Shown here: piece by piece, positions 1-64,000 of the stretch
Position numbering within the stretch: position 1 is the stretch's first letter
Layout: the number at the start of each line of letters is the position of its first letter
Assembly (NCBI RefSeq): GCF_024228675.1
Contig: NZ_CP100461.1
Span: forward strand, 2,601,398 to 2,665,397
DNA length: 64,000 nucleotides
Direction of reading: 5' to 3'
Source of the DNA: Salinigranum marinum
Lineage (GTDB): Archaea > Halobacteriota > Halobacteria > Halobacteriales > Haloferacaceae
Program-made: the position numbers and the translations under genes
Notes under the pieces: generated by a model
Told to the model about the DNA's origin: nothing
Seen by the model: only the letters and a program-made list of their open reading frames with translations
Databases searched by the model: none

Positions 1-2
1 GA

Positions 3-314
3 GAGCTTGCCGAGGCGACAGGCGTCAGTAAGCGACACGTCGCGAAAACGCTGGCACGGCTTCTCGGTGGGGGGAGCGTTGAGTGTTGCGACGGTGTCGG
101 GGCGTACGGCGCTGACGTCTACAGCACCGGGAATTCGCCGACGAGCGTGGTCGATCTCGGGAGCGACGAGATCGCGAACGATGCCGTATGGGGTACCTAT
201 ACGTGGTCGTTCGCGATCCATCCCGCAGCGGGGGACGCGTCCGAAGCCTCGGCCAGCTCTGTGGCCACGACCTCGACAGCGGACCACATCGAACGACAGG
301 AGAGGCCGGGATGA
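3..314 (+). CDS. C-terminal part of a winged-helix DNA-binding protein (partial)
   Basis: The window opens inside a gene. The third forward frame is open from base 3 to a TGA at 312-314 and reads ELAEATGVSKRHVAKTLARL near the start, a typical helix-turn-helix with recognition helix followed by a wing-like GGG turn. The last roughly 60 residues are Ser/Ala/Thr-rich and look unstructured. The frame was preferred over the overlapping frame at 7-465 because it has acidic haloarchaeal composition and an HTH, whereas the other is Arg/Ser-rich. The upstream part is missing, so I cannot name the protein; similar C-terminal HTH modules occur in haloarchaeal plasmid or viral proteins (inference). Confidence 0.6.
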   Translation, partial: ELAEATGVSKRHVAKTLARLLGGGSVECCDGVGAYGADVYSTGNSPTSVVDLGSDEIANDAVWGTYTWSFAIHPAAGDASEASASSVATTSTADHIERQERPG

Positions 315-430
315 ACGCCGACTGACGGGGACTTCACAGGTCGAGACGGTGTTCTGGCCTCGCTGGGACAGACACATCTACCGCAGTCGATTTCCGGCTC
401 TACGGGTCGCTCGCCGTATGTGGGAAAGAC

Positions 431-437
431 AATTAAC
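431..437 (+). promoter_or_regulatory. TATA box of hsdM
   Basis: The AT-rich stretch AATTAAC is centred about 28 nt before the hsdM ATG, the spacing expected for a leaderless haloarchaeal transcript. Confidence 0.5.
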
Positions 438-461
438 GGCATCAGAGAATAGTACCGTAGC

Positions 462-2027
462 ATGACCAACGGAAACCAGCAGACGCTACCCGGGGTCGAC
501 GGGCAGGGCACGCTCGACCTCGACACGCTGGAAAGCCATCTCTGGGAGGCTGCCGATATTCTCCGTGGGAGCATCGACGCGGCGGACTACAAGAACTACA
601 TCTTCGGACTGCTCTTTCTCAAGCGCATCAACGACCGGTTCGACGAGGAGACCGAGGAGATCGCCGAGGAGTACGACATCGACGAGGAAGAGGTCAGGGG
701 CGAACGCGACCTCCACGAGGAGTTCTGGGTGCCCGAACGCGCTCGCTGGAGTCACATCACGTCGCAGACGGACAACATCGGTGAGGCACTGGACAAGGCC
801 CTCATCGCTGTCGAGGACGAGAACGACGCCATCGCCGACCGGGTGCTGTCGACCGTTGACTACAACGACAAGGACCGGCTGAGCGACGCGACGCTCGACG
901 AACTCGTCACGCACTTCGACAAACAGCGCTATCAGAACGTCGACCTCGAAGACCCCGACATCTTCGGCCGGGCCTACGAGTACCTCATCCGGCAGTTCGC
1001 CGACGACGCCGGGAAGAAGGGCGGCGAGTTCTACACGCCCCGCGAGGTCGTCCAACTCCTTGTCGAGTGCGTCGACCCCGAACCCGGACACCGCGTCTAC
1101 GACCCCTGTTGTGGCTCCGGTGGGATGCTCATCTACTCGGCCCAGCACATCCGCGACGAGGGCGGCGACACGGACGACGTCTCGCTCTACGGACAGGAGA
1201 AGAACCTGAATACGTGGGCCATCGGTCAGATGAACGTCCTCCTGCACGAGATGCAGGACGCCAAGATCGAGAAGGGCGACACGATCACCGAACCGAAGTT
1301 CGTCACCGAACACGGCGAACTCGAAGTGTTCGACCGCGTCGTCGCCAACCCGCCGTGGAACCAGAAGAAGTGGAGCAAGGAGTGGGTGCAGGAGAACGAG
1401 CCATACAACCGCTTCCCGTATGGGCTGCCGCCGTCGAACCGTGGTGACTGGACGTGGATTCAGCTCATGCTCGCGTCACTGTCGGAGAAGGGCAAGGCGG
1501 GCATCGTCATGGACAACGGTTTGCTGTTCCGCTCGCGGTCGGAGAAGAAGATCCGCAAGCCGATTCTTGAGGCCGACCTCATCGAGGCCGTCATCGCCCT
1601 ACCCGAGAACCTCTTTTACAACACGTCGTCCCCGGGCTGTATCCTGCTCATGAACAAAGACAAGCCCGAGGAACGCGAAAAGAAGGTCCAGTTCATCTAC
1701 GCCGAAGAGCAGACGCTCCGAGAGTCCGGCGTGCAAATCTACGAGGAACTCTCGAATCAGAACCAACTAACAGAGGAGGGTGTCGATTATCTCGCCGAGA
1801 CACACCTCACTGGACGCGAAGAGGACCACCACAGTCGGCTGGTCGACATGGAGGAGATCAAGGAGAACGACTGGAATCTGAACGTGCCCCGGTATGTCGA
1901 TACAACAGAGCCCGAGGAACCCATCGACGTAAGTGAGAAGCTGCGTGAGTTGGATCGACTAGCCGAAGAGCGCCAGAAGACCGACGAGGAACTTCAGCAG
2001 TACATGGAGGAGTTGGAGTACCGATGA
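462..2027 (+). CDS. hsdM: Type I restriction-modification system, DNA methyltransferase subunit HsdM
   Basis: This is the modification subunit, which transfers a methyl group from S-adenosylmethionine to adenine N6 within the bipartite site chosen by HsdS. The 521-residue protein has the expected two parts: a helical HsdM N-terminal domain (about 20-165) and an N6-adenine methyltransferase fold. The SAM-binding motif DPCCGSGG lies at about 214-221 and the catalytic motif IV NPPW at 296-299. The C-terminal end is charged and helical, as expected for contact with HsdS. The stop overlaps the hsdS start (ATGA at 2024-2027), so the two are translationally coupled. Length and motifs are intact, so the gene looks functional. 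Confidence 0.96.
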   Translation: MTNGNQQTLPGVDGQGTLDLDTLESHLWEAADILRGSIDAADYKNYIFGLLFLKRINDRFDEETEEIAEEYDIDEEEVRGERDLHEEFWVPERARWSHITSQTDNIGEALDKALIAVEDENDAIADRVLSTVDYNDKDRLSDATLDELVTHFDKQRYQNVDLEDPDIFGRAYEYLIRQFADDAGKKGGEFYTPREVVQLLVECVDPEPGHRVYDPCCGSGGMLIYSAQHIRDEGGDTDDVSLYGQEKNLNTWAIGQMNVLLHEMQDAKIEKGDTITEPKFVTEHGELEVFDRVVANPPWNQKKWSKEWVQENEPYNRFPYGLPPSNRGDWTWIQLMLASLSEKGKAGIVMDNGLLFRSRSEKKIRKPILEADLIEAVIALPENLFYNTSSPGCILLMNKDKPEEREKKVQFIYAEEQTLRESGVQIYEELSNQNQLTEEGVDYLAETHLTGREEDHHSRLVDMEEIKENDWNLNVPRYVDTTEPEEPIDVSEKLRELDRLAEERQKTDEELQQYMEELEYR

Positions 2028-3346
2028 GTGAGGCACTGGAGCAATCTGACCTCCGTGAGGGGTACAAAGAGGTCCAGTTGGGACCCAAACCCGCGAAAAT
2101 TCCCTCAGAGTGGACGGTCAGAAAACTCGACGAATTAACGAATAACTCGGGAAACTACGGTGCAAACATCTCTGCTATAGAATACGACCCTGAAAAACCA
2201 CGGTACATCCGAATCACAGACATCGGGGATGACGGTTTTTTAAAAGACGATGATCGAAAATCAATCCCTCGCGATGATGCCGAGGGTTACTATCTGTCTG
2301 CGGGTGACTTACTGTTTGCTCGTACTGGGGCAACTGCAGGCAAAAGCTACCTTTGCAGAGAGGACGGAACAGACGCCGCATATGCTGGCTATCTAATACG
2401 TTTTGAGCTTAATGAGTCGAAGGTTGACACCGATTTCCTGGCTCTATACGTTCAGTCGAAACTGTATCGCGATTGGGTAGACCGAATCACACGTCATGGA
2501 GCACAACAGAACATCAATGCGAGTGAGTACCGTGGTTTTGACATTCTCTATCCCCCGCTCCCCGAACAGCGCCGTATCGCCGATATCCTCTCGACGGTCG
2601 ACGAGCAGATTCAACAGACAGACGAGATCATCGAAGAGACGAAAGATCTGAAACAGGGGCTCATTCAAGACTTGGTTTTCTTCGGGAAGAGCCACAATGG
2701 TACTCAAACTGTCCAGCTCGGTCCCATGACTACCGAGATCGCGGAATCGTGGGACGTATCCACCGTGGGCGAGATCACGACTAAGGCTCAGTATGGGTCC
2801 TCTGAAAGCCTCTCCACGGACGGGACGTACCCAGTCTTCCGCATGAATAACATCGAGGACGGGAAAATGGTCGCTTCCCCGATGAAATATTCTGAGCTGG
2901 ACGACAACCAAGCGGAAAAATACCGCGTCGAGAAGGGCGATATCCTGTTCAATCGGACCAACAGTATCGACCTCGTTGGAAAGTCAGGCATCTTCGACTT
3001 GGATGGAGAGTACGTATTCGCGTCGTACCTCATCCGCCTCCGCACAAACGATCAGATGAATCCATATTTCCTCAATTACTATCTGAACTCCCACATCGGT
3101 CAAGGGATCCTGTTTTCCATTGCAACACGCGGGGCCAGTCAGGCCAATATCAACGCGACGAATCTGAAAGGCGTCAAAGTGCCACTCCCCCCGAGAGAAC
3201 AACAAGACAGGATCGTTGGGCAGATTCAGAAAGTCGAGGAAAAGATTGAGCAAGAACGCGAAACCAAACAGCGGCTTCAAGAACTCAAACGAGGCCTCAT
3301 GCAGGATCTCCTGACTGGCAAGGTCCGTGTCAATACCGCCGACTGA
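2024..3346 (+). CDS. hsdS: Type I restriction-modification system, specificity subunit HsdS
   Basis: This is the DNA-recognition subunit. The 440 residues show the usual duplicated plan. Target recognition domain 1 spans about 30-195 and is followed by a conserved helical spacer that begins PPLPEQRRIA near residue 177. Target recognition domain 2 spans about 235-390 and is followed by a second spacer that begins LPPREQQDRI near 386 and ends GLMQDLLTGKVRV. Both recognition domains are more AT-rich than hsdM and hsdR, as is common for the fast-exchanging part of these systems. The start ATG overlaps the hsdM stop. The target sequence cannot be read from the protein. Confidence 0.95.
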   Translation: MSEALEQSDLREGYKEVQLGPKPAKIPSEWTVRKLDELTNNSGNYGANISAIEYDPEKPRYIRITDIGDDGFLKDDDRKSIPRDDAEGYYLSAGDLLFARTGATAGKSYLCREDGTDAAYAGYLIRFELNESKVDTDFLALYVQSKLYRDWVDRITRHGAQQNINASEYRGFDILYPPLPEQRRIADILSTVDEQIQQTDEIIEETKDLKQGLIQDLVFFGKSHNGTQTVQLGPMTTEIAESWDVSTVGEITTKAQYGSSESLSTDGTYPVFRMNNIEDGKMVASPMKYSELDDNQAEKYRVEKGDILFNRTNSIDLVGKSGIFDLDGEYVFASYLIRLRTNDQMNPYFLNYYLNSHIGQGILFSIATRGASQANINATNLKGVKVPLPPREQQDRIVGQIQKVEEKIEQERETKQRLQELKRGLMQDLLTGKVRVNTAD

Positions 3347-3509
3347 ATCTGCGGGTTCCAACTGGATTATATCTACATTGAATATAGCGTGGATTGTCCG
3401 AACTCTATTCTAACCGAATCGGTTTTAATGTAATCACACCCCGAGCCACCTCCCTCTATTTCTAATTTCTCCGGAGATTTTTTAATTGGATGGCCGCAAC
3501 TGAGCCGTA

Positions 3510-4775
3510 ATGATCGACGGGTACGACCTGCCTGCAAATGCGCCCGGGCAGTACCTCCCGCTTCGTGAGGACCAGTCCCTCCCGAAGGCGTACTTCCCGG
3601 ACAAACTGCCTCCAGCGTTCGACCTCTCCGACGAGGTCGTCCGCGAACACGGACGGGCGATGTGGGCGCTCGGCCGCCTGGAGGGGTTGGGCAGCGAGAT
3701 CGACAACCCCGGCGCGGTGTTCAGTTCGTTCGTCTACAAGGAGGCCGAGCAGTCCTCACGCGTCGAGGGGACGGCCGTCACAGTCTCGGACATCTACCGC
3801 TACGACGTCGGCCAACTGACGTTCCGGGACGCGGCCGAGAGCGACCACGAGGCCGACGTTCGAGAGGCGCGCAACTACATCCGCGCGCTCAACGAGGCGG
3901 TGTCGTATCTGCGCACGGCAGGGTTCGAACGGGAGAGCATCACCAGCGAGCTGGTGAAGTCGCTGCACGAGACGCTGCTCGAACGCGGCCGGAGTGAGGA
4001 CGACGACCCGCTCCCCGGACAGTTCCGTCCCGGCTTCGCCGTCATCGAGGAGGCACACCCCCACGGGTTCGGGACGCGTATCCGGTTCATCCCACCGAAG
4101 CCCGACAGCGTCGAGCGCCTGATGGACGACCTCGAACGCTTCGTACAGGAGGGGAGCACCTGGCCCACGCTGATCGACGTCGCCGTCGCCCACTACCAGT
4201 TCGAGACCGTCCACCCGTTCAAGGACGGGAACGGTCGCGTCGGCCGCATCCTCGCCGTGCTGATGCTCATCGCCGACGGGCTGCTCCACTACCCCCTGCT
4301 CTATCTGAGTTCGTTTATCGAGCGACACCGCACCGAGTACGCCGACCGACTCCTGGCCGTGAGCGAGAAGGGCGAGTGGGACGAGTGGCTGCGCTTCTTC
4401 CTCCGTGGCATCCGCGAACAGGCTGAAGAGGCGTTCGTGCGGGCGAAGCTCCTCATCGACACCCGGCGGACGTACGAGACGAGATACGCCGACGAGCCGA
4501 AGTCGGTGCGGGACCTCGCCCTCGCGTTGTTCGAGGACCCGTATTTCACCGTCCGGGAGGCGAGCGAACGGATCGGCGTCGTCTACCAGACGGCGAACAA
4601 CGCGGTCGACCGCCTCGAAGCCGACGGGGTCGTCTCTGAGATCACGGGCAACGCACAGAATCGCGTGTTCCGAGCCGAAGAGATCATGGACATCGTGGAG
4701 CGCCCCGCGCAGAACCTCCCCGAGCCAGAGGACCTCGTCGACGTCGAGCACGCGTGGAAGCTTCCTGACCACTGA
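3510..4775 (+). CDS. Fic family protein (probable AMP-transferase) inside the RM cluster
   Basis: Fic proteins usually transfer AMP from ATP to a hydroxyl side chain of a target protein. The 421-residue protein has the complete catalytic loop HPFKDGNGRVGR at 235-246, with catalytic His235. It also keeps a class II N-terminal inhibitory motif, S82-x3-E86-G87 (SSRVEG), whose Glu normally blocks ATP binding, so the protein is probably auto-inhibited. A C-terminal winged-helix-like segment (about 340-390) may bind DNA. The gene sits between hsdS (163-bp AT-rich gap) and hsdR (46-bp gap) on the same strand. Fic genes are recurrent passengers of type I RM loci; a role in regulating or guarding restriction is inference. 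Confidence 0.92.
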   Translation: MIDGYDLPANAPGQYLPLREDQSLPKAYFPDKLPPAFDLSDEVVREHGRAMWALGRLEGLGSEIDNPGAVFSSFVYKEAEQSSRVEGTAVTVSDIYRYDVGQLTFRDAAESDHEADVREARNYIRALNEAVSYLRTAGFERESITSELVKSLHETLLERGRSEDDDPLPGQFRPGFAVIEEAHPHGFGTRIRFIPPKPDSVERLMDDLERFVQEGSTWPTLIDVAVAHYQFETVHPFKDGNGRVGRILAVLMLIADGLLHYPLLYLSSFIERHRTEYADRLLAVSEKGEWDEWLRFFLRGIREQAEEAFVRAKLLIDTRRTYETRYADEPKSVRDLALALFEDPYFTVREASERIGVVYQTANNAVDRLEADGVVSEITGNAQNRVFRAEEIMDIVERPAQNLPEPEDLVDVEHAWKLPDH

Positions 4776-4821
4776 AATAGCAACTACCTTGATACGTCCC
4801 CCTGTCGAACGGCCATAACAG

Positions 4822-7794
4822 ATGCCGGACGAGTACGCCGAGTCCGAACGCCCCGCCCTCGATACCCTCCAGTGGCTCGGCTGGGAGGTCGTCGACCAGC
4901 AGCGGACCACCTGGCACGACCCCCGCGAAACCGTATCCTCGGCCGTACTCGAACCCCGCCTTCGCGACGCTGTCGAACGACTGAACCCGTGGATCGACGA
5001 GAACAACCTGAACAAGGCCGTCCGCGAGATCCAGCAGCTCGCCGGAACGAGCACGATGGACGAGAACGAACAGATCCACGAGAAGCTCGTTCGTCACACG
5101 GACGTCAAACAAGATCTGGGCCACGGCCTGAAACACCAGACGGTCAGGTACATCGACTACGAGAACCCCGAGAACAACGACTTCTTCGCGCTCAATCAGT
5201 TCCGCGTCGAGGGACCGATAGAGACCGTCAAACCCGACATCGTCCTGTTCGTCAACGGAATCCCGCTCGGCGTCGTCGAGTGCAAAGCGCCGACCATTGC
5301 CGAGCCGCGAAGCGAGGCGCTCGAACAGCTACAACGCTATCAGAACGAACGCACTGAGACCGGGAAGGAGGGGGCCGAAGAACTGTTCCGGTACAACCAG
5401 TTCTCCGTGGCGGCGTGGTACGAGGGCGCGGTGATGGGCACCTACGGAACGCCGAAGGGCCAGTACAAGCCGTGGCGTGACACCTACCCCGTCGACGACG
5501 ACTATCTCGCCGACCGGTTCGGCGTCGACTACGTCTCCCCACAACTGCGGATGCTGTACGCCTTGTTCGAGCCCGAGCGGCTACTCGACCAACTGCGCCA
5601 CTTCACGGTCTTCGACACGAACCAGAGCGGGACGGCGAAGCTCGTGGCCCGCTATCAGCAGTACCGCGCCGTCGAGAAGGCACTCAAGCGAATCGAACGC
5701 CGCAGTCAGCGAGAGGCACAGGGCGGCGTCGTCTGGCACACCCAGGGTTCGGGAAAGTCGTTGACGATGCTCTTTCTCGGATTGAAACTCCGCCGTGCGA
5801 AACCCGACCCAAAGCTGGTACTTGTCACCGACCGTACCGCGCTCGACGACCAGATACACGCCACGTTCGAGCGCTGTGGGTTCCCGAACCCGAAGAAGGC
5901 CGAAGACATCGACGACCTGCGCGAGAAGCTCAGCACAAACGCGGGCGAGACAATCACCACACTCATCCAGAAGTTCCAGCTCCACGACGACGAAGAGGGC
6001 GACTTCCCGGTGCTCTCCCGCGACGACGACATCTACGTGATGGTCGACGAGGCTCACCGAACCCAGTACAAGAAGCTCGCGAACAATATGCGGACGGCAC
6101 TGCCGAACGCTTACTACGTCGGCTTCACCGGGACGCCTATCGAGAAAGACGAGAAGAACACACGCCGGACCTTCGGGAACTACATCGATACGTACACCAT
6201 CGACCAGTCGCTCGAAGACGACACTACCGTCGAGATTCTCTATCAGGGTCGACTCGCCGACATCCACCTCGAAGGGCGGAATCTCGACCGCATCTTCGAC
6301 CGGGTGTTCGACGACAGGACGGACGAGGAGAAGGCCGAAATCCAGAAGCGGTACGCCCAGGAGCGCGATCTCGCCGAGGCCGAGTCGCGTATCGAGGAGG
6401 TGGCGCTCGACATCGTCGACCACTTCGAGAACGAGATCGCTCGCCCGTTCAAGGGGATAGTCGTCACGACCAGCAAGCGGGCTGCGATTCGGTACAAGAA
6501 CAAGCTCGACGACCTGCACGGCCCAGAGTCCCGAGTCGTCATTTCACCGGGCCACAACGATCCCGAAGCGGTCAAAAGCTGGGTTCCGACCGACACCGAG
6601 AAGTCGAAGTACAAAGAGGAGTTCGTCGACCCGAACGGACAGGTCGAGTTACTGATCGTGTGCGACATGCTGCTGACCGGCTTCGACGCCCCAGTCGCGC
6701 AGGTGATGTACCTCGACAAACCCCTCCGCGAGCACAACCTCCTGCAGGCTATCGCGCGTGTCAACCGGCCCTTCCCCGAGAAGAACCACGGGCTCATCGT
6801 CGACTACTACGGCATCTCCGACGACCTGAAACAGGCACTGGCGATGTTCAGCGACGACGACGTCAAGCACGCGATGGTGCCGCTGTCGGACAAGAAGCCC
6901 GAACTCGAAGCCGCCAATCGAAAAGCCGTCTCGTTCTTCGACGACCTCGACGACATGGAGGCGTGTCTCCAGACGCTCGAACCGGAGGACGTCCGTATTG
7001 AGTTCAAGAACGCGTACAAGCGCTTCTCGAAGCTGATGGACATCGTGCTGCCCGACCCGATGGCGAACCCCTACAAGGACGACCTCGACCGGCTCAGTGA
7101 GATCTACGCCCGAGCAAAGCAGCGCTACCGGGACGACTCGATGAACCTAGAGGGCTGCGGCGAAAAGGTACGTGAACTCATCCAGAAACACATTCGGTCG
7201 AAGGGCATCGACGTACTCAACGACGAGCCCGTATCCATCATGGACGAAGGCGGGTTCGGTGCGGAGATTGAAGGCCTAGAAAGCGACGAATCACGGGCGA
7301 GTGAGATGCAGCACGCACTGAAGCACGAGATTTCGGTTCGTTTCGACGAAGACCCCGTCCAGTACGGTTCGCTCAAGGAGCGCGTCGAGAAGCTCATCGA
7401 GAAGTACAAGCAGAAGCGCCTAACCGACCGTGAGATCATCGAGGAACTCAAGAAGGTACTCGACGAGATGCGCTCTCGCGACCAGTTGGCCCACTCTAAG
7501 GGGCTCGCCGACGCGACCGAACTCTCGTTCTACCACGCACTTGAGGACGTCCTCGACTCGGAGGACCAGCCGGTCGACCAGAAGACGCTGGTCGAACTCA
7601 CGGGCGACATCGTCGCAGAGGTCGAAGACGTGGCTACCGTCGTCGAGTGGCAGGAGAAGGTCACCCTCCAGCAGAAGCTCCGCAAGAAGGTGACACTCCG
7701 GCTCATCAAGTCGGACATCGAGATGACGGCCGACGAGCGAAAGGCGCTCACGACCCGTATCGTCGAACTGGCCCGCACCCACTACAAGCCATGA
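4822..7794 (+). CDS. hsdR: Type I restriction-modification system, endonuclease/translocase subunit HsdR
   Basis: This is the motor-nuclease subunit that translocates and cuts unmethylated DNA. The 990-residue protein has an N-terminal PD-(D/E)xK nuclease domain (Asp139 in KPDIVLF, then E153-C-K155). A superfamily 2 helicase core follows, with Walker A GSGKS at 309-313, DEAH at 409-412 and the FTGTP motif soon after. The late helicase motif is LLTGFDAP ... QAIARVNRP. A long helical C-terminus (about 740-990) should bind the methylase core. All catalytic motifs are present. The stop overlaps the ATG of the next gene (7791), so the metallopeptidase is co-translated. Confidence 0.96.
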   Translation: MPDEYAESERPALDTLQWLGWEVVDQQRTTWHDPRETVSSAVLEPRLRDAVERLNPWIDENNLNKAVREIQQLAGTSTMDENEQIHEKLVRHTDVKQDLGHGLKHQTVRYIDYENPENNDFFALNQFRVEGPIETVKPDIVLFVNGIPLGVVECKAPTIAEPRSEALEQLQRYQNERTETGKEGAEELFRYNQFSVAAWYEGAVMGTYGTPKGQYKPWRDTYPVDDDYLADRFGVDYVSPQLRMLYALFEPERLLDQLRHFTVFDTNQSGTAKLVARYQQYRAVEKALKRIERRSQREAQGGVVWHTQGSGKSLTMLFLGLKLRRAKPDPKLVLVTDRTALDDQIHATFERCGFPNPKKAEDIDDLREKLSTNAGETITTLIQKFQLHDDEEGDFPVLSRDDDIYVMVDEAHRTQYKKLANNMRTALPNAYYVGFTGTPIEKDEKNTRRTFGNYIDTYTIDQSLEDDTTVEILYQGRLADIHLEGRNLDRIFDRVFDDRTDEEKAEIQKRYAQERDLAEAESRIEEVALDIVDHFENEIARPFKGIVVTTSKRAAIRYKNKLDDLHGPESRVVISPGHNDPEAVKSWVPTDTEKSKYKEEFVDPNGQVELLIVCDMLLTGFDAPVAQVMYLDKPLREHNLLQAIARVNRPFPEKNHGLIVDYYGISDDLKQALAMFSDDDVKHAMVPLSDKKPELEAANRKAVSFFDDLDDMEACLQTLEPEDVRIEFKNAYKRFSKLMDIVLPDPMANPYKDDLDRLSEIYARAKQRYRDDSMNLEGCGEKVRELIQKHIRSKGIDVLNDEPVSIMDEGGFGAEIEGLESDESRASEMQHALKHEISVRFDEDPVQYGSLKERVEKLIEKYKQKRLTDREIIEELKKVLDEMRSRDQLAHSKGLADATELSFYHALEDVLDSEDQPVDQKTLVELTGDIVAEVEDVATVVEWQEKVTLQQKLRKKVTLRLIKSDIEMTADERKALTTRIVELARTHYKP

Positions 7795-8507
7795 ACGAGT
7801 ACCATATCGGTCAGACGGTCGTCCCCTACGAGGTCGAGTGGAGTCGAGAGCGGACCACCATCGGGCTGTCGATGGATCACTCGATGGAACTCACGATCAG
7901 GGCCCCGTACTCGGCGACTACCGAGGACATCGACCAAGTACTCGACGACAAGAAAGAGTGGATCCTGAAGACGCTGTATGGGCTCTCCGAGCAGCAGGAC
8001 CCACCACTCGACAAGGAGTTTCTGAGTGGCGAGAAACTGCTCTACAACGGACGAAGGCACCGGATTCGCGTGGAGGAAGGCGAGTGTTCCGAGCCCACCT
8101 TACGGTTCGACGACACCCAGTTCCTGCTCTCGGTGCCCGACACTGGTGATGTCAGCATCAGACGAAAGCGCCAGGTTGTCGTCGACTGGTACTACGAAAC
8201 TGCAGATCGGGAACTCCCCGACCGTGCCGACGACTACATCGCGAAACTCGGATTGGAGGACGTCGAGATCGACGTTCGTGAACTCCCCAGCCGGTGGGGA
8301 GAGTACCGCTCTGGTGGCGTTGTCCTCAACTGGCGGTTGATCCTCGCACCTCGGAAGATCCAGGATTACGTGGTTGCGCACGAACTCGCTCACTTCAAAC
8401 ATGGCGATCACTCGGACTCGTTTTGGAACACGGTCGGGACGCTGATTCCGGATTACCGGGAACGTCGGGAATGGCTGCGAGTCAACGGAAGCACGCTCAC
8501 AGTTTGA
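7791..8507 (+). CDS. YgjP/SprT-like zinc metallopeptidase (DUF45 type) of the RM operon
   Basis: The 238-residue protein carries HELAH at 197-201 followed by KHGDHSDSFW. This is the signature of the YgjP/DUF45 metallopeptidase family, in which His197, His201 and probably His207 bind zinc and Glu198 is the catalytic base. The start is set at ATG 7791, which overlaps the hsdR stop and gives the normal family N-terminus; a longer reading from 7647 would lie within hsdR. Members of this family are often the last gene of type I RM operons. The substrate is unknown, and turnover of the RM complex is only a hypothesis. Confidence 0.9.
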   Translation: MNEYHIGQTVVPYEVEWSRERTTIGLSMDHSMELTIRAPYSATTEDIDQVLDDKKEWILKTLYGLSEQQDPPLDKEFLSGEKLLYNGRRHRIRVEEGECSEPTLRFDDTQFLLSVPDTGDVSIRRKRQVVVDWYYETADRELPDRADDYIAKLGLEDVEIDVRELPSRWGEYRSGGVVLNWRLILAPRKIQDYVVAHELAHFKHGDHSDSFWNTVGTLIPDYRERREWLRVNGSTLTV

Positions 8508-8737
8508 AGACGATTTAATGATCGGCTGCGAGGCCGATGGGTGTATTACAAGGGGCCTCGACTGACCGAGGCGCTTGACCTGTCGCTGCGGTACGCTGTC
8601 CTTCATCTATCACAGGCTGTCCACTGTAAACTTCCAGAACCTGTGAGAGCTGATCACCAACTGGTGATTGGGTGCTGTGAGTGGTCGTCCGTGCGCCCCG
8701 CCTCAGTGTTTTTGCTATCGAATGCCAACACAGCGCC

Positions 8738-9721
8738 ATGACGTTCAGGCTGACGTGGCACAACCTCCTCAACGAACTGGAGGCGCTGCCCTCAGATACG
8801 ACGTTTGTGACGCCGCTCTCACGCACACCCTTCCGCATCACCGGGGTGCAGGAACACCGCGTGTTGATCAAGTACCGTGAGTCCAGTGAGACGATCCCGC
8901 TCCAGCGTGAGCAGTTCGAGACGCTATCCGAGCGTGTCGTGGAGGCCGTCGGCGGCTTCGACCTCAACCGCCTCCCAACTGACGCCGAGCCGTATGCGAC
9001 TATCCTGAGCGTCCATCCCCAATTCGACGTCGACGACCATGAGGGGACGCTCGCGGCCACCGACATCGGGACGGCGACCTCGCTCGTCGACGTTGACCAG
9101 GACGTCGGCGATGACCGAGACGAACCCGACCTCGCCGTCTACGGCGACGCCCTCCTGTTGATCGACGCGCTCGAACGGCACGATCCGACCGCACTGGATG
9201 AGATGGAGACGCCCGACCTGGTGAACCTCTACACCCTGCTTTCGGACGTCCAGCGCAACGCCAACGATCTCCGCCAAGACGTACGACGGGTCTTGCTCGG
9301 ACGCCTGCATCACGACCAACCGGTTCACGGGCAGTACGGCTCCGTCCAGCGGACCACTCGCAGGAGTCGGACACTCAAACCCGACGACGAGGTCCTGGGA
9401 CTGCTCGAAGCCGAAGGGATCGACCGCGAGCGCGTCCTGAGCGTCGACCGGAACAAAGTCGATGATGCCCTCGATGTGACCAGTCTCACCGAAACCGACG
9501 TCTACGATATCGAGGAGAGTGAGTACGTTCGGAAGGCAGACGTCGACGAGGAGGTCAAGGAGACACGGCTGCAGGGATTGAAAGATCGACTGGCCACCGC
9601 CGACGAAAACGGTACGGAAGACCTCCAGCGGGAGATCGAGGAGTTAGAAGCCCGGATCGACGAACTCACAAGCTTCAGCTCCGGGAAGTCTCTCCGCAGC
9701 CCTTCGAGCGGCGAGTCGTAA
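8738..9721 (+). CDS. Hypothetical protein with C-terminal coiled coil
   Basis: I do not recognise this 327-residue acidic protein. ATG 8738 is preferred because the in-frame extension upstream (from 8681) is not acidic. Residues 1-60 look like a small beta-rich domain (TPFRITGVQEHRVLIKY). The middle is acidic and helical (about 130-200). The last 60 residues, with QGLKDRLATADE then LQREIEELEARIDELTS, form a likely coiled coil. The gene lies on the same strand as the RM operon, 230 bp downstream, and 171 bp before a recombinase. It could be a further defence-island component or recombinase cargo; no function is assigned. Confidence 0.7.
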   Translation: MTFRLTWHNLLNELEALPSDTTFVTPLSRTPFRITGVQEHRVLIKYRESSETIPLQREQFETLSERVVEAVGGFDLNRLPTDAEPYATILSVHPQFDVDDHEGTLAATDIGTATSLVDVDQDVGDDRDEPDLAVYGDALLLIDALERHDPTALDEMETPDLVNLYTLLSDVQRNANDLRQDVRRVLLGRLHHDQPVHGQYGSVQRTTRRSRTLKPDDEVLGLLEAEGIDRERVLSVDRNKVDDALDVTSLTETDVYDIEESEYVRKADVDEEVKETRLQGLKDRLATADENGTEDLQREIEELEARIDELTSFSSGKSLRSPSSGES

Positions 9722-9813
9722 ACCCGGAGTCAGACACCGTCGGGCAATTTTCGCCAGCATACGGTGTCATACGACAAGAACTGCCGAACGGCCCTGTCCG
9801 TGGCACGTACCAC

Positions 9814-9921
9814 CGAACTTTGCATTCTCTCTGTAGAGTCCAAAGTTCGAAGGTACTGCGGCCTGTTCTGTTTATAAAGAGGCCATCTCCGAATGCCCGA
9901 AAATGCAAACTCCAAAGTTCG
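9814..9921. repeat. Three copies of CAAAGTTCG around the recombinase promoter
   Basis: CGAACTTTG (9814-9822) and CAAAGTTCG (9841-9849) form a perfect 9-bp inverted repeat with an 18-bp spacer. A third copy in the second orientation lies at 9913-9921, inside the first codons of the recombinase gene; the longer match TCCAAAGTTCGA is shared by copies two and three. The TATA box at 9871 lies between copies two and three, so these are candidate binding sites of the recombinase or an autoregulator. Confidence 0.6.
9871..9878 (+). promoter_or_regulatory. TATA box of the recombinase gene
   Basis: TTTATAAA is a near-ideal archaeal TATA element about 18-20 nt before the ATG at 9893. Transcription would begin at or just after this ATG; a near-leaderless mRNA is likely. 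Confidence 0.6.
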
Positions 9922-10510
9922 AGCGAAAGTGTGGCTGACGCCCGACCAGGTCGACACGCTCCGCACCGCGTGCTACGAGACTGGTGCGTCGTACCTCCAG
10001 CAGCGAAACGAGGCGGTCATCGCGCTCACCTACGACACCGGCCTCCGGGTCGGTGAACTCATCGACATTGACGTCGAGATGCTACGGGAGGGAAACAGCG
10101 AGCTATACCTGCCCGGGCACATCCAGAAGGACTACCCGAACGACAACAGCCCAGGACCGGTGACGATGGAACTATCGACCGATGTGACCCGGCTCCTCTC
10201 GTCGTACCTGAACAGTCGGTGGAAAGAGTCGCCCGCATTGTTCCCGGCTCGGTCGTCCGACCGGATTACCACACAGGGTGTCCGTAATATGCTGCACAAG
10301 GTCGCGGAGACGGCGGGCCTCCGTCCCTATCTCGTCGATGGATCACGCGGCGACGCGGAGGACGTGACACCACACGCACTCCGTCACAGCGTCGCCTACC
10401 GGATGATGAACGATGAGGACGGGAACACGTTATACGACGTTCGTAACCGCTTACGCCATCGCTCGATTCAGACGACCGAACGGATCTACGACCACCTGAT
10501 CAAGGTATAA
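9893..10510 (+). CDS. Minimal tyrosine recombinase (XerC/D-like integrase)
   Basis: The 205-residue protein is little more than a tyrosine recombinase catalytic domain. Visible active-site residues are Arg52 (TGLRVGEL), His161 and Arg164 (HALRHS), His189 (LRHRS) and the nucleophile Tyr199 (ERIYDHL) six residues from the end. The usual N-terminal SAM-like core-binding domain is essentially missing; only about 20 residues precede the catalytic fold. Such short recombinases are frequent in haloarchaeal mobile regions. CAAAGTTCG repeats overlap its promoter and start codon. It may act on nearby inverted sites (inversion or resolution) rather than integrate a large element; this is inference. Confidence 0.88.
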   Translation: MPENANSKVRAKVWLTPDQVDTLRTACYETGASYLQQRNEAVIALTYDTGLRVGELIDIDVEMLREGNSELYLPGHIQKDYPNDNSPGPVTMELSTDVTRLLSSYLNSRWKESPALFPARSSDRITTQGVRNMLHKVAETAGLRPYLVDGSRGDAEDVTPHALRHSVAYRMMNDEDGNTLYDVRNRLRHRSIQTTERIYDHLIKV

Positions 10511-10614
10511 CCACGAGATCGGACGTCGGCAGCCGGCAGTAGACGTCTGAGTATGCTCGAACTAATTATTTCCAGCCAAGTGGACATATGTTCCATCCAC
10601 TCGTACATCGATGT

Positions 10615-11136
10615 ATGCCCGACGACACCCAGAACAACAACCCTGGCCACGCTTCGATGACGCGTGGCGAGCGGATTCGTGCTGCTGCACGGACGCTTCG
10701 GACTCCCCGCACCGCGTCGTGGGTCGCGACGGAAACAGGCGTGTCCGTCAAGACAGCGCAAAAGTACCTCAACCAGCTCGTCGAGGACAACGTTCTGCGA
10801 AAGGTCACACAGGGCGATCAAACGCTCTATTGCATCGATCAGCTCATGGCGGCCTATCGCGAGGTCGCAACACTCCAGCGGGAACACAGTCGTGAGGAAC
10901 TGACGACTGCTCTCGAATCGATGCGCACCAAAATCACCGACTGGAAACAGTCGTACGACGTCGAGACCCCGGGCGAGCTTCGAGCCGGTATTGCAGACGT
11001 CGACGATGCCAACGAGATCGAGATGCGACGCGAAATTGCCAGCGAGTGGGAGCACCTCGCTGACCGCGTCCCGGTTGTTCGGGCTGCACTCAACGAGTAC
11101 GATTGGGCGACCGAACGGGACACCATCTCGACGTAA
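10615..11136 (+). CDS. Winged-helix regulator, DUF7342-like
   Basis: The 173-residue protein has an N-terminal winged helix (about 15-75) containing TASWVATETGVSVKTAQKYL, followed by a helical C-terminal region (about 80-173) rich in Glu and Arg. This matches the haloarchaeal family I know as DUF7342. ATG 10615 is chosen; an upstream in-frame ATG at 10588 would add a non-acidic leader. A TATA-like AATTATT at about 10563-10569 would give a short leader. These genes are common in accessory regions and often accompany toxin-like partners; here the nearest neighbour is a convergent PIN toxin gene. Target DNA unknown. Confidence 0.75.
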   Translation: MPDDTQNNNPGHASMTRGERIRAAARTLRTPRTASWVATETGVSVKTAQKYLNQLVEDNVLRKVTQGDQTLYCIDQLMAAYREVATLQREHSREELTTALESMRTKITDWKQSYDVETPGELRAGIADVDDANEIEMRREIASEWEHLADRVPVVRAALNEYDWATERDTIST

Positions 11137-11245
11137 TCGGATGGGGCTTTCAGGAACAACCGACAGCTCGGTCTACGCAGGGCTCGGAAACGTCCTCAAA
11201 CAGCACCCCGCTATTCGTCAGTCGGATACGAGCCGGATAGCATCG

Positions 11246-11674
11246 TTAACAGGACCTGTCGCGAATCAGGCTCAAGAACTCTGCGGGCTCCACGATTTTG
11301 ATACCGCGGAATGGATTCTCGTCGAGGAGATGATCGTTACCAGAAACGATGTAGTCTGCGCCAGCTGCGAGCGCACACTCAAGAAAGACGTCATCGTCAG
11401 GGTCGTCTTCAATTACCTCGACAGAGACTTCTGGATTGATAACTTTAGCCCCGGTGAGCCGGATGAGTTCGTCTGGAAGCGTCCGTTGCTCTTCTTCATC
11501 GAAGGGCAGGCGGTCATAAGTGAGGACTCTTCGAAACTCGTCAAGAGCATCCTCAGAGATAACCATCTGAACGTCTCCCATAACTGCCAAGTCTATGCAT
11601 TCTTTGGGTTTTCCACCAAAGCCGAGACCAGAAATGAGGACGTTGGTGTCAAAGACTACTGCGATCTGGCCCAT
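11246..11674 (-). CDS. PIN-domain toxin (VapC-like, COG1569 type)
   Basis: PIN domains are metal-dependent RNases and usually the toxins of type II toxin-antitoxin systems. The 142-residue protein begins VVFDTNVLISGL, giving the first catalytic Asp. Further acidic residues are in DALDEF, DDPDDDVFLECA and AADYIVSGNDHLL, the normal PIN order. The gene is on the minus strand and overlaps the end of its upstream partner (11656-11988) by 19 nt, the classical tight coupling of antitoxin then toxin. The composition matches stand-alone COG1569 PIN toxins of haloarchaea. Confidence 0.88.
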   Translation of the reverse strand: MGQIAVVFDTNVLISGLGFGGKPKECIDLAVMGDVQMVISEDALDEFRRVLTYDRLPFDEEEQRTLPDELIRLTGAKVINPEVSVEVIEDDPDDDVFLECALAAGADYIVSGNDHLLDENPFRGIKIVEPAEFLSLIRDRSC

Positions 11675-11988
11675 TCTATCGCGTCATCGACGTCGTCCTC
11701 GGTCACGTCCGATTCGTCGAATTTGCGTTGGACCGATGCAGACAGTTTGTCCCATTCCTCTTTGCGTGCTGCAGCCTCCTTGCTACGGTCTTCCTCGCCG
11801 TCATCCCTTCTGGAAATGATAAGGAGGAGGAGGAGAATAAGCCCACACACGACCTCCGAGGCTCCGTCACCAATCTTCCGGAAGCCCTCGGTAATCTCGC
11901 GCTTCCCCTCTGAGAAGCCCGAGCTCGGCGACACCTCTTCCGGTGTCCACGGACTGTCTTCAGGGGGATTTGACGCGCTGGAACTCAT
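11656..11988 (-). CDS. Probable antitoxin partner of the PIN toxin, with a hydrophobic segment
   Basis: The 110-residue protein ends with a helical acidic tail (VQRKFDESDVTEDDVDDAIE) of the kind seen in haloarchaeal antitoxins that precede COG1569 PIN toxins. The gene overlaps the toxin gene by 19 nt. Unusually, about residues 45-61 (EVVCGLILLLLLIISRR) form a strongly hydrophobic stretch flanked by Arg, which looks like a single membrane-spanning helix. No AbrB, CopG or Phd DNA-binding domain is obvious in the N-terminus. Either the antitoxin is membrane-anchored, or the usual N-terminal domain has been replaced. The pairing is seen in the sequence; the antitoxin role is inference. Confidence 0.65.
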   Translation of the reverse strand: MSSSASNPPEDSPWTPEEVSPSSGFSEGKREITEGFRKIGDGASEVVCGLILLLLLIISRRDDGEEDRSKEAAARKEEWDKLSASVQRKFDESDVTEDDVDDAIEWARSQ

Positions 11989-12266
11989 TGCAATTCGCTC
12001 AGCCGAAGATTGCCGTCGTGGATAGATAAATTGTGGTGGTGTCGCTCATCGGAGCCCGAAGTGCTGCTTCTCACTGTTTCAACCCTCCAAGTGCTGCTGA
12101 CGTGCTACACTACTTGCTCACGAACCAATCGAACGATATTCAATTGACGAGTCATTCCCCACCTGTCCACGGCGGCTTGAAGCACTAGACTACTGTTGTA
12201 GCCGTGTATCACCGGGAAAACGGTCCAAAGTACTATTACAACTTGGTGGTATTACTTAGTTATAAC

Positions 12267-12953
12267 ATGGCGACTTGCCAGGGAGATATCCCGATTACGA
12301 CGAAAGTCGACGAGTCGACGCGAGTCCTTATCGACGAACTGGCCGAAGCCGAAGATACGAGTCGGGCTGAAGTCCTCCGACGATTCCTCGAACTGTACCA
12401 CCAGTCGGAAGACGGGAATTTGGAGTGTCCCTCATGCATGCAAGCAGTGCGTATTCGGGCTGATGAGGTGGATCTGGCCGCCGATACACCAGATAAATCG
12501 CCAGCTACGGATAAAACCGGAACGACCGACGAGATCGAGACGGGGCCCAATACGTTCCCCGAGAGACGGAACGCCAACGTCGATACCTCTTCGACCGATT
12601 TTCAATCGCAGGTAGCCGAACTTGAATCGGTCATCGAGAAGCACCAGCAGAAACTCGACTTCCTACGACGAAAAATGACTGCACAAGAGAGGGAAATCGC
12701 TGACCTTGCACAGTCGAGTGCGTCCACCGAACGTATCGACAGCCTCGAAAGGGAGATTGAATGGATCAGTAACGAAATGAGGGGCGTAATTCCTCGCGTC
12801 GAGGCACTCACTGCGGTATCCGACCTCGAAAACGAAGGTATGTGCCCGAGATGTGGTACCGAACTTACGACCAGTGAGCCGCATGTCGATATGGAAAAAC
12901 CAGCCGATATCGGATGTTCGGAATGTGGATTGACTGTCGGACGTAAATCGTGA
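12267..12953 (+). CDS. Ribbon-helix-helix protein with coiled coil and C-terminal zinc ribbon
   Basis: The 228-residue protein starts at ATG 12267 (MATCQGDIPITTKVDESTR); the AT-rich bases before it (TTACTTAGTTATAAC) hold the promoter, which argues against the longer reading from 12204. Residues 8-50 look like a ribbon-helix-helix DNA-binding fold (ITTKVDESTR ... AEVLRRFLELY). CPSC at about 59-62 hints at a first metal site. A coiled coil spans about 115-185. The C-terminus holds a zinc ribbon, CPRC then CSEC. It is probably a dimeric DNA-binding protein of the island. No partner gene is adjacent on the same strand. Confidence 0.75.
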   Translation: MATCQGDIPITTKVDESTRVLIDELAEAEDTSRAEVLRRFLELYHQSEDGNLECPSCMQAVRIRADEVDLAADTPDKSPATDKTGTTDEIETGPNTFPERRNANVDTSSTDFQSQVAELESVIEKHQQKLDFLRRKMTAQEREIADLAQSSASTERIDSLEREIEWISNEMRGVIPRVEALTAVSDLENEGMCPRCGTELTTSEPHVDMEKPADIGCSECGLTVGRKS

Positions 12954-13220
12954 ATTCGGAATGTTGCTGCTCATAGGGATTAGCGGAAGAACTCATACAC
13001 TCGGACACGTGCTATCTGGTATCTGTTAGAAGGACTGTGCGAGATACACAGCGCGAATCGGTCGCTATCGCTATGGCCATCCGTTGAGCGGATGTTGGGT
13101 TCGTCGGCCCGAGATCTGTCGCGGTCTATCTCCCTCTCCGTTCGGTCATTCTCGGCCGAAGTAGTGGCCGCCCGGTGCCAGTTCGTGAAGGCCAACCGGT
13201 CGTCTGCTGTCGGTCGGTCC

Positions 13221-13790
13221 TTAGTCTGCTTCGACCGCCTCGCTCAGCCGCTCCTCAACGAACGCGGCGAACTCACCGGCAAACGACACGACCGATTCCC
13301 AGTCGGTGAGCTCGGCGTCTCCTGACTCGTCCGTCTCAAATTCTTGATTCCTCACGATGAATTTCAGCAACGCTCGCTTGAGAAAACCGTACTCTGAGAA
13401 GCGTAGCGCGCCGCCGAAGAGGGCGATTCTGTCGGGCTGCCAGTTCGTGTCGTCGATAAACTTGTCGAGATATCCTGTCGCCTCCGCGAGGCCCTCGTCG
13501 TTCTTCGCCCCGGACGCACCGGAGACTTGAAAGAACCCGTTCGGCGTTCGCACCAGCACGTCGCGGTTCATTTTAACCCACTTCCTCACCGACTTCTGTT
13601 GTCTTCCATAGTGGACCGACGCACCGATCAAGACAGCGTCGAACTCGTCGAGATCGAGTTCGGAATCGATCTCCGCGACGTTTACCGTCGTTGCCTCGTG
13701 GCCACGGGCTCTGAATTCCTCCGTGATGCTGTCGGCTATCTTTTCGGTCTGTCCCTCGCCGGTTCCGAACACAGTAAGGATGTGGGCCAT
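13221..13790 (-). CDS. Flavodoxin-domain protein (menaquinone-dependent protoporphyrinogen oxidase-like)
   Basis: The protein has 189 residues from ATG 13790 (MAHILTVFGTGEGQTEKIAD). The TGEGQT loop is the FMN phosphate-binding site of flavodoxins, and IGASVHYGRQQ is the second flavin loop typical of the HemG/COG4635 group. HemG-type enzymes oxidise protoporphyrinogen IX using FMN and quinone; many haloarchaeal homologues are only annotated as flavodoxin-domain proteins, so the exact reaction is uncertain. The longer reading from 13817 adds nine residues unlike the family. It stands alone between convergent and divergent neighbours, with 295 bp of noncoding DNA upstream. Confidence 0.85.
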   Translation of the reverse strand: MAHILTVFGTGEGQTEKIADSITEEFRARGHEATTVNVAEIDSELDLDEFDAVLIGASVHYGRQQKSVRKWVKMNRDVLVRTPNGFFQVSGASGAKNDEGLAEATGYLDKFIDDTNWQPDRIALFGGALRFSEYGFLKRALLKFIVRNQEFETDESGDAELTDWESVVSFAGEFAAFVEERLSEAVEAD

Positions 13791-14085
13791 GCATGTAGTA
13801 ACGTCGACAACAGTCAAATACTAGCTGCAGCCTCTCGTGGGCGAACACCCTGTCACTGACGCTCTCCGTTGGGCTACTATTCTGATCTTCACGGATCAGA
13901 GCTCCACAGTGAATCCCATTGCCCACTTCGGCCTCTGTATCTCCTAGGCCGCTACTGGAGGAACGCTCGAAGAGTCGCTACCGGGAATAGACTCGACGGG
14001 ACGAGGGTCCGTAGGAGGAAGGCCACATCCAGCCAGCGAACAGCACGTACGGAATGGTTACGACCGCTGGAGCACTATTGAACCG

Positions 14086-14664
14086 ATGAGCCGATTTTCG
14101 AACGAACATCAGTCGATGGTACCAGGTGATCCCTCAGAATACGATTCAGTCGGATATCCAAGCACAGTCGAGGATCTATCGACGGGAGCACGTATCACGT
14201 TCCTCGAACGCGGTGTCGATGAACAGGGGGCGTACTTGATGATGGACGGCGTTCTCCCGCCGGGAGTAGACAGTGGGCCCGCCCGTCTGCACCCACGGTC
14301 GGAGGCACGCTCGGAGGTGATGGCGGGTCGGGCCGACGTGACGGTTCGCGGTGACTCCCACGTCCTGCTTCCCGGCGAATCGCTGACCATCGCCCCCGGA
14401 GAAGCCCACAGCATCCGTAACCGCGGCGACGACACCCTCGTCGTTCGGACGACCCTCCGCCCGCCCGGCGAGTTCGAAGCCGCAACTCGGGCGCTCTACG
14501 AGGCCGGGGCAGGGGGCCGACCGGATCTATTCGCGGTGTCCGCAGTCCTCTCTCATTACCGTTCGGACGTGCGTCTCGCAGCCGTTCCGTGGGTGGTTCA
14601 GCGACCGCTCTTGCGTGCGCTCGCCGGCATTGCAGCGATGCTCGGTCGAAATCCACTCAGGTAG
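14086..14664 (+). CDS. Cupin-domain protein
   Basis: The protein has 192 residues. The beta-barrel cupin region spans about 25-125; motif 1 is represented by RLHPRSEARSEVMAG and motif 2 by PGEAHSIRNRGDD, giving potential metal-binding His and Glu. The C-terminal third (about 140-192) contains two moderately hydrophobic helices (FAVSAVLSHYR; LLRALAGIAAMLG). Proteins of this type are annotated only as cupins; substrate unknown. It starts at ATG 14086, with no strong TATA box visible. Confidence 0.8.
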   Translation: MSRFSNEHQSMVPGDPSEYDSVGYPSTVEDLSTGARITFLERGVDEQGAYLMMDGVLPPGVDSGPARLHPRSEARSEVMAGRADVTVRGDSHVLLPGESLTIAPGEAHSIRNRGDDTLVVRTTLRPPGEFEAATRALYEAGAGGRPDLFAVSAVLSHYRSDVRLAAVPWVVQRPLLRALAGIAAMLGRNPLR

Positions 14665-14836
14665 TCCACTCCCCTGTCGCGGCCAATTAGGAGTGACACA
14701 GTCTCTGGCTGATCGTCGAGTACGGTGACGAGCGTATCCTGCACCGTCCGCATGGATGAAGACAGTCTGACTGGCGGATGAGAAACCTTCGACACGGCTA
14801 TCTTCTCAGATGGCTATTATAAAATCAGCGATAAAA

Positions 14837-15571
14837 ATGGCGTCGTCTACTAACCAAGCAGTCGAGAGTATCGAACGGCCGACCGGTGTGAGTCGGTGGA
14901 ACTACCTGCGTATCGGTGGACTGGCCGCGCTCACCGAAGCGGCCATCTACGTGGCCGGTATCGCGTACTTCCTCGTCATCCTCGATTTCGCGAGCGTCAC
15001 CGGGGCGCTCCAACAGGTCGAACTGTTCGTCGCGAACGAGACGAGTCTGTACGCGATGAACCTACTCATCTACGTGGTCTTCGGTATCGTACTGGTGGCG
15101 CTCGTTCTGGCGCTCCACGAGCATCTCAAAGCCTACGCACCGATGCTGATGCGCGCGACGACCGCGTTCGGGCTCATCTGGGCCGGCCTCGTCATCGCCA
15201 GCGGGATGATTGCCACCCTCGCGACGGGCGTCGTCGTTGACCTCTACAGTACCGACCCGACGCAGGCGACCACGGTCTGGCTGGCAGTCAGTCCGGTCAT
15301 CGACGGGATGGGCGGCGGTAACGAGATCATCGGCGGGCTCTGGACGCTACTCGTGAGTGTGGTGGCGCTGCGAGCGCGGGCGCTCCACCGACTGGTGAAC
15401 TACTTCGGGCTCGTGGTCGGGACTGCAGGTATCATCTCGGCGATTCCAGCACTCGGTGAGATCGGCGGGGGCATCTTCGGGCTTACCCAAATCGTCTGGT
15501 TCGTCGCTCTCGGCGTCCTCCTGTTAGGCGCGGGACGCCGTGAGGCGTCCGCATACCTTCGTGAGGAGTGA
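14837..15571 (+). CDS. Multi-spanning membrane protein, DUF4386-like
   Basis: The protein has 244 residues with about six membrane segments, for instance GLAALTEAAIYVAGIAYFLV, LLIYVVFGIVLVALVLAL, AFGLIWAGLVIASGMIATLA, LWTLLVSVVAL, YFGLVVGTAGIISAIPAL and IVWFVALGVLLLGAG. This layout and the conserved small-residue helices match DUF4386-type integral membrane proteins of unknown function. An AT-rich TATA-like stretch (TATTATAAAA, 14814-14823) lies between a first possible ATG at 14810 and the one at 14837; the second is preferred because the first overlaps the promoter. Confidence 0.75.
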   Translation: MASSTNQAVESIERPTGVSRWNYLRIGGLAALTEAAIYVAGIAYFLVILDFASVTGALQQVELFVANETSLYAMNLLIYVVFGIVLVALVLALHEHLKAYAPMLMRATTAFGLIWAGLVIASGMIATLATGVVVDLYSTDPTQATTVWLAVSPVIDGMGGGNEIIGGLWTLLVSVVALRARALHRLVNYFGLVVGTAGIISAIPALGEIGGGIFGLTQIVWFVALGVLLLGAGRREASAYLREE

Positions 15572-15715
15572 GTCGACCGATTGTGGTGTGAGACCAACAC
15601 GGACGAGGCACTGAATACATACTCTATATTCAACACGGCTCCGACAAACTATCAACAACCGAGGATTTCAACAAGGCCGACTAGGGTTATAGACGCGCAG
15701 GGTCTTTGGTGATCC

Positions 15716-16300
15716 ATGGACCCACTATTCTTCGACTCTCGTAACGAGTTCCGCACCTGGTTGGAAGGGCACCACGACACGAAAAAAGAGCTGTGGGTAG
15801 GCTACTACAAGGCCGACGCCGAGAGATCTGGTATCGGGTACGGAGAGTCGGTCGAGGAAGCGCTCTGCTTCGGATGGATCGACGGTCTGGTCAAGGGCAT
15901 CGACGACGAGACGTACACCCGTCGGTTTACGCCCAGAAGCTCCGACAGCAAGTGGTCGAAGGCGAACAAGGGGCGGGTCGCAGCGATGACCAAGGAGGGG
16001 AAGATGACCCTGGCCGGAATGGAACTCGTCGACGCGGCGAAGGAGTCGGGCGAGTGGGCGGCTGCCTATCGGCTCGGCGACGATCACGAAATTCCGGCCG
16101 AACTTGAGGCGGCGCTGCGTGAGAACGAGACCGCTTGGGAGAACTTCCAGGACTGCTCGAACACGGACCAGCACGCATTCATCGCGGCCGTTGAGGAGGC
16201 TAAGACGGACGAGACCAAGCAAAAGCGCATCAAACGAACGGTCGAACTCGCGGCGCAGGATCTCCGAGCATACGACGAGAACAACAAGCGGCGGCTGTGA
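15716..16300 (+). CDS. YdeI/OmpD-associated family protein
   Basis: The 194-residue protein begins FFDSRNEFRTWLEGHHDTKKELWVGYYK and continues GYGESVEEALCFGWIDGLVKGIDD, then YTRRFTPRSSDSKWSKAN, the characteristic signature of the YdeI/OmdA family (bacteriocin-protection-like). The C-terminal half (about 110-194) is the helical OmdA region. The family's biochemical role is not established. The protein has bacterial-type affiliation and lies alone in the island, consistent with lateral transfer (inference). Confidence 0.88.
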   Translation: MDPLFFDSRNEFRTWLEGHHDTKKELWVGYYKADAERSGIGYGESVEEALCFGWIDGLVKGIDDETYTRRFTPRSSDSKWSKANKGRVAAMTKEGKMTLAGMELVDAAKESGEWAAAYRLGDDHEIPAELEAALRENETAWENFQDCSNTDQHAFIAAVEEAKTDETKQKRIKRTVELAAQDLRAYDENNKRRL

Positions 16301-16461
16301 TGTGGCCGTTTCAGAGGTAACAGTTCTCAAGAAAACTCGCTTCTCGAGTTCCTTCTCGTCACCATCGCGGACGAAGTCACGGCATTGCTCATCGAGAATG
16401 TTCGTGCAGTATGCGCCCTGTAGTGACCGCTCTGCTCTGTCTCTTCAAGCCCCCAATTATC

Positions 16462-16478
16462 AATATAATTATATTTAA
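16462..16478 (+). promoter_or_regulatory. TATA-rich promoter of the interrupted SnoaL-like gene
   Basis: A run of A and T (16462-16478, including TATAATTATATTTA) precedes two in-frame ATGs at 16494 and 16515. Spacing fits a leaderless start at 16494 or a short leader to 16515. Confidence 0.5.
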
Positions 16479-16614
16479 GCCCTCAGGAGACCTATGAGAC
16501 TGTGGACCAACACCATGAGTAATAACGAAAACAACGAGACGAGCGCCCGACGACTATTCGAGGAAGTCTGGCAGAACCACAACTACGAGACGACCGACGA
16601 ACTCGTAGCCAAGG

Positions 16615-17734
16615 TGCCTTGTTGAACGCAAGACAGCGTCGGGGTGGGGTTGCTGATCTACAATTTTACGGCGCTAAAGACGGCTTCTCGCCCTCAGAAG
16701 ATGCAGTAGCTGTCACTCACAGCGGTTGCTGATGAGTCAAAACTATGGTACCTTGCTCCATTGTTCCGGTGACGGCGGCGATGCCTCTCCCGGATACGTC
16801 CGGAGAAGGGGAGCAGACGGCGAGCCCTAACTCGCCGCCTGCGTCAGGTTATGCACGATGCACTTGCGAGTCAGCTCCCGGAACTGGCCATGCCAGCTCC
16901 GGGAGCGGAGCTTCTCGCCGTCGTCTTCCTTCAACTGCGAGAAACCTGTCTCGCTCATCCAGCGTTGGTTGTAGTCCTCGTTCATCCGGGCGTTGTGGGC
17001 CTTCTGCAACGGTGTCTGCTCCCTGTGCTTGATCAACGGTCGCGTTGAGTTGGAGCGACACTCCTCGCGGAGGTCGCTCCACGAATAGTTCGCATCAGCA
17101 GACAACACACGCAGGTCTTCCGCGTTCCGGCGGAAGACCTGCATCCCGATGTGGCCGTCCCAGGCTTTCTTCGTCGTGAAATGAACGTCCTTGATCGCCA
17201 GCGAGTTCACGTCGATCAAGATCGTCGTCTTCATCGACTGGAACGAGTAATTCGCGCGGTCGCGGTAGTGGTAGCTGGTTTGATCGCGCTGGAAGCCACT
17301 CGCGTCAATCGCGGCTTCACCACTCCAGCCCGCCTGCTCCGCCGAAGCGCGGAGCAGGCGGCGCAGGTCACGCATCCGGTACTCTTGTTCCCACCGGCAG
17401 AACGAACTGTAGTGCGGTGCCTCGTCAAGTTCGAACACGGCGAGGACACCGGGCATCTCGTTAAGATAGTCTTCAGTCTCACGGAGGCTCTTCTCCAACT
17501 CGACGCGGTACAGAATCAAGGCGATCTGCACCCATTTCGCGTACCCGCCCGCGCCGTCCGGCGCGGCGGGTACTTCCGGGTCGTCAACGTGCTGTTTGGC
17601 AAGATCTCGACACATCCGTGCTAGCCGTCTGAGCGATGCCATATCGCCAGACGGCGTCCAATTACGGGTTAGCGTGACGGAATCTTCCCGTGAGAGCGTC
17701 TGAAGCTGCCGTTAGTCGACCGCAAAACAAGGCA
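16615..17734 (-). mobile_element. ISH1-type insertion sequence (IS5 family), complete
   Basis: The element is 1,120 bp. Its ends are 9-bp perfect inverted repeats: TGCCTTGTT at 16615-16623 and AACAAGGCA at 17726-17734. It is flanked by the 8-bp target duplication AGCCAAGG at 16607-16614 and 17735-17742. Length, 9-bp ends, 8-bp duplication and an IS5-like transposase all agree with ISH1 of Halobacterium. The single transposase gene runs on the minus strand. Because the target duplication is perfect and the split gene rejoins in frame, the insertion is probably recent. Confidence 0.95.
16827..17642 (-). CDS. IS5-family transposase (ISH1 type)
   Basis: The 271-residue protein carries the DDE catalytic triad: Asp113 in AAIDASGFQRD, Asp183 in VLSADANYSW and Glu231 in MSETGFSQLK with the downstream K/R-rich helix. 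The N-terminal helical region (1-100) is the DNA-binding part of IS5 transposases and contains HYSSFCRWEQEYRMRDL. No internal stops or frameshifts are visible, so the element may still be active. It is encoded on the strand opposite to the gene it interrupts. Confidence 0.95.
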   Translation of the reverse strand: MASLRRLARMCRDLAKQHVDDPEVPAAPDGAGGYAKWVQIALILYRVELEKSLRETEDYLNEMPGVLAVFELDEAPHYSSFCRWEQEYRMRDLRRLLRASAEQAGWSGEAAIDASGFQRDQTSYHYRDRANYSFQSMKTTILIDVNSLAIKDVHFTTKKAWDGHIGMQVFRRNAEDLRVLSADANYSWSDLREECRSNSTRPLIKHREQTPLQKAHNARMNEDYNQRWMSETGFSQLKEDDGEKLRSRSWHGQFRELTRKCIVHNLTQAAS

Positions 17735-18260
17735 AGCCAAGGACTACATCCTCCACGACCGGTCGATGCCGCAGGGTACCGAGTGGGCCAGTGGCCCCGA
17801 TGGGTACCGACTGATGGCCGAGACGTGGCACGGATTCTTCGACGGTCCTGTGGAGCTTGACCAGTTGATCCCGGCGGGGGAGTTCGTTGTCCTCCGCTGG
17901 AGTCAGACCGGGAAGTTCGTCGGCGAGATGGGGTCCATCGAGCCGACAGATGAGGAGGTGACCATTACCGGAATCGAAATCAACCGCTTCGAGGACGGCA
18001 AGATCGCCGAAACGTGGCAGGAGACCGGCATGATTCCGATGCTCACGCAGATCGGAGTGATCCCGGAGGATCTGTTCGCCCCGAAGATGCCGGCGGAGAA
18101 CTGATCCGGTGGACGGTTGCGCCCAGTGACGACACGGCGCTGCTGCCTCTGTAATGGAGCCGCAGAGCGGGCAGGTCCTGCATCGGTGCGAGCGCGTCGG
18201 CACGAAGGCGGCACGCATGGCGGTGTACGGTCCGCGGAACTCTAGTCCTTTCTCGCCTGC

Positions 18261-18509
18261 CTATTCCGTCCTGTCTGTGGACACGACCGATGATACTACC
18301 GACTCTTCATGATGGAAAAAGTGTGAATCAACAACCTGGGTCGGAACGAAGTTTTCGAATCCACTGAGGCCAGCTTCGACCGTCTCAGCCTCAACTACCT
18401 TGATCGTGACCCGATCAAATACCAATGTCCCGCTGACATCCAATAGCTCAACTGCGAACAGGCCGTATTCGTTGTCGACGTTGTAGCATAATATATCATC
18501 GTCTGGCAC
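18261..18509 (-). CDS. Small hypothetical protein with leaderless GTG start
   Basis: The protein has 82 residues (VPDDDILCYNVDNEYGLFAV ...). The sequence alternates beta-strand patterns (GTLVFDRVTIKVVEAETVEA) and ends in an acidic tail. A GTG at 18509 is the only start that keeps the whole protein; an in-frame TAG lies three codons upstream. A TATA element on the same strand (18527-18540) is centred about 24-25 nt upstream of this GTG, so transcription should begin at it. That spacing is the main reason to accept the gene. I do not recognise the family. Confidence 0.6.
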   Translation of the reverse strand: MPDDDILCYNVDNEYGLFAVELLDVSGTLVFDRVTIKVVEAETVEAGLSGFENFVPTQVVDSHFFHHEESVVSSVVSTDRTE

Positions 18510-18526
18510 CTCGAAAAACTAATTCG

Positions 18527-18540
18527 AAATAATATTATCG
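18527..18540 (-). promoter_or_regulatory. TATA box of the small GTG-started gene
   Basis: Read on the minus strand the bases are CGATAATATTATTT, a strong TATA element centred about 24-25 nt before the GTG at 18509, typical of leaderless haloarchaeal mRNAs. Confidence 0.6.
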
Positions 18541-18640
18541 AATACGAAGAGATTGTGGCCTTCGCTGCTCGTCGTAGCTCTTCCAGGGCACGGTTCGCGG
18601 GCATAACGAAAACTATCCCGATTCACTGAACGATGTGCGG

Positions 18641-18728
18641 AGTACATCCTCTGTATCGGTCACGCCGGTCGTAACAGTTCGCCAGCAGCTCGGCTCGGTA
18701 TTGCTGAATACACAGCGCATATTCAGCA
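18641..18728. repeat. MITE-like remnant: short repeat plus 9-bp inverted repeat
   Basis: TGCTGAATA (18702-18710) and TATTCAGCA (18720-18728) are perfect inverted arms around a 9-bp loop. Just before it, the bases at 18643-18664 (TACATCCTCTGTATCGGTCA...) match 19741-19762 with few mismatches. The second locus is itself preceded by TGCTGAA. Together they look like pieces of one small non-coding element on either side of the MBL-fold gene. Confidence 0.5.
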
Positions 18729-18753
18729 AGGACGGAACCGAATAATCAGGCGG

Positions 18754-19572
18754 TTAGTCTGCCGATGGATACAGCGCCCCGAGATCCCCCTCCCAGGGCT
18801 GGACGTGTCCCGGGAGCAGAGTGAGGTTGCCGAGCGCACCCAATTTTCGTGCGGACTCCATCTGCTGGTCTTTATCGTAATTGAACAGGTTCCCGCCTCG
18901 CACGGGCTCTGGCGCCACGGCTTTGCCACTCATGATATCCATCGTGATCAGGGCGTCGCCAGCGAAGAGGATACGTCGCTCTGGTAACCAGAACGAACAG
19001 TGCTCCTTCCGGTGGCCAGGTGTCGCGATCACTTCGGGCTGGCCGGGGACATCCAGAACCTGCCCGTCGGTAAAGGTGCGTGCCTCAGCGATGGGTTCCG
19101 CGTCGGTCATGCCAGCCTGCATCAACGCGCGAATAAATCTCGCGTACGCGGGCCGCCACATAAAGAAGAAGGGTGCAAGCGGTGGCCTGCCTAAGCCAGC
19201 CTTAGCTGTCTCGTACCCTTCTTCGGGGAGCCACACGGGGATTCCGGCCTTTCGAAGCGGTTCAGCGAGTCCGATATGATCCGGATCGACGTGCGTGAGG
19301 ATGACCGCCTTGATATCGGTTAACTCGGCCCCGATTCGTTCGAGTCCGGCCTCCAGCAGTTCCATCTGTGCAGGGACGCCCGCATCGACCAATGTCAGCC
19401 CGTCATCGTCCTCGATGAGGTACATGTTGGTCATGGTTGAACAAAGCTGGTAGACCCCATCGGCCACCTCCGTGGCCACTTGCTCTTCCCTGAGCTGGGG
19501 TTCGATGTTCCACGGGATCCGCAGGTTGCGTTGCTTGCCGATTACGTCGGGGGTTTCTTTTGCTGTTGCCAT
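18754..19572 (-). CDS. MBL-fold metallo-hydrolase
   Basis: The protein has 272 residues from ATG 19572 (MATAKETPDV). The metallo-beta-lactamase motif is ILTHVDPDHIG with His94, Asp96, Asp98 and His99; the usual second His is an Asp here, as in some family members. Further metal ligands are likely in TPGHRKEHCSFW (His) and FAGDALIT (Asp), with a terminal His in LLPGHVQPW. This is the glyoxalase-II-like general hydrolase group; substrate not predictable. The longer reading from 19626 adds 18 residues unlike the family. It is a single gene flanked on both sides by AT-rich DNA carrying short related repeats. Confidence 0.9.
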   Translation of the reverse strand: MATAKETPDVIGKQRNLRIPWNIEPQLREEQVATEVADGVYQLCSTMTNMYLIEDDDGLTLVDAGVPAQMELLEAGLERIGAELTDIKAVILTHVDPDHIGLAEPLRKAGIPVWLPEEGYETAKAGLGRPPLAPFFFMWRPAYARFIRALMQAGMTDAEPIAEARTFTDGQVLDVPGQPEVIATPGHRKEHCSFWLPERRILFAGDALITMDIMSGKAVAPEPVRGGNLFNYDKDQQMESARKLGALGNLTLLPGHVQPWEGDLGALYPSAD

Positions 19573-19909
19573 AGGCTTCTCTGGTGGTTGAACCTCTGAG
19601 AAAATCCTACTGGGTCTCGACGACACTACCCAAGGAGACGAACTCGGAGAGTCAGCAAGAACTACGACCCGCGAGAGAATAAACCCATGTTATAAATAAT
19701 GAAGAATAGGCGTCTATCTCCCAGCCCCCATCCTGCTGAATACACCCTCTGTATGTGTCACGGTGATGTTAATGAGTCTGGATTTTGCCACGACGGAATC
19801 TATGAGAACTTCCGCTAATCCGTATCAATTAGCTAAAGGACATCTCACGTACTGTTAACCTGAGCGAATAATACCGCTATCATCTCAAATTACTCTGGAT
19901 ACGTTCCAA
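19573..19909. other. AT-rich intergenic region with a MITE-like repeat
   Basis: No gene is visible in these 337 bp. TTATAAATAATG at 19690-19701 is TATA-like. Bases 19734-19763 (TGCTGAATACACCCTCTGTA and beyond) repeat parts of the block at 18641-18728 on the other side of the MBL-fold gene. Confidence 0.5.
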
Positions 19910-20584
19910 TTACCCTTCCTCGTCACCCGTCGAGATCGCATCGGAAACCTCCGTATTTCGCTGTTCAAGCCGAGTCCAGTCATCCGAATCGAGGTCTCCA
20001 TATCGAACGAGGGCTGCCAATTCCTGGTCCGTGAGCTGGGCGTCCGAGCGCAATTTTTCGAGTGCGTGCTCGTGATCGATGATATCATGGTTCCATTCCA
20101 GCTCAATGTCCACCGAAGCCTCGGCTATACTGTAGTGTGGTCCCTGCCGGGCTCGTTTACTACGACTGCTGCCATATTCGACAGCACTTCTCACGAGTCG
20201 CTCGAAATTTGCATGTGTGTGCTCTGAAATTCCATAATAAATGAAACCTAGCGCAGATTCAGCTCCCAAATATACATTCTCGGGACCAGATTCAATCCAC
20301 TGCGAACGGCTCGATACGTTATTGAATATCGTCTGAATGTCGTGGTCGTCCATGTAGCGTAACAGTAGCTCGAAGTCGAGCAGACCGTTCCTGACTCGGT
20401 CTCGCATACGCTGGCGTAGCTGCACCTCGGACCCACCACTCACGTCATTTTCACCGAGTAGGTACGCTCTATCGGCGTACGTGAGCAGCCCAGGATCTCG
20501 GTCACGAGAGTGTTCGGTGACTTCCATATTTGGTCCCAAATATCCATTGAGTTTGTCATTTGGTGTCTCTTTGTCAGACGGCAT
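19910..20584 (-). CDS. Haloarchaeal hypothetical protein of accessory regions
   Basis: The protein has 224 residues, or 205 if it starts at the second ATG (20527, MEVTEHSRDRDPG). The segment DPGLLTYADRAYLLGE followed by QLRQRMRDRVRNGLLDFELL is familiar from a large family of uncharacterised haloarchaeal proteins found in mobile regions. The rest is helical, and DQELAALVRYGDLDSDDW near the end may be a protein-contact region. It is divergent from the small gene at 20648, with only 63 bp between the outer starts, and that gap contains repeated AGTAAT motifs. An 18-bp palindrome overlaps the inner start. Function unknown. Confidence 0.7.
   Translation of the reverse strand: MPSDKETPNDKLNGYLGPNMEVTEHSRDRDPGLLTYADRAYLLGENDVSGGSEVQLRQRMRDRVRNGLLDFELLLRYMDDHDIQTIFNNVSSRSQWIESGPENVYLGAESALGFIYYGISEHTHANFERLVRSAVEYGSSRSKRARQGPHYSIAEASVDIELEWNHDIIDHEHALEKLRSDAQLTDQELAALVRYGDLDSDDWTRLEQRNTEVSDAISTGDEEG
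20526..20543. promoter_or_regulatory. 18-bp palindrome at the inner start of the minus-strand gene
   Basis: ATATTTGG-TC-CCAAATAT is a perfect inverted repeat with 8-bp arms and a 2-bp centre. It overlaps ATG 20527 of the minus-strand gene, so it may be an operator if translation begins there. Confidence 0.45.
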
Positions 20585-20589
20585 TATCA

Positions 20590-20629
20590 GAGAGTAATAA
20601 TTCTGTATTACTTAGGATTAATTACTCTC
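20590..20629. promoter_or_regulatory. Operator-like AGTAAT repeats between divergent genes
   Basis: GAGAGTAAT (20590-20598) and ATTACTCTC (20621-20629) are a perfect 9-bp inverted repeat. A third half-site, ATTACT, lies at 20608-20613. The AGTAAT cores begin at 20593, 20608 and 20622, a spacing of 14-15 bp. The block fills the gap between the divergent genes at 20584 and 20648 and overlaps both predicted promoters. Confidence 0.5.
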
Positions 20630-20647
20630 ACCGAATATGGATGGTAT

Positions 20648-20797
20648 ATGTCGGTAGACCCCGATGATAGATGGACTTCGATCCCAGTTCGCCCTCGCAC
20701 ACGTGACAAGGTGCATAGCGTCAAGCGTGAGGGTGAAACGTGGACTGAGACACTCGACCGTCTAATTGAGGTCCACACCGACCAGGGTGGCCGATAA
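20648..20797 (+). CDS. Small RHH-like protein (DUF7557-type, antitoxin-like)
   Basis: The 49-residue protein starts MSVDPDDRWTSIPVRPRTRD, followed by a Lys/Arg-containing helix (KVHSVKREGETWTETLDRLI). A beta-strand then two helices is the layout of a ribbon-helix-helix domain, and the sequence resembles the small haloarchaeal family I know as DUF7557. It is divergent from the 224-residue gene and preceded by the AGTAAT repeats, which it could bind. No toxin partner is evident downstream. Confidence 0.65.
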   Translation: MSVDPDDRWTSIPVRPRTRDKVHSVKREGETWTETLDRLIEVHTDQGGR

Positions 20798-21024
20798 CTC
20801 GATAAACGCGAGTAGCACCGCTCGTATCGGTTGAATCGTACAGCGACAGGCCGACGCAATCGGGTGTTACAGGCACCCATTCAGGCTCCCTGGCAGGGGA
20901 GTGTGCCTGCCGCTGAACTGATAGCAAATCGGAGCCGCCTTCGCAGGTCAAGCCCTGGTATGTCGATATACAACCGCTGTACATCAGCGTTCGGGTCCGG
21001 GCCCTATCGAGGCGGCCGCAGCTA

Positions 21025-21041
21025 CGCCGGTTGAACCGGCG
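21025..21041. promoter_or_regulatory. Palindrome upstream of the small-protein cassette
   Basis: CGCCGG-TTGAA-CCGGCG is an inverted repeat with 6-bp arms, 12 bp before the first ATG of the cassette. It could be an operator or a hairpin near the transcript start. Confidence 0.35.
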
Positions 21042-21053
21042 AATACCGGACAC

Positions 21054-21314
21054 ATGAATGCAACAACGGTCAGACAAGGCGTACAGGAATCGAACCAAAC
21101 ACAACTGGAACACTCCGAACGAGGTGCGTTCCTCCGGAGTGTAAATCGAATCGATGGGGTCGCTGTCGAGGCACGACCAAGGGCCGCAGCCTGTGGGGCC
21201 AGTGGTTGTCGAAGCTCCCGTGACCTCGTTCACGTCCACATCGCCGAATGGGGATCACGGGTGCTGTGCATTGGCCATGCTCGCGACGTGCTTCAGCGGG
21301 AGGGCCGGGAATGA
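21054..21314 (+). CDS. Small protein of a three-gene cassette (1 of 3)
   Basis: The protein has 86 residues. The C-terminal part, ACGASGCRSSRDLVHVHIAEWG then RVLCIGHARDVLQRE, carries a C-x4-C ... C-x2-H arrangement like other tiny haloarchaeal zinc-binding proteins. The N-terminal half is less conserved-looking, so the true start could be further downstream (no later ATG exists; a GTG is possible). Its stop overlaps the next start (ATGA at 21311-21314), which is good evidence that it is real. Confidence 0.6.
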   Translation: MNATTVRQGVQESNQTQLEHSERGAFLRSVNRIDGVAVEARPRAAACGASGCRSSRDLVHVHIAEWGSRVLCIGHARDVLQREGRE

Positions 21315-21463
21315 TAGAGCGATTCGGGCACGACAAGATTCGGCTCGTCGAGTGTCCCCTGTGTGGCGTCGACCTCCGTAAGAAAATCCCCGCTGCTCAC
21401 ATCGCTCGGGAACACGGGCCGGCAGATGGTGGCCTGTCCCCGCTGCGAGGAGAACGGTCCTAA
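21311..21463 (+). CDS. Tiny zinc-finger protein of a three-gene cassette (2 of 3)
   Basis: The 50-residue protein reads MIERFGHDKIRLVECPLCGV and continues AAHIAREHGPADGGL, giving a C-x2-C ... H-x4-H zinc-finger pattern. The start overlaps the stop of the preceding gene (ATGA), and its own TAA overlaps the next ATG (TAATG at 21461-21465), so three genes are translated as a unit. It is shorter than most automatic gene callers accept. It may bind nucleic acid or protein in the adjacent mobile element (inference). Confidence 0.65.
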   Translation: MIERFGHDKIRLVECPLCGVDLRKKIPAAHIAREHGPADGGLSPLRGERS

Positions 21464-21660
21464 TGCAGTCGTACGATGGAGACCCCGACCAATTCGTCGG
21501 TGAAAATCGTGAGACGCTCCTCCGCATCGTAAAGCATGGTGACGATAGGTTCGTCCGTGCGTTGGCGATGAACGCCCTCGTTCTCTACGGGAGCGATCCC
21601 GACTTGGAAGACGTCGAACGAGAGCTGCGCGAGGCGAAAGAGGGGGCGACCAGCCGATGA
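21463..21660 (+). CDS. Small acidic protein of a three-gene cassette (3 of 3)
   Basis: The protein has 65 residues. It is helical and HEAT-like in look (ENRETLLRIVKHGDDRFVRA then ALAMNALVLYGSDPDLEDVE). It starts within TAATG at the end of the zinc-finger gene and ends 2 bp before the convergent integrase gene's stop. No known function; the position against an integrase suggests a component of the integrated element. Confidence 0.6.
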   Translation: MQSYDGDPDQFVGENRETLLRIVKHGDDRFVRALAMNALVLYGSDPDLEDVERELREAKEGATSR

Positions 21661-21662
21661 TA

Positions 21663-22940
21663 TCAGTTACCCGTGGCTTCGACGAATCCGCGCGCCTCCC
21701 GCATCACCTCGGGGTTCGAGTCGGTGAACTGCATGAACTTTTCGAGGCGCTCGATGTCGTCGAGGAAGTCGGGGTTGTCTTGCGCCAGCGCGAGGAGCTG
21801 GGCTCGGGTTTCTCGCTGCTCCTCCTCGACTCGCTCGACGGCCTGGTGCTCCATCGCCTGACCGCACCACACGCACAGGTCCTCTTCGCGGGGAGTCTCG
21901 CGCTGGCATCGGGGGCAGGTGAGCGGCGCGATCACTTCGTGCTCTTCCTCTTGGACCTCGACCCCGTGCGCTTTGGCGATCTCGCGGTCGTTGGCCTCAG
22001 CGAAAACGGCGATGTACCGGGCTGCCGTGTCGGAGCCGCGGGTCCATCCGTGATGGTCTTCGAGGTGCGCCTGATTGACGTTCTGGCTGGCGAGGTAGGA
22101 CGCGCTGCTCTTCCGCATCCGTCGGTAGTTGACGTTGGTGTGGGTGATGCCGGCACGACGTGCGGGCTGCTGGATCATTTTGAGCCCCATCTTGTAGCTA
22201 ATCTTCTCGGGGCTGTTGAGCTTGCACCAGAGGGGGGCATTCGGATTGTCCCGACCAGGGTGGACGGAGAGCCAGCGCCTGAGGTACGGCACACTGGGAA
22301 TGAGCAACATCGACCGTTCGCCTTGCTTGTCATCGACGGAGATCTTGAGTCCGTGTTTGTGGTCGGAGACGTCGCCGACTCGGAGATTGAGGAACCCCTC
22401 GGGGCGGGGGCCCGCGTCCCAGGAGACGGTGATCGCGGCTTTGTCGCGGAGGTTTCGAGCCGCCTCGACCATCGGAAGGATGTGCTCGTCCCACCAGAGC
22501 ATCTTCGACGGGTCGGGCATCGGATTGTAGTTCCGGGGGGTACCCGCAGGGAGGAGCTTAATCGGTTCGGGGATACCGTCGCCTGGCCCCGCGTGTTCAC
22601 CGAACATTCGGACAGCCACGCGGTAGTCCCGCTTGGTTTCCTCGTTGTCGTAGTTCCGTTTGATCCACCGGCCGATAGTCTTCACCGCGTCCTCGTCCTC
22701 GAAACAGTCGACGAGATCGACGTCGGGGAGGTCGTCGGGGTCGTACTTGTTCGGGGAGTCGCCCGCCAGGAGCGTACAGTGTTGGAGGAGTTTGATGTGA
22801 CGCCTGTCGGAGTACCGGGTGTCGAGGAACTCCATCTCCTCGGACATCGCGATGAGCGCCTCCTTGTCGGCGTCGCTGATGTGGGGGGAGCGTCGAACCC
22901 GACGACGGAGCAAATCAATCCGTTCAGTGGGATCGGTCAT
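21663..22940 (-). CDS. Tyrosine recombinase/integrase with C-terminal zinc ribbon
   Basis: The protein has 425 residues from ATG 22940 (MTDPTERIDLLRRRVRR). Residues 1-140 form the helical core-binding part and 145-320 the catalytic domain. Arg179 (AGPRPEGF) is the first active-site Arg. The HxxR box reads YRRMRKSSASYL with Arg276 but no His three residues before it. HHGW at 296-299 supplies the second His/Trp position, and Tyr309 (AARYIAVF) is the nucleophile. A zinc ribbon follows (Cys342/345 and Cys356/359) and then a helical acidic tail. This is the integrase type of haloarchaeal proviruses and genomic islands and sits at the island-core boundary. Confidence 0.9.
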   Translation of the reverse strand: MTDPTERIDLLRRRVRRSPHISDADKEALIAMSEEMEFLDTRYSDRRHIKLLQHCTLLAGDSPNKYDPDDLPDVDLVDCFEDEDAVKTIGRWIKRNYDNEETKRDYRVAVRMFGEHAGPGDGIPEPIKLLPAGTPRNYNPMPDPSKMLWWDEHILPMVEAARNLRDKAAITVSWDAGPRPEGFLNLRVGDVSDHKHGLKISVDDKQGERSMLLIPSVPYLRRWLSVHPGRDNPNAPLWCKLNSPEKISYKMGLKMIQQPARRAGITHTNVNYRRMRKSSASYLASQNVNQAHLEDHHGWTRGSDTAARYIAVFAEANDREIAKAHGVEVQEEEHEVIAPLTCPRCQRETPREEDLCVWCGQAMEHQAVERVEEEQRETRAQLLALAQDNPDFLDDIERLEKFMQFTDSNPEVMREARGFVEATGN

Positions 22941-23294
22941 ATTGATATACACCCTGGTTCAACAGTAGAGTACTTGAACCACTGGTCACGTGCCGGGAGG
23001 CGGCACTTCTGTGATTCTGACCGGTGAGCGAAGCGAGCGTTTCCGGGCGTAGTTCACGATACGGGATTCACGTCCGGCCCCCGTTGAACCGTCGCCCACG
23101 ACGGGCCGAAGGTCGCTCAGGCTGTCTCTGCAAGCAGAAGGGTCTGGAGCGTGTGCCACCTGGTCACAGTCGATGCGGCCAACACAGCTCACACGGATGC
23201 CAGTGAATCGGACCGGCCCCTTCGAACGACGCGTCGACGGGCAGGAAACGATCCGTCGGAAGAGGGCCCAGAGAGCGTCGAGACGGAGGGGCCG
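22941..23294. other. Intergenic island-core boundary
   Basis: No gene is supported in these 354 bp. The stretch lies just upstream of the integrase and just before the first core gene, where an attachment site would be expected. I see no complete tRNA. A short copy of the haloarchaeal GTGAGCGAAGCGAGCG motif lies at about 23023-23038. Confidence 0.4.
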
Positions 23295-23489
23295 ATGAGT
23301 CCCACCGCAGTCGGACTGGTCCCGCTCCAGTTCTCCGGCGGCTTCCTCGGCTGGGCGATCGCCTTCTTCGTCGTCGCAGTCATCGCCGGAATCGCCGGGT
23401 TCCGGGGGATCGCGGGCCTCACGATGGGGATCGCGAGGATCCTCGTCGTGGTGTTCCTCGTCCTGGCAGTCGTCTCGCTGTTCCTGTAA
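23295..23489 (+). CDS. Small membrane protein, DUF1328 family
   Basis: The protein has 64 residues from ATG 23295. It is almost entirely hydrophobic with two membrane segments ([20 protein letters not shown] and [20 protein letters not shown]). The sequence between them, [15 protein letters not shown], is the DUF1328 signature (YtjA-like small membrane proteins, function unknown). A longer in-frame reading from 23151 lacks protein-like composition. It is the first recognisably core gene after the island. Confidence 0.85.
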
Positions 23490-23897
23490 CCGAGACGGCG
23501 CTCATCGGGATCCGTTCGGCACACTCCAGTAACCACAGAGCGAGCCGAAACGGGTGCGTGTCGGGTGCGTGTCGGATGCGCTGGAGCCGGATCCGGTACA
23601 TCGCGAGGTGACGTGGTCGAACTATCGTCTCGGTCGTCTCCGACTCGTCGGCGTCGTCAGTCGACGACTCCCCGATCGTCCGGATCGCGTCGTGTTCCGC
23701 CAACGCCTCCCGGACGGCTCCTTCACCGGTCGCTTGATCGCTCGCTCGACGACGGCCGTCGTCCAGGCTCGCCCTGGCTTCGTTCGACCGTCACTCACGC
23801 GGACGGAAGACACACCCAAATCCGGGAGATGCTGCTTGCACCTGCGCGCTGGACAGTCGAGAACAACTGTCGCTGGTGTCGGCCGCGTCCTCGCGCG
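23490..23897. other. Intergenic region with a decayed minus-strand reading frame
   Basis: There is no intact gene in 408 bp. On the minus strand a frame between about 23800 and 23560 reads ATGEGAVREALAEHDAIRTI and then an acidic stretch, which looks protein-like, but it has no good start codon and turns into Arg/Pro-rich nonsense. It may be a remnant. Confidence 0.3.
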
Positions 23898-24821
23898 TCA
23901 GTAGCCCTCGAACGTCTCGTCCACCGGGGTGTCGGACTCGACGAGCGTATCCGTATTCTCCTCGAACACTTTCACGACCGCGCAGGCGTCCTCGTCGCCG
24001 TAGCCTTTCGCGCTCGCTTCGGTGTAGTACTCGTGGATCAGACTGGTGAGGCCCATCGGGTAGTCGATCCCGTCGGCCGTCTGCAACGCGAGTCGGACGT
24101 CCTTCCTGGAGAGGTCGACGGTGAACGTCGGCTCGAAGTTCCGGTTGAGCACCCGCGGGACGCGCTTTTCGAACTGGTTCGAGGAGCCGCTGGCGTTCGA
24201 GACGATCTCGAAGAGCATCGCTGGATCGACACCCAGCGCCGCCCCGAGCGTCATCGCCTCCATCGCGAGCGCGCGGTTCCCGACGGTCAGGACGTTGTTC
24301 ACCAGCTTGGTCGTGTGACCAGCGCCGACGTCGCCGAGGTAGTACACCTCCTCCCCGAGGGCGTTCAGGACGTCGACGGCGACCGCGTCGAGGTCGGCCT
24401 CGGCGGCCCCAACCATCAGCGTCAGCGTGCCGGTCCGAGCACCCGACGTGCCGCCGCTGACGGGCGCGTCGACCACCCGGATCCCCTCGTCGGCCCCGAC
24501 ATCGGCGAGCGCCCGGGTCGTATCGGGCGTGCTCGTGCTCGTGTCGATGACGGTCCGGCCACGGCAGTCGGCGGCGAACAGTCCGTCGTCGCCACAGAAC
24601 ACGTCCTCGACGATTTCAGGCGTCGGAAGACTCGTCACCACGACGTCGGCGGCCTCGGCGACCGCGGTGACGGACGTCGCCCCCTCGCCGCCGGCGTCCC
24701 GGAGTCGATCGACGGCTTCGGCTCGCACGTCGTAGCCGAGCAAGTCGAACCCCTGTTCCAGCAGGTGTTCGCCCATGCGACTCCCCATCCGACCCAGTCC
24801 GATCACCCCGACAGTTGGCAT
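23898..24821 (-). CDS. NAD(P)-dependent oxidoreductase, 3-hydroxyisobutyrate dehydrogenase family
   Basis: The protein has 307 residues. The Rossmann fold starts GVIGLGRMGSRM (GLGxMG at 8-13). The substrate-binding signature DAPVSGGTSGARTGTLTLMVG lies at about 118-138, and the catalytic Lys172 is in GHTTKLVNN. The C-terminal helical dimerisation domain is complete. The family reduces or oxidises beta-hydroxyacids (3-hydroxyisobutyrate, tartronate semialdehyde, 6-phosphogluconate relatives), and the exact substrate cannot be told. The gene stands alone, with 191 bp between it and the next minus-strand gene upstream. Confidence 0.92.
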   Translation of the reverse strand: MPTVGVIGLGRMGSRMGEHLLEQGFDLLGYDVRAEAVDRLRDAGGEGATSVTAVAEAADVVVTSLPTPEIVEDVFCGDDGLFAADCRGRTVIDTSTSTPDTTRALADVGADEGIRVVDAPVSGGTSGARTGTLTLMVGAAEADLDAVAVDVLNALGEEVYYLGDVGAGHTTKLVNNVLTVGNRALAMEAMTLGAALGVDPAMLFEIVSNASGSSNQFEKRVPRVLNRNFEPTFTVDLSRKDVRLALQTADGIDYPMGLTSLIHEYYTEASAKGYGDEDACAVVKVFEENTDTLVESDTPVDETFEGY

Positions 24822-25012
24822 ACCGGCACTGTCTCGCCCGTGGTCAAAGCCGTTTGCGTACGGGCGAGCGCCGACCGTGAGTCCCCTGCGGCGTCGAGCA
24901 GTCGCCGTCGGCTCGCGAGGCAGAGAAGCGAGTTCGTCGGGTCGTTGCCACCACCGAGAGACGCGAACGGCCGCGAGGATCGTGAACAGGGCGGGTCAGC
25001 CGGGTCCGTCGC

Positions 25013-25588
25013 TCAGAGGCGCTCCAGTTCCCAGCCGACGAACGGGCCTTCGGTGTCGACGTCGAGCGCGTCCAGTTGACGGGCGAGTCCGAGGTAGAGC
25101 CCCGCGAGTTGGCCGACGCCGACGAGCGTGGTGGCGTGGAAAAAGCGGCGCAGACGGTCGACGGATGCGTCGTCGACCGACCCCTCGACGAACCGCTCGG
25201 TGTAGGCAGCGAGGGCCGCACGCTCCGGCGGGAGCGCGTCGCGGTCACCCGACACGGCCCGGATCTGCGCCGTGGGGACGCCCGCGTCGAGCGCGACCCG
25301 GACGTGCTGGTGCCACTCGTACTCCGAGCCCGCGGCGGCGGCGGTGGCGAGGATCACGATCTCTCGTTCCTGGGGAGTGAGTTCGATCCCCTCCCAGACG
25401 GCGGTCCCGTAGCGCCGGAAAGCCTCGAGCAGACCGACGTCGTTTGCGAGCGATCGGTAGACGTTCAGGGTGCCGCCCGACAGGCCGTGGCCGCGGGTCT
25501 CGGGCGGCGACTCGTCGTCCAGGGTGTCGAGCAACGGACGTTTCTCCGGCGGCAGATCGGCCCGCTCGACCAGTGGTACGCGCGTCAC
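25013..25588 (-). CDS. Carboxymuconolactone decarboxylase (AhpD-like) family protein
   Basis: The protein has 191 residues when started at GTG 25588 (VTRVPLVERADLPPEKRPLL), the usual family N-terminus; the frame is open up to a GTG at 25684. The core is NVYRSLANDVGLLEAF ... ELTPQEREIVILATAAAAGSEYEWHQHVRVALDAGV, the CMD/AhpD helical bundle signature with the conserved E-x-W-x2-H. No CxxC pair is present, so peroxidase-type chemistry is unlikely and the substrate is unknown. The alpha/beta hydrolase gene ends about 100 bp upstream of the chosen start on the same strand; the two may be co-transcribed. Confidence 0.85.
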   Translation of the reverse strand: MTRVPLVERADLPPEKRPLLDTLDDESPPETRGHGLSGGTLNVYRSLANDVGLLEAFRRYGTAVWEGIELTPQEREIVILATAAAAGSEYEWHQHVRVALDAGVPTAQIRAVSGDRDALPPERAALAAYTERFVEGSVDDASVDRLRRFFHATTLVGVGQLAGLYLGLARQLDALDVDTEGPFVGWELERL

Positions 25589-25688
25589 TCCCACGTATCG
25601 TGGCCCCCGGAGCAAGAGCCCACCGGCGGTGAGAGCGGACGCGAGCACCGTCCGGTCAACCGGCCGCTGGCTGCCACGGAGCACACAG

Positions 25689-26513
25689 TCAACAACGGTC
25701 CACGAACGCGCGCAGTTCCCGGTTGAACCGCGCCGGAGCCTCCCAGAAGGGGGAGTGGCCGACGCCCTCGTAGATCGAGGTCTCGGCGTCGGGCACCAGA
25801 TCGGCGTGGCGTTCGGTCGCGGTCGGCAACACCACCTGGTCCGCCGTGCCGTGGGTGAGCAAGACCGGCACGTCGAGACCCCGGAGAGTGTCCTCGTGGA
25901 CGGCGGTGCGGGCCTGGAGCGCCTCCCGGACCCGCGGCGGGCAGGCGGCGTTGTAGCCGAGCATGAACGAGCGCTCCCACGGCGTCAACGGTTCGGCGAC
26001 GCAGATGTCGAGGAACGCACCCAGGGCCGCGACGCTCTCCTCGGCGTCGCGCGTCTCCAAGTCGTCGAGCATGGCGGCGAAGGCGTCGCCCGCGACCTCG
26101 GCGGCCGCGTCGGTGCCCTTCTCGCTGATGGCACCGACGAGGGTGAGCCCCGCGACGTCGTCGGTCCCCGCCACGGCGAGGTAGTCCGAGAGGACGAGTC
26201 CGCCGTACGACCACCCGACCAGCACCGGGGCCGTCTCGGTCAGTTCGTCGGTCACCGCCTGGATGTCCGCGGCCCACAGGTCGGGGTCGCGGTAGCGGTC
26301 GCTCCCCGCGGGCTTCTGCGAGTCGCCGTGACCGCGCAGGTCGGGGGCGATCAGCCGGAGATCGGCCAGCCGGTCGCTCTCGAACTGCGATCGCCAACAG
26401 AGGCGCGACTGGGAGTAGCCGTGGACGAGAACGACCGGTGGCGCGTCGGGCGGGCCGGTCGCGCCGACGCACAGTTCCGTCCCGCCCCCGCCGACGACCG
26501 TGTGGGTTTCCAT
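25689..26513 (-). CDS. Alpha/beta-fold hydrolase
   Basis: The protein has 274 residues from ATG 26513 (METHTVVGGGGTELCVGATG). The nucleophile elbow is GWSYGG with Ser102, the acid is Asp225 (HGTADQVV) and the base His253 (GVGHSPFW); the oxyanion loop is VLVHGYSQS. This is the haloperoxidase/esterase-like branch. It stands upstream of a carboxymuconolactone-decarboxylase-like gene on the same strand; in other organisms such pairs act in aromatic or lactone degradation, but that is inference here. The upstream extension to 26639 lacks protein-like composition. Confidence 0.9.
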   Translation of the reverse strand: METHTVVGGGGTELCVGATGPPDAPPVVLVHGYSQSRLCWRSQFESDRLADLRLIAPDLRGHGDSQKPAGSDRYRDPDLWAADIQAVTDELTETAPVLVGWSYGGLVLSDYLAVAGTDDVAGLTLVGAISEKGTDAAAEVAGDAFAAMLDDLETRDAEESVAALGAFLDICVAEPLTPWERSFMLGYNAACPPRVREALQARTAVHEDTLRGLDVPVLLTHGTADQVVLPTATERHADLVPDAETSIYEGVGHSPFWEAPARFNRELRAFVDRC

Positions 26514-26667
26514 AGCGTGCGTTGGCCCACGTGTGGCAAGTAGCTTCGTGAGCCCGACCGGTCGAGTGTCGGCTTCGTGGACGGACGCGAGCGGGCCGAC
26601 GGGCACGCGGTCATCGGTGCGGTGAGGGGGGCCTCTCAACGAACGCGGAACGCGGTCGGCGGGCGAC

Positions 26668-27540
26668 TCAGCCCTGCGGCTGTTGCGCTTGCGCCTCGGC
26701 TTCGGCCAGCCACTCGGGGTCGTCGAACGAGGTCGACCCGACGTCCGTCAGCGAGTACTCCCACATGCCGTTGACGGTCTGCCCGTCGGACGTCGTCCCG
26801 GTGTACGACCACGATTCGTACCGCGAGAGCCCGTCGTCGTCGATCAGGACGACGTACTCGAACTCCGTGATGTCGACGTCGGAGTTCGAACCCGTACTCG
26901 CGGCGTCGCCCACCGCCCAGAACATCGACTGCGCCTCGGAGAGTTCGTACCGCTCGACCGTCACGCCGTCGTACTGTTCGGTCCCCTCGTACGAGAGGTC
27001 GTCCACGTCGCCGTGGCTGTAGATCCCGGCGTGAGAGACGGCGTCGCCGACGACGTCGAGATCGTCCTCCTGGGCCTGGTAGAACGAGCCCTCGCTCGAT
27101 CCGTAGCGCGCGTACGTCATCTCACCGGTAGAGAACCGTTCCCAGCCGGTCGTCGTCTCCTGGCCACCTGCCGATGTCGAGAACAGCACGTGCGCCCGGT
27201 TGCCGTCGAGATCGGCGTAGTAGGTGTAGCCCACCTCGCCGCCGTTGCCGTCGGCGTCCGTCCCGCTGTACGTCCACGTGGAGGTGAAACTCCCCGCGGC
27301 GCGGAGCGCCGCCTCGGCGCTCGTGCGTTCCAGCTCGGCGACGTCCGCGGGGTCGTTGCCGTCGGCTTCCGGCGCCGAGACGCCGCTCCCGCTGGACCCG
27401 GCCGAGTCGCCCGCCTCAGCGCCCGAACTGCCAGCGTCGTCAGCGGTGTCGCCGGCGTCGGCTGCACCACCGCCGCCGAGACAGCCGGCGGACAGCATCA
27501 ACAGGGCCACGGTGAGAACGACGAATCTCCTCGGATACAT
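26668..27540 (-). CDS. Secreted lipoprotein with lipobox
   Basis: The protein has 290 residues from ATG 27540. The signal peptide MYPRRFVVLTVALLMLSAGC ends in the lipobox LSAGC, so Cys20 is probably lipid-modified and the protein anchored outside the membrane. A Gly/Ser/Asp-rich linker (about 20-60) follows. The globular part (about 70-280) has repeated beta-strand patterns such as TSTWTYSGTDADGNGGEVGY and DGVTVERYELSEA, similar to haloarchaeal LolA/LppX-like or DUF-type outer lipoproteins, but I cannot assign a named family. It has a leaderless promoter 20-30 nt upstream. An open frame extending to 28419 is antisense-type and not used. Confidence 0.85.
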   Translation of the reverse strand: MYPRRFVVLTVALLMLSAGCLGGGGAADAGDTADDAGSSGAEAGDSAGSSGSGVSAPEADGNDPADVAELERTSAEAALRAAGSFTSTWTYSGTDADGNGGEVGYTYYADLDGNRAHVLFSTSAGGQETTTGWERFSTGEMTYARYGSSEGSFYQAQEDDLDVVGDAVSHAGIYSHGDVDDLSYEGTEQYDGVTVERYELSEAQSMFWAVGDAASTGSNSDVDITEFEYVVLIDDDGLSRYESWSYTGTTSDGQTVNGMWEYSLTDVGSTSFDDPEWLAEAEAQAQQPQG

Positions 27541-27560
27541 GAAACTCGTACGCCACCAAA

Positions 27561-27570
27561 TAATATAAAA
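27561..27570 (-). promoter_or_regulatory. TATA box of the lipoprotein gene
   Basis: TAATATAAAA (plus-strand letters) is centred about 25 nt before the minus-strand ATG at 27540, giving a leaderless transcript. Confidence 0.6.
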
Positions 27571-27697
27571 TAGCGTATAATTCAACGGAAGCGTCGGGAC
27601 GGGTCGGACAGCGAACGGCGGGAGCCAGCTGACAGAGAGGACGCACGTGTCCTCCTCGGTTCGGTTGCCCGTCCAGGGCACGTCCACGGCGCGTCCG

Positions 27698-28444
27698 TCA
27701 GGACTCGGCGAGCGCCGTCTCCGCGCGGTACCACATCCGAACGGGGAGACCGGTCGGATCGCGCGGCGGCTCCGCGGGGAGTGAGCGAAGCGCACCCGGA
27801 CCCGGTCGAGCGGTGTACGCGAGCGCGACCGCGTCGAGGACGTCGGCGACCGCGACGTCGGCACCCGCGGTCGCCTCGGCGACGGCTTGGACCGTGACCG
27901 GTCCGTCGGGGTCGAACTCGGCGAGCGTCCGGAGCCGTTCGGCGTAGCCCGCCGCGACGTCGGGCGAGTGATCGAGCGGTTGACCGGCGAACGCCCGGTA
28001 GCAGAGCTCCGGGTGGGCCTCGCCGACGACCTCCCGGGCCTCGGGGAGTTCCTGGAGGAGTTCGTCGACGGCGGCGATGGCTTCGCTGGCCTCGAACGCC
28101 GCCCGCGAGAGTTCGTGTCCGGTCTTCCGTTCGTGGGTCCGGTTGGCGGCGGGGAACCGTCGTTTCCGCGTCGCCTCCCGGACCGGGGGGCGAAAGACGG
28201 CGTCCCGACGGGGCCCGAGCACGTCGCGCGCGAGCGAGTCACAGCGGCGGCCCTCCTCGCCGCGTTCGACCAGTCCGACCGCCACGTCGACCAGGATCCG
28301 CGCCGCCGCGTCCTCGTAGCGGAGCCAGACGTCGCCGATCCCGTCGTACACCGCCGCGTGATCGAACGCCTCGCCGTCGAACACGACCGCGAGCCACGGC
28401 CCGGAACACCAGACCACACCCACGGACAGCCGGTCGTCGGTCAT
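27698..28444 (-). CDS. DUF429 domain-containing protein
   Basis: The protein has 248 residues. The N-terminus SVGVVWCSGPWLAVVFDG is an RNase H-like first strand with a conserved GxxxCxxGW-type pattern, followed by the segment DAVFRPPVREATRKRRFPAA and the helical ELSRAAFEASEAIAAVDELL, both typical of DUF429. The family is thought to share an RNase H/actin-like fold, without known activity. It ends in a C-terminal region with RMWYRAE. It is divergent from the Gfo/Idh gene (28543) with a 98-bp gap. Confidence 0.85.
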   Translation of the reverse strand: MTDDRLSVGVVWCSGPWLAVVFDGEAFDHAAVYDGIGDVWLRYEDAAARILVDVAVGLVERGEEGRRCDSLARDVLGPRRDAVFRPPVREATRKRRFPAANRTHERKTGHELSRAAFEASEAIAAVDELLQELPEAREVVGEAHPELCYRAFAGQPLDHSPDVAAGYAERLRTLAEFDPDGPVTVQAVAEATAGADVAVADVLDAVALAYTARPGPGALRSLPAEPPRDPTGLPVRMWYRAETALAES

Positions 28445-28542
28445 CGAGAGGCAGTCGGCGACCCGGGGAGAAAAGCGTGACCGCCCGTGGCGACGTGGTC
28501 GTGCCCGCGGGACTTTTGTCCCGCACGGGAGAGCGCAGAGCC

Positions 28543-29520
28543 ATGCGCTTCGGCATCATCAGCACGGCCCGCATCGGCCTCGGGTCCGTCGTTCCCGCCA
28601 TCGAAAAGAGCGAGCACGCTGTCCTCGCCATCGCGTCGCGCGAGGCGGCCCGCGCGGAGGCGGTCGCCGACGAACACGACGTTCCCAGGGCGTACGGGAG
28701 CTACGAGGCGCTCCTCGCGGACGACGACGTCGACGCGGTGTACAACCCGCTGCCGAACGCGCTGCACGCGGAGTGGTCGCGCCGCGCCGCCGATCACGGG
28801 AAGCACGTGCTGTGTGAGAAGCCACTGGCGAGGGACGCCGACGAGGCGCGCGCGCTGTTCGACTACTGCGAGGAGCGCGGCGTGACGCTGATGGAGGCGT
28901 TCATGTACCGGTTCCACCCGCGAACCGAGCGCGCCGTCGAACTCGTCGAGCGCGAACTCGGGACGGTACGGGGGTTCGACGCCGCCTTCTCCTTTCGGCT
29001 CGACGACCCCGACGACGTGCGGCTCGACCCGGAGCTCGCGGGCGGGAGCGTGATGGACGTCGGCTGCTACGCGATCAACGCCGCGCGGCTGTTCCTGGGC
29101 GATCCCGAGCGGGTGTCAGCGTCCACCACGGACACGCGTGACGCCGGCGTCGACACGGGGATGGCGGCGGTGCTCGCGTACGGCGGGGCGACCGCGCGGA
29201 TCGCCTCGGGCTTCGAGACGGACGGGAACCAGTACTACCGTGTCGAGACGACCGACGGGTGGCTCCACGCCGAACCGGCGTTCGGCATCGAACCCGACGA
29301 GCGGGCCACGCTGGAGTGGCACGCCGACGGGCGGACGGTCGTCGAGGAGTTCGACCCGGTCGACCACTACCGGCTGCAGGTCGAGGCGTTCGCCGCGGCG
29401 GTCGAGGGGGGCGGCACGCCGCGCGTGACCCGGGCGGAGACGCTGGGGAACATGCGAACGATCGACGCGGTGTACGAGAGCGCGGCGTCGGGGACGGCGG
29501 TGTCGCTCGACGACGGGTGA
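28543..29520 (+). CDS. Gfo/Idh/MocA family oxidoreductase
   Basis: The protein has 325 residues from ATG 28543. The NAD(P)-binding start MRFGIISTARIG is followed by the hallmark EKP at 92-94 (HVLCEKPLA) and the C-terminal domain motif GGSVMDVGCYAINAARLFLG. The group includes D-xylose dehydrogenase of Haloferax (NADP-dependent), which this protein resembles in length and motifs, but the sugar substrate is not certain. A monocistronic gene, convergent with the DUF5995 gene. Confidence 0.9.
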   Translation: MRFGIISTARIGLGSVVPAIEKSEHAVLAIASREAARAEAVADEHDVPRAYGSYEALLADDDVDAVYNPLPNALHAEWSRRAADHGKHVLCEKPLARDADEARALFDYCEERGVTLMEAFMYRFHPRTERAVELVERELGTVRGFDAAFSFRLDDPDDVRLDPELAGGSVMDVGCYAINAARLFLGDPERVSASTTDTRDAGVDTGMAAVLAYGGATARIASGFETDGNQYYRVETTDGWLHAEPAFGIEPDERATLEWHADGRTVVEEFDPVDHYRLQVEAFAAAVEGGGTPRVTRAETLGNMRTIDAVYESAASGTAVSLDDG

Positions 29521-29557
29521 ACGGCGGACGACGGGCGAGACCCGAAACGATCGGGAG

Positions 29558-30433
29558 TCAGTCGTCTGCGCGCCGCGGGCCGCGTTCGACGTCACGGAGC
29601 GCCTCGTGGAGCCGGTCGCTGACGGTCGAGCCGAGGAGGAAGTAGGCGATGCCCGTCGCGGAGGTCCGCAGGAACCACAGCGCCGCGGTCCGCCGGACGC
29701 CGAGGCGGGAGTCGGCGAGCGCGACGGCGACCCGCCAGGCGCTGTCGCGGCCCTCGGCGAGCGCCACGTACGCCAGGGCCTCGTCGAGCCGTCCGAGCGA
29801 CTCGTCGACGTGCGAGATGCCCGGGGCGTAGCGGTCGGCGAGCCGGTCCTGGACCTCGTCGACGAGCCGTCCGAGCACGTCGTTGACGGCGCAGTGGTCG
29901 GCGTACTTCGTCTCCCGGTCGGGGTCGACGCCGACGAGCGACAGCGCGAGCGCGAGGTCGTAGTTGACGTGGGCGTTGATCCCGAGGACGGCGTCCTGGG
30001 CGACGAGGCAGTCCCCGCGTGCGGCGGACTCGAACGCCACCTGCCACGGGTCGGCGAGCGTCTCCAGGTCGCCCGTCTCGAACCTCAACAGCGCCTGTCG
30101 GTAGAGATCGGCGAACGTGACGAGGTACGACTCGACCCACGCGGGGTCGGCGAACTCCCCGGCTTCGATCGCTCGACCCACCTCGGCCGTGACGCGGCTG
30201 TAGATGACGAGGAACGGACCGCGACGGTCGCCGCGCTCGTAGAACAGCTGTTCGAGCGCACGCAGCCGGTCGTGAGCGTCGTCGATGCCGGCGAACGGGT
30301 CGGCGACGAGGTCGAACACCGCGGGGTCGGGGGCCGGGTCGTCCCCACCGTCCGTCGGCGGCCGGCCGCCGCGGAGGCCGTCCCACGCCCGTCGGACGCG
30401 ACTTCGTGAGGGGGGACGGAGAGACGTGGGCAT
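29558..30433 (-). CDS. DUF5995 family protein
   Basis: The protein has 291 residues from ATG 30433 ([20 protein letters not shown]). After a charged N-terminus, the helical core begins [32 protein letters not shown] is the segment I associate with DUF5995, with an Asn/His pair that could bind a metal. Homologues occur in archaea and bacteria, and function is unknown. The upstream extension from 30511 is unlike the family. The start lies 178 bp from the divergent cold-shock gene. Confidence 0.8.
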
Positions 30434-30578
30434 CGACGGTACGTCGATCCGATACGTCACGTCGGTAGATATACGTTCGCGGACGAACGGTCGGTCGCGA
30501 TCCACGGACACACTCCACGGATGGGCCGTCTGCGGGCCGGAAACAGCCTCGAACGGTCAGACATGGCATGTCGCAAAC

Positions 30579-30587
30579 GTTATTACC
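30579..30587 (+). promoter_or_regulatory. TATA box of the cold-shock gene
   Basis: GTTATTACC is centred about 29 nt before ATG 30612. The transcript would be leaderless or nearly so. Confidence 0.5.
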
Positions 30588-30611
30588 TCCCGTTGTCTTC
30601 TGTGGACTGCA

Positions 30612-30806
30612 ATGGCGACCGGTAAGGTTGATTTCTTCAACGACACGGGCGGTTACGGTTTCATTTCCACCGAGGACTCAGACGAGGACGTCTTCTTCCA
30701 CATGGAGGACGTCGGCGGTCCGGACCTCGAAGAGGGACAGGAAGTCGAGTTCGAGATCGAGCAGGCCCCCAAGGGTCCGCGCGCCAAGAACCTGACGCGC
30801 CTGTAA
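30612..30806 (+). CDS. cspA: Cold-shock protein (CspA family)
   Basis: The 64-residue single cold-shock domain begins [20 protein letters not shown]. The two nucleic-acid-binding motifs RNP1 (GGYGFIS) and RNP2 (DVFFHME) are present, with the acidic surface usual for haloarchaea. Such proteins bind single-stranded RNA or DNA and act as RNA chaperones. Full family length. Confidence 0.96.
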
Positions 30807-30922
30807 GTCGAGAGCCTCGACCGTACACACCACCTGACGAATCGGCGTTCGAGAGCAACTTTCGTCCCAATTTCACGCGGCTCCGGAGCGTCGCCGATAC
30901 CCGTTGTACACTCGTCACGCGG

Positions 30923-31090
30923 TCACTCGCCGCCGACGAACACGGTCTTCAGCCGCGAGCCACAGGTCGGACAGCAGAGCGTCTGCCACGCGTCGGAGTC
31001 GAGGCCGCCGTACGTCTCGCGCCGGTGGGCGTCCGCGACGGCGACTGCTCGCCCGCACGTCGCACACCGGAGCGTCTCGGTGTCGATCAT
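30923..31090 (-). CDS. Tiny zinc-ribbon protein
   Basis: The protein has 55 residues (MIDTETLRCATCGRAVAVAD ... WQTLCCPTCGSRLKTVFVGG). Two CxxC knuckles, CATC and CPTC, form a zinc ribbon. The frame is complete from ATG 31090 to TGA 30923, with acidic haloarchaeal codon use. It is easily missed because of its length. Partner unknown; small zinc-ribbon proteins are abundant in haloarchaea. It ends 116 bp from the convergent cold-shock gene. Confidence 0.8.
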   Translation of the reverse strand: MIDTETLRCATCGRAVAVADAHRRETYGGLDSDAWQTLCCPTCGSRLKTVFVGGE

Positions 31091-31181
31091 CGGTGATGGT
31101 CGGGACCGGGCGAGCAGTACTCTGTTCCACGCGAGCGTCGGTCGGGTAACGCCTCGACGCGGCCGCGTCGGCGCGGGCGCG

Positions 31182-31814
31182 TCACTCGGACCCTCGGCGG
31201 CGTGCGAGGGCGACGAGCGCGAGCGCCACGAGCGCGGCGGCGGCGCCGAAGCCGGGCATCCGTGTCTGCGTCGACCGATCGGTCGTTCCCGGGGGCGGCG
31301 ACGTGCGCGGCGGCGTCGGGGTCACCTCCGGAGTCGCGGTCGCGGTCGCGGTGGGCGACGGGGTCGGCGTCCGCGTGGCCGTCGGGGTAGGTGACGCCGT
31401 CGGCGTCGGCGTGGGGAGTTCGTCGACCACCTCGACGCGGACCGACGCGTCGGTCTCGTCGTCGGTCGCCCGCAGGGTGTACGTCCCCGGTTCGACGACC
31501 GAGAAGTCGGCCGTCGTGTTCCACGTGCCGTTTCGGACGGCGGCCTCCGCCAGCGGGACGGTCGTGCCGTCGTCACGGACGAGTTCGACGAAGATCGTGG
31601 TCCCCGCTTCCCGGTTCGACGTTCCGGAGACGACCACCGGTTCGTCGCGTGGGACGAGCCAGGTGTCGTCGACGCGTTCGGTCGACTGGTCGCCCTGGGC
31701 GGCCGCCAGCGGCGAGACCGTCAGCGGCCGGTCGGCGGCGACGGCGGGGCCGACCGCGGCGGCGATCAAGAGGAGCGCGGCCGCCAGCGTGAGGAGGTGG
31801 CTGTCACGGGTCAT
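31182..31814 (-). CDS. Secreted surface protein with PGF-CTERM sorting signal
   Basis: The protein has 210 residues from ATG 31814. A signal peptide (MTRDSHLLTLAAALLLIAAA, cleaved near AVAADR) precedes a beta-sandwich domain (about 35-140) resembling haloarchaeal surface-protein Ig-like modules (EPVVVSGTSNREAGTTIFVE). Next is a Thr/Pro-rich stalk (about 140-185), likely O-glycosylated. The C-terminus MPGFGAAAALVALALVALAR plus Arg-rich end is a PGF-CTERM signal, processed by archaeosortase A with lipid attachment. The region around 31300-31430 is highly repetitive in sequence because of the stalk. Confidence 0.88.
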   Translation of the reverse strand: MTRDSHLLTLAAALLLIAAAVGPAVAADRPLTVSPLAAAQGDQSTERVDDTWLVPRDEPVVVSGTSNREAGTTIFVELVRDDGTTVPLAEAAVRNGTWNTTADFSVVEPGTYTLRATDDETDASVRVEVVDELPTPTPTASPTPTATRTPTPSPTATATATPEVTPTPPRTSPPPGTTDRSTQTRMPGFGAAAALVALALVALARRRGSE

Positions 31815-31999
31815 CGGTTCGGATCGGTCGGGACGGTCGTCCCCGATCGCTCGGTACGAGAGCGTACGGCTCACTTCCTCTTGATCGTTAGGGAGTCGGC
31901 GCTGTCTCGCGGTGGCCGGCCACGGGCGCGGCTCGACGGATTATCAGGGTGGATAATCGCCGCACAACGCTTACGTACGGTTCGTCCGACTCTCGACCA

Positions 32000-33586
32000 A
32001 TGCAGCGAGGCCCCCTCGTCCTCGTCGTTCTCGCCGTCCTCGTCGTCGGGACGCTGCCAGGGCCGGTCGCGGCGGCGGAGCCGACGGTCTCGATCGCCGT
32101 CGACGACACGCCGATGGCGGCCGGCGACCGACTGGTCGTGCCCGAGGACCCGATGCTCCGCGTGAACGCGAGCGCGCGGACGACCGTCGAACGCGTCGCC
32201 GTCCGCGTCGACGGCTCGACCGTCGAGACGTGGGCACCGGGCACCGAACGGGTGTCCGAGCGGGTCCGACTCGACCTCCGGAACGAGCCGCAGACGGTGC
32301 AGGTCGTCGTCACCGGCTCCGACGGGAGCGTGAACTCGACGCGGGTCACCGTCGAGAAGGACGCCGTCGCACCGTTCGTCGGCTTCACGCAGCCGTTCGA
32401 GAGCGACCAGCTCGGACAACCGCCGGCGGAGGTGCCACTCTCGAAGTCACGGGTTACCCTCGCGGGGACACTCGAGGACAGCGTCGGCGTCGAGTTCGTT
32501 CGAATCACGCGGAAGCACAGAGTCCAGGGGACGGCCGGGTACACGGTCGCCTCGGAGACGCACGTCATCCGCGACCCCGGCGACAGCTTCTCGCAGGAAC
32601 TGTTCTTCGGCCCCGGCCGGAACGATGTCTCGGTCGTGGTCCAGGACCGCTACGGCAACAGCCGGCGGTACGAACTCGCCTTCCCGATCGACGACCGCAC
32701 GGAGCCGACCGTCTCGCTCGACTCGGTGCCCGAGCGCACGACGTCGTCGGCCGTGTACGTCAACGGGACCGCGGCCGACAACGTCCAGGTCGACTCGGTC
32801 TCGTACGCCGTCTTCGGCGACGTCGCCCGTCGGTCCGTCGTCGTCGGCCAGGGGCGTGGGGCGGACCCCGAGCGCCAGCAGATCGAATTCAGCCGGAAGG
32901 TCGAACTCGACCCCGGCCCCAACCGGATCACCGTCTGGGCGCGGGACACCAGCGGCAACGAGGTCAGAGAGCTCGTGATCGTCGACTACGTGCGGAACGT
33001 CGTCCCGACGGTCTCGGTCGACGAGGAGCGGACGCACCTCGTCGCGAGCGAGGCGGTCCACGTCTACGGCGCGGCGCGCGACGGCCGGGTCAGTTCGGTG
33101 TCGGTCGAGACGGTCGACGCCGACGGGACGGTCGTCGACTTCGAGCAGGTGTACGACGGCGGCGAGGTGTGGGACGACGTCTCGTTCGAGGAGGAGCTCG
33201 CGCTCGCCGACACGGGTGAGACGACGGTCGTGGTGCGCGCGGTCGACGCCGACGGCACCGAGCACGTCACGCGGTACGGCGTTCCGACGCCCGACGCCGG
33301 CGGCGTGTCCGAACCGGTAGACGGGGGCGGAGCCGACGGCGAGGGTGCGAGCGCGGGGACGGGCGGCGAGGCCGACGTGGCCGAAGCGGCCGGCGAGACG
33401 AGCGCGAACACGGCGACGGCCGTCCAGGACGGCGGGTTCGGGGCGTTCGCCGTCGCCGCGTTGCTCGTGGTCGTCCTGTCGCTCGCCCGACTGCGGCACG
33501 CGACCGTCGACGTCCCGATCGAGAAGTACGTCGACTTCGACGACACCCGCCCGTCGCTCCCCTCGTTCTCGCGGTTCCGACGGTGA
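32000..33586 (+). CDS. Secreted, membrane-anchored protein with repeated Ig-like domains
   Basis: The protein has 528 residues from ATG 32000. The signal peptide MQRGPLVLVVLAVLVVGTLP has a cleavage site near AAAEP. Three or four beta-sandwich modules follow (for example PTVSIAVDDTPM, PTVSLDSVPER, PTVSVDEERTH starting near residues 30, 235 and 335), each ending with a pattern like GPNRITVWARDTSGNEV. An acidic Gly/Ala linker (about 440-480) precedes a single membrane helix (FAVAALLVVVLSLARLRH) and a short basic tail. It is probably a cell-surface or adhesive protein, divergent from the PGF-CTERM gene with a 185-bp gap. Confidence 0.8.
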   Translation: MQRGPLVLVVLAVLVVGTLPGPVAAAEPTVSIAVDDTPMAAGDRLVVPEDPMLRVNASARTTVERVAVRVDGSTVETWAPGTERVSERVRLDLRNEPQTVQVVVTGSDGSVNSTRVTVEKDAVAPFVGFTQPFESDQLGQPPAEVPLSKSRVTLAGTLEDSVGVEFVRITRKHRVQGTAGYTVASETHVIRDPGDSFSQELFFGPGRNDVSVVVQDRYGNSRRYELAFPIDDRTEPTVSLDSVPERTTSSAVYVNGTAADNVQVDSVSYAVFGDVARRSVVVGQGRGADPERQQIEFSRKVELDPGPNRITVWARDTSGNEVRELVIVDYVRNVVPTVSVDEERTHLVASEAVHVYGAARDGRVSSVSVETVDADGTVVDFEQVYDGGEVWDDVSFEEELALADTGETTVVVRAVDADGTEHVTRYGVPTPDAGGVSEPVDGGGADGEGASAGTGGEADVAEAAGETSANTATAVQDGGFGAFAVAALLVVVLSLARLRHATVDVPIEKYVDFDDTRPSLPSFSRFRR

Positions 33587-33590
33587 GCCG

Positions 33591-34046
33591 CTAGCGGGCC
33601 GTCCGGCTGTGCATCCCGGTCACGTCCTCGATGTCGAGTGCCCAGCCCACGAGGTCCTGCATCGGCTCCGTCTCGGAGAACAGCGTCGGGAACCAGGCGT
33701 TGTCCTCTAAGGCGGCGCTGACGGCCGACCACTCGTCGTCGTCGACGATCCGGAGCGTCCCCGTGGCGATGACCGTCCGCCACTCCTCGCGCGAGGGGAC
33801 GTCGAAGGTGAGAAACGAGGCGCGCTCGGTCGCCTCACCGAACCGCTTTTTCTTGCTCCGCTCTCCGGGCCGGAGGAAGACGAAGTAGAGCCGTTCGGCC
33901 TCCACGTCGTAGCCGTACGAGATGGGGATGCCGTACGCCTCCCCGTTCGAGGCGAGCGAGAGCACGCCGAACCCCTGCTCGCGGAGGAACGCCCGAGCGG
34001 TCTCGTCGTCCATCTCGTTGCCCTGGATGCCTGGAAACGTGGCCAT
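33591..34046 (-). CDS. Pyridoxamine 5'-phosphate oxidase-family flavin-binding protein
   Basis: The protein has 151 residues from ATG 34046 (MATFPGIQGNEMDDETARAF). The split-barrel core shows GFGVLSLASNGEAYGIPISYGYD, then LYFVFLRPGERSKKKRFGEA and VIATGTLRIVDDDEW, as in haloarchaeal pyridoxamine-phosphate-oxidase-like proteins that bind FMN or F420. Function beyond that unknown. The frame is open far upstream (to 35555), but that part is antisense to the MFS gene region and lacks protein-like composition. A TATA element at about 34068-34074 supports this start. Confidence 0.87.
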   Translation of the reverse strand: MATFPGIQGNEMDDETARAFLREQGFGVLSLASNGEAYGIPISYGYDVEAERLYFVFLRPGERSKKKRFGEATERASFLTFDVPSREEWRTVIATGTLRIVDDDEWSAVSAALEDNAWFPTLFSETEPMQDLVGWALDIEDVTGMHSRTAR

Positions 34047-34147
34047 ACCGGACAGACAACGGGAGGGGGTATAAGAATGGTGACAGTTCTCGCAGACGTA
34101 GAGCGTCGACTGCGGGTGCTCGACTGGCCGACCGCACCGACCGCCCC

Positions 34148-35374
34148 TCACCGGCGGCCGCCCGCGAGTCGCTCCGCCTCGGGGAGCCCACGGAGTCGGA
34201 GCATCGACGCCGTGCCGAGTGCGGGCCCGATCGCCAGCGGGAGGAACGCCCACCGCCACCCGACCACGTCCACCACCATCGGGATCAGCTGGATCGAGAC
34301 GGTGGTGAGCAGGAAGCCGATCGCGGTCTGCATGGTGAGGGCGGTCCCCACGTACGACTCCTCGGCCAGTTCCGAGACAGCTGCGGAGAACTGGGCGGAA
34401 TCGGCCACGATAGCGAACCCCCAGACCAGGACGAACGGGACGAGAACGAGGGGCGACGAGCCGAAGACGAACCCCGCGAGGACCGACGCCGCGCCGCTGA
34501 CGACCATCGACACGCTCGTGACGGTCGTGCGGCCCAACCGATCGGAAGCCACGCCCGCAGAGATCGCGCCGAGACCGCCGACTCCGATGGTCCCGAACGC
34601 GATGTACGACGCCGTCTGCGACACCCCGACACCGCTGCCGCTGGCCGAGAGGCTGGCGATCAGAAACGCCGGGATCCAGGTCCAGACGGCGTACAGCTCC
34701 CACATGTGGCCGAAGTAGCCACCGTTGGCCAGCATCGTCCCGCGGTCGCGGAGCATCCGGCCCAGCGCGCTCGGGTCGAACGGGGCGGCCGGTGGCTGGT
34801 GCGGTCCCGGTTCGACCCGGAGGGCGAGGAGCGCCCCGGCGACGGCGAGGCCGGCCGCCCCGTACAGGACGAGTCGTGGTTGGCCAACCCCACCGATCCC
34901 CCGGAGGAGGTGTGGCAGGGCGGAGCCGATCGTCAGCGCGCCGACGAGGACGCCGATCGCGAAGCCGCGGCCCTCGCGGAACCAGCCGGCCATGATCTTC
35001 ATCCCGGGAGGGTAGACGCCGGCGAGCGCGACGCCCGTCAGGAATCGGAGGGCGATCGCGGGAAGCGCCGTGTTCACGAACCCGGCGATGGCCGCCGTCA
35101 GGACGGCACCGAAGAACGCCGAGCCCGCGAACAGGTAGCGCGGCCGGACGACGTCCGAGAGGGTGAGCACCGACGACAGGAACGCCCCGACGACGAACCC
35201 GAGCTGGACCGCGATCGTGAGCCACGCCGTCTCCGATGGAGTCAACCCCCACTCGGTCGCCAGCTCCGGCGCGGCGGCCGTGGCACTGAACCAAAGCGAC
35301 ATGACCAGCAGCTCCGCCACCGCGACGACGAGAAGCACCCGCCGTCGGCGGGATGAGATGGATCGGTTGCGCAT
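34148..35374 (-). CDS. MFS transporter
   Basis: The 408-residue protein has 12 predicted membrane helices. The conserved loop between helices 2 and 3 reads GAFLSSVLTLSDVVRPRYLFAG, and the pseudo-repeat in the second half reads GVASDRLGRTTVTSV. The N-terminus MRNRSISSRRRRVLLVVAVAELLVMSLWFSATAA resembles nitrate/cyanate-type or Bcr-type MFS, but the substrate cannot be decided. It starts with ATG 35374 and is divergent from nucS with a 148-bp gap. Confidence 0.9.
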   Translation of the reverse strand: MRNRSISSRRRRVLLVVAVAELLVMSLWFSATAAAPELATEWGLTPSETAWLTIAVQLGFVVGAFLSSVLTLSDVVRPRYLFAGSAFFGAVLTAAIAGFVNTALPAIALRFLTGVALAGVYPPGMKIMAGWFREGRGFAIGVLVGALTIGSALPHLLRGIGGVGQPRLVLYGAAGLAVAGALLALRVEPGPHQPPAAPFDPSALGRMLRDRGTMLANGGYFGHMWELYAVWTWIPAFLIASLSASGSGVGVSQTASYIAFGTIGVGGLGAISAGVASDRLGRTTVTSVSMVVSGAASVLAGFVFGSSPLVLVPFVLVWGFAIVADSAQFSAAVSELAEESYVGTALTMQTAIGFLLTTVSIQLIPMVVDVVGWRWAFLPLAIGPALGTASMLRLRGLPEAERLAGGRR

Positions 35375-35522
35375 CGGTGACTAACAGTCCGGACGATACG
35401 GAGTGTATAAACGCTGGTTCTGTTGTGGACAGACGACACCAGACCGGCGCGGTGCCCGCCGGTCGCCAGCGCGTCGTCCGGGGGAGCGCGCCGTTTTTGT
35501 GCGCCGCCGAACAAGCCCGGGC

Positions 35523-36329
35523 GTGAGCGTCGAGACTCTCCACCGGCCCGCCCACCGCGACGCCCTGGTCGCCCTCGAAGGCGCGTTCGACCGCGGCGAC
35601 CTCGTCGTCGTCTTCGGTCGCTGCACCGTCGAGTACGACGGCCGCGCGTCGAGTTCACTCGGGCCGGGCGACCGTCTCCTCCTGCTGAAGCCCGACGGCT
35701 CGGCGCTCGTCCACACCGACGAGAAGCGGACCCCGGTCAACTGGCAGCCGCCGGGGAGCGAACACCGCGCCAGCGTCCGCGACGGCCGCCTCCGCGTGCA
35801 GTCCCGGCGGTCGACACCGGATGAGAGACTCGACGTCCGGTTCGAGCGCGTCGACCAGCTCTCGTCGTTTTCCGTGACGGAGCGAGCCGACCTGGCGCTC
35901 GTGGGGAGCGAGGAGGACCTCCGAACCAGGGTTCTCGACGACCCGTCGCTCGTCGAACCGGGGTTCGAGCCGCTCGAGACCGAACGGGAGACGATGGCCG
36001 GACCGATCGACGTGTTCGGCCGCGACGTCGACGGACGACCGCTGATCGTCGAGTTGAAACGCCGGCGCGTCGGCCCCGCGGCGGTCAGACAGCTCCAGGG
36101 GTACGTCGACGCCGCCGGCCGCGAGGACCACGAAGCCGCGGTCCGCGGGGTGCTCGTCGCCCCGTCCGTGACCGACCGGGCCGCGGCGCTGCTCGACGAG
36201 AAAGGGCTCGGGTTCGTGCCGCTGGAACCGGGCGACGAAGAGACGAGCCCGGACGGGGGCAGCGAGGAGAGCGTGGAGGCGGGCAGCGAGGAGAGCGTGG
36301 AGGCAGGCGAGGGGCGCGGGCGAGAGTGA
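35523..36329 (+). CDS. nucS: Endonuclease NucS/EndoMS (mismatch-specific)
   Basis: The protein has 268 residues from GTG 35523 (VSVETLHRPAHRDALVALEG). The N-terminal half-barrel binds DNA and PCNA partners. The RecB-like C-terminal nuclease carries Asp163 (GPIDVFGRD), Glu177 and Lys179 (LIVELKRR), equivalent to the catalytic Asp/Glu/Lys of Pyrococcus NucS. EndoMS cleaves both strands at mismatched bases and replaces MutS-MutL repair in many archaea and actinobacteria. The C-terminus has two tandem SEESVEAG repeats (24-bp unit around 36260-36310) outside the catalytic domain, a recent expansion of an acidic tail. Confidence 0.93.
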   Translation: MSVETLHRPAHRDALVALEGAFDRGDLVVVFGRCTVEYDGRASSSLGPGDRLLLLKPDGSALVHTDEKRTPVNWQPPGSEHRASVRDGRLRVQSRRSTPDERLDVRFERVDQLSSFSVTERADLALVGSEEDLRTRVLDDPSLVEPGFEPLETERETMAGPIDVFGRDVDGRPLIVELKRRRVGPAAVRQLQGYVDAAGREDHEAAVRGVLVAPSVTDRAAALLDEKGLGFVPLEPGDEETSPDGGSEESVEAGSEESVEAGEGRGRE

Positions 36330-36339
36330 CCGGGTCGGG

Positions 36340-36978
36340 TCAGTCGAGAGCCGCGAGTCGACGGAAGTTCTCGACCGTTCGTTCTGTATTTACGCCGTCG
36401 AACTCGCGCGTCCCGTCCCAGCCGAAGTCCCGCTCGATGGCGGGGAGGACGTCGGCGGTGAACTCGGGGTGGTACTGTGTGGTCCAGACGGGTGCCGCCG
36501 TATGACGCGTCGCCAACAGCGGGTAGTACGCCGCGCGGGCGATCGGCTCCATGCCGTCGCCCGTCTCGACGACGTGGTCGCCGTGAACCATCGGAAGCGC
36601 GGGCGAGACGCCGGCGAAGAGCGGGTCGTCGTCGAGGTCCGCGTCGACGAGCCTGGCCGTGAGCCCGCGGTGTTCGACGCGGCCCCCGAGCGCGTCGTTC
36701 ACGAGCTGGTGGCCGAAGCAGACGCCGAGGGTGGGGATCCCCCTGTCGACGAGCCGGCGGACGAACCCGCGTGCCTCCTCGATCCACGGGCGCTCGTCGG
36801 CCTCGTAGACGCCCGCGGTGCTCCCGGTGACGACGACCGCGTCGACGCCGTCGAGCGACGGTTCGCCGCCCCGCGTCGGGTAGTGGTACCGTTCGTGGTC
36901 GGGGAGGAGCCCGCGGAGCGCTCGCGGGAGATAGCCGTACGTGTCGGGGTCGACCTCGGTGTCGCAGACGAGGAGCAT
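36340..36978 (-). CDS. Class I glutamine amidotransferase
   Basis: The protein has 212 residues from ATG 36978. The nucleophile is Cys87 in GVCFGHQ, and the His/Glu pair is His170 and Glu172 in QYHPEF, a complete triad. Such stand-alone GATase1 proteins resemble GMP synthase glutaminase (GuaA N-terminal subunit) or a general amidotransferase. The length and the lack of an adjacent synthetase gene favour the second group. It is convergent with nucS (10-bp gap) and divergent from the tiny zinc-ribbon gene. Confidence 0.9.
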   Translation of the reverse strand: MLLVCDTEVDPDTYGYLPRALRGLLPDHERYHYPTRGGEPSLDGVDAVVVTGSTAGVYEADERPWIEEARGFVRRLVDRGIPTLGVCFGHQLVNDALGGRVEHRGLTARLVDADLDDDPLFAGVSPALPMVHGDHVVETGDGMEPIARAAYYPLLATRHTAAPVWTTQYHPEFTADVLPAIERDFGWDGTREFDGVNTERTVENFRRLAALD

Positions 36979-37140
36979 CGGTGCCCGAGAGACGCTGGCC
37001 GGAGGCGAAAGCACGTTCGGTTCCCCCGGCCGCGGACGCCGATCTGGACGGCCACAAGCGGTCCCTGAGGGGAGAGTTGAGAGACGTTACCACGAGTAGT
37101 GAACACATACTTACCCGTCCGTCCACCGTGAGTCGAACCC

Positions 37141-37299
37141 ATGTCGACCGACCAGCTCGAACTCTCGTGTCCGTCCTGCGCGGCGGCCGTCCGCACCGAC
37201 CTCGACGCGATCCTCACCGACGGCGGCGGCGAGCGGCTCCGGGGCCGCGACCTCGTCTGCCGCGGGTGTGGCCACGAGTTCGGCGTCTTCGTGCTCTGA
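37141..37299 (+). CDS. Tiny zinc-ribbon protein
   Basis: The protein has 52 residues (MSTDQLELSCPSCAAAVRTD ... LVCRGCGHEFGVFVL). CPSC and CRGC knuckles form a zinc ribbon. It has a complete frame with its own candidate TATA element (ACATACTTAC, about 37104-37113) about 33 nt upstream. It is too short for common length cut-offs. Function unknown. Confidence 0.75.
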   Translation: MSTDQLELSCPSCAAAVRTDLDAILTDGGGERLRGRDLVCRGCGHEFGVFVL

Positions 37300-37476
37300 G
37301 CGGGTCTCCGCGGTAGTGCAACCGGACGCGCCGGGGGCCGTCCGCCCGGATCGACCCGGCGTCCGACCGCCTCCGAACCCGCCCGTGAGCGGCCCACGGC
37401 GGTAAACTCGCACACGGCGCGGGCGACGCTTCGAAGCCCTTTTAGCCCGCGTGGCCGTTCGCCAACGCAAGTAACC

Positions 37477-38007
37477 ATGGCAGACAAACCGGCCTCGATG
37501 TACCGGGAGATCGACACGTCGGCGTACACCCGACGGGAGTACATCACTGGCGTCCCCGGTTCGAAGATCGCACAGTTCAACATGGGCAACCTCCAGACCG
37601 GCCCCCACGACTATCCGGTCCACATCAGTCTCCGGGTCGAAGAGGAGTGTCAGATCCGTCACGGCTCGCTCGAGTCGGCGCGCCTGTCGGCGAACCGCCG
37701 CATGCTGAAGCACGTCGGGCAGGAGAACTACAAGATGATCCTCCACAAGCACCCGCACCACGTCATCCGCGAGAACAAGCAGGCGACCGGTGCCGGTGCG
37801 GACCGCGTCTCCGACGGGATGCGTCAGTCGTTCGGCAAGCCCGTCGGGACCGCCGCGCGCGTCCCCAACGGCGAGACCGTCTTCAGCATCTACTGCCAGC
37901 CCGAACACGCAGACATCGCGAAGGACGCGCTCCGTCGCTCGTACAACAAGATGTCGCCACCGTGCCGCATCGTCGTCGAGAAGGGCGAGGAACTGCTCGT
38001 CGCCTGA
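37477..38007 (+). CDS. rpl10e: 50S ribosomal protein L10e (uL16)
   Basis: The protein has 176 residues. [20 protein letters not shown], then [18 protein letters not shown] and [22 protein letters not shown], is diagnostic for archaeal/eukaryotic L10e, a large-subunit protein near the A-site and central protuberance. Full length, no oddities. TATA-like CTTTTAG lies about 35 nt upstream. The following ATP-grasp gene begins 43 bp downstream on the same strand. Confidence 0.97.
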
Positions 38008-38050
38008 GACCGGTCGAACCGTTTTTCTCTCGTCGTTCCTCCCGTAGGGT

Positions 38051-38920
38051 ATGCTCCGGTTGGCGGTCGCCACACAGGAAGAGACGTTCGAGCGGATGCG
38101 CGCCCCGCTCGAAGAGCGCGGGATCGAGGTCGTCGCGCTCCGCTCGAAGGAGCGCCCGATCCCCCTCACGGACGATGCGGTCGTCGACCGCGCGGTCGAC
38201 GTCGGCTTCGTCTACCCCTCGCGTGTGATGGAGGGCGGCGCGCTGGACGCGCTGCTCGACGTTCCGTGGGTGAACGACCGCGAGGCGATCCTGACCTCGC
38301 GGAACAAGGGCGGGGTCGTCGCCGCCCTCTCGCAGGCGGGCCTCCCGGTTCCCGAGACGGTCATGCTGTCGAACCCCGTTTCGGAGTCGGCGGTCGTCGC
38401 GGCCGTTTCGGACATGGCGTACCCGCTCGTGGTGAAGCCGAACTCCGCGACCCGCGGGATCGGCGTCACCAAAGTCGCCGACGAGGACTCGCTCTTGGGC
38501 GTCGTCGACTACCTCGACCTCGTCCACGACTACCGCGCGACCGGCGACAAGTCGTACCTCGTCCAGGAGTTCGTCCCCGGGGCGCGCGACTACCGGGCGA
38601 TGGTCGTCGACGGCGACTGTTACGGCGGCGTCGAACGACGGCTGTCGGCCGAGTCGCGGGAACACGGTCGGTGGAAGCACAACGTCCATCGGGGGGCGAC
38701 GGCAGAACGGGTCGATCTGTCCCCCGAATACAGACGACTCGCCGAGTCGGTGGCAGCGGCGCTCGGAATCGACTACCTGGGAGTGGACCTGCTCGTCTCG
38801 GACGAGCGGGTGGTCGTGAGCGAGACGAACGCGCGGCCGACCATCGACGACGCCACGAAGTACGACGACGGCTTCTACGACGCGCTGGCGGGGCTCGTCG
38901 AGGCGCGAGCTCCCGGCTAA
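38051..38920 (+). CDS. RimK/LysX-like ATP-grasp ligase
   Basis: The protein has 289 residues. The ATP-grasp core includes PLVVKPNSATRGIGVTKV (ATP-binding loop, about 127-145), YLVQEFVPGARDYRAMVVDG and the metal-binding end VVVSETNARPTIDDATKYDD. RimK-type enzymes ligate amino acids to a carboxylate (ribosomal S6 glutamylation, coenzyme F420 tailing, or LysW-type carriers). The N-terminus (MLRLAVATQEETFERMRAPL) matches the archaeal RimK family. The position behind L10e is conserved in Haloferax-like genomes (recollection), suggesting co-expression. Confidence 0.88.
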   Translation: MLRLAVATQEETFERMRAPLEERGIEVVALRSKERPIPLTDDAVVDRAVDVGFVYPSRVMEGGALDALLDVPWVNDREAILTSRNKGGVVAALSQAGLPVPETVMLSNPVSESAVVAAVSDMAYPLVVKPNSATRGIGVTKVADEDSLLGVVDYLDLVHDYRATGDKSYLVQEFVPGARDYRAMVVDGDCYGGVERRLSAESREHGRWKHNVHRGATAERVDLSPEYRRLAESVAAALGIDYLGVDLLVSDERVVVSETNARPTIDDATKYDDGFYDALAGLVEARAPG

Positions 38921-38935
38921 AACCCGTCCGCGGCG

Positions 38936-39301
38936 TTACTCGACGTCGATGGCCGCCGAGTCCTCGACCTTGTCGAACGTCACCTGGAGCACGCCGTTTT
39001 TGAACGATGCGGCGGCGGAGTGCTCGTCGACGCGCGCGGGGAGACGGATGCGCTCGTCGTACTCACGTCGGTCCGAGGCCGCAGAAACCGTGAGTGTCTC
39101 CCCGTCACATTTGAGGTCGATCGCGTCCTTCTCGACGCCGGGAAGGTCCGCGACGAGGCGGACGGTGTCGCCCTCGTCGAAGACGTCGACGTGGGTCTCG
39201 GAGGCGAATCCGGTCGTGTCGCCGCCGGTCATTTCGCTCATCATCCGTTCGATCTCGCCGAAGATGGAGTCGAACGGATCGTCACGGTCGTCTCTTCGCA
39301 T
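38936..39301 (-). CDS. hsp20: Hsp20/alpha-crystallin family small heat-shock protein
   Basis: The protein has 121 residues from ATG 39301 (MRRDDRDDPFDSIFGEIERM). The alpha-crystallin domain spans about 40-118: HVDVFDEGDTVRLVADLPGV, DAIDLKCDGETLTVSAASDR and FKNGVLQVTFDKVEDSA. It is short, with the last beta-strand present but no C-terminal IxI tail visible, as in several haloarchaeal Hsp20 proteins. It acts as a holdase chaperone. It is convergent with the ATP-grasp gene (15-bp gap) and divergent from gap-I. Confidence 0.93.
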   Translation of the reverse strand: MRRDDRDDPFDSIFGEIERMMSEMTGGDTTGFASETHVDVFDEGDTVRLVADLPGVEKDAIDLKCDGETLTVSAASDRREYDERIRLPARVDEHSAAASFKNGVLQVTFDKVEDSAAIDVE

Positions 39302-39491
39302 ACACAGAGGTATGTTTCTTCGTACCAAAAACCTTCTGTAACACGAATCATCCGCGAGAATTACCCACGCGGGCGAAACCGAGCGAGGGAGTCCACGTCA
39401 GCGTCGATCGAGATGACACCGAAGCGATGATGAGGGTTCCGAAACAGATTTAGCCCACGGTGGAGCACGTACAACCGTAACTAACTCGATT

Positions 39492-40541
39492 ATGAGTGAA
39501 AAATCGTACCTGGGTGCCGGCGACGACGTCTCCCCCGAGGAGGTCGTCAGGGTGGGACTCAACGGCTTCGGGCGTATCGGTCGCAACATCTTCCGTGCGG
39601 TGTTGGAGAACCCGCGTATCGAACTCGTCGGCATCAACGACGTGATGTCGTTCGAGGACATGGCGTACCTCGTCAAGTACGACTCGGTCATGCCGCGGCT
39701 CGACGGCGTCGAACTGGAGGGCGAACAGCTCACCATCGGCGGCACGTCCGTCGGCCTCTACAACGTGCAGTCGCCCGCTGAACTCCCGTGGGACGACCTC
39801 GACGTGGACGTCGCGCTGGAGTGTACGGGCATCTTCCGGACGCGTGAAGACGCCGCGGCGCACCTCACGGCGGGAGCGGACAAGGTCGTCATCAGCGCGC
39901 CGCCGAAGGGTGACGAACCGGTTAAGCAGATCGTCTACGGCGTCAATCAGGACGAGTACGACGGCGAGGACGTCGTCTCGAACGCCTCCTGTACGACGAA
40001 CTCCGTCACGCCCGTCGCGAAGGTCCTCGACGACGAGTTCGGCATCGTCGCGGGGCAGTTGACGACCGTCCACTCGTACACGGGGAGCCAGAGCATCATC
40101 GACGCGCCGCAGGCCAAGCGCCGCCGTGGCCGCGCCGCCGCGGAGAACATCGTCCCGACGTCGACGGGTGCGGCGCAGGCGACGACCGAGATCCTGCCAC
40201 AGCTCGACGGCAAACTCGACGGCATGGCGATCCGCGTGCCGACCGTGAACGGCTCGCTCACCGAACTCGTCGTGAACCTCGAGGCCGAGCCCAGCGCCGA
40301 GGAGATCAACGACGCGTTCATGGACGCCGCGGCCGGCGAGATGGCGGGCGTCCTGGGCGTCACCGACGACGAGATCGTCTCCCGTGACATCCTCGGCAAC
40401 CCGCACTCGTCGTACGTCGACCTCGACTCGACGAACGTCGTCGCCGGCGGCACACAGGCGAAGATCCTGACGTGGTACGACAACGAGTACGGTTTCTCCA
40501 ACCGGATGCTCGACGTCGCCGCCTACGTCATCGACAACTGA
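39492..40541 (+). CDS. gapA: Glyceraldehyde-3-phosphate dehydrogenase, type I (bacterial type)
   Basis: The 349-residue protein has a classical GAPDH fold: NAD-binding start VRVGLNGFGRIGRNIFRAVL, catalytic Cys167 in SNASCTTN, the phosphate-binding TGAAQ and C-terminal TWYDNEYGFSNRMLD. It oxidises glyceraldehyde-3-phosphate to 1,3-bisphosphoglycerate with NAD. It heads a cluster with pgk and a type II enzyme; in Haloferax the type I enzyme serves sugar breakdown and the type II enzyme gluconeogenesis. The N-terminus has a 16-residue extension (MSEKSYLGAGDDVSPEEV). Haloarchaea acquired type I GAPDH from bacteria (established knowledge). Confidence 0.97.
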   Translation: MSEKSYLGAGDDVSPEEVVRVGLNGFGRIGRNIFRAVLENPRIELVGINDVMSFEDMAYLVKYDSVMPRLDGVELEGEQLTIGGTSVGLYNVQSPAELPWDDLDVDVALECTGIFRTREDAAAHLTAGADKVVISAPPKGDEPVKQIVYGVNQDEYDGEDVVSNASCTTNSVTPVAKVLDDEFGIVAGQLTTVHSYTGSQSIIDAPQAKRRRGRAAAENIVPTSTGAAQATTEILPQLDGKLDGMAIRVPTVNGSLTELVVNLEAEPSAEEINDAFMDAAAGEMAGVLGVTDDEIVSRDILGNPHSSYVDLDSTNVVAGGTQAKILTWYDNEYGFSNRMLDVAAYVIDN

Positions 40542-40728
40542 GTCGGCTCCGTCCACGAGGAAGCGCCCACGACCGACGAACACGAACTTTTTGGCGGCCT
40601 CGACCCCCGAGCGGGAGCCGTCGGCGACCCAGCGCCGGCCGGTCGGGTTTTGTTTCGACCACGACCACGACCGTGGCCGCGGTCGAAGCCGCCCACCACT
40701 AAGTACGCGTCGCGCGTTCTCTCGGGTG

Positions 40729-41934
40729 ATGTTCAACACACTCGACGACCTCCCCCCCGAACAGCGCGTGTTGGTCCGGCTCGACCTGAACTCGCCGATC
40801 GAAGACGGCGTCGTCCAAGACAACCGCCGCTTCGAGCGCCACGCCGAGACCGTCAGCGACCTCGCCGAGGCTGGCCACCGCGTCGTGCTCATGGCCCACC
40901 AGGGCCGTCCCGGCGACGACGACTTCGTCTCGCTCGAAGGGCACGCGGCGATCCTCGCCGACCACGCGGGCGTCGACGTCGGCTTCGTCGACTCGACGTT
41001 CGGCGACCCCGCGATCGAGGCGATCCGCGACCTCGGTGCGGGGGAGGTACTCCTCTTGGAGAACACGCGGATGACCGACGACGAACTCCCCGAGAAGGAG
41101 CCCGCGGAACACGCCGACAGCGCGTTCGTGTCGACGCTCGCCCCCGAGTTCGACGCGTACGTCAACGACGCGTACTCCGCCGGTCACCGCGCGCACGCCT
41201 CGCTCGTCGGCTTCCCGCTCGTGTTGCCCGCGTACGCCGGCCGCGTGATGGTCTCGGAGTACGAGGCCAACTCCGCCATCGCCACCCGTGAGTTCGAGGG
41301 GGACGTGACGATGGTCGTCGGCGGGACGAAGGCGACGGACGTCATCTCGGTGATGAACGCCATCGGCGACAAGGTCGACACCTTCTGTCTGGGCGGGATC
41401 GCCGGCGAACTGTTCCTCCGGGCGGCCGGGCACCCGGTCGGGAGAGACGTCGGCGACATGGCCCTGTTCGACGACCAGTGGGAGAAGAACCACGAGACCA
41501 TCGAGGCTCTCCTGGAGGAGCGTGGCGACGGGATCGAACTCGCCGCCGACCTCGCCTACGAGGACGAGGCGGGCGACCGGGCCGAGGTCAGGGTCGAGGC
41601 GATCGACGAGAAGGACCGCCCGTACCTCGACGTCGGCTCCGAGACCATCGCGGTGTACGAGCCCACGATCCGGGAGTCCGATGCCGTCTTCGTCAAGGGC
41701 GCGCTCGGGCTGTTCGAGGACGAACGGTTCTCGACGGGGACGGTCGGCGTCCTCGAAGCGATCGCCGACACCGACTGTTTCTCCGTTGTCGGCGGCGGCG
41801 ACACCTCCCGCGCGATCGAGATGTACGGGCTGAGCGAGGACGATTTCTCGCACGTCTCGATCGCCGGCGGCGCGTACATCCGGGCGCTGACGGGCGAACC
41901 GCTCGTCGCCGTGGAGTTGCTGAAGACGGAGTGA
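40729..41934 (+). CDS. pgk: Phosphoglycerate kinase
   Basis: The protein has 401 residues from ATG 40729 (MFNTLDDLPPEQRVLVRLDL). PGK signatures are LVRLDLNSPI, MAHQGRP, VNDAYSAGHRAHAS and the C-terminal nucleotide loop FSVVGGGDTSRAIEMYGL. It interconverts 1,3-bisphosphoglycerate + ADP and 3-phosphoglycerate + ATP. It lies directly behind gapA (187-bp gap) and ends 12 bp from the convergent type II gap gene. The longer open frame from 40591 does not match the family. A TATA-like CACTAAGTAC lies about 30 nt upstream. Confidence 0.97.
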   Translation: MFNTLDDLPPEQRVLVRLDLNSPIEDGVVQDNRRFERHAETVSDLAEAGHRVVLMAHQGRPGDDDFVSLEGHAAILADHAGVDVGFVDSTFGDPAIEAIRDLGAGEVLLLENTRMTDDELPEKEPAEHADSAFVSTLAPEFDAYVNDAYSAGHRAHASLVGFPLVLPAYAGRVMVSEYEANSAIATREFEGDVTMVVGGTKATDVISVMNAIGDKVDTFCLGGIAGELFLRAAGHPVGRDVGDMALFDDQWEKNHETIEALLEERGDGIELAADLAYEDEAGDRAEVRVEAIDEKDRPYLDVGSETIAVYEPTIRESDAVFVKGALGLFEDERFSTGTVGVLEAIADTDCFSVVGGGDTSRAIEMYGLSEDDFSHVSIAGGAYIRALTGEPLVAVELLKTE

Positions 41935-41946
41935 GGCGATCGAGAA

Positions 41947-43008
41947 TCAGTCGTCGGCCGGCGCGCGTTGCTTACTCAACCCCGCCGGATCACCGCTGAT
42001 GCCGACGCCGAGGGAGTCGTCGGTGCGCCGCATCGACTCGTCCTGCGGTTCGACCCCCATGACGGCGCGGATGGCGTCGACGTTCTCGGGGACGACGTCG
42101 GACTCCTGGTGGATGGCCTGGAAGAGGTACATATCGCGGCCGCGGACGGCGATCGACTCCCCCCAGATGCAGTTCTCCCAGAGGTCGCCGCGGGGTCGGC
42201 CGGCGTCGAGCGCGAAGTTCTTCAGCTTGCCGACGCCGTCGATGCCCATCCCCTCGGGGATGACGTAGAGGCGGTTCTCCCCCTCGAGGAGCGCCTGGAC
42301 GTGCGCGGCGGTGACGCGCTCGTCGAGCGTGACGTTCAGCGCGTGGACGTGCATCAGCGTCGCGGGCACCTTCAGGCCCATCGTGTCGATGTCGAGGTCG
42401 GCGAAGATCGTCTGGACGTCGGGACCGTGGTGGGAGGGGACGGAGATCGGGTTCGGGAGGATGTCGTTGATCGGGCCGCGGGTGTTCTGGCCGGGGTCGC
42501 CGCCGCGACGCACGAGGGTCGCGCGGACCTTCTCGACGCCGTACGCCTCCTGGAGGGGCGCGATGACCCGGGAGAGCCCCGTCGTGTTACAGGAGACGAC
42601 CCGCGCGTAGTCGGCATCGCCCGCGGCATCGAAGTTCGAGCGGGCGTTGAAGCTCACGTCGGCGACGTCGGGCGACTCCCCGCCCTGAAAGAGCGCCGGG
42701 GTGTCGTGCGTCTCGTACAGCTCCCTGTTCTCCGCGCCGACGCCGGAGGGCGTGGCGTCGACGACGATGTCCGCCTCCGCGACGAGTTCGTCGACCGCGC
42801 CGGCGAGTTCGATGCCCGCCTCGGCGAACAGCGGGGCGCGCTCGGGGATCGCGGCGTACATCGAGTATCCTCGGCGAACCGCCGCGTGTGCCTCGTAGTT
42901 CGGCTGCGTCTTCGCGACCCCGACGACCTCCATGTCGGGCTGTGCTGTGACCGCGTCCGCGACGCGTTTCCCGATCGTCCCGTAGCCGTTGACTCCGATC
43001 TTCAACAT
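41947..43008 (-). CDS. gapB: Glyceraldehyde-3-phosphate dehydrogenase, type II (archaeal type)
   Basis: The protein has 353 residues. Archaeal GAPDH features are the start [20 protein letters not shown], catalytic Cys140 in [26 protein letters not shown] and [15 protein letters not shown]. It catalyses the same reaction as type I but is unrelated in detail and is used for gluconeogenesis in Haloferax. It has a long acidic tail after residue 330 ([20 protein letters not shown]). It is convergent with pgk and has its own TATA box at 43031-43040. Confidence 0.97.
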
Positions 43009-43030
43009 ACCCGCTTATCGACGAGACAGG

Positions 43031-43040
43031 TAATTAGTTA
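43031..43040 (-). promoter_or_regulatory. TATA box of the type II gap gene
   Basis: TAATTAGTTA (plus-strand letters) is centred about 28 nt before the minus-strand ATG at 43008, so the transcript is leaderless. Confidence 0.6.
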
Positions 43041-43196
43041 TTTCGGACCCTAACACGGAGAAATTAACCCCTGGACGAGTAACGGATCCGATGTTTTCGC
43101 CGCGCGAGCGGTAAGATCCGCGGCGACGGTCGTGGATGAAAGGGTCGATTCGCGGGAGGGGGAAGAGCTAACAGAGTCCGCGGCTTTCGCGGCGGT

Positions 43197-44150
43197 ATGG
43201 ACGTGTCCGACACCGCGCTCGACGAGGCCGCCGCGACGGCCGTCCGACAGTGTCTCGCCGTCGCGCCGGGGGAAGCGTTCGTGGTCGTGACCGACGACAA
43301 GCGCCGCCCGATCGGGGAGCGCCTCTACGAGGCCGGCCGCGAGGTGACCGACGACGTCGTACTCCTGCGGTATCCGCCGGGGCCGCAACACGGGGCGGAG
43401 CCCCCGGGAGCGGTCGCGGCGGCGATGCGCGACGCGGACGTCTTCGTCGCGCCGACGACGAAGAGCCTGAGCCACACCCGCGCCCGCTCGGCCGCCTGCG
43501 AGAACGGGGCGCGCGGCGCGACGATGCCCGGGATCACGGAGGAGGTGATGATCGCGGGGCTGGACGCCGACTACGAGGCCATCGCCCGGCACTGCCGCGA
43601 CGTGTTCGAGCAGGTCTCGGGGGCGACGGAGATACGGGTGACGACCGAGGCGGGGACGGACATCACGTTCGAGCCGGGCGACCGTGAGTGGCGCTCGGAT
43701 ACGGGCCTCGTCCACGACGCGGGGGCGTTCTCGAACCTCCCCGCGGGCGAGGTGTTCGTCTCGCCCGAGACCGCCTCGGGAACGTACGTCGTCGACGGGA
43801 CGATGATGCCGCACGGCCTCTTGGACCACGAACTCCGGTTCGCGGTCGAAGACGGCTCCGTGACCGACATTTCGGACGACGCCGTGCGCGAACAGGTCGA
43901 AGCGGGTGCCGAGTCGGTGGGGAAGGACGCGTACAACCTCGCGGAACTCGGCATCGGGACGAACGTAGGCGTCTCCGAACTCGTCGGTTCGGTGCTCTTG
44001 GACGAGAAGGCCGCCGGAACGGTCCACATCGCCATCGGCGACGACGCCTCGATCGGCGGTGACACGGAGGCACCGCTCCACTTAGACGGGATCGTTCGGG
44101 AGCCGACCGTCTACGCCGACGGGGAGGAAGTGGAACTTCCGCGAGCGTAA
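43197..44150 (+). CDS. M29-like aminopeptidase (AmpS/leucyl aminopeptidase family)
   Basis: The protein has 317 residues. Segments typical for the family are FVVVTDDKRRPIGERLYEAG at the N-terminus, DADVFVAPTTKSLSHTRARS, GATMPGITEEVM and the metal region NLPAGEVFVSPETASGTYVV plus ELGIGTNVGVSELVGSVLLD with conserved Glu residues near the C-terminus. The usual M29 His ligands late in the chain are present only in part (TVHIAIGDD ... PLHLDGIV), so activity should be treated as probable. The gene neighbourhood (gap-II, then this gene, then the HVO_0476-type protein) matches Haloferax. Confidence 0.85.
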   Translation: MDVSDTALDEAAATAVRQCLAVAPGEAFVVVTDDKRRPIGERLYEAGREVTDDVVLLRYPPGPQHGAEPPGAVAAAMRDADVFVAPTTKSLSHTRARSAACENGARGATMPGITEEVMIAGLDADYEAIARHCRDVFEQVSGATEIRVTTEAGTDITFEPGDREWRSDTGLVHDAGAFSNLPAGEVFVSPETASGTYVVDGTMMPHGLLDHELRFAVEDGSVTDISDDAVREQVEAGAESVGKDAYNLAELGIGTNVGVSELVGSVLLDEKAAGTVHIAIGDDASIGGDTEAPLHLDGIVREPTVYADGEEVELPRA

Positions 44151-44490
44151 CCGGCGGCGGGTCGAGTCGAACGACGGCCGGACCGTCCGCTCCGAGAGCG
44201 CGGCTTGCGGTGGCGCGGCCGAGGCGACACGAGGTCGCCTCGCCGCGCGAGGGATGAGGACACGAGCGCACGGAGTAAGCGAGTGTCCGAATCGGCTGGG
44301 GAGGGGATGGCTGAAACTGCCCTGGCGACCGGATCGGACAGCCGTCGTCCGTTCCCGACTGATTCTCTCCCCTGCCGACACCCGTGCGTGTTCGGTGGAT
44401 CGACCTGTCTCGGGTGACGAGCCGTGCCACTTGCACCCACGGAACCGGCGAAACGTGCCCTTTTCACGGGTGGACGGAGTACGAGGGCGT
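44151..44490. repeat. Intergenic region with dispersed repeat, copy A
   Basis: There is no gene in 340 bp. Bases 44201-44306 hold a copy (minus orientation) of a repeat also present at 45.3, 51.7 and 55.6 kb. Its hallmark, read on the minus strand, is CCTCCCCAGCCGATTCGGAC, then a palindromic CTCGCTTACTCCGTGCGCTCG-like core and a GAGGCGAC/GTCGCCTC hairpin. TATA-like CCCTTTTC near 44457-44464 belongs to the next gene. Confidence 0.6.
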
Positions 44491-45156
44491 ATGAGCACGA
44501 TTCCCGACGCCGGCGAGCGCGTGCCGCTCGCCTGCCCGTCCTGTTCGCCGGGCGAGCAGACTGTCCACGAGATCATCAAGCCGGACGGCCAGTCGACGGT
44601 CCGCTGTACCGAGTGCGGTCACGTCCACAAGGAGAAGATCGAGAAACCCCGCGAGATCCCGGTCGACGTCGTCGTCTCGCAGGACGGCGACTCGCTGTCG
44701 ACGACGGTCGACGCCCCCACCGAAGAGGACGTCGCGGTGGGCGAGGAGTTCATCGTCGACACGCCCGAGGCGCTGATGCAGGTCCGGATCACCGCGCTCG
44801 AAGTCGGTCCCGAACAGCGCGTCGACGAGGCCGTGGTCGCGGACGTCGACACGATCTGGGCGCGGGTGGTGGACAACGTCACGGTGAACGTCACGATCCA
44901 CCCGAACGACACCAGGACGGACGCCTCGCGCAGCCTGAAGATGCAGGTTCCCGGCGACCACGAGTTCGTCGTCGGCGAGGTCGAATCGGCCGGCGGCGAG
45001 GAATTCGAGATCGACGGCATCCACGTCCGCACCGACGCCGACGCGGCCGACTACCGCTTCGACAAGTTCGATCACGACGGCGACATGGTGTTCGCGAAGG
45101 ACGTCAAACGCCTCTACGGGCGCGACACCACGACCGCGGCGTGGTCCGCCTGGTAG
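44491..45156 (+). CDS. HVO_0476-family zinc-finger protein
   Basis: The 221-residue protein matches the haloarchaeal HVO_0476 family. The N-terminal zinc ribbon has CPSC (residues 15-18) and CTEC (39-42) knuckles, followed by a beta-rich domain with VTVNVTIHPNDTRTDASRSL and ending in FDKFDHDGDMVFAKDVKRLY. Such proteins resemble the zinc-ribbon/OB-fold group and may bind RNA, but no function is established. It starts at ATG 44491, with a likely TATA element about 29 nt upstream. Confidence 0.9.
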   Translation: MSTIPDAGERVPLACPSCSPGEQTVHEIIKPDGQSTVRCTECGHVHKEKIEKPREIPVDVVVSQDGDSLSTTVDAPTEEDVAVGEEFIVDTPEALMQVRITALEVGPEQRVDEAVVADVDTIWARVVDNVTVNVTIHPNDTRTDASRSLKMQVPGDHEFVVGEVESAGGEEFEIDGIHVRTDADAADYRFDKFDHDGDMVFAKDVKRLYGRDTTTAAWSAW

Positions 45157-45285
45157 AACGGCTGTAGGGATCGGTTCGAGTTCGTTCCGGGGTTCTTCCG
45201 TTCGTTCGACACGCTCACCGAGAGACTGGTTGCCGTGAGCCCGGGTCGTCGTGCGTCGATCGACGGTCGCCAGCGCGGGTACGGC

Positions 45286-45525
45286 CACACCCTCCACAGC
45301 CGAGTCCTTCGTGCCCTCACTCCGTTCGGTCACTCAGTCGTCCACCGAAGCGACGCGCTCGCTTCGAGCCGTTCGGTCGTTCGCGCCGCTCGCTCCCGAA
45401 GCCCTCGCGCGACGAGGGCCGGTGAGACCTTCGGCCTCGCTGCTTCCCGTTCACGCCGTCGCCGGCGGTTCGCGGGAACGACCCGGAGTCGCCTCGGCCG
45501 CGCCACCGCACGCCTGGCGGGGCCG
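45286..45525. repeat. Intergenic dispersed repeat, copy B (partly degenerate)
   Basis: The 440-bp gap between 45157 and 45596 contains no gene. Bases 45286-45525 start CACACCCTCCACAGCCGA like copy C, then contain several CTCACTCCGTTCGG/CTCGCTTCGAGCC palindromic blocks, and end GTCGCCTCGGCCGCGCCACC, which matches copy A. It is a longer, rearranged version of the repeat. Confidence 0.6.
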
Positions 45526-45596
45526 TGACCGATCGGTGCCGGCCCGTTCCCACCCCAACCATTTTACCACTGCATCATACTACCTAGTAATACACT

Positions 45597-46526
45597 ATGA
45601 GTTCGGACGATCGCACGTTCAGCGACGTCGGCGAGGCACAGGTGACGCGGGCAATCGGCCAGGAGTGGACCGAGGAGTTCATGGACTTCTCCGACAGCGA
45701 CGTGATCGTCGTCGGCGGGGGGCCATCGGGGCTGATGGCGGGGAAGGAACTGGCCGAGCGGGGGGTGAAGACGATGATCGTCGAGAAGAACAACTATCTC
45801 GGCGGCGGCTTCTGGCTCGGCGGCTTCCTGATGAACAAGGTGACCGTCCGCTCGCCGGCGGAGTCGGTGCTCGACGACCTCGACGTCGACTACAAGCCCG
45901 CCCGGGACACGGAGGGGCTGTACGTCGCCAACGGCCCGGAGGCGTGTTCGGGGCTGATCAAGGCCGCCTGCGACGCGGGGGCGAAGACACAGAACATGAC
46001 CGAGTTCACCGACGTCGTCATCCGCGAGGATCACCGCGTGGGCGGCATCGTGATGAACTGGACGCCGGTCCACGCCCTCCCGCGCGAGATCACCTGCGTC
46101 GACCCGATCGCCGTCGAGGGGGAGTTGGTGATCGACGCGACGGGTCACGACGCCGTCGCCGTCTCGAAGCTCCAAGAGCGCGGCGTCCTCGACGCCCCGG
46201 GGCTCTCGCACGCCGCGGAGCACAACACCGGGATGGACCAGACCGACGAGGGACAGTACGGCGCGCCCGGCCACGACTCGCCCGGCCACGACTCGATGTG
46301 GGTCGGCGAGAGCGAGGACGCCGTCGTCGAACACACCGGCCTCGTCCACGACGGCCTGATCGCCACCGGGATGGCGGTGGCGACGACGTACGGGCTCCCC
46401 CGGATGGGACCGACGTTCGGCGCGATGCTCCTCTCGGGTAAGCGCGCCGCACAGGCCGCGATCGACGAACTGGGCGTCGACGCGCCGGACGTGGAGATGA
46501 CGGCGCGCACGCCCGCCGACGACTGA
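45597..46526 (+). CDS. thi4: Thiazole synthase Thi4 (thiamine biosynthesis)
   Basis: The protein has 309 residues. The dinucleotide-binding start [20 protein letters not shown] is followed by [18 protein letters not shown] and [18 protein letters not shown]-type segments of Thi4. It makes the thiazole precursor from NAD and glycine. Methanogen Thi4 uses free sulfide, whereas fungal and Haloferax Thi4 donate sulfur from an active-site Cys; here Cys167 in [10 protein letters not shown] is the corresponding residue, so this is probably the suicide, Cys-dependent type. A small repeat GHDSPGHDS lies around residues 223-231. AT-rich DNA with a TATA element lies directly upstream; no TPP riboswitch is visible. 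Confidence 0.93.
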
Positions 46527-46552
46527 CCAGACGGGGAACGAGCGAGCGTCGC

Positions 46553-47332
46553 ATGGTCGACACCGTCGTCCTCTACCGCGCGCCCACGACCGCCGCGGAC
46601 GCCGAGGAGATCGGCGCATGGCTCCGCGAGCGGCTCGATCCGGCGGTCGACGTGCGGGTCCGCGAACGCTTCCTCGCGCGCGCCGCCGACGGCGAGAGCC
46701 GCACCGACCTGGCCGAGTCGTTCGCCGCGGCCCGCGTCCACTCGCCGTTCGAGCGCGACACCGGGACGGCGATGCTCGGCGTCGTCCGCTACGAGGAGCG
46801 TGTGCTCGCCGATCCGGACCGCGGCGGCGGCGTCCTGTACGACGGCCGCGCACTCCAGCGCGCGCTGAACGCCCGGCTTTCCTCGAGCGAAGCGCCGCTG
46901 TCGACCGTACACGTCGCCCTCGTCGACCGGGCCATGGCAACGTGGGGCGATCACGACGGCCGCTGGCACAAGCGCGTGAACGTCCTCGGACAGCCCGCGC
47001 TGGTGTCGGTGCCGGGGCTGTACGAGGCACCCGCCAGGCCCGAGGCGTACTACCGGGAGCAGGGAGCCCACGCGATGCTGTCGGGCGACGCGCCGCCCCG
47101 TGAGGTGCTCGAATCCGTCGTCGACGGCGACTTTCTGATCGACGACGACCCCCGAACGACCGAGGCGCTGAAAGGGTACGTCCTCCAGGCGGTCCACTAC
47201 GTCGAGACGGGCGAGGCGTTCTGTGACACCGACGCGTGCCGCCTCGCCGACTCCCACAGACAGCCCGGCGTCGTCGAGGCGCAGCTTCGAGAGCCGGCGT
47301 TCTGCGAGCGCCACGCCGCCCGGTACGGGTAG
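46553..47332 (+). CDS. DUF6775-like protein (putative metallopeptidase)
   Basis: The protein has 259 residues. The chain starts MVDTVVLYRAPTTAADAEEI and contains DHDGRWHKRVNVLGQPALVS and VPGLYEAPARPEAYYREQG, which I associate with an archaeal family annotated as putative metallopeptidase (DUF6775). The C-terminal AFCDTDACRLADSH holds a Cys/His cluster and may be a metal site. No canonical HExxH motif is present, so enzymatic activity is not supported by the sequence. It lies 26 bp behind thi4 and could be co-transcribed; a link to thiamine synthesis is not implied. Confidence 0.75.
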   Translation: MVDTVVLYRAPTTAADAEEIGAWLRERLDPAVDVRVRERFLARAADGESRTDLAESFAAARVHSPFERDTGTAMLGVVRYEERVLADPDRGGGVLYDGRALQRALNARLSSSEAPLSTVHVALVDRAMATWGDHDGRWHKRVNVLGQPALVSVPGLYEAPARPEAYYREQGAHAMLSGDAPPREVLESVVDGDFLIDDDPRTTEALKGYVLQAVHYVETGEAFCDTDACRLADSHRQPGVVEAQLREPAFCERHAARYG

Positions 47333-47377
47333 GCGGCCACGACAAGTTGTAACACAGTCGGCGTCGTACGCCCGGCC

Positions 47378-48037
47378 ATGGGGCACACCCCCGAGGACCT
47401 CGACGCCGCCCGCGATCGGCTCGTCGACCAGCTCGTCGAACGGGGCCACGTCGAGCGCGGGGCGACGGCGCGGGCGCTCCGGGCGGTCCCGCGACACGAG
47501 TTCGTCCCGGGAGGGAGCCGGCGACGGGCGTACGAGGATCGGCCGCTCTCGATCGGCAACGGCCAGACGATCAGCGCGCCGCACATGGTCGCGATCATGA
47601 CCGACCTGCTCGCACTCGAACGGGGCGACCGCGTGCTGGAGATCGGGACGGGCTGTGGCTATCACGCCGCCGTCGTGAGCGAGATCGTCGGGCCGGGGAA
47701 CGTCTACAGCGTCGAGTACGACGCCGAACTCGCCCGCGAGAGCCGGACCCGGCTGGCGCGGCTCGGCTACGACGTCCACGTCCGCCACGGCGACGGCTTC
47801 GCGGGCTGGCCCGAGCACGCGCCGTACGACCGAGCGTACCTCACCTGCGCGCCCGCGAGCGTGCCCGAAGCGGTCGTCCGCCAGGTCGGATCGGGCGGCC
47901 GCGTCGTCGCCCCCGAGGGGAAGCACGTTCAGACGCTCGTCGTGTTGACGCCGACGGAGACGGACATCGAGCGGGAGACGCACGGTCGGGTTCGGTTCGT
48001 GCCGATGCGCGGCGAAGCCGACGCGACGAACGGGTAG
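47378..48037 (+). CDS. pcm: Protein-L-isoaspartate O-methyltransferase
   Basis: The protein has 219 residues. RALRAVPRHEFVP and the active-site loop SIGNGQTISAPHMVA are followed by the SAM motif VLEIGTGCGYHAAVV (about 87-101) and late motif EGKHVQTLVVL. PCMT methylates isoaspartyl residues so they can be repaired. Complete. It is followed by a methyltransferase gene and a second Pcm-like gene. Confidence 0.95.
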   Translation: MGHTPEDLDAARDRLVDQLVERGHVERGATARALRAVPRHEFVPGGSRRRAYEDRPLSIGNGQTISAPHMVAIMTDLLALERGDRVLEIGTGCGYHAAVVSEIVGPGNVYSVEYDAELARESRTRLARLGYDVHVRHGDGFAGWPEHAPYDRAYLTCAPASVPEAVVRQVGSGGRVVAPEGKHVQTLVVLTPTETDIERETHGRVRFVPMRGEADATNG

Positions 48038-48122
48038 TCGACGCGGTGTGGACGGGCACGACGGCCGACAGCGGCTGGCTGCCGACGGCCGCGTTTTTCA
48101 ATCGGGAGTACACAGGACGCGT

Positions 48123-49088
48123 ATGCCGACCCGAGACGGCCCCGGGCCCGACCACGAGGAGCTGTTGTTGCTGTGGAGCGCCCGCCGGACGGGCGTGCTC
48201 GACGCGCTCACGACGACGGCCGGGACGGCCGACGGCGTCGCCGCCGAGACCGAACTCGATCGCGCGACGGCCGCACGATTCGTGCGGACCCTGGCCGACT
48301 ACGGCTACCTGCGGCGTGTCGGCGAGGAGTACGAGCCGACGAACCGCGCGCTGGGGTTTCTCGCGACGCGTGACGTCCGGTCGATCGGCGCGACCCCGCG
48401 GGCGCTCGATCTGCTCGATTCGATCGCCGACCTCGGGGCCGAGGACGGCGGATCGCGGGACGATGCGGCCGGAGACGCCGACGAGCCCGACGTGTCCAGC
48501 GAACGGCTCCGCCACCGGCTAGGTGCACAGGTCGCGCGCCCCGCCGGCGAGGTTCGGGCGGGTGTCACCGCCGCGGTCGACGCCGCGCCCGACGCCGAGC
48601 GGGTCGTCGACGTGTACGGGGGGGCGGGCCGGTACGCCGCCGAGTTCGCCCGTCGCGGCCACGGGGCGACGCTGGTCGACTCCGCGCGAGTCCTCGACGC
48701 CGTCGGCCCGATGCTCGCCGGCCAGGACGTCGAGACGGTCGTCGCCGAGCGCGCCACGGCCGTTCCGGTCGACAACGCGGACCTCGCGGTCCTCGCTGGC
48801 GTCGTCCAGCGTCGTTCACCCGAATCGAACCGCGCGCTCCTCCGGTCGACCCACGACGCGCTCGGCCCCGGCGGAGCCGTCGTGGTGCTCGAACCCCTCC
48901 GCGGCCGGTCGGCGAGGGCACGACGCGTCGCGGTCGAACGCCTCGCCGTCGGCCGAGGAGACGCCTACGCGGCGGAGACGGTCGAAGGCTGGCTCGACGA
49001 GGCAGGCTTCGTCGACCGGGAGACGCGCGACGTGTCGGGCACCGATCAGGGGGCGGTCGTCGGCCGCCGCGAGCGTGGCGTTGATTAG
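48123..49088 (+). CDS. SAM-dependent methyltransferase with N-terminal winged helix
   Basis: The protein has 321 residues from ATG 48123. The N-terminal winged helix (about 25-75: TADGVAAETELDRATAARFV) is the dimerisation/DNA-like module of O-methyltransferases. The Rossmann part has RVVDVYGGAGRYAAEFARRG as the SAM loop (about 160-179) and a late GPGGAVVVLEPLRGR. It is similar to haloarchaeal class I methyltransferases annotated without substrate. It lies between the two Pcm genes on the same strand, 85 and 21 bp away. Confidence 0.82.
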   Translation: MPTRDGPGPDHEELLLLWSARRTGVLDALTTTAGTADGVAAETELDRATAARFVRTLADYGYLRRVGEEYEPTNRALGFLATRDVRSIGATPRALDLLDSIADLGAEDGGSRDDAAGDADEPDVSSERLRHRLGAQVARPAGEVRAGVTAAVDAAPDAERVVDVYGGAGRYAAEFARRGHGATLVDSARVLDAVGPMLAGQDVETVVAERATAVPVDNADLAVLAGVVQRRSPESNRALLRSTHDALGPGGAVVVLEPLRGRSARARRVAVERLAVGRGDAYAAETVEGWLDEAGFVDRETRDVSGTDQGAVVGRRERGVD

Positions 49089-49109
49089 TGTCGGGGGCCG
49101 AGCGGGGGT

Positions 49110-49850
49110 ATGGACATCGCGGTGGTGCGTGACGACATGGTCGACGGCCTCGAACAGGCCCTCGACCTCGACGCCGACGTCGCCCACGCCATGCGGACCG
49201 TCCCGCGCCACGAGTTCGTCGACGACCGCCCGTACGACAACCGCTCGTCGGAGCACGAGGGGACGCGCGTGCTCGCGCCGAAGCTCGCCGCGCGCCTGCT
49301 CGGCGCGCTCGCGGTCGACGGCGACGAGGAGGTGCTCGTGGTCGGCGCGGGCGTGGGGTACACGGCCGCCGTGCTGGCCGAACTCGTCGGCTCCCAGCGC
49401 GTCCACGCGGTCGACATCGTCCGGTCGGTCGTGTACGACGCGCGCCGCAACCTCGCACACGCCGGCTACGACGGCGTCCTCGTCGACTGTCGGGACGGCG
49501 CGGACGGCCTCCCCGAGTACGCACCCTACGACCGGGTGCTCGTCGAGGCCGGCGCGGTCCGCCCGCCGCGGCGGCTCCTCGGCCAACTCGCGCCCGACGG
49601 ACGGCTCGTCATGCCACTCGGCGGCGGCGGCACCTCACAGCGGCTCGTCGCCGTCGCGGACGACGGGGCCGACGGCGAGGTCGTCGCGGAGTTCGGCCCC
49701 GTCGCCTTCCGCCCGCTCCTGATCGACGGGGAACAGCGCCGGTCGCCGCGCAACCGGACCGAGCGCGAGGACGCCGAGTTCGCCCGGCAGGGCTACTTCG
49801 CGCCCACCGGCTGGGAGCAGGAGTGGATCGACTGGGATGAACATCTCTGA
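49110..49850 (+). CDS. Second Pcm-like methyltransferase (divergent paralogue)
   Basis: The protein has 246 residues. The order of features matches PCMT: AHAMRTVPRHEFVDDRPYDN, SAM loop VLVVGAGVGYTAAVLAELVG, RDGADGLPEYAPYDRVLVEA and the C-terminal extension EREDAEFARQGYFAPTGWEQ. The catalytic loop GQTISAP of true PCMT is replaced by EGTRVLAP, so the substrate is probably different. Tandem true and divergent Pcm genes are a haloarchaeal arrangement. Confidence 0.88.
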   Translation: MDIAVVRDDMVDGLEQALDLDADVAHAMRTVPRHEFVDDRPYDNRSSEHEGTRVLAPKLAARLLGALAVDGDEEVLVVGAGVGYTAAVLAELVGSQRVHAVDIVRSVVYDARRNLAHAGYDGVLVDCRDGADGLPEYAPYDRVLVEAGAVRPPRRLLGQLAPDGRLVMPLGGGGTSQRLVAVADDGADGEVVAEFGPVAFRPLLIDGEQRRSPRNRTEREDAEFARQGYFAPTGWEQEWIDWDEHL

Positions 49851-49862
49851 TTCGACGTACTG

Positions 49863-50354
49863 TCAGGAGCGGACGACGAGGATCTCGGTGTTGCCGCGGC
49901 GGTCGACGTACTGGCTCCCCGCGGGTGGTTTCACGCTCACGACGAGCGTCCCGTCCTGCTGGTGAGCGAGGAGTGACGGCGTTACTGTCACCGACGCTAC
50001 ACCGCGGTCGTCGGTCTCGGCCGTCACGACGCCGTCGATCGACACGCCGCCGCTTTTCACCACGACCGTCGCGCCGGGGACGGGATCGCCGTCGGGGTCG
50101 ACGACGACGAGATCGATCGCCTGCTCGCCGGGCGCGACGACGTCGGGTTCGGGACGCACGTCGAGCTCCGTAACGGCGAGGCCCTCCACACCGGTGAGCA
50201 TGTTCAACATCACGCTGATGCTCGCCACCCCGACGACGAGCGCGACGACGAGTCTGACGGGCAGCCCCTCGATGGCGCGGCGGTCACGGCGAAAGCGCGA
50301 CAGTTCGCGGCCGAGGGTCGAACGGAACGGTCCGGGTCGGTCTGGATCGGACAT
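49863..50354 (-). CDS. Membrane-anchored protein with Ig-like domain (DUF7382-like)
   Basis: The protein has 163 residues from ATG 50354 (MSDPDRPGPFRSTLGRELSR). One membrane helix (LVVALVVGVASISVMLNMLT, about 36-55) follows a basic N-terminus. The outer domain (about 62-160) is a beta-sandwich with PDGDPVPGATVVVKSGGVSI and DDRGVASVTVTPSLLAHQQD, the pattern of bacterial Ig-like/carboxypeptidase-regulatory modules. Function unknown. It is divergent from the HerA/TraG-like gene with a 76-bp gap; the pair may share a promoter region. Confidence 0.78.
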   Translation of the reverse strand: MSDPDRPGPFRSTLGRELSRFRRDRRAIEGLPVRLVVALVVGVASISVMLNMLTGVEGLAVTELDVRPEPDVVAPGEQAIDLVVVDPDGDPVPGATVVVKSGGVSIDGVVTAETDDRGVASVTVTPSLLAHQQDGTLVVSVKPPAGSQYVDRRGNTEILVVRS

Positions 50355-50399
50355 ACCACGCGGTGGCCGCGGGTTCGTACTTGAAGCCTCGGCCGATGG

Positions 50400-50407
50400 T
50401 TTATATC
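50400..50407 (+). promoter_or_regulatory. TATA box of the HerA/TraG-like gene
   Basis: TTTATATC is centred about 27 nt before ATG 50431, giving a leaderless transcript. Confidence 0.6.
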
Positions 50408-50430
50408 GGGAGAGGAAGCCACCCGGCGGC

Positions 50431-51491
50431 ATGCACGTCCTCGGACGAGACAGGGAAGCCGGTCGGAGGATCGACGGCGAGACGCCGGGACCGGCCGGCC
50501 GGCTGGGACAGTACCGCGCGCGGGACGGGAGCACCGGCGCGACGGTCGGCGTCGACCTCGATCGGCCGCACGCGGCGCTCGTCGTGGGGAAACGCGGCTA
50601 CGGCAAGTCGTACACGCTCGGGGTGCTCGCCGAGGAGTGTACCGAAACGCCGGGCGTCACGCCGGTCGTCGTCGACCCCATCGGGGCGCTCCGTGGCCTC
50701 GGGTCGTGGGGGCGTCTCGTCGGCGAGCCGACGGTCCGCACGGCGACGGTCCCGCCACGGTCGTGGCCGGAACTCGTGGGGCTCGATCCGGCGAGTCCAG
50801 CGGGGGCGCTCGTCTGGCAGGCCGCAGCCGCCGCTGAGACGCTGGCCGGGATGCGCGACCACGTCGCCGACGGCGACGCGGACGGAGACGTCCGCCGGGC
50901 GGCCGCGAACCACCTCCGGCTGGCCGCCTCGTGGGACGCGTTCGACCCCGACGGACTCGACGCGCGGGACCTCGTCGACGCCCCGGTGACGGTGCTCGAC
51001 TGCTCGGCACAGCCACCCGGTGCGCGCGGAGCGGTGATCCACGCGGTCGCCCGCGGGGTGTACGAGGCGTGCGTCGCGGATCGGCTCGACAGCCTCCCGT
51101 GGCTGTTCGTCGACGAGGCCCACGTCGCGTTCGACGGCGTCGCTGCCGCGGCGCTGGAGACGCTCCTCACCCGGGGGCGCGCCCCCGGCGTGAGCCTCGT
51201 CTGCGCGACACAGCGTCCCGGCGTCCTACCGCCGGTCGTCGCCTCGCAGTCCGACCTCCTCGTCGCCTACCGGCTCACGGCCGCGGACGACGTCGCGGCG
51301 CTCGGAGCGTGCGAGGCGACGTACGTCGACGGCCGACTCCACGAGCGCCTCCCCAGCGAGCCCGGCGAGGCGCTCGTCTCGACGATCGCACCGAGTCGGT
51401 GCACGTGGTTCGTGTCCGCGAGCGCGAGACGGCACACGAGGGGTCGAGCCCGCGGGCCAGTTCGTTCGTGGATCGGGAGCGGTCGACGTAG
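50431..51491 (+). CDS. HerA/TraG-like ATPase with an apparent frameshift near 51378
   Basis: P-loop ATPase. Walker A is GKRGYGKS (53-60) and Walker B is PWLFVDEAH, followed by LLTRGRAPGVSLVCATQRPG, typical of HerA/VirB4-like DNA-pumping or conjugation-type ATPases. The frame from ATG 50431 is protein-like to about residue 316 (GEALV). Past that it becomes Arg/Ser-rich and runs through an intergenic repeat to 51912. One frame over, the bases from about 51379 encode DDRTESVHVVRVRERETAHE and then an acidic end stopping at 51491. A one-base loss relative to the original gene would join them into about 353 residues. Either a true mutation or a sequencing error. Confidence 0.75.
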
Positions 51492-51660
51492 CGAGAAGGT
51501 CGACGTAGCGGGGACGTACTCGCGTTCTGGCGCTGCGTCCTCCTGCCGCCACTCGGGCGGGTCGATCGGTCGGCGGATGCTGTCGAGAGCGCGGGGGCAC
51601 GGGGAACGCGGGGAGCACGAGGAACGCGGCGAGACGGTCCCTGGCGCAGTTACACCACAC

Positions 51661-51765
51661 CCTCCCCAGCCGATTCGGACGCTCGCTCACTCCGTTCGCT
51701 CGCGTCCTCATCCCTCGCACGGCGGAGGCGCGACACGAGGTCGCGCCAGCGCGCGCCACTGCTCA
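51661..51765. repeat. Intergenic dispersed repeat, copy C
   Basis: The stretch begins CCTCCCCAGCCGATTCGGAC, then CTCGCTCACTCCGTTCGCTC, CCTCATCCCTCGCACGGCGG and a GCGCGACACGAGGTCGCGC hairpin. The reverse complement of copy A at 44.2 kb aligns along its whole length. This clean copy gives the repeat's outline. Confidence 0.65.
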
Positions 51766-51811
51766 GCACGCACTACCGCTCAGCACGCGCCACCGCTCAG
51801 CACGCGTCACT
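51761..51811. repeat. Three tandem 17-bp repeats
   Basis: GCTCAGCACGC starts at 51761, 51778 and 51795, a period of exactly 17 bp; the remaining six bases of each unit vary slightly. The array follows dispersed repeat C directly and ends 97 bp before the crcB pair. Confidence 0.7.
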
Positions 51812-51908
51812 GCGGCCTCGTCGCGACGGCCCAGGGGAGCAGAGCGAGCGTCCGGTGCGCACCGGCCGAACCGAAAGCGACGAGTAGATCGGCGGAATCG
51901 TCGCGGCT

Positions 51909-52244
51909 ATGAAACGACTCGACCCGGTGTACGTGGCAAGCGGCGGCTTCGCCGGCGCTCTCCTCCGCTGGGCCGTCGGCGTGGCCGTCCCGGGCGTGCC
52001 GGGGACGCTCGTCGTGAACGTCCTCGGGAGCTTCGCGCTCGGAGCACTCGTCACGCTCGTCACCGACCACCGTACCCGGGTCCTCGTCGGGACGGGGCTG
52101 CTCTCGTCGTTCACGACGTACAGCACGTTCGCGGTCGAGACGGCGACGCTCGCTCCGGCGGCCGGCCTGGTGAACGTCGGCGCGAACTACGCGCTGGGGA
52201 TCGCGGCGGCGTTCATCGGCATCGCGTGGGGGACGCGTCGGTGA
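51909..52244 (+). CDS. crcB1: CrcB-family fluoride exporter subunit 1
   Basis: The protein has 111 residues and four membrane helices. Family marks are ASGGFAGALLRWAVG, LVVNVLGSFALGALVTLVT and the fluoride-pore Phe-box region SSFTTYSTFAVE. CrcB/Fluc proteins export fluoride as dual-topology dimers; when two genes are adjacent, as here, they form an oppositely oriented heterodimer. Its TGA overlaps the GTG of the second gene (GTGA at 52241-52244). Confidence 0.93.
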   Translation: MKRLDPVYVASGGFAGALLRWAVGVAVPGVPGTLVVNVLGSFALGALVTLVTDHRTRVLVGTGLLSSFTTYSTFAVETATLAPAAGLVNVGANYALGIAAAFIGIAWGTRR

Positions 52245-52603
52245 CGACCGCCGGCGTGGGGCTGTGGCCGGCGCTGCTCGTCGGACTCGGCGGGACGCTC
52301 GGCGCGCTCGCCCGGTTCGGCGTCGACACCCGTCTCGGCAGTCGCGGCGTCCTCGTCGTGAACGTCCTCGGGAGCGTCGTGCTCGGGGCGCTGGTCGCCG
52401 CACCGCTCGACGGGCGCGTGTTGCTCGTCTTCGGAACCGGGTTCTGCGGCGCGTTCACGACGTTCTCGTCGTTCGCGGTCGGGGTGGCCGAACGGGCGGT
52501 GGCCGGCGAGCGGTGGGCCGCCGCCCGCTACGCGGCGCTGATGCTCGTCGCGGCGCTCGGCGGCGTCGCCGTGGGGGGAGCCGCGGTGCAGACAGTCATC
52601 TGA
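52241..52603 (+). CDS. crcB2: CrcB-family fluoride exporter subunit 2
   Basis: The protein has 120 residues from GTG 52241 (VTTAGVGLWPALLVGLGGTL), coupled to the first gene by a 4-bp overlap; a GTG at 52226 would add five residues inside crcB1. Four membrane helices, NVLGSVVLGALVAAP and GAFTTFSSFAVGVAE, match the first subunit. It is followed 52 bp later by the histidine-kinase gene. No fluoride riboswitch consensus is visible upstream of the pair. Confidence 0.92.
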   Translation: MTTAGVGLWPALLVGLGGTLGALARFGVDTRLGSRGVLVVNVLGSVVLGALVAAPLDGRVLLVFGTGFCGAFTTFSSFAVGVAERAVAGERWAAARYAALMLVAALGGVAVGGAAVQTVI

Positions 52604-52655
52604 GCCGTAAAGAGTCTATACCCCGGGCCACGTTTCGGCTGACAGACCTCGAGTG

Positions 52656-55031
52656 ATGACGACGGTGCTGTACCTCGGACGGGACGAAAACGTCGTTGAC
52701 GGAGTACGTCGCGCCGCGCCAGGTCTCGACGTGAAACGGGCCGATCCGGGCGCGGTGGCGGGCGCGCCGAGCGCCGACTGCGTCGTCGTGACCCCGGACG
52801 AGGCCGGTGACGAGTCGTCCGTCGTCGCCGACCTGCGGCGAGTGGGCTATCGAGGCCCCGTCGTGCTGTTCGGCTCCGGAACTCACGAGACGCTCGCGTC
52901 ACGGGTCGACGAACTGGGCGCGACGACGTACGTCCGCCGGGACGTGACGAACGGCCACGAACCGTGGTTCCGGTTGGCCGAGACGGTCGAGCGGGTCACG
53001 ACGACGGCGTCGAAACGACGCGAGACACAGCTCACGCTGTTGCACGAGCTGGCGCGTGAACTGATGCGTGTCGAGGAGTACGGGGCCGTCGCGGCCACGG
53101 TCGTCGAGTCGATCGAGGACACCCTGGGCGCCGACGCCGCCGTCGTCGAGTCCACCGCGGACGGCGACGGAGCGACCGTCCTCGCCGCGACGACGGGGTT
53201 CGAGACGGAGCTCCTCGACGAGCCAGCGATCGCGGCCGCCGTCGCGGCGGGGACGGAGGAGTGGACACCCGCGGGCGGTCCGGAGATCGAGCGCTCCGGC
53301 GTCCTGGCGGTCGTTCCCATCGGCGAGCGGGGGAGCCTCCTCGTGGGCGGCCGTGGCGGCGTGGCCGTGGAGTTCGAGCTGGTGCGAGCGCTCGGCGCGA
53401 CCGCCGAGGTCGCGTTCGACCGAGCGGAGCGAGAAGCGCGGATCCGCGAGGAGCGCGACCGGATCGCCTCGCTGTTTGAGAACACCAGCGACGCGATCGT
53501 CGACGTCGAGAACGTCGACGGCGAACCGATCGTTCGCGCCGTGAACACGACGTTCGAGCGCGTCTTCGGCTTCACGAGCGACGAGGTCGTCGGCTCGAAC
53601 CTCGACGAGTTCATCGGTCCCGAGCAGGACGATACGTCGGCGGCGTACCGGCTGTACGGGCTCGCTGGTGGGCCGTTCGAGCGTGAGGTCCGGCGATCGA
53701 CGGCCGACGACGTCCGCGATTTCCTGCTCCGATCGGTGCCGTTCGACCGCGAGGGGACCGATCGTGGGTACGCCATCTACACGGACATCACGGAACGGAA
53801 ACGGATCGAGCGGACGCTCGGACGACTCCACGAGACGACGCGGGACCTCATCCGGGCGGAGTCCCGGATGGAGATCGCCGAGATCACCGTCCGGGCCGCG
53901 AACGACATCCTCGGCTACCCGGTCACGGCGGTCCGACTCTACGAGCCGAAAAGCGAGACGCTCCGGCTCGCGGCCGTGTCCGAGGAGACGGAGTCGGTGC
54001 TCGGCGAACGGCCGACCGACGGGCCCGAGGTCGACATGGCGTGGGAGGCGTTCCGGGTCGGACAGTCGAAGGTCGTCGACGACCTCTCCGCCCACGGGGT
54101 CACCGACGTCGGGATCGACCGTGCGATGTATCTCCCGCTCGGCGACGGGGGACTGCTGACGCTCGGGTCGACGGAGGCCGAGGGGTTCGACGAATCCGAT
54201 CGGCGGCTGGCGCAGATCCTTGCCGCGAACGTCGAGGTCGCCCTCTCGCGGGCGGCGCGCGTCGCCGTCCTCCGCGACCGCGAGGACGAACTGGCCCGGC
54301 AGAACGAACGGCTCGAGGCGTTCGCCTCCGTCGTGAGTCACGACCTCCGGAACCCGCTATCCGTGGCGCGCGGCTATCTCGGTCTCGCGCGCGACGCGTG
54401 CCCGGCCAACGGGGATGACGAGGATCCGGCCCCGCACTTCGAGCGCGTCGAACGCGCCCACGAGCGGATGAACCGCCTCATCACCGATCTGCTCGCGCTG
54501 GCTCGGCAGGGCCAGACGGTCGGGACGACGCAGGAACTGTCGCTCGAGGAGGCCGCAGACCGAGCCTGGACCGCCGTCGAAACCGGGACGGCCACGCTCG
54601 ACGTCGTCGACGACCGGCGGATCGACGCCGACGGCGAGCGACTCGGCACGCTCTTCGAGAACCTCTTTCGGAACGCGGTTGAACATGGCTCAGCGAGCAG
54701 TCGGCCGGAGGCCGGCGACAGCGTGGAAGACGGCTCGACGGACCCGGCGGACGGCGACGGGACCGGCGCGGTGGCCCACGTCCGGGTCGGTCCGCTAGAC
54801 GACGGCTTCTTCGTCGAGGACGACGGACCCGGCATCCCCGAGAGCGAGCGGGAGAAGGTGTTCGAGCGGGGGTACTCGACGGGCGATAGCGGAACGGGCT
54901 TCGGTCTCTCGATCGTCCGCGGCATCGCCGAGGCGCACGGCTGGGCGCTCGACGTGACGGCGAGCGACTCGGGCGGGGCCCGGTTCGAGGTTCGCGGCGT
55001 CGACACCGCGGCCCGCGAGCGGATCGAGTAG
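52656..55031 (+). CDS. HTR-like multi-domain sensor histidine kinase
   Basis: The protein has 791 residues from ATG 52656. Order of domains: an N-terminal receiver-like region (1-115) without a clear phospho-Asp, GAF (about 130-265), PAS (about 275-390, FENTSDAIVDVENVDGEPIV), second GAF (about 395-545), HisKA with His562 (VVSHDLRNPL) and HATPase (about 650-785) with ENLFRNAVEHG, DDGPGIP and GTGFGLSIVRGIAE. This is the bacterio-opsin-activator/HTR-type plan of haloarchaeal cytoplasmic kinases. No membrane helices, so it senses a cytoplasmic signal. No response-regulator gene is adjacent. Confidence 0.92.
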   Translation: MTTVLYLGRDENVVDGVRRAAPGLDVKRADPGAVAGAPSADCVVVTPDEAGDESSVVADLRRVGYRGPVVLFGSGTHETLASRVDELGATTYVRRDVTNGHEPWFRLAETVERVTTTASKRRETQLTLLHELARELMRVEEYGAVAATVVESIEDTLGADAAVVESTADGDGATVLAATTGFETELLDEPAIAAAVAAGTEEWTPAGGPEIERSGVLAVVPIGERGSLLVGGRGGVAVEFELVRALGATAEVAFDRAEREARIREERDRIASLFENTSDAIVDVENVDGEPIVRAVNTTFERVFGFTSDEVVGSNLDEFIGPEQDDTSAAYRLYGLAGGPFEREVRRSTADDVRDFLLRSVPFDREGTDRGYAIYTDITERKRIERTLGRLHETTRDLIRAESRMEIAEITVRAANDILGYPVTAVRLYEPKSETLRLAAVSEETESVLGERPTDGPEVDMAWEAFRVGQSKVVDDLSAHGVTDVGIDRAMYLPLGDGGLLTLGSTEAEGFDESDRRLAQILAANVEVALSRAARVAVLRDREDELARQNERLEAFASVVSHDLRNPLSVARGYLGLARDACPANGDDEDPAPHFERVERAHERMNRLITDLLALARQGQTVGTTQELSLEEAADRAWTAVETGTATLDVVDDRRIDADGERLGTLFENLFRNAVEHGSASSRPEAGDSVEDGSTDPADGDGTGAVAHVRVGPLDDGFFVEDDGPGIPESEREKVFERGYSTGDSGTGFGLSIVRGIAEAHGWALDVTASDSGGARFEVRGVDTAARERIE

Positions 55032-55072
55032 CCGCCTGCGGTGGCGGACGCGTGGCGACCTGGCGGCGTCGG

Positions 55073-55477
55073 TCACGCGTCGCGCCACACGATCCCTTCG
55101 ACCCGACCGCGAAGCACGCTTGTCTCGGCCGCGTCCGCCAGTTCGCTGGCGGTCCGCCGGCAGTCGGCCGTGGCGACCAGATCGTAGCGGTCGGGACGCG
55201 CGTCGACCCGTTCTGTCGTCCACTCACACCGGACCGTGTCGCCGGCGTAGACCGGCGTGAGGAAGTCGAACTCCATCGTGTGGGCGAGTACCGCGAGGTC
55301 GCCGCCGATCTGCGTCGGGAGCGTCGCGGTCAACAGCCCGTGGAGCATCGGCGGGTCGCGCTCGGTGTGGATCGCCTGCGTGTCCCGCGAGAGAGCGGCG
55401 AACTCGCGGACCTCGCAGGCGGTGAACGTGCGCTCGACGACGTGGACGTCGCCTTCCTCGGGGACGTGAGCGGCCAT
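55073..55477 (-). CDS. MaoC-like hot-dog fold hydratase
   Basis: The protein has 134 residues from ATG 55477. FTACEVREFAALSRDTQAIH and then MLHGLLTATLPTQIGGDLAV form the MaoC/R-specific enoyl-CoA hydratase pattern with the catalytic Asp/His region (DTQAIHTE). The rest, EFDFLTPVYAGDTVRCEWTT, is the hot-dog strand part. It may hydrate enoyl-CoA or act on other thioesters. It is convergent with the kinase gene (41-bp gap). Confidence 0.85.
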   Translation of the reverse strand: MAAHVPEEGDVHVVERTFTACEVREFAALSRDTQAIHTERDPPMLHGLLTATLPTQIGGDLAVLAHTMEFDFLTPVYAGDTVRCEWTTERVDARPDRYDLVATADCRRTASELADAAETSVLRGRVEGIVWRDA

Positions 55478-55578
55478 CGGGACCCGGTTCGAGAGCGGGG
55501 GGCAAAGGTCGTGCGGACCGGGGCGGGCGGAACGCGGTGGCGCGTGGCGTCACGAACGCCGGTCCGCGACCCGTGCGC

Positions 55579-55688
55579 GAGGCCTTCACGAGCGCAGCGA
55601 GCGAACGGCTCGGAGCGACGTGTCGCTCCGGTGGATGAAGCGAACAGCCGAGCGGAGCGAGGGTGTACGCGAATCGGTTGGGGAGGGT
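55579..55688. repeat. Intergenic dispersed repeat, copy D
   Basis: Read on the minus strand this block contains ACCCTCCCCAACCGATTCGC followed by CTCGCTCCGCTCGG/CTGTTCGCTTCATCC palindromic stretches, similar in layout to copies A to C but in reverse orientation. It lies in a 500-bp gene-free gap before tRNA-Asp. Confidence 0.55.
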
Positions 55689-55825
55689 GAGGCACCATCG
55701 CGCTGACCGCAGGGGTCGCCGCCGTGTCGGCGGTGGGAACCGTATCGTCGACACGACCGATCAGCTACCCACGCGGTTCGCTCGGCGATGAAACGCCTCG
55801 CTCGGCGGGCGAGTTCGAGAGAAAG

Positions 55826-55898
55826 ACGCCCGGAGCGGGATTGTGAACCACGGTCGTTCCGCTCACTGACGTTCGACTCTCTGGTTCAAATCCCGCTC
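55826..55898. repeat. tRNA-Asp 3'-end fragments (integration scar)
   Basis: ACGCCCGGAGCGGGATT at 55826-55842 is identical to 17 bp at the 3' end of the tRNA-Asp gene (55977-55993), same orientation. GGTTCAAATCCCGCTC at 55883-55898 is a second 16-bp copy in the opposite orientation (reverse complement of 55985-56000). Partial copies of a tRNA 3' end just downstream of the intact gene are typical left-overs of integration at that tRNA. Confidence 0.65.
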
Positions 55899-55977
55899 GT
55901 AACCGCTCGGAGACGCTGACTCGCACGTGCGCTCGGCGCGACGGGACGCCCCGCTGAGGAGTCAACATCAGCAGAAA

Positions 55978-56050
55978 CGCCCGGAGCGGGATTTGAACCC
56001 GCGTCACGACCGTGACAGGGTCGTATGATAGGCCACTACACCATCCGGGC
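55978..56050 (-). tRNA. tRNA-Asp (GUC)
   Basis: The 73-nt gene is read on the minus strand: a 7-bp acceptor stem (GCCCGGA/TCCGGGC), anticodon loop CTGTCAC with anticodon GTC, and a T-arm with GGTTCAAATCCCG; the discriminator is G and CCA is not encoded. The D-arm contains GTGTAGTGGCCTATCATAC. No intron is visible. It is followed, on the rpo side, by the promoter region of rpoH. Confidence 0.95.
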
Positions 56051-56291
56051 AGTGCGCACTCAGTCGTAGCCGGGTTCTGTAAATAAGACTTACCATCTCT
56101 TCGCGGCGTGTGAAACGCTACCGTCGGCCGCTCCGCAAGGCATTTATCACGTCTGCTCATGTGTAGGGGTATCAGCCCGCTTGCGGTCGGTGAGCGGTGC
56201 TACCCGCATCGGTTAACAAGCGTTAAATGGCTGGCACTGAAAGCCAACTGTAGTATCTCGTGAGAGCTTCTTCCCACCCACCCAGACATCC

Positions 56292-56519
56292 ATGGTCAAC
56301 GTAAGCGAACACACACTGGTCCCAGAGCACACCATCCTCGACGAACCAGCGATCGAGGAAGTAATGACCGAGTACGACGTCGAGCGGGTGAACCTGCCCA
56401 AGATTCGCAAGTCGGATCCGGCGCTCCCCGACGACGCCGAGATCGGCGACGTCATCGAGATCATCCGCGACTCGCGAACGACCGACGAGGCGGTCGTCTA
56501 CCGACTGGTGATCGAATGA
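56292..56519 (+). CDS. rpoH: DNA-directed RNA polymerase subunit H (Rpo5)
   Basis: The 75-residue protein is the conserved Rpb5 C-terminal domain. [20 protein letters not shown] and [13 protein letters not shown] then [20 protein letters not shown] are diagnostic. It assembles with the catalytic subunits of archaeal RNAP. It is the first gene of the rpo operon; its stop overlaps the next ATG (ATGA at 56516). Two candidate TATA regions lie upstream (CATTTATCA near 56141-56149 and GTTAACAAGCGTTAAATG near 56212-56229). Confidence 0.97.
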
Positions 56520-58081
56520 ACCGACAGTCACGACGCACCATCTCGAGAGAGTACTTCTCACAGGAACGGCTCGCCGAACACCACTTCCGCTCGTTCAACA
56601 ACTTCCTGGACCGCGGCATGCAGGAGGTCGTCGACGAGAAGGAGACGATCGACACCGACATCGGCGACAAGGAGGGCGAAGAGCCGGTGTGGGTCGAACT
56701 CGGCGACATCCGCGTCGAGACCCCCCGCGTGCGGGAGGCAGACGGCTCCGAGGAACTGCTGTTCCCCCAGGAGGCCCGCCTGCGCAACATCACCTACGCC
56801 GCGCCGGTGTTCATGGAGATGTCCATCGTCCGCGGCGGCGAGGAGGAAGAGGAGGTCGTCCTCGACTCCACCGAGACCAAGGTCGGGCGAATGCCCATCA
56901 TGGTCGGCTCCCGCAAGTGCAACATCTCCGAGCTCTCGGACGCCGACCTCGTCGAGATCGGCGAGGACCCCGTCGACCCCGGCGGCTACTTCATCGTCAA
57001 CGGCTCCGAGCGCGTCCTCATGACGTCGGAGGACCTCGCGCCGAACAAGATCCTCGCCGAGTACGACACGAAGTACGGCGACGAGATCCAGGTCGCGAAG
57101 ACGTTCTCCCAGCGCCGCGGCTACCGCGCGCTCGTCCTCTGTGAGCGCAACCGCGAGGGACTGCTCGAAGTGTCGTTCCCGAGCGTCTCGGGCTCCGTGA
57201 ACTTCGTCACGCTCGTCCGCGCGCTCGGGCTCGAATCGGACGAGGAGATCGTCCACCGCGTCTCGGACGACCCCGAGATCGTGAAGTTCATGCTGGAGAA
57301 CCTGGAGGAAGCGCCCGTTCAGACCGAAGAGCAGGCGATCGAGGCGCTCGGCAAGCGCGTCGCCGGCGGCCAGGGCAAGAACTACCAGCTCAAACGCGCC
57401 AACTACGTCATCGATCGCTACCTCCTGCCGCACCTCCACGAGGACGGCATCGACGAGGAGGAAGTGCGGATCAACAAGTCGTTTTACCTCTGCCGGATGG
57501 CCGAGGCGTGTTTCGAGCTCGCGCTCGGCCGGCGCGACTCCGACGACAAGGACCACTACGCGAACAAGCGCCTGAAAGTCTCCGGCGACCTCATGCGCGA
57601 CCTCTTCCGGACGGCGCTGAACAAGCTCGCACGCGACGTGAAGTACCAGCTCGAACGCGCGAACATGCGCAACCGGAACCTGACGGTGAACACGGTCGTC
57701 AGGTCGGACGTGCTGACCGAACGCCTGGAGCATCCGATCGCCACCGGCAACTGGGTCGGCGGCCGCTCGGGCGTCTCCCAGCTCGTCGACCGGACGGACT
57801 ACATGGGCGTGCTGTCGCACCTCCGTCGCCTCAGAAGCCCGCTGTCTCGCTCGCAGCCGCACTTCGAGGCGCGCGACCTGCACGCGACCCAGTGGGGACG
57901 GATCTGCCCCTCCGAGACCCCCGAGGGACCGAACTGCGGGCTGGTGAAGAACTTCGCACAGGCGATGGAACTGTCGCAGAACGTCGAGGACGAGCGGGCG
58001 CTCAAACGCGAACTCGCGTCGATGGGCGTCGAGGGCATGCCCGGCCTCGAAGGCATCGAGACCACACCGGCGGACGACTAA
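56516..58081 (+). CDS. rpoB2: DNA-directed RNA polymerase subunit B'' (Rpo2N)
   Basis: The 521-residue protein is the N-terminal half of the second-largest subunit. In haloarchaea this subunit is split into B'' and B'. It starts [20 protein letters not shown] and includes [26 protein letters not shown] and, near the end, [20 protein letters not shown], the rifampicin-site-like fork region. It overlaps rpoH by 4 nt; B' begins 3 bp after its stop. Confidence 0.97.
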
Positions 58082-58084
58082 ACA

Positions 58085-59932
58085 ATGGCTCAGGCACGAG
58101 AAGCGAAGGTATACGTCAACGGGAGCCTGGTCGGGACCCATCCGGACCCGGACCAGCTCGCAGCACAGATCCGCGAAGCACGCCGACGAGGCGACGTCTC
58201 GCAGATGGTCAACGTGAGCGTCAAAGACCGCACCCGCGAGGTCATCATCAACGCGGACGCGGGACGCGCCCGCCGGCCGCTCATCGTCGTCGAACAGGGC
58301 GAACCGATGCTCGACGACGAGCACGTCGAGGCGGTCGAGAACGGCGAACTCACGTTCGAGGACCTCGTCAAGCGGGGGCTCATCGAGTTCATCGACGCCG
58401 AGGAGGAAGAGGACATCCTCGTCGCCGTCGACGAGGAGGACGTCGAGTACCACCCGGACTCGGACACCCAGGACACGACCCACCTCGAGATCGACCCCCA
58501 GCTGATCTTCGGGATCGGCGCGGGGATGATCCCGTACCCCGAGCACAACGCCTCGCCGCGCATCACCATGGGCGCGGGGATGATGAAGCAGTCGCTCGGG
58601 CTCCCCGCGGCGAACTACCGGATCCGACCGGACACCCGCCAGCACCTCCTGCACTACCCGCAGCTGGCGATGGTCAAGACCCAGACGACCGAGCAGATCG
58701 GCTTCGACGAGCGCCCCGCGGCGCAGAACTTCTGCGTCGCCGTCATGAGCTACGAGGGGTTCAACATCGAGGACGCGCTCGTCATGAACAAGGGCTCCGT
58801 GGAACGCGGCCTCTCCCGCTCGCACTTCTTCCGAACCTACGAGGGCGAGGAACGGCGGTACCCCGGCGGCCAGGAGGACCGCTTCGAGATCCCCTCCCAG
58901 GACGTCCGTGGGGCTCGCGGCGAGGACGCCTACACCCACCTCGACGAGGACGGCCTCGTCAACCCCGAGACCGTCGTCGACGAGAACTCCGTCCTCCTGG
59001 GGAAGACCTCCCCGCCGCGCTTCTTAGAGGAGCCGGACGACATGGGCGGGCTCAGCCCACAGAAGCGGCGTGAGACGTCGGTGACGATGCGCTCGGGCGA
59101 GTCGGGCGTCGTCGACACCGTCACCCTGATGGAGGGCGAGGACGGCTCGAAGCTGGCGAAAGTGAGTGTTCGGGACCAGCGGATCCCCGAACTCGGCGAC
59201 AAGTTCGCCTCCCGCCACGGACAGAAGGGGGTCATCGGTCACCTGGCGCCCCAGGAGGACATGCCCTTCACCGAGGACGGGGTCGTCCCCGACCTCGTGC
59301 TCAACCCTCACGCGCTCCCCTCGCGCATGACGGTCGGCCACGTCCTGGAGATGCTCGGCGGGAAGGTCGGGGCGCTCGAAGGGCGGCGCGTCGACGGCAC
59401 CGCCTTCCAGGGCGAGAACGAAGAGGAACTCCGCGGCGCGCTGGAGGAACACGGCTTCAAATCGTCCGGGAAGGAAGTGATGTACTCCGGCGTCACCGGC
59501 GAGAAGATCGAGGCGGAGATCTTCGTCGGCACCATCTTCTACCACAAGCTGTACCACATGGTGTCGAACAAACTGCACGCCCGCTCTCGCGGGCCGGTGC
59601 AGGTCCTGACGCGACAGCCGACGGAGGGGCGCGCCCGCGAGGGCGGCCTCCGCGTCGGCGAGATGGAGCGCGAGGTGCTCATCGGTCACGGCGCGGCGAT
59701 GGCGCTCAAGGAGCGCCTGCTTGACTCCTCGGACCGCGAGGACGTCTACATCTCCGCCGACACCGGGATGGTCGCCGTCGAGGACGTCGACCAGCGCCGC
59801 ATCTACGACCCCATCACCGGCGACGAGGACAACATCCACGAGATCGAGGTGAGCTACGCGTTCAAGCTCCTCCTCGACGAGATGGTCGCGCTCGGCATCC
59901 GGCCGCGGCTCGAACTCGAGGACGCGGTCTAA
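58085..59932 (+). CDS. rpoB1: DNA-directed RNA polymerase subunit B' (Rpo2C)
   Basis: The 615-residue protein is the C-terminal half of the second-largest subunit. Marks: [72 protein letters not shown] and [18 protein letters not shown] at the end. It contributes part of the active-site wall and the hybrid-binding region. It lies in the rpo operon between B'' and A' (27-bp gap to A'). Confidence 0.97.
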
Positions 59933-59959
59933 CTCCCCTTTCCACCCCACACACCACAC

Positions 59960-62899
59960 ATGTCAATGCAGACACCCAAGGAACTCGGCGGGATCCACTT
60001 CGGGCTGATGGACCCCGAGACGTACCGCGACATGTCCGCCACGAAGGTCATCACGGCGGACACGTACGACGACGACGGCTACCCAATCGACATGGGGCTG
60101 ATGGACCCCCGGCTGGGCGTCATCGATCCCGGCTTGCAGTGTCGAACCTGCGGCCAGCACTCGGGGTCGTGTAACGGCCACTTCGGCCACATCGAACTCG
60201 CCGCGCCGGTCATCCACGTCGGCTTCACGAAGCTCATCCGACGGCTGCTCCGGTCGACCTGCCGCGAGTGCGGCCGGCTGGCGCTCGTCGAGGAGGAGCG
60301 CGAAGAGTACCGCACCCAACTGGAGCGCGCGAAGGAGCTCGGCGAGGACCCCAACGACGCGCTGAAAGCCGCGGTCCGGCAGGCTCGTAAGGCGAAGGTC
60401 TGCCCGCACCCCGACTGTAGCGCGCCCCAGCACGACATCAAACACGAAAAGCCCACCACGTACTACGAGGTCCAGGACGTGCTCTCGGCGGAGTACTCCG
60501 AGCTCATCGCGGAGGCGATGCAGCCCGACCCCGACGACGAGGACGACCACGGCGTCGCCCCGCAGGAACTCGCGGAGGAGACGGGCATCCCCCTGGACCG
60601 GATCAACGAGATCCTCTCGGGGACCTTTCGGCCAAAGTCCGAGGACCGCAAGAAGCTGGAGAAGGCGCTGAGCATCGACCTCACCGAGGAGGACATGAAC
60701 AAGCTGATGCCCTCCGACATCCGCGACTGGTTCGAGGACATCCCCGACGAGGACATCGCGGTCCTGGGAGTCGACGCCGACCGCGCCCGCCCCGAGTGGA
60801 TGATCCTCACGGTGCTGCCGGTGCCGCCGGTGACCGCCCGGCCGTCGATCACGCTCGACAACGGCCAGCGGTCGGAGGACGACCTCACGCACAAGCTGGT
60901 CGACATCATCCGGATCAACCAGCGGTTCATGGAGAACCGTGAGGCCGGCGCTCCCCAACTCATCATCGAGGACCTCTGGGAACTGCTGCAGTACCACGTC
61001 ACCACGTTCATCGACAACGAGATCTCGGGCACGCCGCCGGCGCGCCACCGCTCCGGTCGCCCGCTGAAGACGCTCAGCCAGCGCCTGAAGGGCAAGGAGG
61101 GTCGCTTCCGCGGCTCGCTGTCGGGCAAGCGCGTGAACTTCTCCGCGCGGACCGTGATCTCGCCGGACCCGACCCTCTCGCTGAACGAGGTCGGCGTCCC
61201 CGAACGCGTCGCCCGCGAGATGACGCAGACGATGAACGTCACCGAGCGGAACATCGACAACGCGCGGCAGTTCGTCCGCAACGGCCCCGGGGGGCATCCG
61301 GGCGCGAACTACGTCCGACGACCGGACGGCCGCCGGCTGAAGGTGACCGAGAAGAACTGTGAGGAACTCGCCGAGAAGGTCGAACTCGGCTGGGAGGTGA
61401 ATAGACATCTAATCGACGGCGACGTCGTCATTTTCAACCGACAGCCGTCGCTCCACCGGATGTCCATCATGGCCCACGAGGTGGTCGTGATGCCGTACAA
61501 GACCTTCCGACTGAACACGACGGTGTGTCCGCCGTACAACGCCGACTTCGACGGCGACGAGATGAACATGCACGCGCTGCAGAACGAGGAGGCGCGCGCC
61601 GAAGCGCGCGTCCTGATGCGCGTCCAAGAGCAGATCCTGAGCCCCAGGTTCGGCGAGAACATCATCGGCGCCATCCAGGACCACATCTCGGGCACCTACC
61701 TGCTGACCCACGAGAACCCCCAGTTCTCGGAGACGCAGGCGCTCGACCTCCTGCGGGCGACGAGCATCGACGAACTGCCCGCACCCGAGGGCGAGAGCGA
61801 CACCGGCCCGTACTGGACGGGGCGACAGCTCTTCTCCGAACTCCTCCCCGACGACCTCTCGCTCGAGTTCGACTCGTCGGCGGGCGACACGGTCGTCATC
61901 CGCGACGGCCAGCTGATCGAGGGGACCGTCGACGAGGACGCCGTCGGCGCCTTTGGAGGAGAGGTCGTCGACACGATCACCAAGGTGTACTCGAAGACGC
62001 GCGCCCGCGTGTTCATCAACGAGGTGGCCGCGCTGGCGATGCGGGCGATCATGCACTTCGGTTTCTCGATCGGGATCGACGACGAGTCCATCCCGGAGCC
62101 GGCGAACCAGCAGGTCGACGAGGCCATCGAGTCGGCGTACGAGCAGATCCAAGAGCTCATCGAGGTGTACGAACAGGGCGAACTCGAATCCCTTCCTGGA
62201 AGAACGGTGGACGAGACGCTGGAGATGAAGATCATGCAGCGGCTCGGGAAGGCCCGCGACTCCGCCGGCGAGATCGCCGAGGACCACTTCACCGAGGACA
62301 ACCCCGCGGTCATCATGGCCCGGTCCGGCGCGCGCGGGTCGATGCTGAACCTCACGCAGATGGCCGGCTGTGTCGGCCAGCAAGCGGTGAGGGGCGAGCG
62401 CATCAACCGCGGCTACGAGGACCGCACGCTGAGCCACTACCGGAAGGACGACCTCTCCGCGGACGCCCACGGCTTTGTCGAGAACTCCTACCGCGCGGGC
62501 CTGACTCCGAGAGAGTTCTTCTTCCACGCGATGGGCGGCCGCGAGGGGCTGGTCGACACGGCAGTCCGGACCTCGAAGTCCGGCTATCTCCAGCGCCGGC
62601 TCATCAACGCCCTCTCCGAACTGGAAGCACAGTACGACGGCTCCGTCCGCGACACCTCTGGTACCGTTGTCCAGTTCGAGTTCGGCGAGGACGGCACCTC
62701 ACCAGTGAAGGTCTCCTCGAAGCAGGAGTACAGCATCGACATCGAGAACATCGCCGACCGCGTGATCGAGGCCGAGTTCGCCTCCGACGAGGAGAAAGAG
62801 CGGTTCCTCGGCGAGGCCGAGCCGCCGACGAACCTCTCGGAGTACGCCGGGCCGGGGCTCGACAAGGCACAGGGCCTGGGGGTGGAGTCCGATGACTGA
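59960..62899 (+). CDS. rpoA1: DNA-directed RNA polymerase subunit A' (Rpo1N)
   Basis: The 979-residue protein is the N-terminal part of the largest subunit, with the catalytic metal-binding loop [12 protein letters not shown] at 527-538. Earlier come a zinc motif ([20 protein letters not shown]) and the bridge-helix-proximal [12 protein letters not shown]. An insertion rich in Glu/Asp (about 185-235: [20 protein letters not shown]) is a haloarchaeal acidic expansion. The stop overlaps the A'' start by 8 nt. Confidence 0.97.
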
Positions 62900-64000
62900 A
62901 CAGACGAACCCCACCGGCGCGTTCGAGTACGTGACCGCCGACATCGAAGCGGTCGTCGAGGATACCGAACTCCCGCGTCGACTGAAGACCCAGATCTACG
63001 AGGTCATCGAGTCCCGGGAGGGCGTGACGGTCGAACAGGCCGACGAGATCGCCCGCGCCTCGGAGACGCGGTATCTCGACACCCGGGTCGACCCGCTCGA
63101 CCCCGTGGGGACGGTCTCGGCGCAGTCGATCGGCGAGCCGGGGACGCAGATGACGATGAACACGTTCCACTACGCCGGCGTCGCCGAGATCGACGTGACC
63201 CAGGGCCTGCCGCGGCTCATCGAGCTGGTGGACGCCCGGAAGACGCCGGACACGCCGATGATGACCGTCTACCTCGATCCCGACCACATCGAGAGGCGGA
63301 TCGAGGAGGTCGACGACCCCGACTACACGGAACGGGACGTGGCCCACGAGGTCGTCTGGCAGATCGAATCGACGAAGATCCTCGCGCTGGGCGACGTGTC
63401 GACGAACGTCGCGGACATGCTCGTCAACATCGACCTCAACGAGGACACCCTGCGCGAGCGGTGGCCCACCGCCGACGACGTCGGGAGCGTCGCGGGGGAG
63501 ATCGCCGAGGAGATCGAGGACGCGCTCGGCGTCGAGACGACGCGGATGGGGACAGTCATCGAGTTCGGCCCGAACCAGCCGTCGTACCGCCAGCTCCTCC
63601 AGCTCGTGGAGGAGTTACGCGACATCGTCTTCAAGGGGATCGAAGAGGTCTCCCGGGTGGTGATCCGCCGCGAGACGACCGACGACGACGAGGAGTTCGT
63701 CCTCTACACCGAGGGGTCGGCGTTCGGCGACGTGCTCACGATCGAGGGCGTCGACGGCACCCGCACGACGTCGAACAACATCCACGAGGTGTACCGACAA
63801 CTCGGCGTGGAGGCCGCTCGCGAGGCGATCATCAACGAGACGATGGAGACGCTCGAAGAGCAGGGGCTCGACGACGTGAACGTGCGGCACCTGATGCTCG
63901 TCGCCGACATCATGACCAACCGCGGCACGATCGAGTCGATCGGTCGTCACGGTATCTCGGGGTCGAAGGACTCCGTGCTCGCCCGCGCGGCGTTCGAGGT
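62892..64000 (+). CDS. rpoA2: DNA-directed RNA polymerase subunit A'' (Rpo1C), cut by the window end
   Basis: The protein starts at ATG 62892 ([20 protein letters not shown]) and is open to the last base, so the gene continues past 64000. It forms the C-terminal part of the largest subunit: [20 protein letters not shown] is the trigger-loop region and [20 protein letters not shown] lies near the visible end. About 370 residues are seen. The start overlaps rpoA1 by 8 nt. Confidence 0.96.

What the first reader, a model, noticed from the sequence alone, without database searches (positions are those of the whole stretch)
462..8507. Type I RM operon with an embedded Fic enzyme and a YgjP-type peptidase
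hsdM, hsdS, fic, hsdR and the metallopeptidase run on one strand. hsdM-hsdS and hsdR-peptidase are coupled by 4-nt overlaps, and fic lies between hsdS and hsdR. All catalytic motifs are intact. Fic enzymes modify proteins and YgjP-like enzymes hydrolyse them, so the locus might control restriction post-translationally. Similar gene mixes recur in defence islands, but the mechanism has not, to my knowledge, been worked out in haloarchaea.
Basis: partly seen in the sequence, partly recalled or inferred. Interest (0 to 1): 0.7.

Follow-up and report, generated by a model that had tools for sequence, protein, structure and literature searches.

The report
Restriction operon with embedded Fic toxin
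A salt-loving archaeon carries a DNA-cutting defence operon whose zinc protease gene is a standard, co-evolving fourth component of this type of system, and into which a separate suicide-type defence gene (Fic) has been inserted at a spot that also holds toxin genes in bacteria.

Summary
All five genes are real, intact and placed as described: hsdM, hsdS, fic, hsdR and ygjP at 462-8507. The two extra genes have different standing. YgjP is a constitutive part of the system. In 292 haloarchaeal genomes, 69 of 86 HsdR genes over cut-off have ygjP just downstream on the same strand. HsdR and YgjP distances correlate strongly, and the same pair recurs in bacteria, including E. coli and Klebsiella plasmids. 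Fic is an insertion. Close relatives keep hsdS and hsdR 1-6 bp apart with no fic. The nearest Fic homologues are all solitary genes, and fic carries its own promoter. One other genome (G079) has a fic relic in the same slot. Fic belongs to the SoFic group, a known abortive-infection AMPylase. The closest published architecture is the E. coli RRDM island (hsdM-hsdS-DarTG-hsdR-M48). PrrC, embedded in EcoprrI, is the classic parallel. Control of restriction by Fic is therefore not supported. A role for YgjP in limiting HsdR is plausible but untested.

The parts
462..2027 (+). hsdM, type I DNA adenine methyltransferase (521 aa)
   Evidence: 88% identical to HsdM of L030; TATA-like CAATTAAC at 430-437
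2024..3346 (+). hsdS, specificity subunit with two target-recognition domains (440 aa)
   Evidence: no close relative in the survey (best 40% identity), as expected for exchanged S domains
3347..3509 (+). AT-rich spacer with the fic promoter; TTTTTTAATT at 3478-3487, about 27 bp before the fic ATG
   Evidence: TATA box and upstream ATTTCnAAT block shared with solitary fic genes L103, L259, L106-L109
3510..4775 (+). fic, SoFic-type class II protein adenylyltransferase (421 aa), inserted between hsdS and hsdR
   Evidence: FIC motif at 4212-4247, inhibitory SSRVEG at 3753-3770; empty site in L030 and others
4776..4821 (+). 46-bp fic-hsdR spacer, no TATA-like element; TTGATAC shared with the same spacer in L015
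4822..7794 (+). hsdR, restriction and DNA-translocation subunit related to EcoR124I HsdR (990 aa)
   Evidence: 90% identical to HsdR of L030
7791..8507 (+). ygjP, gluzincin-type zinc metallopeptidase (238 aa), overlapping the hsdR stop codon
   Evidence: HELAH at 8379-8393, third His at 8409-8411; AlphaFold pLDDT 91.8; fold match to selecase and jannalysin

Best explanation
This is a four-gene type I restriction-modification system (hsdM, hsdS, hsdR, ygjP) that has taken up a fifth, independent defence gene, fic, in the slot between hsdS and hsdR. Shown here: the gene order, the strict linkage and co-evolution of ygjP with hsdR, the empty slot in close relatives, the solitary nature of the nearest Fic homologues, and the conserved promoter carried by fic. 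Inferred from families: HsdM and HsdS methylate host DNA, and HsdR joins them to translocate on and cut unmethylated DNA. Inferred, most likely role of YgjP: a gluzincin made together with HsdR that acts on HsdR or its DNA-bound complexes, limiting self-damage (restriction alleviation) when host sites are unmethylated. Inferred, most likely role of Fic: an auto-inhibited AMPylase that stops growth of an infected cell when restriction fails, as a second line of defence; it does not need the RM proteins to work. Because no promoter was seen directly before hsdR, the fic promoter may also drive hsdR-ygjP.
For: YgjP: 71 of 99 haloarchaeal PF01863 hits over cut-off lie downstream of hsdR on the same strand, nearly all 1.0-1.1 kb past the end of the HsdR profile match; 69 of 86 HsdR over cut-off have it. 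HsdR-YgjP distances correlate at r = 0.96 over all, 0.89 within the window's class (Mantel p about 0.0005), and the rank correlation is close to that of HsdR-HsdM, while HsdS does not track. Active-site residues are kept in the other fetched haloarchaeal loci; Ka/Ks is below 0.1. In IMG/VR, 15 of 21 YgjP relatives sit directly behind hsdR; the same order occurs on bacterial plasmids. The model matches minigluzincins best and more weakly IrrE, SPRTN and Wss1. Fic: empty slot of 1-6 bp in most class I operons, including the closest, L030; relic with the catalytic core deleted in L015; 21 nearest homologues without hsd genes; conserved promoter. SoFic is an experimentally supported toxic anti-phage AMPylase (PMC12249575). 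Slot inserts over 90 bp occur in 20 of 64 ygjP-linked operons and 0 of 21 ygjP-lacking ones (p = 0.002, not corrected for phylogeny).
Against: No experiment shows what YgjP cleaves. EcoR124I, the closest solved HsdR, is not known to need a linked protease, and 12 high-scoring HsdR genes that form a separate lineage lack ygjP. ygjP-linked systems also occur in bacteria that have ClpXP, so it is not simply a ClpXP substitute. Window ygjP is far more diverged from L030 than hsdR is (70% against 90% identity), so the pair can recombine apart. ArdC, a metalloprotease-fold anti-restriction protein, does not need its protease activity (PMC7213743). Fic targets in archaea are unknown, and two appearances in the same slot (window, L015) could hint at more than chance.
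Confidence: 0.55

Rival explanations
1. One reading: Fic modifies HsdR or HsdM and YgjP degrades them, so both jointly tune restriction.
For: All five genes are on one strand and intact. YgjP is tightly linked to HsdR.
Against: Fic is absent from nearly all operons of this lineage, including the 90%-identical one L030, and nearest Fic homologues live without any hsd gene.
Confidence: 0.08
2. PrrC-like guard: the restriction complex holds Fic inactive and releases it when a virus blocks restriction, so Fic is a fail-safe wired to the RM enzyme.
For: PrrC is embedded in a type I operon, silenced by EcoprrI and released by the phage T4 peptide Stp (PMC2610378, PMC3874165). DarTG occupies the hsdS-hsdR slot in E. 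coli (PMC12255303). Fic sits in type I operons in some bacteria (L184, L196, Synechocystis pSYSX).
Against: PrrC is reported as invariably linked to type I RM, whereas this Fic clade is normally solitary. Fic carries its own inhibitory helix motif and needs no external latch in principle.
Confidence: 0.17
3. YgjP is an effector or repair protease: it cleaves viral proteins or clears protein stuck on cut DNA, rather than regulating HsdR.
For: Fold relatives include SPRTN and Wss1 (DNA-protein crosslink repair) and IrrE, although these matches are weak.
Against: Specific co-evolution and overlapping translation with hsdR, not with a repair gene; solitary ygjP is a minority in haloarchaea.
Confidence: 0.25
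4. fic is a neutral passenger that happened to land between two genes and has no defence role here.
For: A relic in L015 shows it can decay; only one intact case in the sampled operons.
Against: Intact catalytic and inhibitory motifs, strong purifying selection in comparison with the solitary relative L103 (Ka/Ks 0.04), and the same slot holds toxin pairs elsewhere.
Confidence: 0.2

Closest known systems
RRDM defence island of enteropathogenic E. coli (RptR - hsdM - hsdS - DarTG - hsdR - M48; PMC12255303)
   Same: Type I RM with a toxin module between hsdS and hsdR and an M48-annotated metallopeptidase behind hsdR; the similar E. coli locus L205 has a YgjP-like (PF01863) protein there.
   Different: Cargo is Fic instead of DarTG; no room for an rptR repressor gene directly upstream of hsdM; archaeal host; distant protein sequences.
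EcoprrI-PrrC
   Same: A growth-stopping enzyme embedded in a type I RM operon.
   Different: PrrC cleaves tRNA and is invariably RM-linked; Fic is an AMPylase with its own inhibitory motif and usually solitary.
SoFic anti-phage system
   Same: Fic_N + FIC + C-terminal winged helix, HPFxDGNGRxGR and class II inhibitory motif.
   Different: Described systems are solitary or have a small antitoxin (AS1, 47 residues) downstream; none fits in the 46-bp gap here.
ClpXP-dependent restriction alleviation of EcoKI (PMC4231737)
   Same: A protease removing HsdR to spare the host is the proposed parallel for YgjP.
   Different: ClpXP is a housekeeping ATP-dependent machine encoded elsewhere; YgjP is a small gluzincin without an ATPase domain, encoded in the operon.
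Synechocystis sp. PCC 6803 pSYSX type I locus (NC_005232)
   Same: hsdM, hsdS, fic, a toxin-antitoxin pair, hsdR and YgjP-like protease in one locus.
   Different: fic is on the opposite strand and a HigB-type toxin-antitoxin pair is also in the slot.

Membership tests
Type I restriction-modification system | HsdM, HsdS with two recognition domains, and HsdR with nuclease and SF2 motor | tested here: met
   motifs in translations; EcoR124I HsdR is the best solved relative
Type I restriction-modification system | Methylation and restriction activity at a specific bipartite site | not testable with these tools
   Needs long-read methylation data or an assay
SoFic / class II Fic | Fic_N, FIC motif HPFx(D/E)GNGRxxR, N-terminal (S/T)xxxE(G/N) inhibitory motif, C-terminal winged helix | tested here: met
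   PADLOC SoFic over residues 26-398; the winged helix rests on sub-threshold Pfam matches (MarR_2, HTH_24)
SoFic / class II Fic | NCBIfam equivalog NF046030 cut-off for SoFic | tested here: not met
   161.7 bits against a cut-off of 550: same group, not the named equivalog
SoFic / class II Fic | Anti-viral, toxic AMPylation | not testable with these tools
   Needs expression and virus challenge
YgjP-like metallopeptidase (PF01863) | Profile match over full length and HExxH-x5-H | tested here: met
   165 bits, cut-off 26; conserved in all aligned members
RRDM-type island | hsdM-hsdS-[toxin module]-hsdR-M48 order | tested here: met
RRDM-type island | RptR repressor gene upstream and TAGCTA operators | tested here: not met
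   Only about 147 bp lie between the upstream ORF end (314) and hsdM, too short for the 79-codon rptR; the operator sequence itself was not searched
PrrC-type guarded toxin | Toxin obligately linked to type I RM | tested here: not met
   Nearest Fic homologues are solitary
PrrC-type guarded toxin | Toxin silenced by the RM complex | not testable with these tools
   Needs co-expression and pull-down

The most novel reading that the evidence does not exclude
YgjP is a dedicated, operon-encoded restriction-alleviation protease for one large branch of type I restriction enzymes in archaea and bacteria, acting on DNA-engaged HsdR; its presence makes the hsdS-hsdR junction tolerant of toxin cargo such as Fic, so that one operon encodes restriction, its brake and a suicide back-up.
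Probability: 0.25. Interest if true: 0.75.

Novelty: new member of a known kind. Interest (0 to 1): 0.42.

Why it matters
How type I restriction enzymes avoid cutting their own host is solved for EcoKI (ClpXP) but open for families such as EcoR124I. A small protease gene that travels and co-evolves with HsdR across archaea and bacteria is a direct, testable candidate, and the papers searched mention it only in passing. The locus also shows that the hsdS-hsdR junction is a shared cargo slot in archaea as in bacteria, filled here by an AMPylase toxin.

Tried and rejected
Fic as a conserved component of the haloarchaeal system: rejected by the survey. A downstream antitoxin like AS1: no room in 46 bp. 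Fic scraps in the other enlarged spacers (L021, L025, L029): none found by tblastn. ClpX in the own genome: only weak AAA+ matches, none over the cut-off; archaeal controls also ring weakly, so this is not strong evidence. A recurring partner gene beside solitary fics: none except occasional transposon-like genes. Literature on YgjP with hsdR: only one irrelevant paper by name; the M48 wording led to PMC12255303. The guilt-by-embedding preprint is not held.

Full report
OBSERVATION. Family searches identify each well above cut-off, and catalytic motifs are intact. The window lies in a 4.9-Mb haloarchaeal genome at G000:C1:2601398-2665397, inside a stretch of lower G+C (about 0.54-0.63 over the first 24 kb, against about 0.70 beyond) that also has an integrase-like gene and a transposase.

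YGJP IS A CORE GENE. In 292 genomes of the class, PF01863 gives 99 places over cut-off in the list used; 71 lie within 8 kb downstream of an HsdR on the same strand, nearly all about 1.0-1.1 kb past the end of the HsdR profile match, which is the rest of HsdR. Of 86 HsdR over the TIGR00348 cut-off, 69 have it. The high-scoring HsdR group splits into 22 with ygjP, the window's lineage, and 12 without, which form a distinct lineage (430-480 bits to the window protein, against 1400 or more). A third, weaker class has none in 15 (two short class I fragments that fall in the same score range do have it). Distances between HsdR and YgjP correlate at r = 0.96 in all 61 complete operons and 0.89 within the window's class; rank correlations (0.87 and 0.76) are close to HsdR-HsdM (0.89 and 0.80), while HsdS does not follow within the window's class. 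The zinc-site residues are kept in the other fetched YgjP proteins, and Ka/Ks is below 0.1. One caution: between the window and its nearest operon L030, hsdR is 90% identical but ygjP only 70% with saturated synonymous sites, so ygjP has probably been exchanged at least once.

The same pair appears outside haloarchaea. Among 21 YgjP relatives in viral-type contigs, 15 lie directly behind hsdR. Plasmids of Klebsiella, E. coli, Neotabrizicola and Synechocystis show hsdR followed by a YgjP-like protein, and 242 of 5426 E. coli genomes carry a near-identical copy; all but one of the listed places also touch hsdR. In Geobacillus the gene is behind hsdR but inverted.

FIC IS AN INSERTION. In class I operons hsdS and hsdR are mostly 1-6 bp apart. 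L030, whose HsdR is 90% identical, has 3 bp and no fic. Fic_N occurs in 136 of 292 genomes, yet among the matches checked only the window's lies near HsdR (a few weak Fic matches were not listed by the tool). The ten closest homologues (73-89% identity) and eleven more at 50-56% have no hsd gene within about 8 kb. Upstream regions of the close homologues share a TATA box and an ATTTCnAAT-like block at about the same distance from ATG as the window gene, so fic came with its promoter, probably giving a leaderless transcript (inference). G079 (L015) keeps a relic in the same slot: residues about 139-165 joined to 358-421, the FIC core gone. Its spacer to hsdR resembles the window's, so the two probably share one insertion history rather than two independent events (inference).

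THE SLOT. Inserts over 90 bp between hsdS and hsdR occur in 20 of 64 ygjP-linked haloarchaeal operons and in none of 21 ygjP-lacking ones (Fisher p = 0.002; counts made by hand from those listings and not corrected for shared ancestry). Cargo includes a nucleotidyltransferase gene followed by an unassigned 172-codon ORF (L054), a TBP-family protein (L055), a second HsdM-like gene (L053, L057, L058) and, read by eye, an AAA-type ATPase (L237). In bacteria the slot holds a DUF4433 and a macro-domain gene, the DarT-DarG arrangement (L205), a YecA protein and a cold-shock-domain protein (L203), and fic plus a HigB-type pair in Synechocystis (L210). In other bacteria fic sits between hsdM and hsdS instead (L184, L196).

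MECHANISM. SoFic proteins are toxic AMPylases with anti-phage activity (PMC12249575). With its inhibitory motif and catalytic residues intact, the window Fic most likely acts as an independent abortive-infection gene. A PrrC-like guard remains possible: PrrC is embedded in a type I operon and silenced by EcoprrI, and DarTG sits in the same slot in the experimentally active E. coli RRDM island. For YgjP, AlphaFold gives a confident model (pLDDT 91.8, pTM 0.69). Its C-terminal half matches minigluzincins (selecase, jannalysin, abylysin; E about 1e-4) and, weakly, IrrE, SPRTN and Wss1, DNA-linked proteases; the N-terminal half has no convincing solved match. Joint inheritance and overlapping reading frames with HsdR make HsdR, or its DNA-bound complex, the likeliest substrate. 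This would parallel ClpXP-driven restriction alleviation of EcoKI (PMC4231737), while EcoR124I, the closest solved relative of this HsdR, shows alleviation that does not depend on ClpXP (PMC3874165). No data here show cleavage.

KNOWN OR NEW. The order hsdM-hsdS-[toxin]-hsdR-metallopeptidase is published for E. coli (PMC12255303), and that paper calls the hsdS-hsdR site a potential hotspot. Surveys of haloarchaeal and archaeal RM, searched by word here, do not mention fic or a peptidase; an archaeal defence survey lists SoFic as common. The window is therefore a new member of a known kind. The less described point is how regular the YgjP-HsdR pairing is.

Noticed in passing
L055 6829-7479: A TATA-binding-protein family gene (PF00352, E 4e-14) sits between hsdS and hsdR of a haloarchaeal type I operon, next to a small membrane-protein-like ORF also seen in L064, L212 and L218.
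   Followed up: partly
L115, L118, L121, L122 upstream of fic: A second clade of haloarchaeal fic genes has an AAACGA - TTTACT(C/T)A pair about 19 bp apart near -30 to -50, often repeated about 50 bp further up, which looks like an operator overlapping the promoter.
   Followed up: partly
window 7791-8507 against L030: ygjP is much more diverged than hsdR from the nearest operon (70% against 90% identity), suggesting a recombination breakpoint at the hsdR-ygjP junction.
   Followed up: partly
L241 (G290): hsdR is interrupted: two HsdR fragments about 3 kb apart with ygjP still attached to the second.
   Followed up: no
L053, L057, L058: Three operons carry a second, divergent HsdM-like gene between hsdS and hsdR.
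   Followed up: no
L196 11189-18415: A Bacteroidales type I locus has about 7 kb of extra genes between hsdS and hsdR, with ORFs that look by eye like a nucleotidyltransferase, a TIR-like protein and an AAA ATPase, besides fic between hsdM and hsdS.
   Followed up: no
window 9893-10510 and 11246-11674: Tyrosine recombinase gene and, on the minus strand, a PIN-domain toxin-like gene with a small partner ORF, in the same low-G+C island.
   Followed up: no

Follow-up and report, generated by a model that had tools for sequence, protein, structure and literature searches.

The closest described relatives of the protein studied here are hypothetical proteins of the haloarchaeal plasmids pNRC100, pHS4, pNG500 and pR1SE2, which belong to the same family (95% of the query at 58-62% identity), have no function on record and lie in gene surroundings unlike those of the window gene. 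The family is already present in PHROGs and RefSeq, with its function unassigned there, and PHROG 35116, itself a family with no assigned function, matches our protein over its full length (residues 1-317 against profile positions 1-322 of 326, E 3.1e-124). Some plasmid members (4 of 60 among the matches listed, 59-66% identical) carry the name 'DUF2800 domain-containing', a label that depends on PF10926, and the members scored here (not those four) fall below the cut-off of that profile. Phage Mu Gam, a host nuclease inhibitor, has a similar local pattern over 27 columns, which is not significant, and the protein described here differs from it in additionally having an N-terminal beta-domain and C-terminal helices. 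Among the literature matches listed there is no publication title on the family, and no recorded function was found.

We analysed a stretch of 64,000 nucleotides from the haloarchaeon Salinigranum marinum (hereafter the window), in which the gene extends on the forward strand from an ATG at 8738 to a stop at 9721 and encodes 327 residues. Genes were called with a simple script, some frames of which are false, and the longest version of this frame starts from a GTG at 8681 (346 aa); the N-termini of homologues coincide with the residue of the ATG at 8738, not with the GTG. Because homologues begin at this ATG and dN/dS is 0.08-0.25 across 10 chosen homologue pairs (silent sites being near saturation in the two pairs that include the window gene), the frame is, as judged by these comparisons, a genuine gene under purifying selection, in keeping with the 327-residue protein proposed in a preliminary description of the window. 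The same description had found no known domain, which holds for Pfam and NCBIfam (no family reaches its cut-off) and for the PADLOC defence models (none match at E up to 0.1), but not for PHROG 35116. A profile search of PDB sequences returned a best E of 0.18. The gene, its parts and its surroundings are as follows:

1..22000, no strand: low-GC island containing the gene (GC 0.54-0.63 vs 0.64-0.74), left end not delimited
462-2027: hsdM, type I restriction, neighbour
2024-3346: hsdS, type I restriction, neighbour
3510-4775: Fic gene, between hsdS and hsdR
4822-7794: hsdR, type I restriction, neighbour
8738..9721, + strand: gene of the 327-residue protein, PHROG 35116 family (frame, profile match, homologue starts, dN/dS)
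8738..9067, + strand: predicted N-terminal domain, residues 1-110, with a helix, a four-strand small beta-domain and helices (AlphaFold2 model)
9128..9316, + strand: predicted middle helical stretch, residues 131-193 (model)
9326..9535, + strand: residues 197-266, predicted arginine-rich strand, helices and second strand, weakly Gam/DUF2800-like (alignment and model)
9548..9676, + strand: predicted C-terminal coiled-coil-like helices, residues 271-313 (alignment and model)
9893-10510, + strand: tyrosine recombinase, on the same strand as the family gene and 171 bp downstream of it

Searches place the family, so far, solely in haloarchaea: it is found in 60 of 116 genomes drawn from the class Halobacteria and in 27 of 294 genomes of a phylum-wide sample, all 27 belonging to the window's own family or order. 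Relatives are carried by 68 plasmid records, of which 64 cover at least 80% of the query, and the ten genera named among the plasmid matches are all haloarchaeal. Although the family matches PHROG 35116, phage records contain zero relatives and two short patterns found none in IMG/VR, a scan that distant relatives could escape; these two results rule against a viral gene. In 20 multi-contig genomes, 12 full-length main-subfamily copies reside on secondary contigs (10.1 Mb) and 14 on main contigs (64.2 Mb), that is, 12 of 26 copies sit on the ~13.6% of the DNA formed by secondary replicons, at 5.5 times the main-contig density (binomial P 5.9e-5), as tallied by hand in genomes selected for having the family, with totals rounded except for those of G000, and with partial matches and the second subfamily (see below) dropped. 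Main contigs were marked by Orc1 matches (among the matches listed), and Orc1 was used in this tally for marking solely. The genome loci considered below number 79 and were taken from the best 80 of 235 relatives, so they are biased to close relatives. Several family copies read with internal stops, and since these may reflect reading past the gene's own stop, no pseudogene count is given.

The S. marinum genome contains four copies of the family spread over three contigs, the other three being full or nearly full and 70% (on C3), 62% (on C1) and 40% (on C2) identical to the window copy. In a tree of 93 rows haloarchaeal families are intermixed, and the window copy groups with three Halohasta rows (support 98/86), its exact position being unsure because its row bears a long end branch. 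The three S. marinum copies in the main subfamily were rejected as one clade (p-AU 0.018), and the tree favours the view that they probably arrived separately. The 40%-identical kind constitutes a second subfamily, whose 16 rows form one branch (100/100); besides the C2 copy of this genome, these rows stem from two haloarchaeal families, of which the larger is probably Natrialbaceae. Of the 17 loci of this kind examined, 10 contain a methylmalonyl-CoA mutase cluster, 8 a dnaJ cluster and 5 a dnaK cluster (cluster names taken from one member each). This part of the family thus has a fixed chromosomal place, which argues against a role of the family in plasmids only. Housekeeping surroundings, which the preliminary description had regarded as counting against a defence or mobility factor, are thus present for the second subfamily (dnaK/dnaJ, methylmalonyl-CoA mutase) and not for the main one. 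Synteny on the chromosome, close to dnaK/dnaJ and methylmalonyl-CoA mutase, is conserved in many of the second-subfamily loci L176-L191.

The window gene stands within a genomic island, because GC is 0.54-0.63 from 1 to ~22 kb and 0.64-0.74 beyond 24 kb. Its placement between a restriction operon and a recombinase is as first described: hsdM, hsdS, the Fic gene and hsdR come before it and the tyrosine recombinase after it. Also supported are the undescribed state of the family and its carriage by mobile elements. The Fic gene (3510-4775) encodes a SoFic-like Fic adenylyltransferase inside the type I restriction operon, and a small neighbour protein with a HELAH motif, read by eye, has no NCBIfam match below E 0.08. 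One 271-aa frame, transposase-like by eye, is present at 16827-17642 and at L008:10140-10955, within ~7 kb of both chromosomal family-gene copies. The DNA upstream of the tyrosine recombinase contains, at 9807-9856, a palindrome whose 22-nt arms are 82% complementary and separated by a 6-nt gap. A similar palindrome, AACTTTGGAGTCT/AGACTCCAAAGTT or a variant, is located directly upstream of a TATA-like box in 6 of 8 homologues of the recombinase that are 71-79% identical (L315, L316, L317, L319, L320 and L321), the two without a clear one being L318, where the contig end cuts the region, and L322, which has a weak one. The palindrome at 9807-9856 may be an operator or a recombination site.

Flanks (up to 8 kb in genome loci) were surveyed at the 81 loci where the family gene had been called, and no partner gene is constant there. 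When nine families of genes were examined for proximity to the family gene (de-duplicated, with this genome's own loci excluded and a radius of 3 kb), TRAM proteins were within 3 kb in 12 of 13 cases (5.9 expected, P 0.0003), Orc1/Cdc6 marginally so in 9 of 12 (5.9 expected, P 0.06) and pRiA4-ORF3 in 5 of 6 (P 0.07); ParA (4 of 6, 2.5 expected, P 0.22) was not significant, and ArdC-like genes gave 4 of 8 (P 0.49). Of 83 loci, 12 have Orc1 in their flanks, and with this frequency and its marginal pull it was rejected as a constant partner. Those neighbours that do recur, namely TRAM, Orc1/Cdc6, ParA and pRiA4-ORF3 proteins, are encoded by plasmid genes. In scans of neighbours that cover the 25 commonest families, the nearest neighbours (150 of 151 proteins) included pRiA4-ORF3 (9), Cdc6 (4), ParA-like proteins (3) and N6_Mtase (3), and Cdc6 and ParA were absent from the 25 commonest families of the farthest neighbours (127), one-member families being partly covered. 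Of 18 plasmid records, chosen by hand and read without a null, 7 have ParA within 5 kb, 4 have Orc1/Cdc6 (3 annotated, 1 near-identical to a confirmed Cdc6) and 4 have a restriction or DNA-methylase gene at that distance, counts that are lower bounds because a record end shortens the flank in five records; pHS4 and pNRC100 appear near-duplicate around the family gene. On several plasmids, genes resembling PadR- and ArsR-type regulators are found nearby. A gene for DUF790 and one for a DEAD/DEAH helicase, which we take to be a Bax1-XPB-like pair, recur ~5 kb or less from the family gene on a number of plasmids and beside one copy of this genome (L008:535-3319, where the pair is identified by eye, L012:9463-12208, L413 and L421).

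Haloarchaeal orc/cdc6 origins typically have repeats with G-rich ends. In three loci the family gene stands opposite a divergent orc1/cdc6 across a repeat-bearing, origin-like region, whose 21-30-nt repeats lie in either orientation and terminate in G-rich runs:

L018:7250-8000: origin-like region, divergent orc1/cdc6 to family gene
L023: origin-like region, divergent orc1/cdc6 to family gene
L026:7300-8000: origin-like region, divergent orc1/cdc6 to family gene

Origins adjacent to orc/cdc6 occur in haloarchaea, and the layout of these three loci recalls them (PMC3528665). Iterons beside the gene were considered and rejected: of 70 stretches upstream, 4 had a 9-mer in at least 4 copies, and of 66 downstream, 1 did; 9-mer copies exceeded nearly all shuffles in 4 upstream and 4 downstream stretches. 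A palindrome with a variable interior, TTAACCAAC-N20-27-GTTGGTTAA (for example, at L018:7898-7939), precedes the family gene by ~100-130 bp in 11 genome loci and 3 plasmid loci, and sometimes lies downstream too. This genome has it at 4 other places, 74 IMG/VR stretches contain it, and it is absent at the window gene; on account of this dispersal and absence it was rejected as the family's own site. It may perhaps serve as operator for a regulator that haloarchaeal plasmids and viruses share, and no haloarchaeal title occurred among the literature matches listed for its 9-mer. The flanking stretches yielded no conserved operator or binding site belonging to the family itself.

To the protein itself, the AlphaFold2 model built from 71 sequences assigns a mean pLDDT of 70 and a pTM of 0.36, values that leave the overall fold uncertain; residues 1-110, the small beta-domain, reach pLDDT 77-90. 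Strands are modelled between residues 22 and 56, at 204-213 and at 256-265, with helices between the N-terminal domain and the latter two, and C-terminal helices at 271-287 and 290-311; a separate model of residues 124-315 agrees (pLDDT 74, pTM 0.37). The N-terminal small beta-domain and the C-terminal coiled coil anticipated from the letters thus have counterparts in the model, the latter as coiled-coil-like helices. Foldseek searches of PDB and BFVD gave no match at E up to 0.001, and the N-terminal domain had only weak Tudor/PWWP/Hfq-like matches. With VIA-align the best Z was 5.1 for the whole model (3bjo, 79 residues, rmsd 3.6) and 7.2 for the C-terminal part (6v7m_A, 60 residues, rmsd 4.1, helices only), a level reached by models without a clear match; the C-terminal rows shown contain no Gam structure, which rules nothing out. 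The protein is acidic overall (mean acidic fraction 0.24, basic 0.10), positions R205, R208, R211 and K214 are basic in at least 90% of rows of the 93-row alignment, and the eight most basic 18-residue segments all begin at 192-199 (best net +5.2). Because the modelled strand 204-213 is inside this most basic stretch, it is a natural candidate for DNA contact, and from the conserved arginines we infer that the protein is probably a nucleic-acid binder, as had been suggested. Profile searches detected no recognised DNA-binding domain in the window protein or in family members. Two smaller alignments comprised 70 of the 79 genome loci (A2) and 64 loci (A3), each with the window protein.

By eye, residues 197-266 resemble phage Gam, which was itself picked by eye, and the C-terminus of DUF2800 proteins. 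DUF2800 (PF10926) is matched by 36 of 71 members at E ≤1 (best 0.002), within the residues of the 197-266 part in the two members inspected, and the window protein is unmatched at E up to 10. The 21-bit cut-off was not reached: 2 of 10 members matched, at 13.6 and 12.4 bits, and two further members, found in a genome scan, reached 20 and 19.2 bits. These four matches span only profile columns 242-327 of 368, DUF2800 being unmatched outside this C-terminal segment. Comparison with Gam (PF07352) by hhalign gave a probability of 0.9-1.6% (P 0.03-0.06), and 27 aligned columns scored 19.8, against 17.7 for the best of 60 column-shuffled profiles and 13.9 for the reversed one. The fold comparison with Gam involves a low-confidence model (pTM 0.37) and structure searches without a significant match. 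Relatives of Streptococcus phage Gp157 (8 loci, 92-100% identical) were too alike for a useful profile. The resemblance is weak and membership in Gam/DUF2800 is unproven, and we do not assign the protein there.

We tentatively favour the reading that the protein is a DNA-binding accessory of plasmid upkeep that reaches chromosomes with plasmid-derived islands, although we would not rate it above an even chance. DNA would be contacted by the arginine-rich strand in the C-terminal half, subunits would dimerise through the terminal helices, and the N-terminal small beta-domain may bind nucleic acid or a partner; upkeep would consist of the replication, partition or protection of plasmid DNA, and the window copy would be cargo brought into the chromosome by a plasmid-like island. 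In favour of this reading are the plasmid records together with the lack of relatives in phage records and in the IMG/VR pattern scan, the density on secondary contigs, the tree of this genome's copies, the nearness of TRAM and Orc1/Cdc6, the ParA and Orc1/Cdc6 genes of the plasmid records, the three origin-like loci and the basic stretch. The data show the gene, its family, the plasmid enrichment, a tree favouring separate arrivals and no detected restriction linkage; DNA binding, dimer formation and the upkeep role are inferred. The 14 of 26 counted copies that lie on main chromosomes and the chromosomal synteny of the second subfamily argue that the role is not confined to plasmids. Plasmid upkeep itself is weakened by the lack of a constant partner, the non-significant closeness of ParA and the marginal closeness of Orc1, as well as by the unsure tree position of the window row, the fold searches without a significant match and the failure to find a binding site of the family's own.

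We weighed four alternatives, in the order regulator or chromatin protein, Gam-like protector, defence factor and recombinase helper. A transcription regulator or small chromatin protein, chromosomal in one lineage and on plasmids in others, would accommodate the conserved synteny and fully supported single branch of the second subfamily, the basic strand and the PadR- and ArsR-like genes on several plasmids, but neither a recognised DNA-binding domain nor a conserved operator of the family's own was found, and we consider this reading rather unlikely, if worth keeping in mind. The modelled succession of strand, helices and second strand after a long helix, the weak DUF2800 matches of about half the members and a profile score exceeding 60 of 60 shuffled Gam profiles would fit a Gam-like or DUF2800-like binder of DNA ends or single strands that protects plasmid DNA; the low hhalign probability, the lack of a DUF2800 match for the window protein, the sub-threshold scores of the members seen, the low-confidence C-terminal model and the choice of Gam by eye make it distinctly unlikely. 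A fuller version, in which a Gam/DUF2800-like DNA-binding part, a Tudor-like domain and a coiled coil would together shield plasmids from host nucleases, with one lineage tamed chromosomally, strikes us as improbable.

The position after hsdMS-fic-hsdR suggested that the protein assists or regulates the type I restriction system next to it, or else is a defence factor of a new kind, as the preliminary description had it. In Natribaculum breve (L016), HsdM- and HsdS-like genes lie at distances of ~2 and 3.5 kb, and the 4 plasmid records with a restriction or DNA-methylase gene within 5 kb (of 18) point the same way. Restriction subunits were nevertheless not clustered around the family gene in the closeness test (HsdM, HsdS and HsdR with 2, 3 and 2 genes after de-duplication; P 0.24, 0.85 and 1.0), which has little power because it involves 7 restriction genes in all. 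N6_Mtase accounts for 3 of 150 nearest neighbours, 124 PADLOC families were matched by the nearest and 213 by the farthest neighbours, so that the nearest are no richer in defence models, PADLOC does not match the protein itself, and no restriction operon was seen by eye in the frames around this genome's three other copies. The PADLOC search, the family scans and the closeness test together rule against a defence gene as the leading idea, and we hold this reading to be very improbable. A mobility factor serving the tyrosine recombinase would explain the position directly upstream on the same strand with a gap of 171 bp, and recombinase-like genes are within 3 kb in 8 of 12 cases (5.2 expected, P 0.095); in G008 a 52%-identical recombinase is ~2.5 kb from a family gene. 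However, the recombinase is not a constant partner: close homologues of the recombinase (71-79%) in G009, G068, G080 and G095 are on another contig or >100 kb from the family gene, a more distant one in G006 is ~25 kb away, and a TATA-like box and a palindrome of its own precede the recombinase. We regard this as the least probable of all the readings.

For the window the outcome is mainly a correction, in that the gene resembles cargo of a plasmid-like island and its membership in the restriction system is unsupported. The family to which it belongs is present in about half of the sampled haloarchaeal genomes and on the well-studied plasmids pNRC100, pHS4 and pR1SE2, and if its members are indeed plasmid upkeep factors, they would offer a handle on the persistence and movement of archaeal plasmids.
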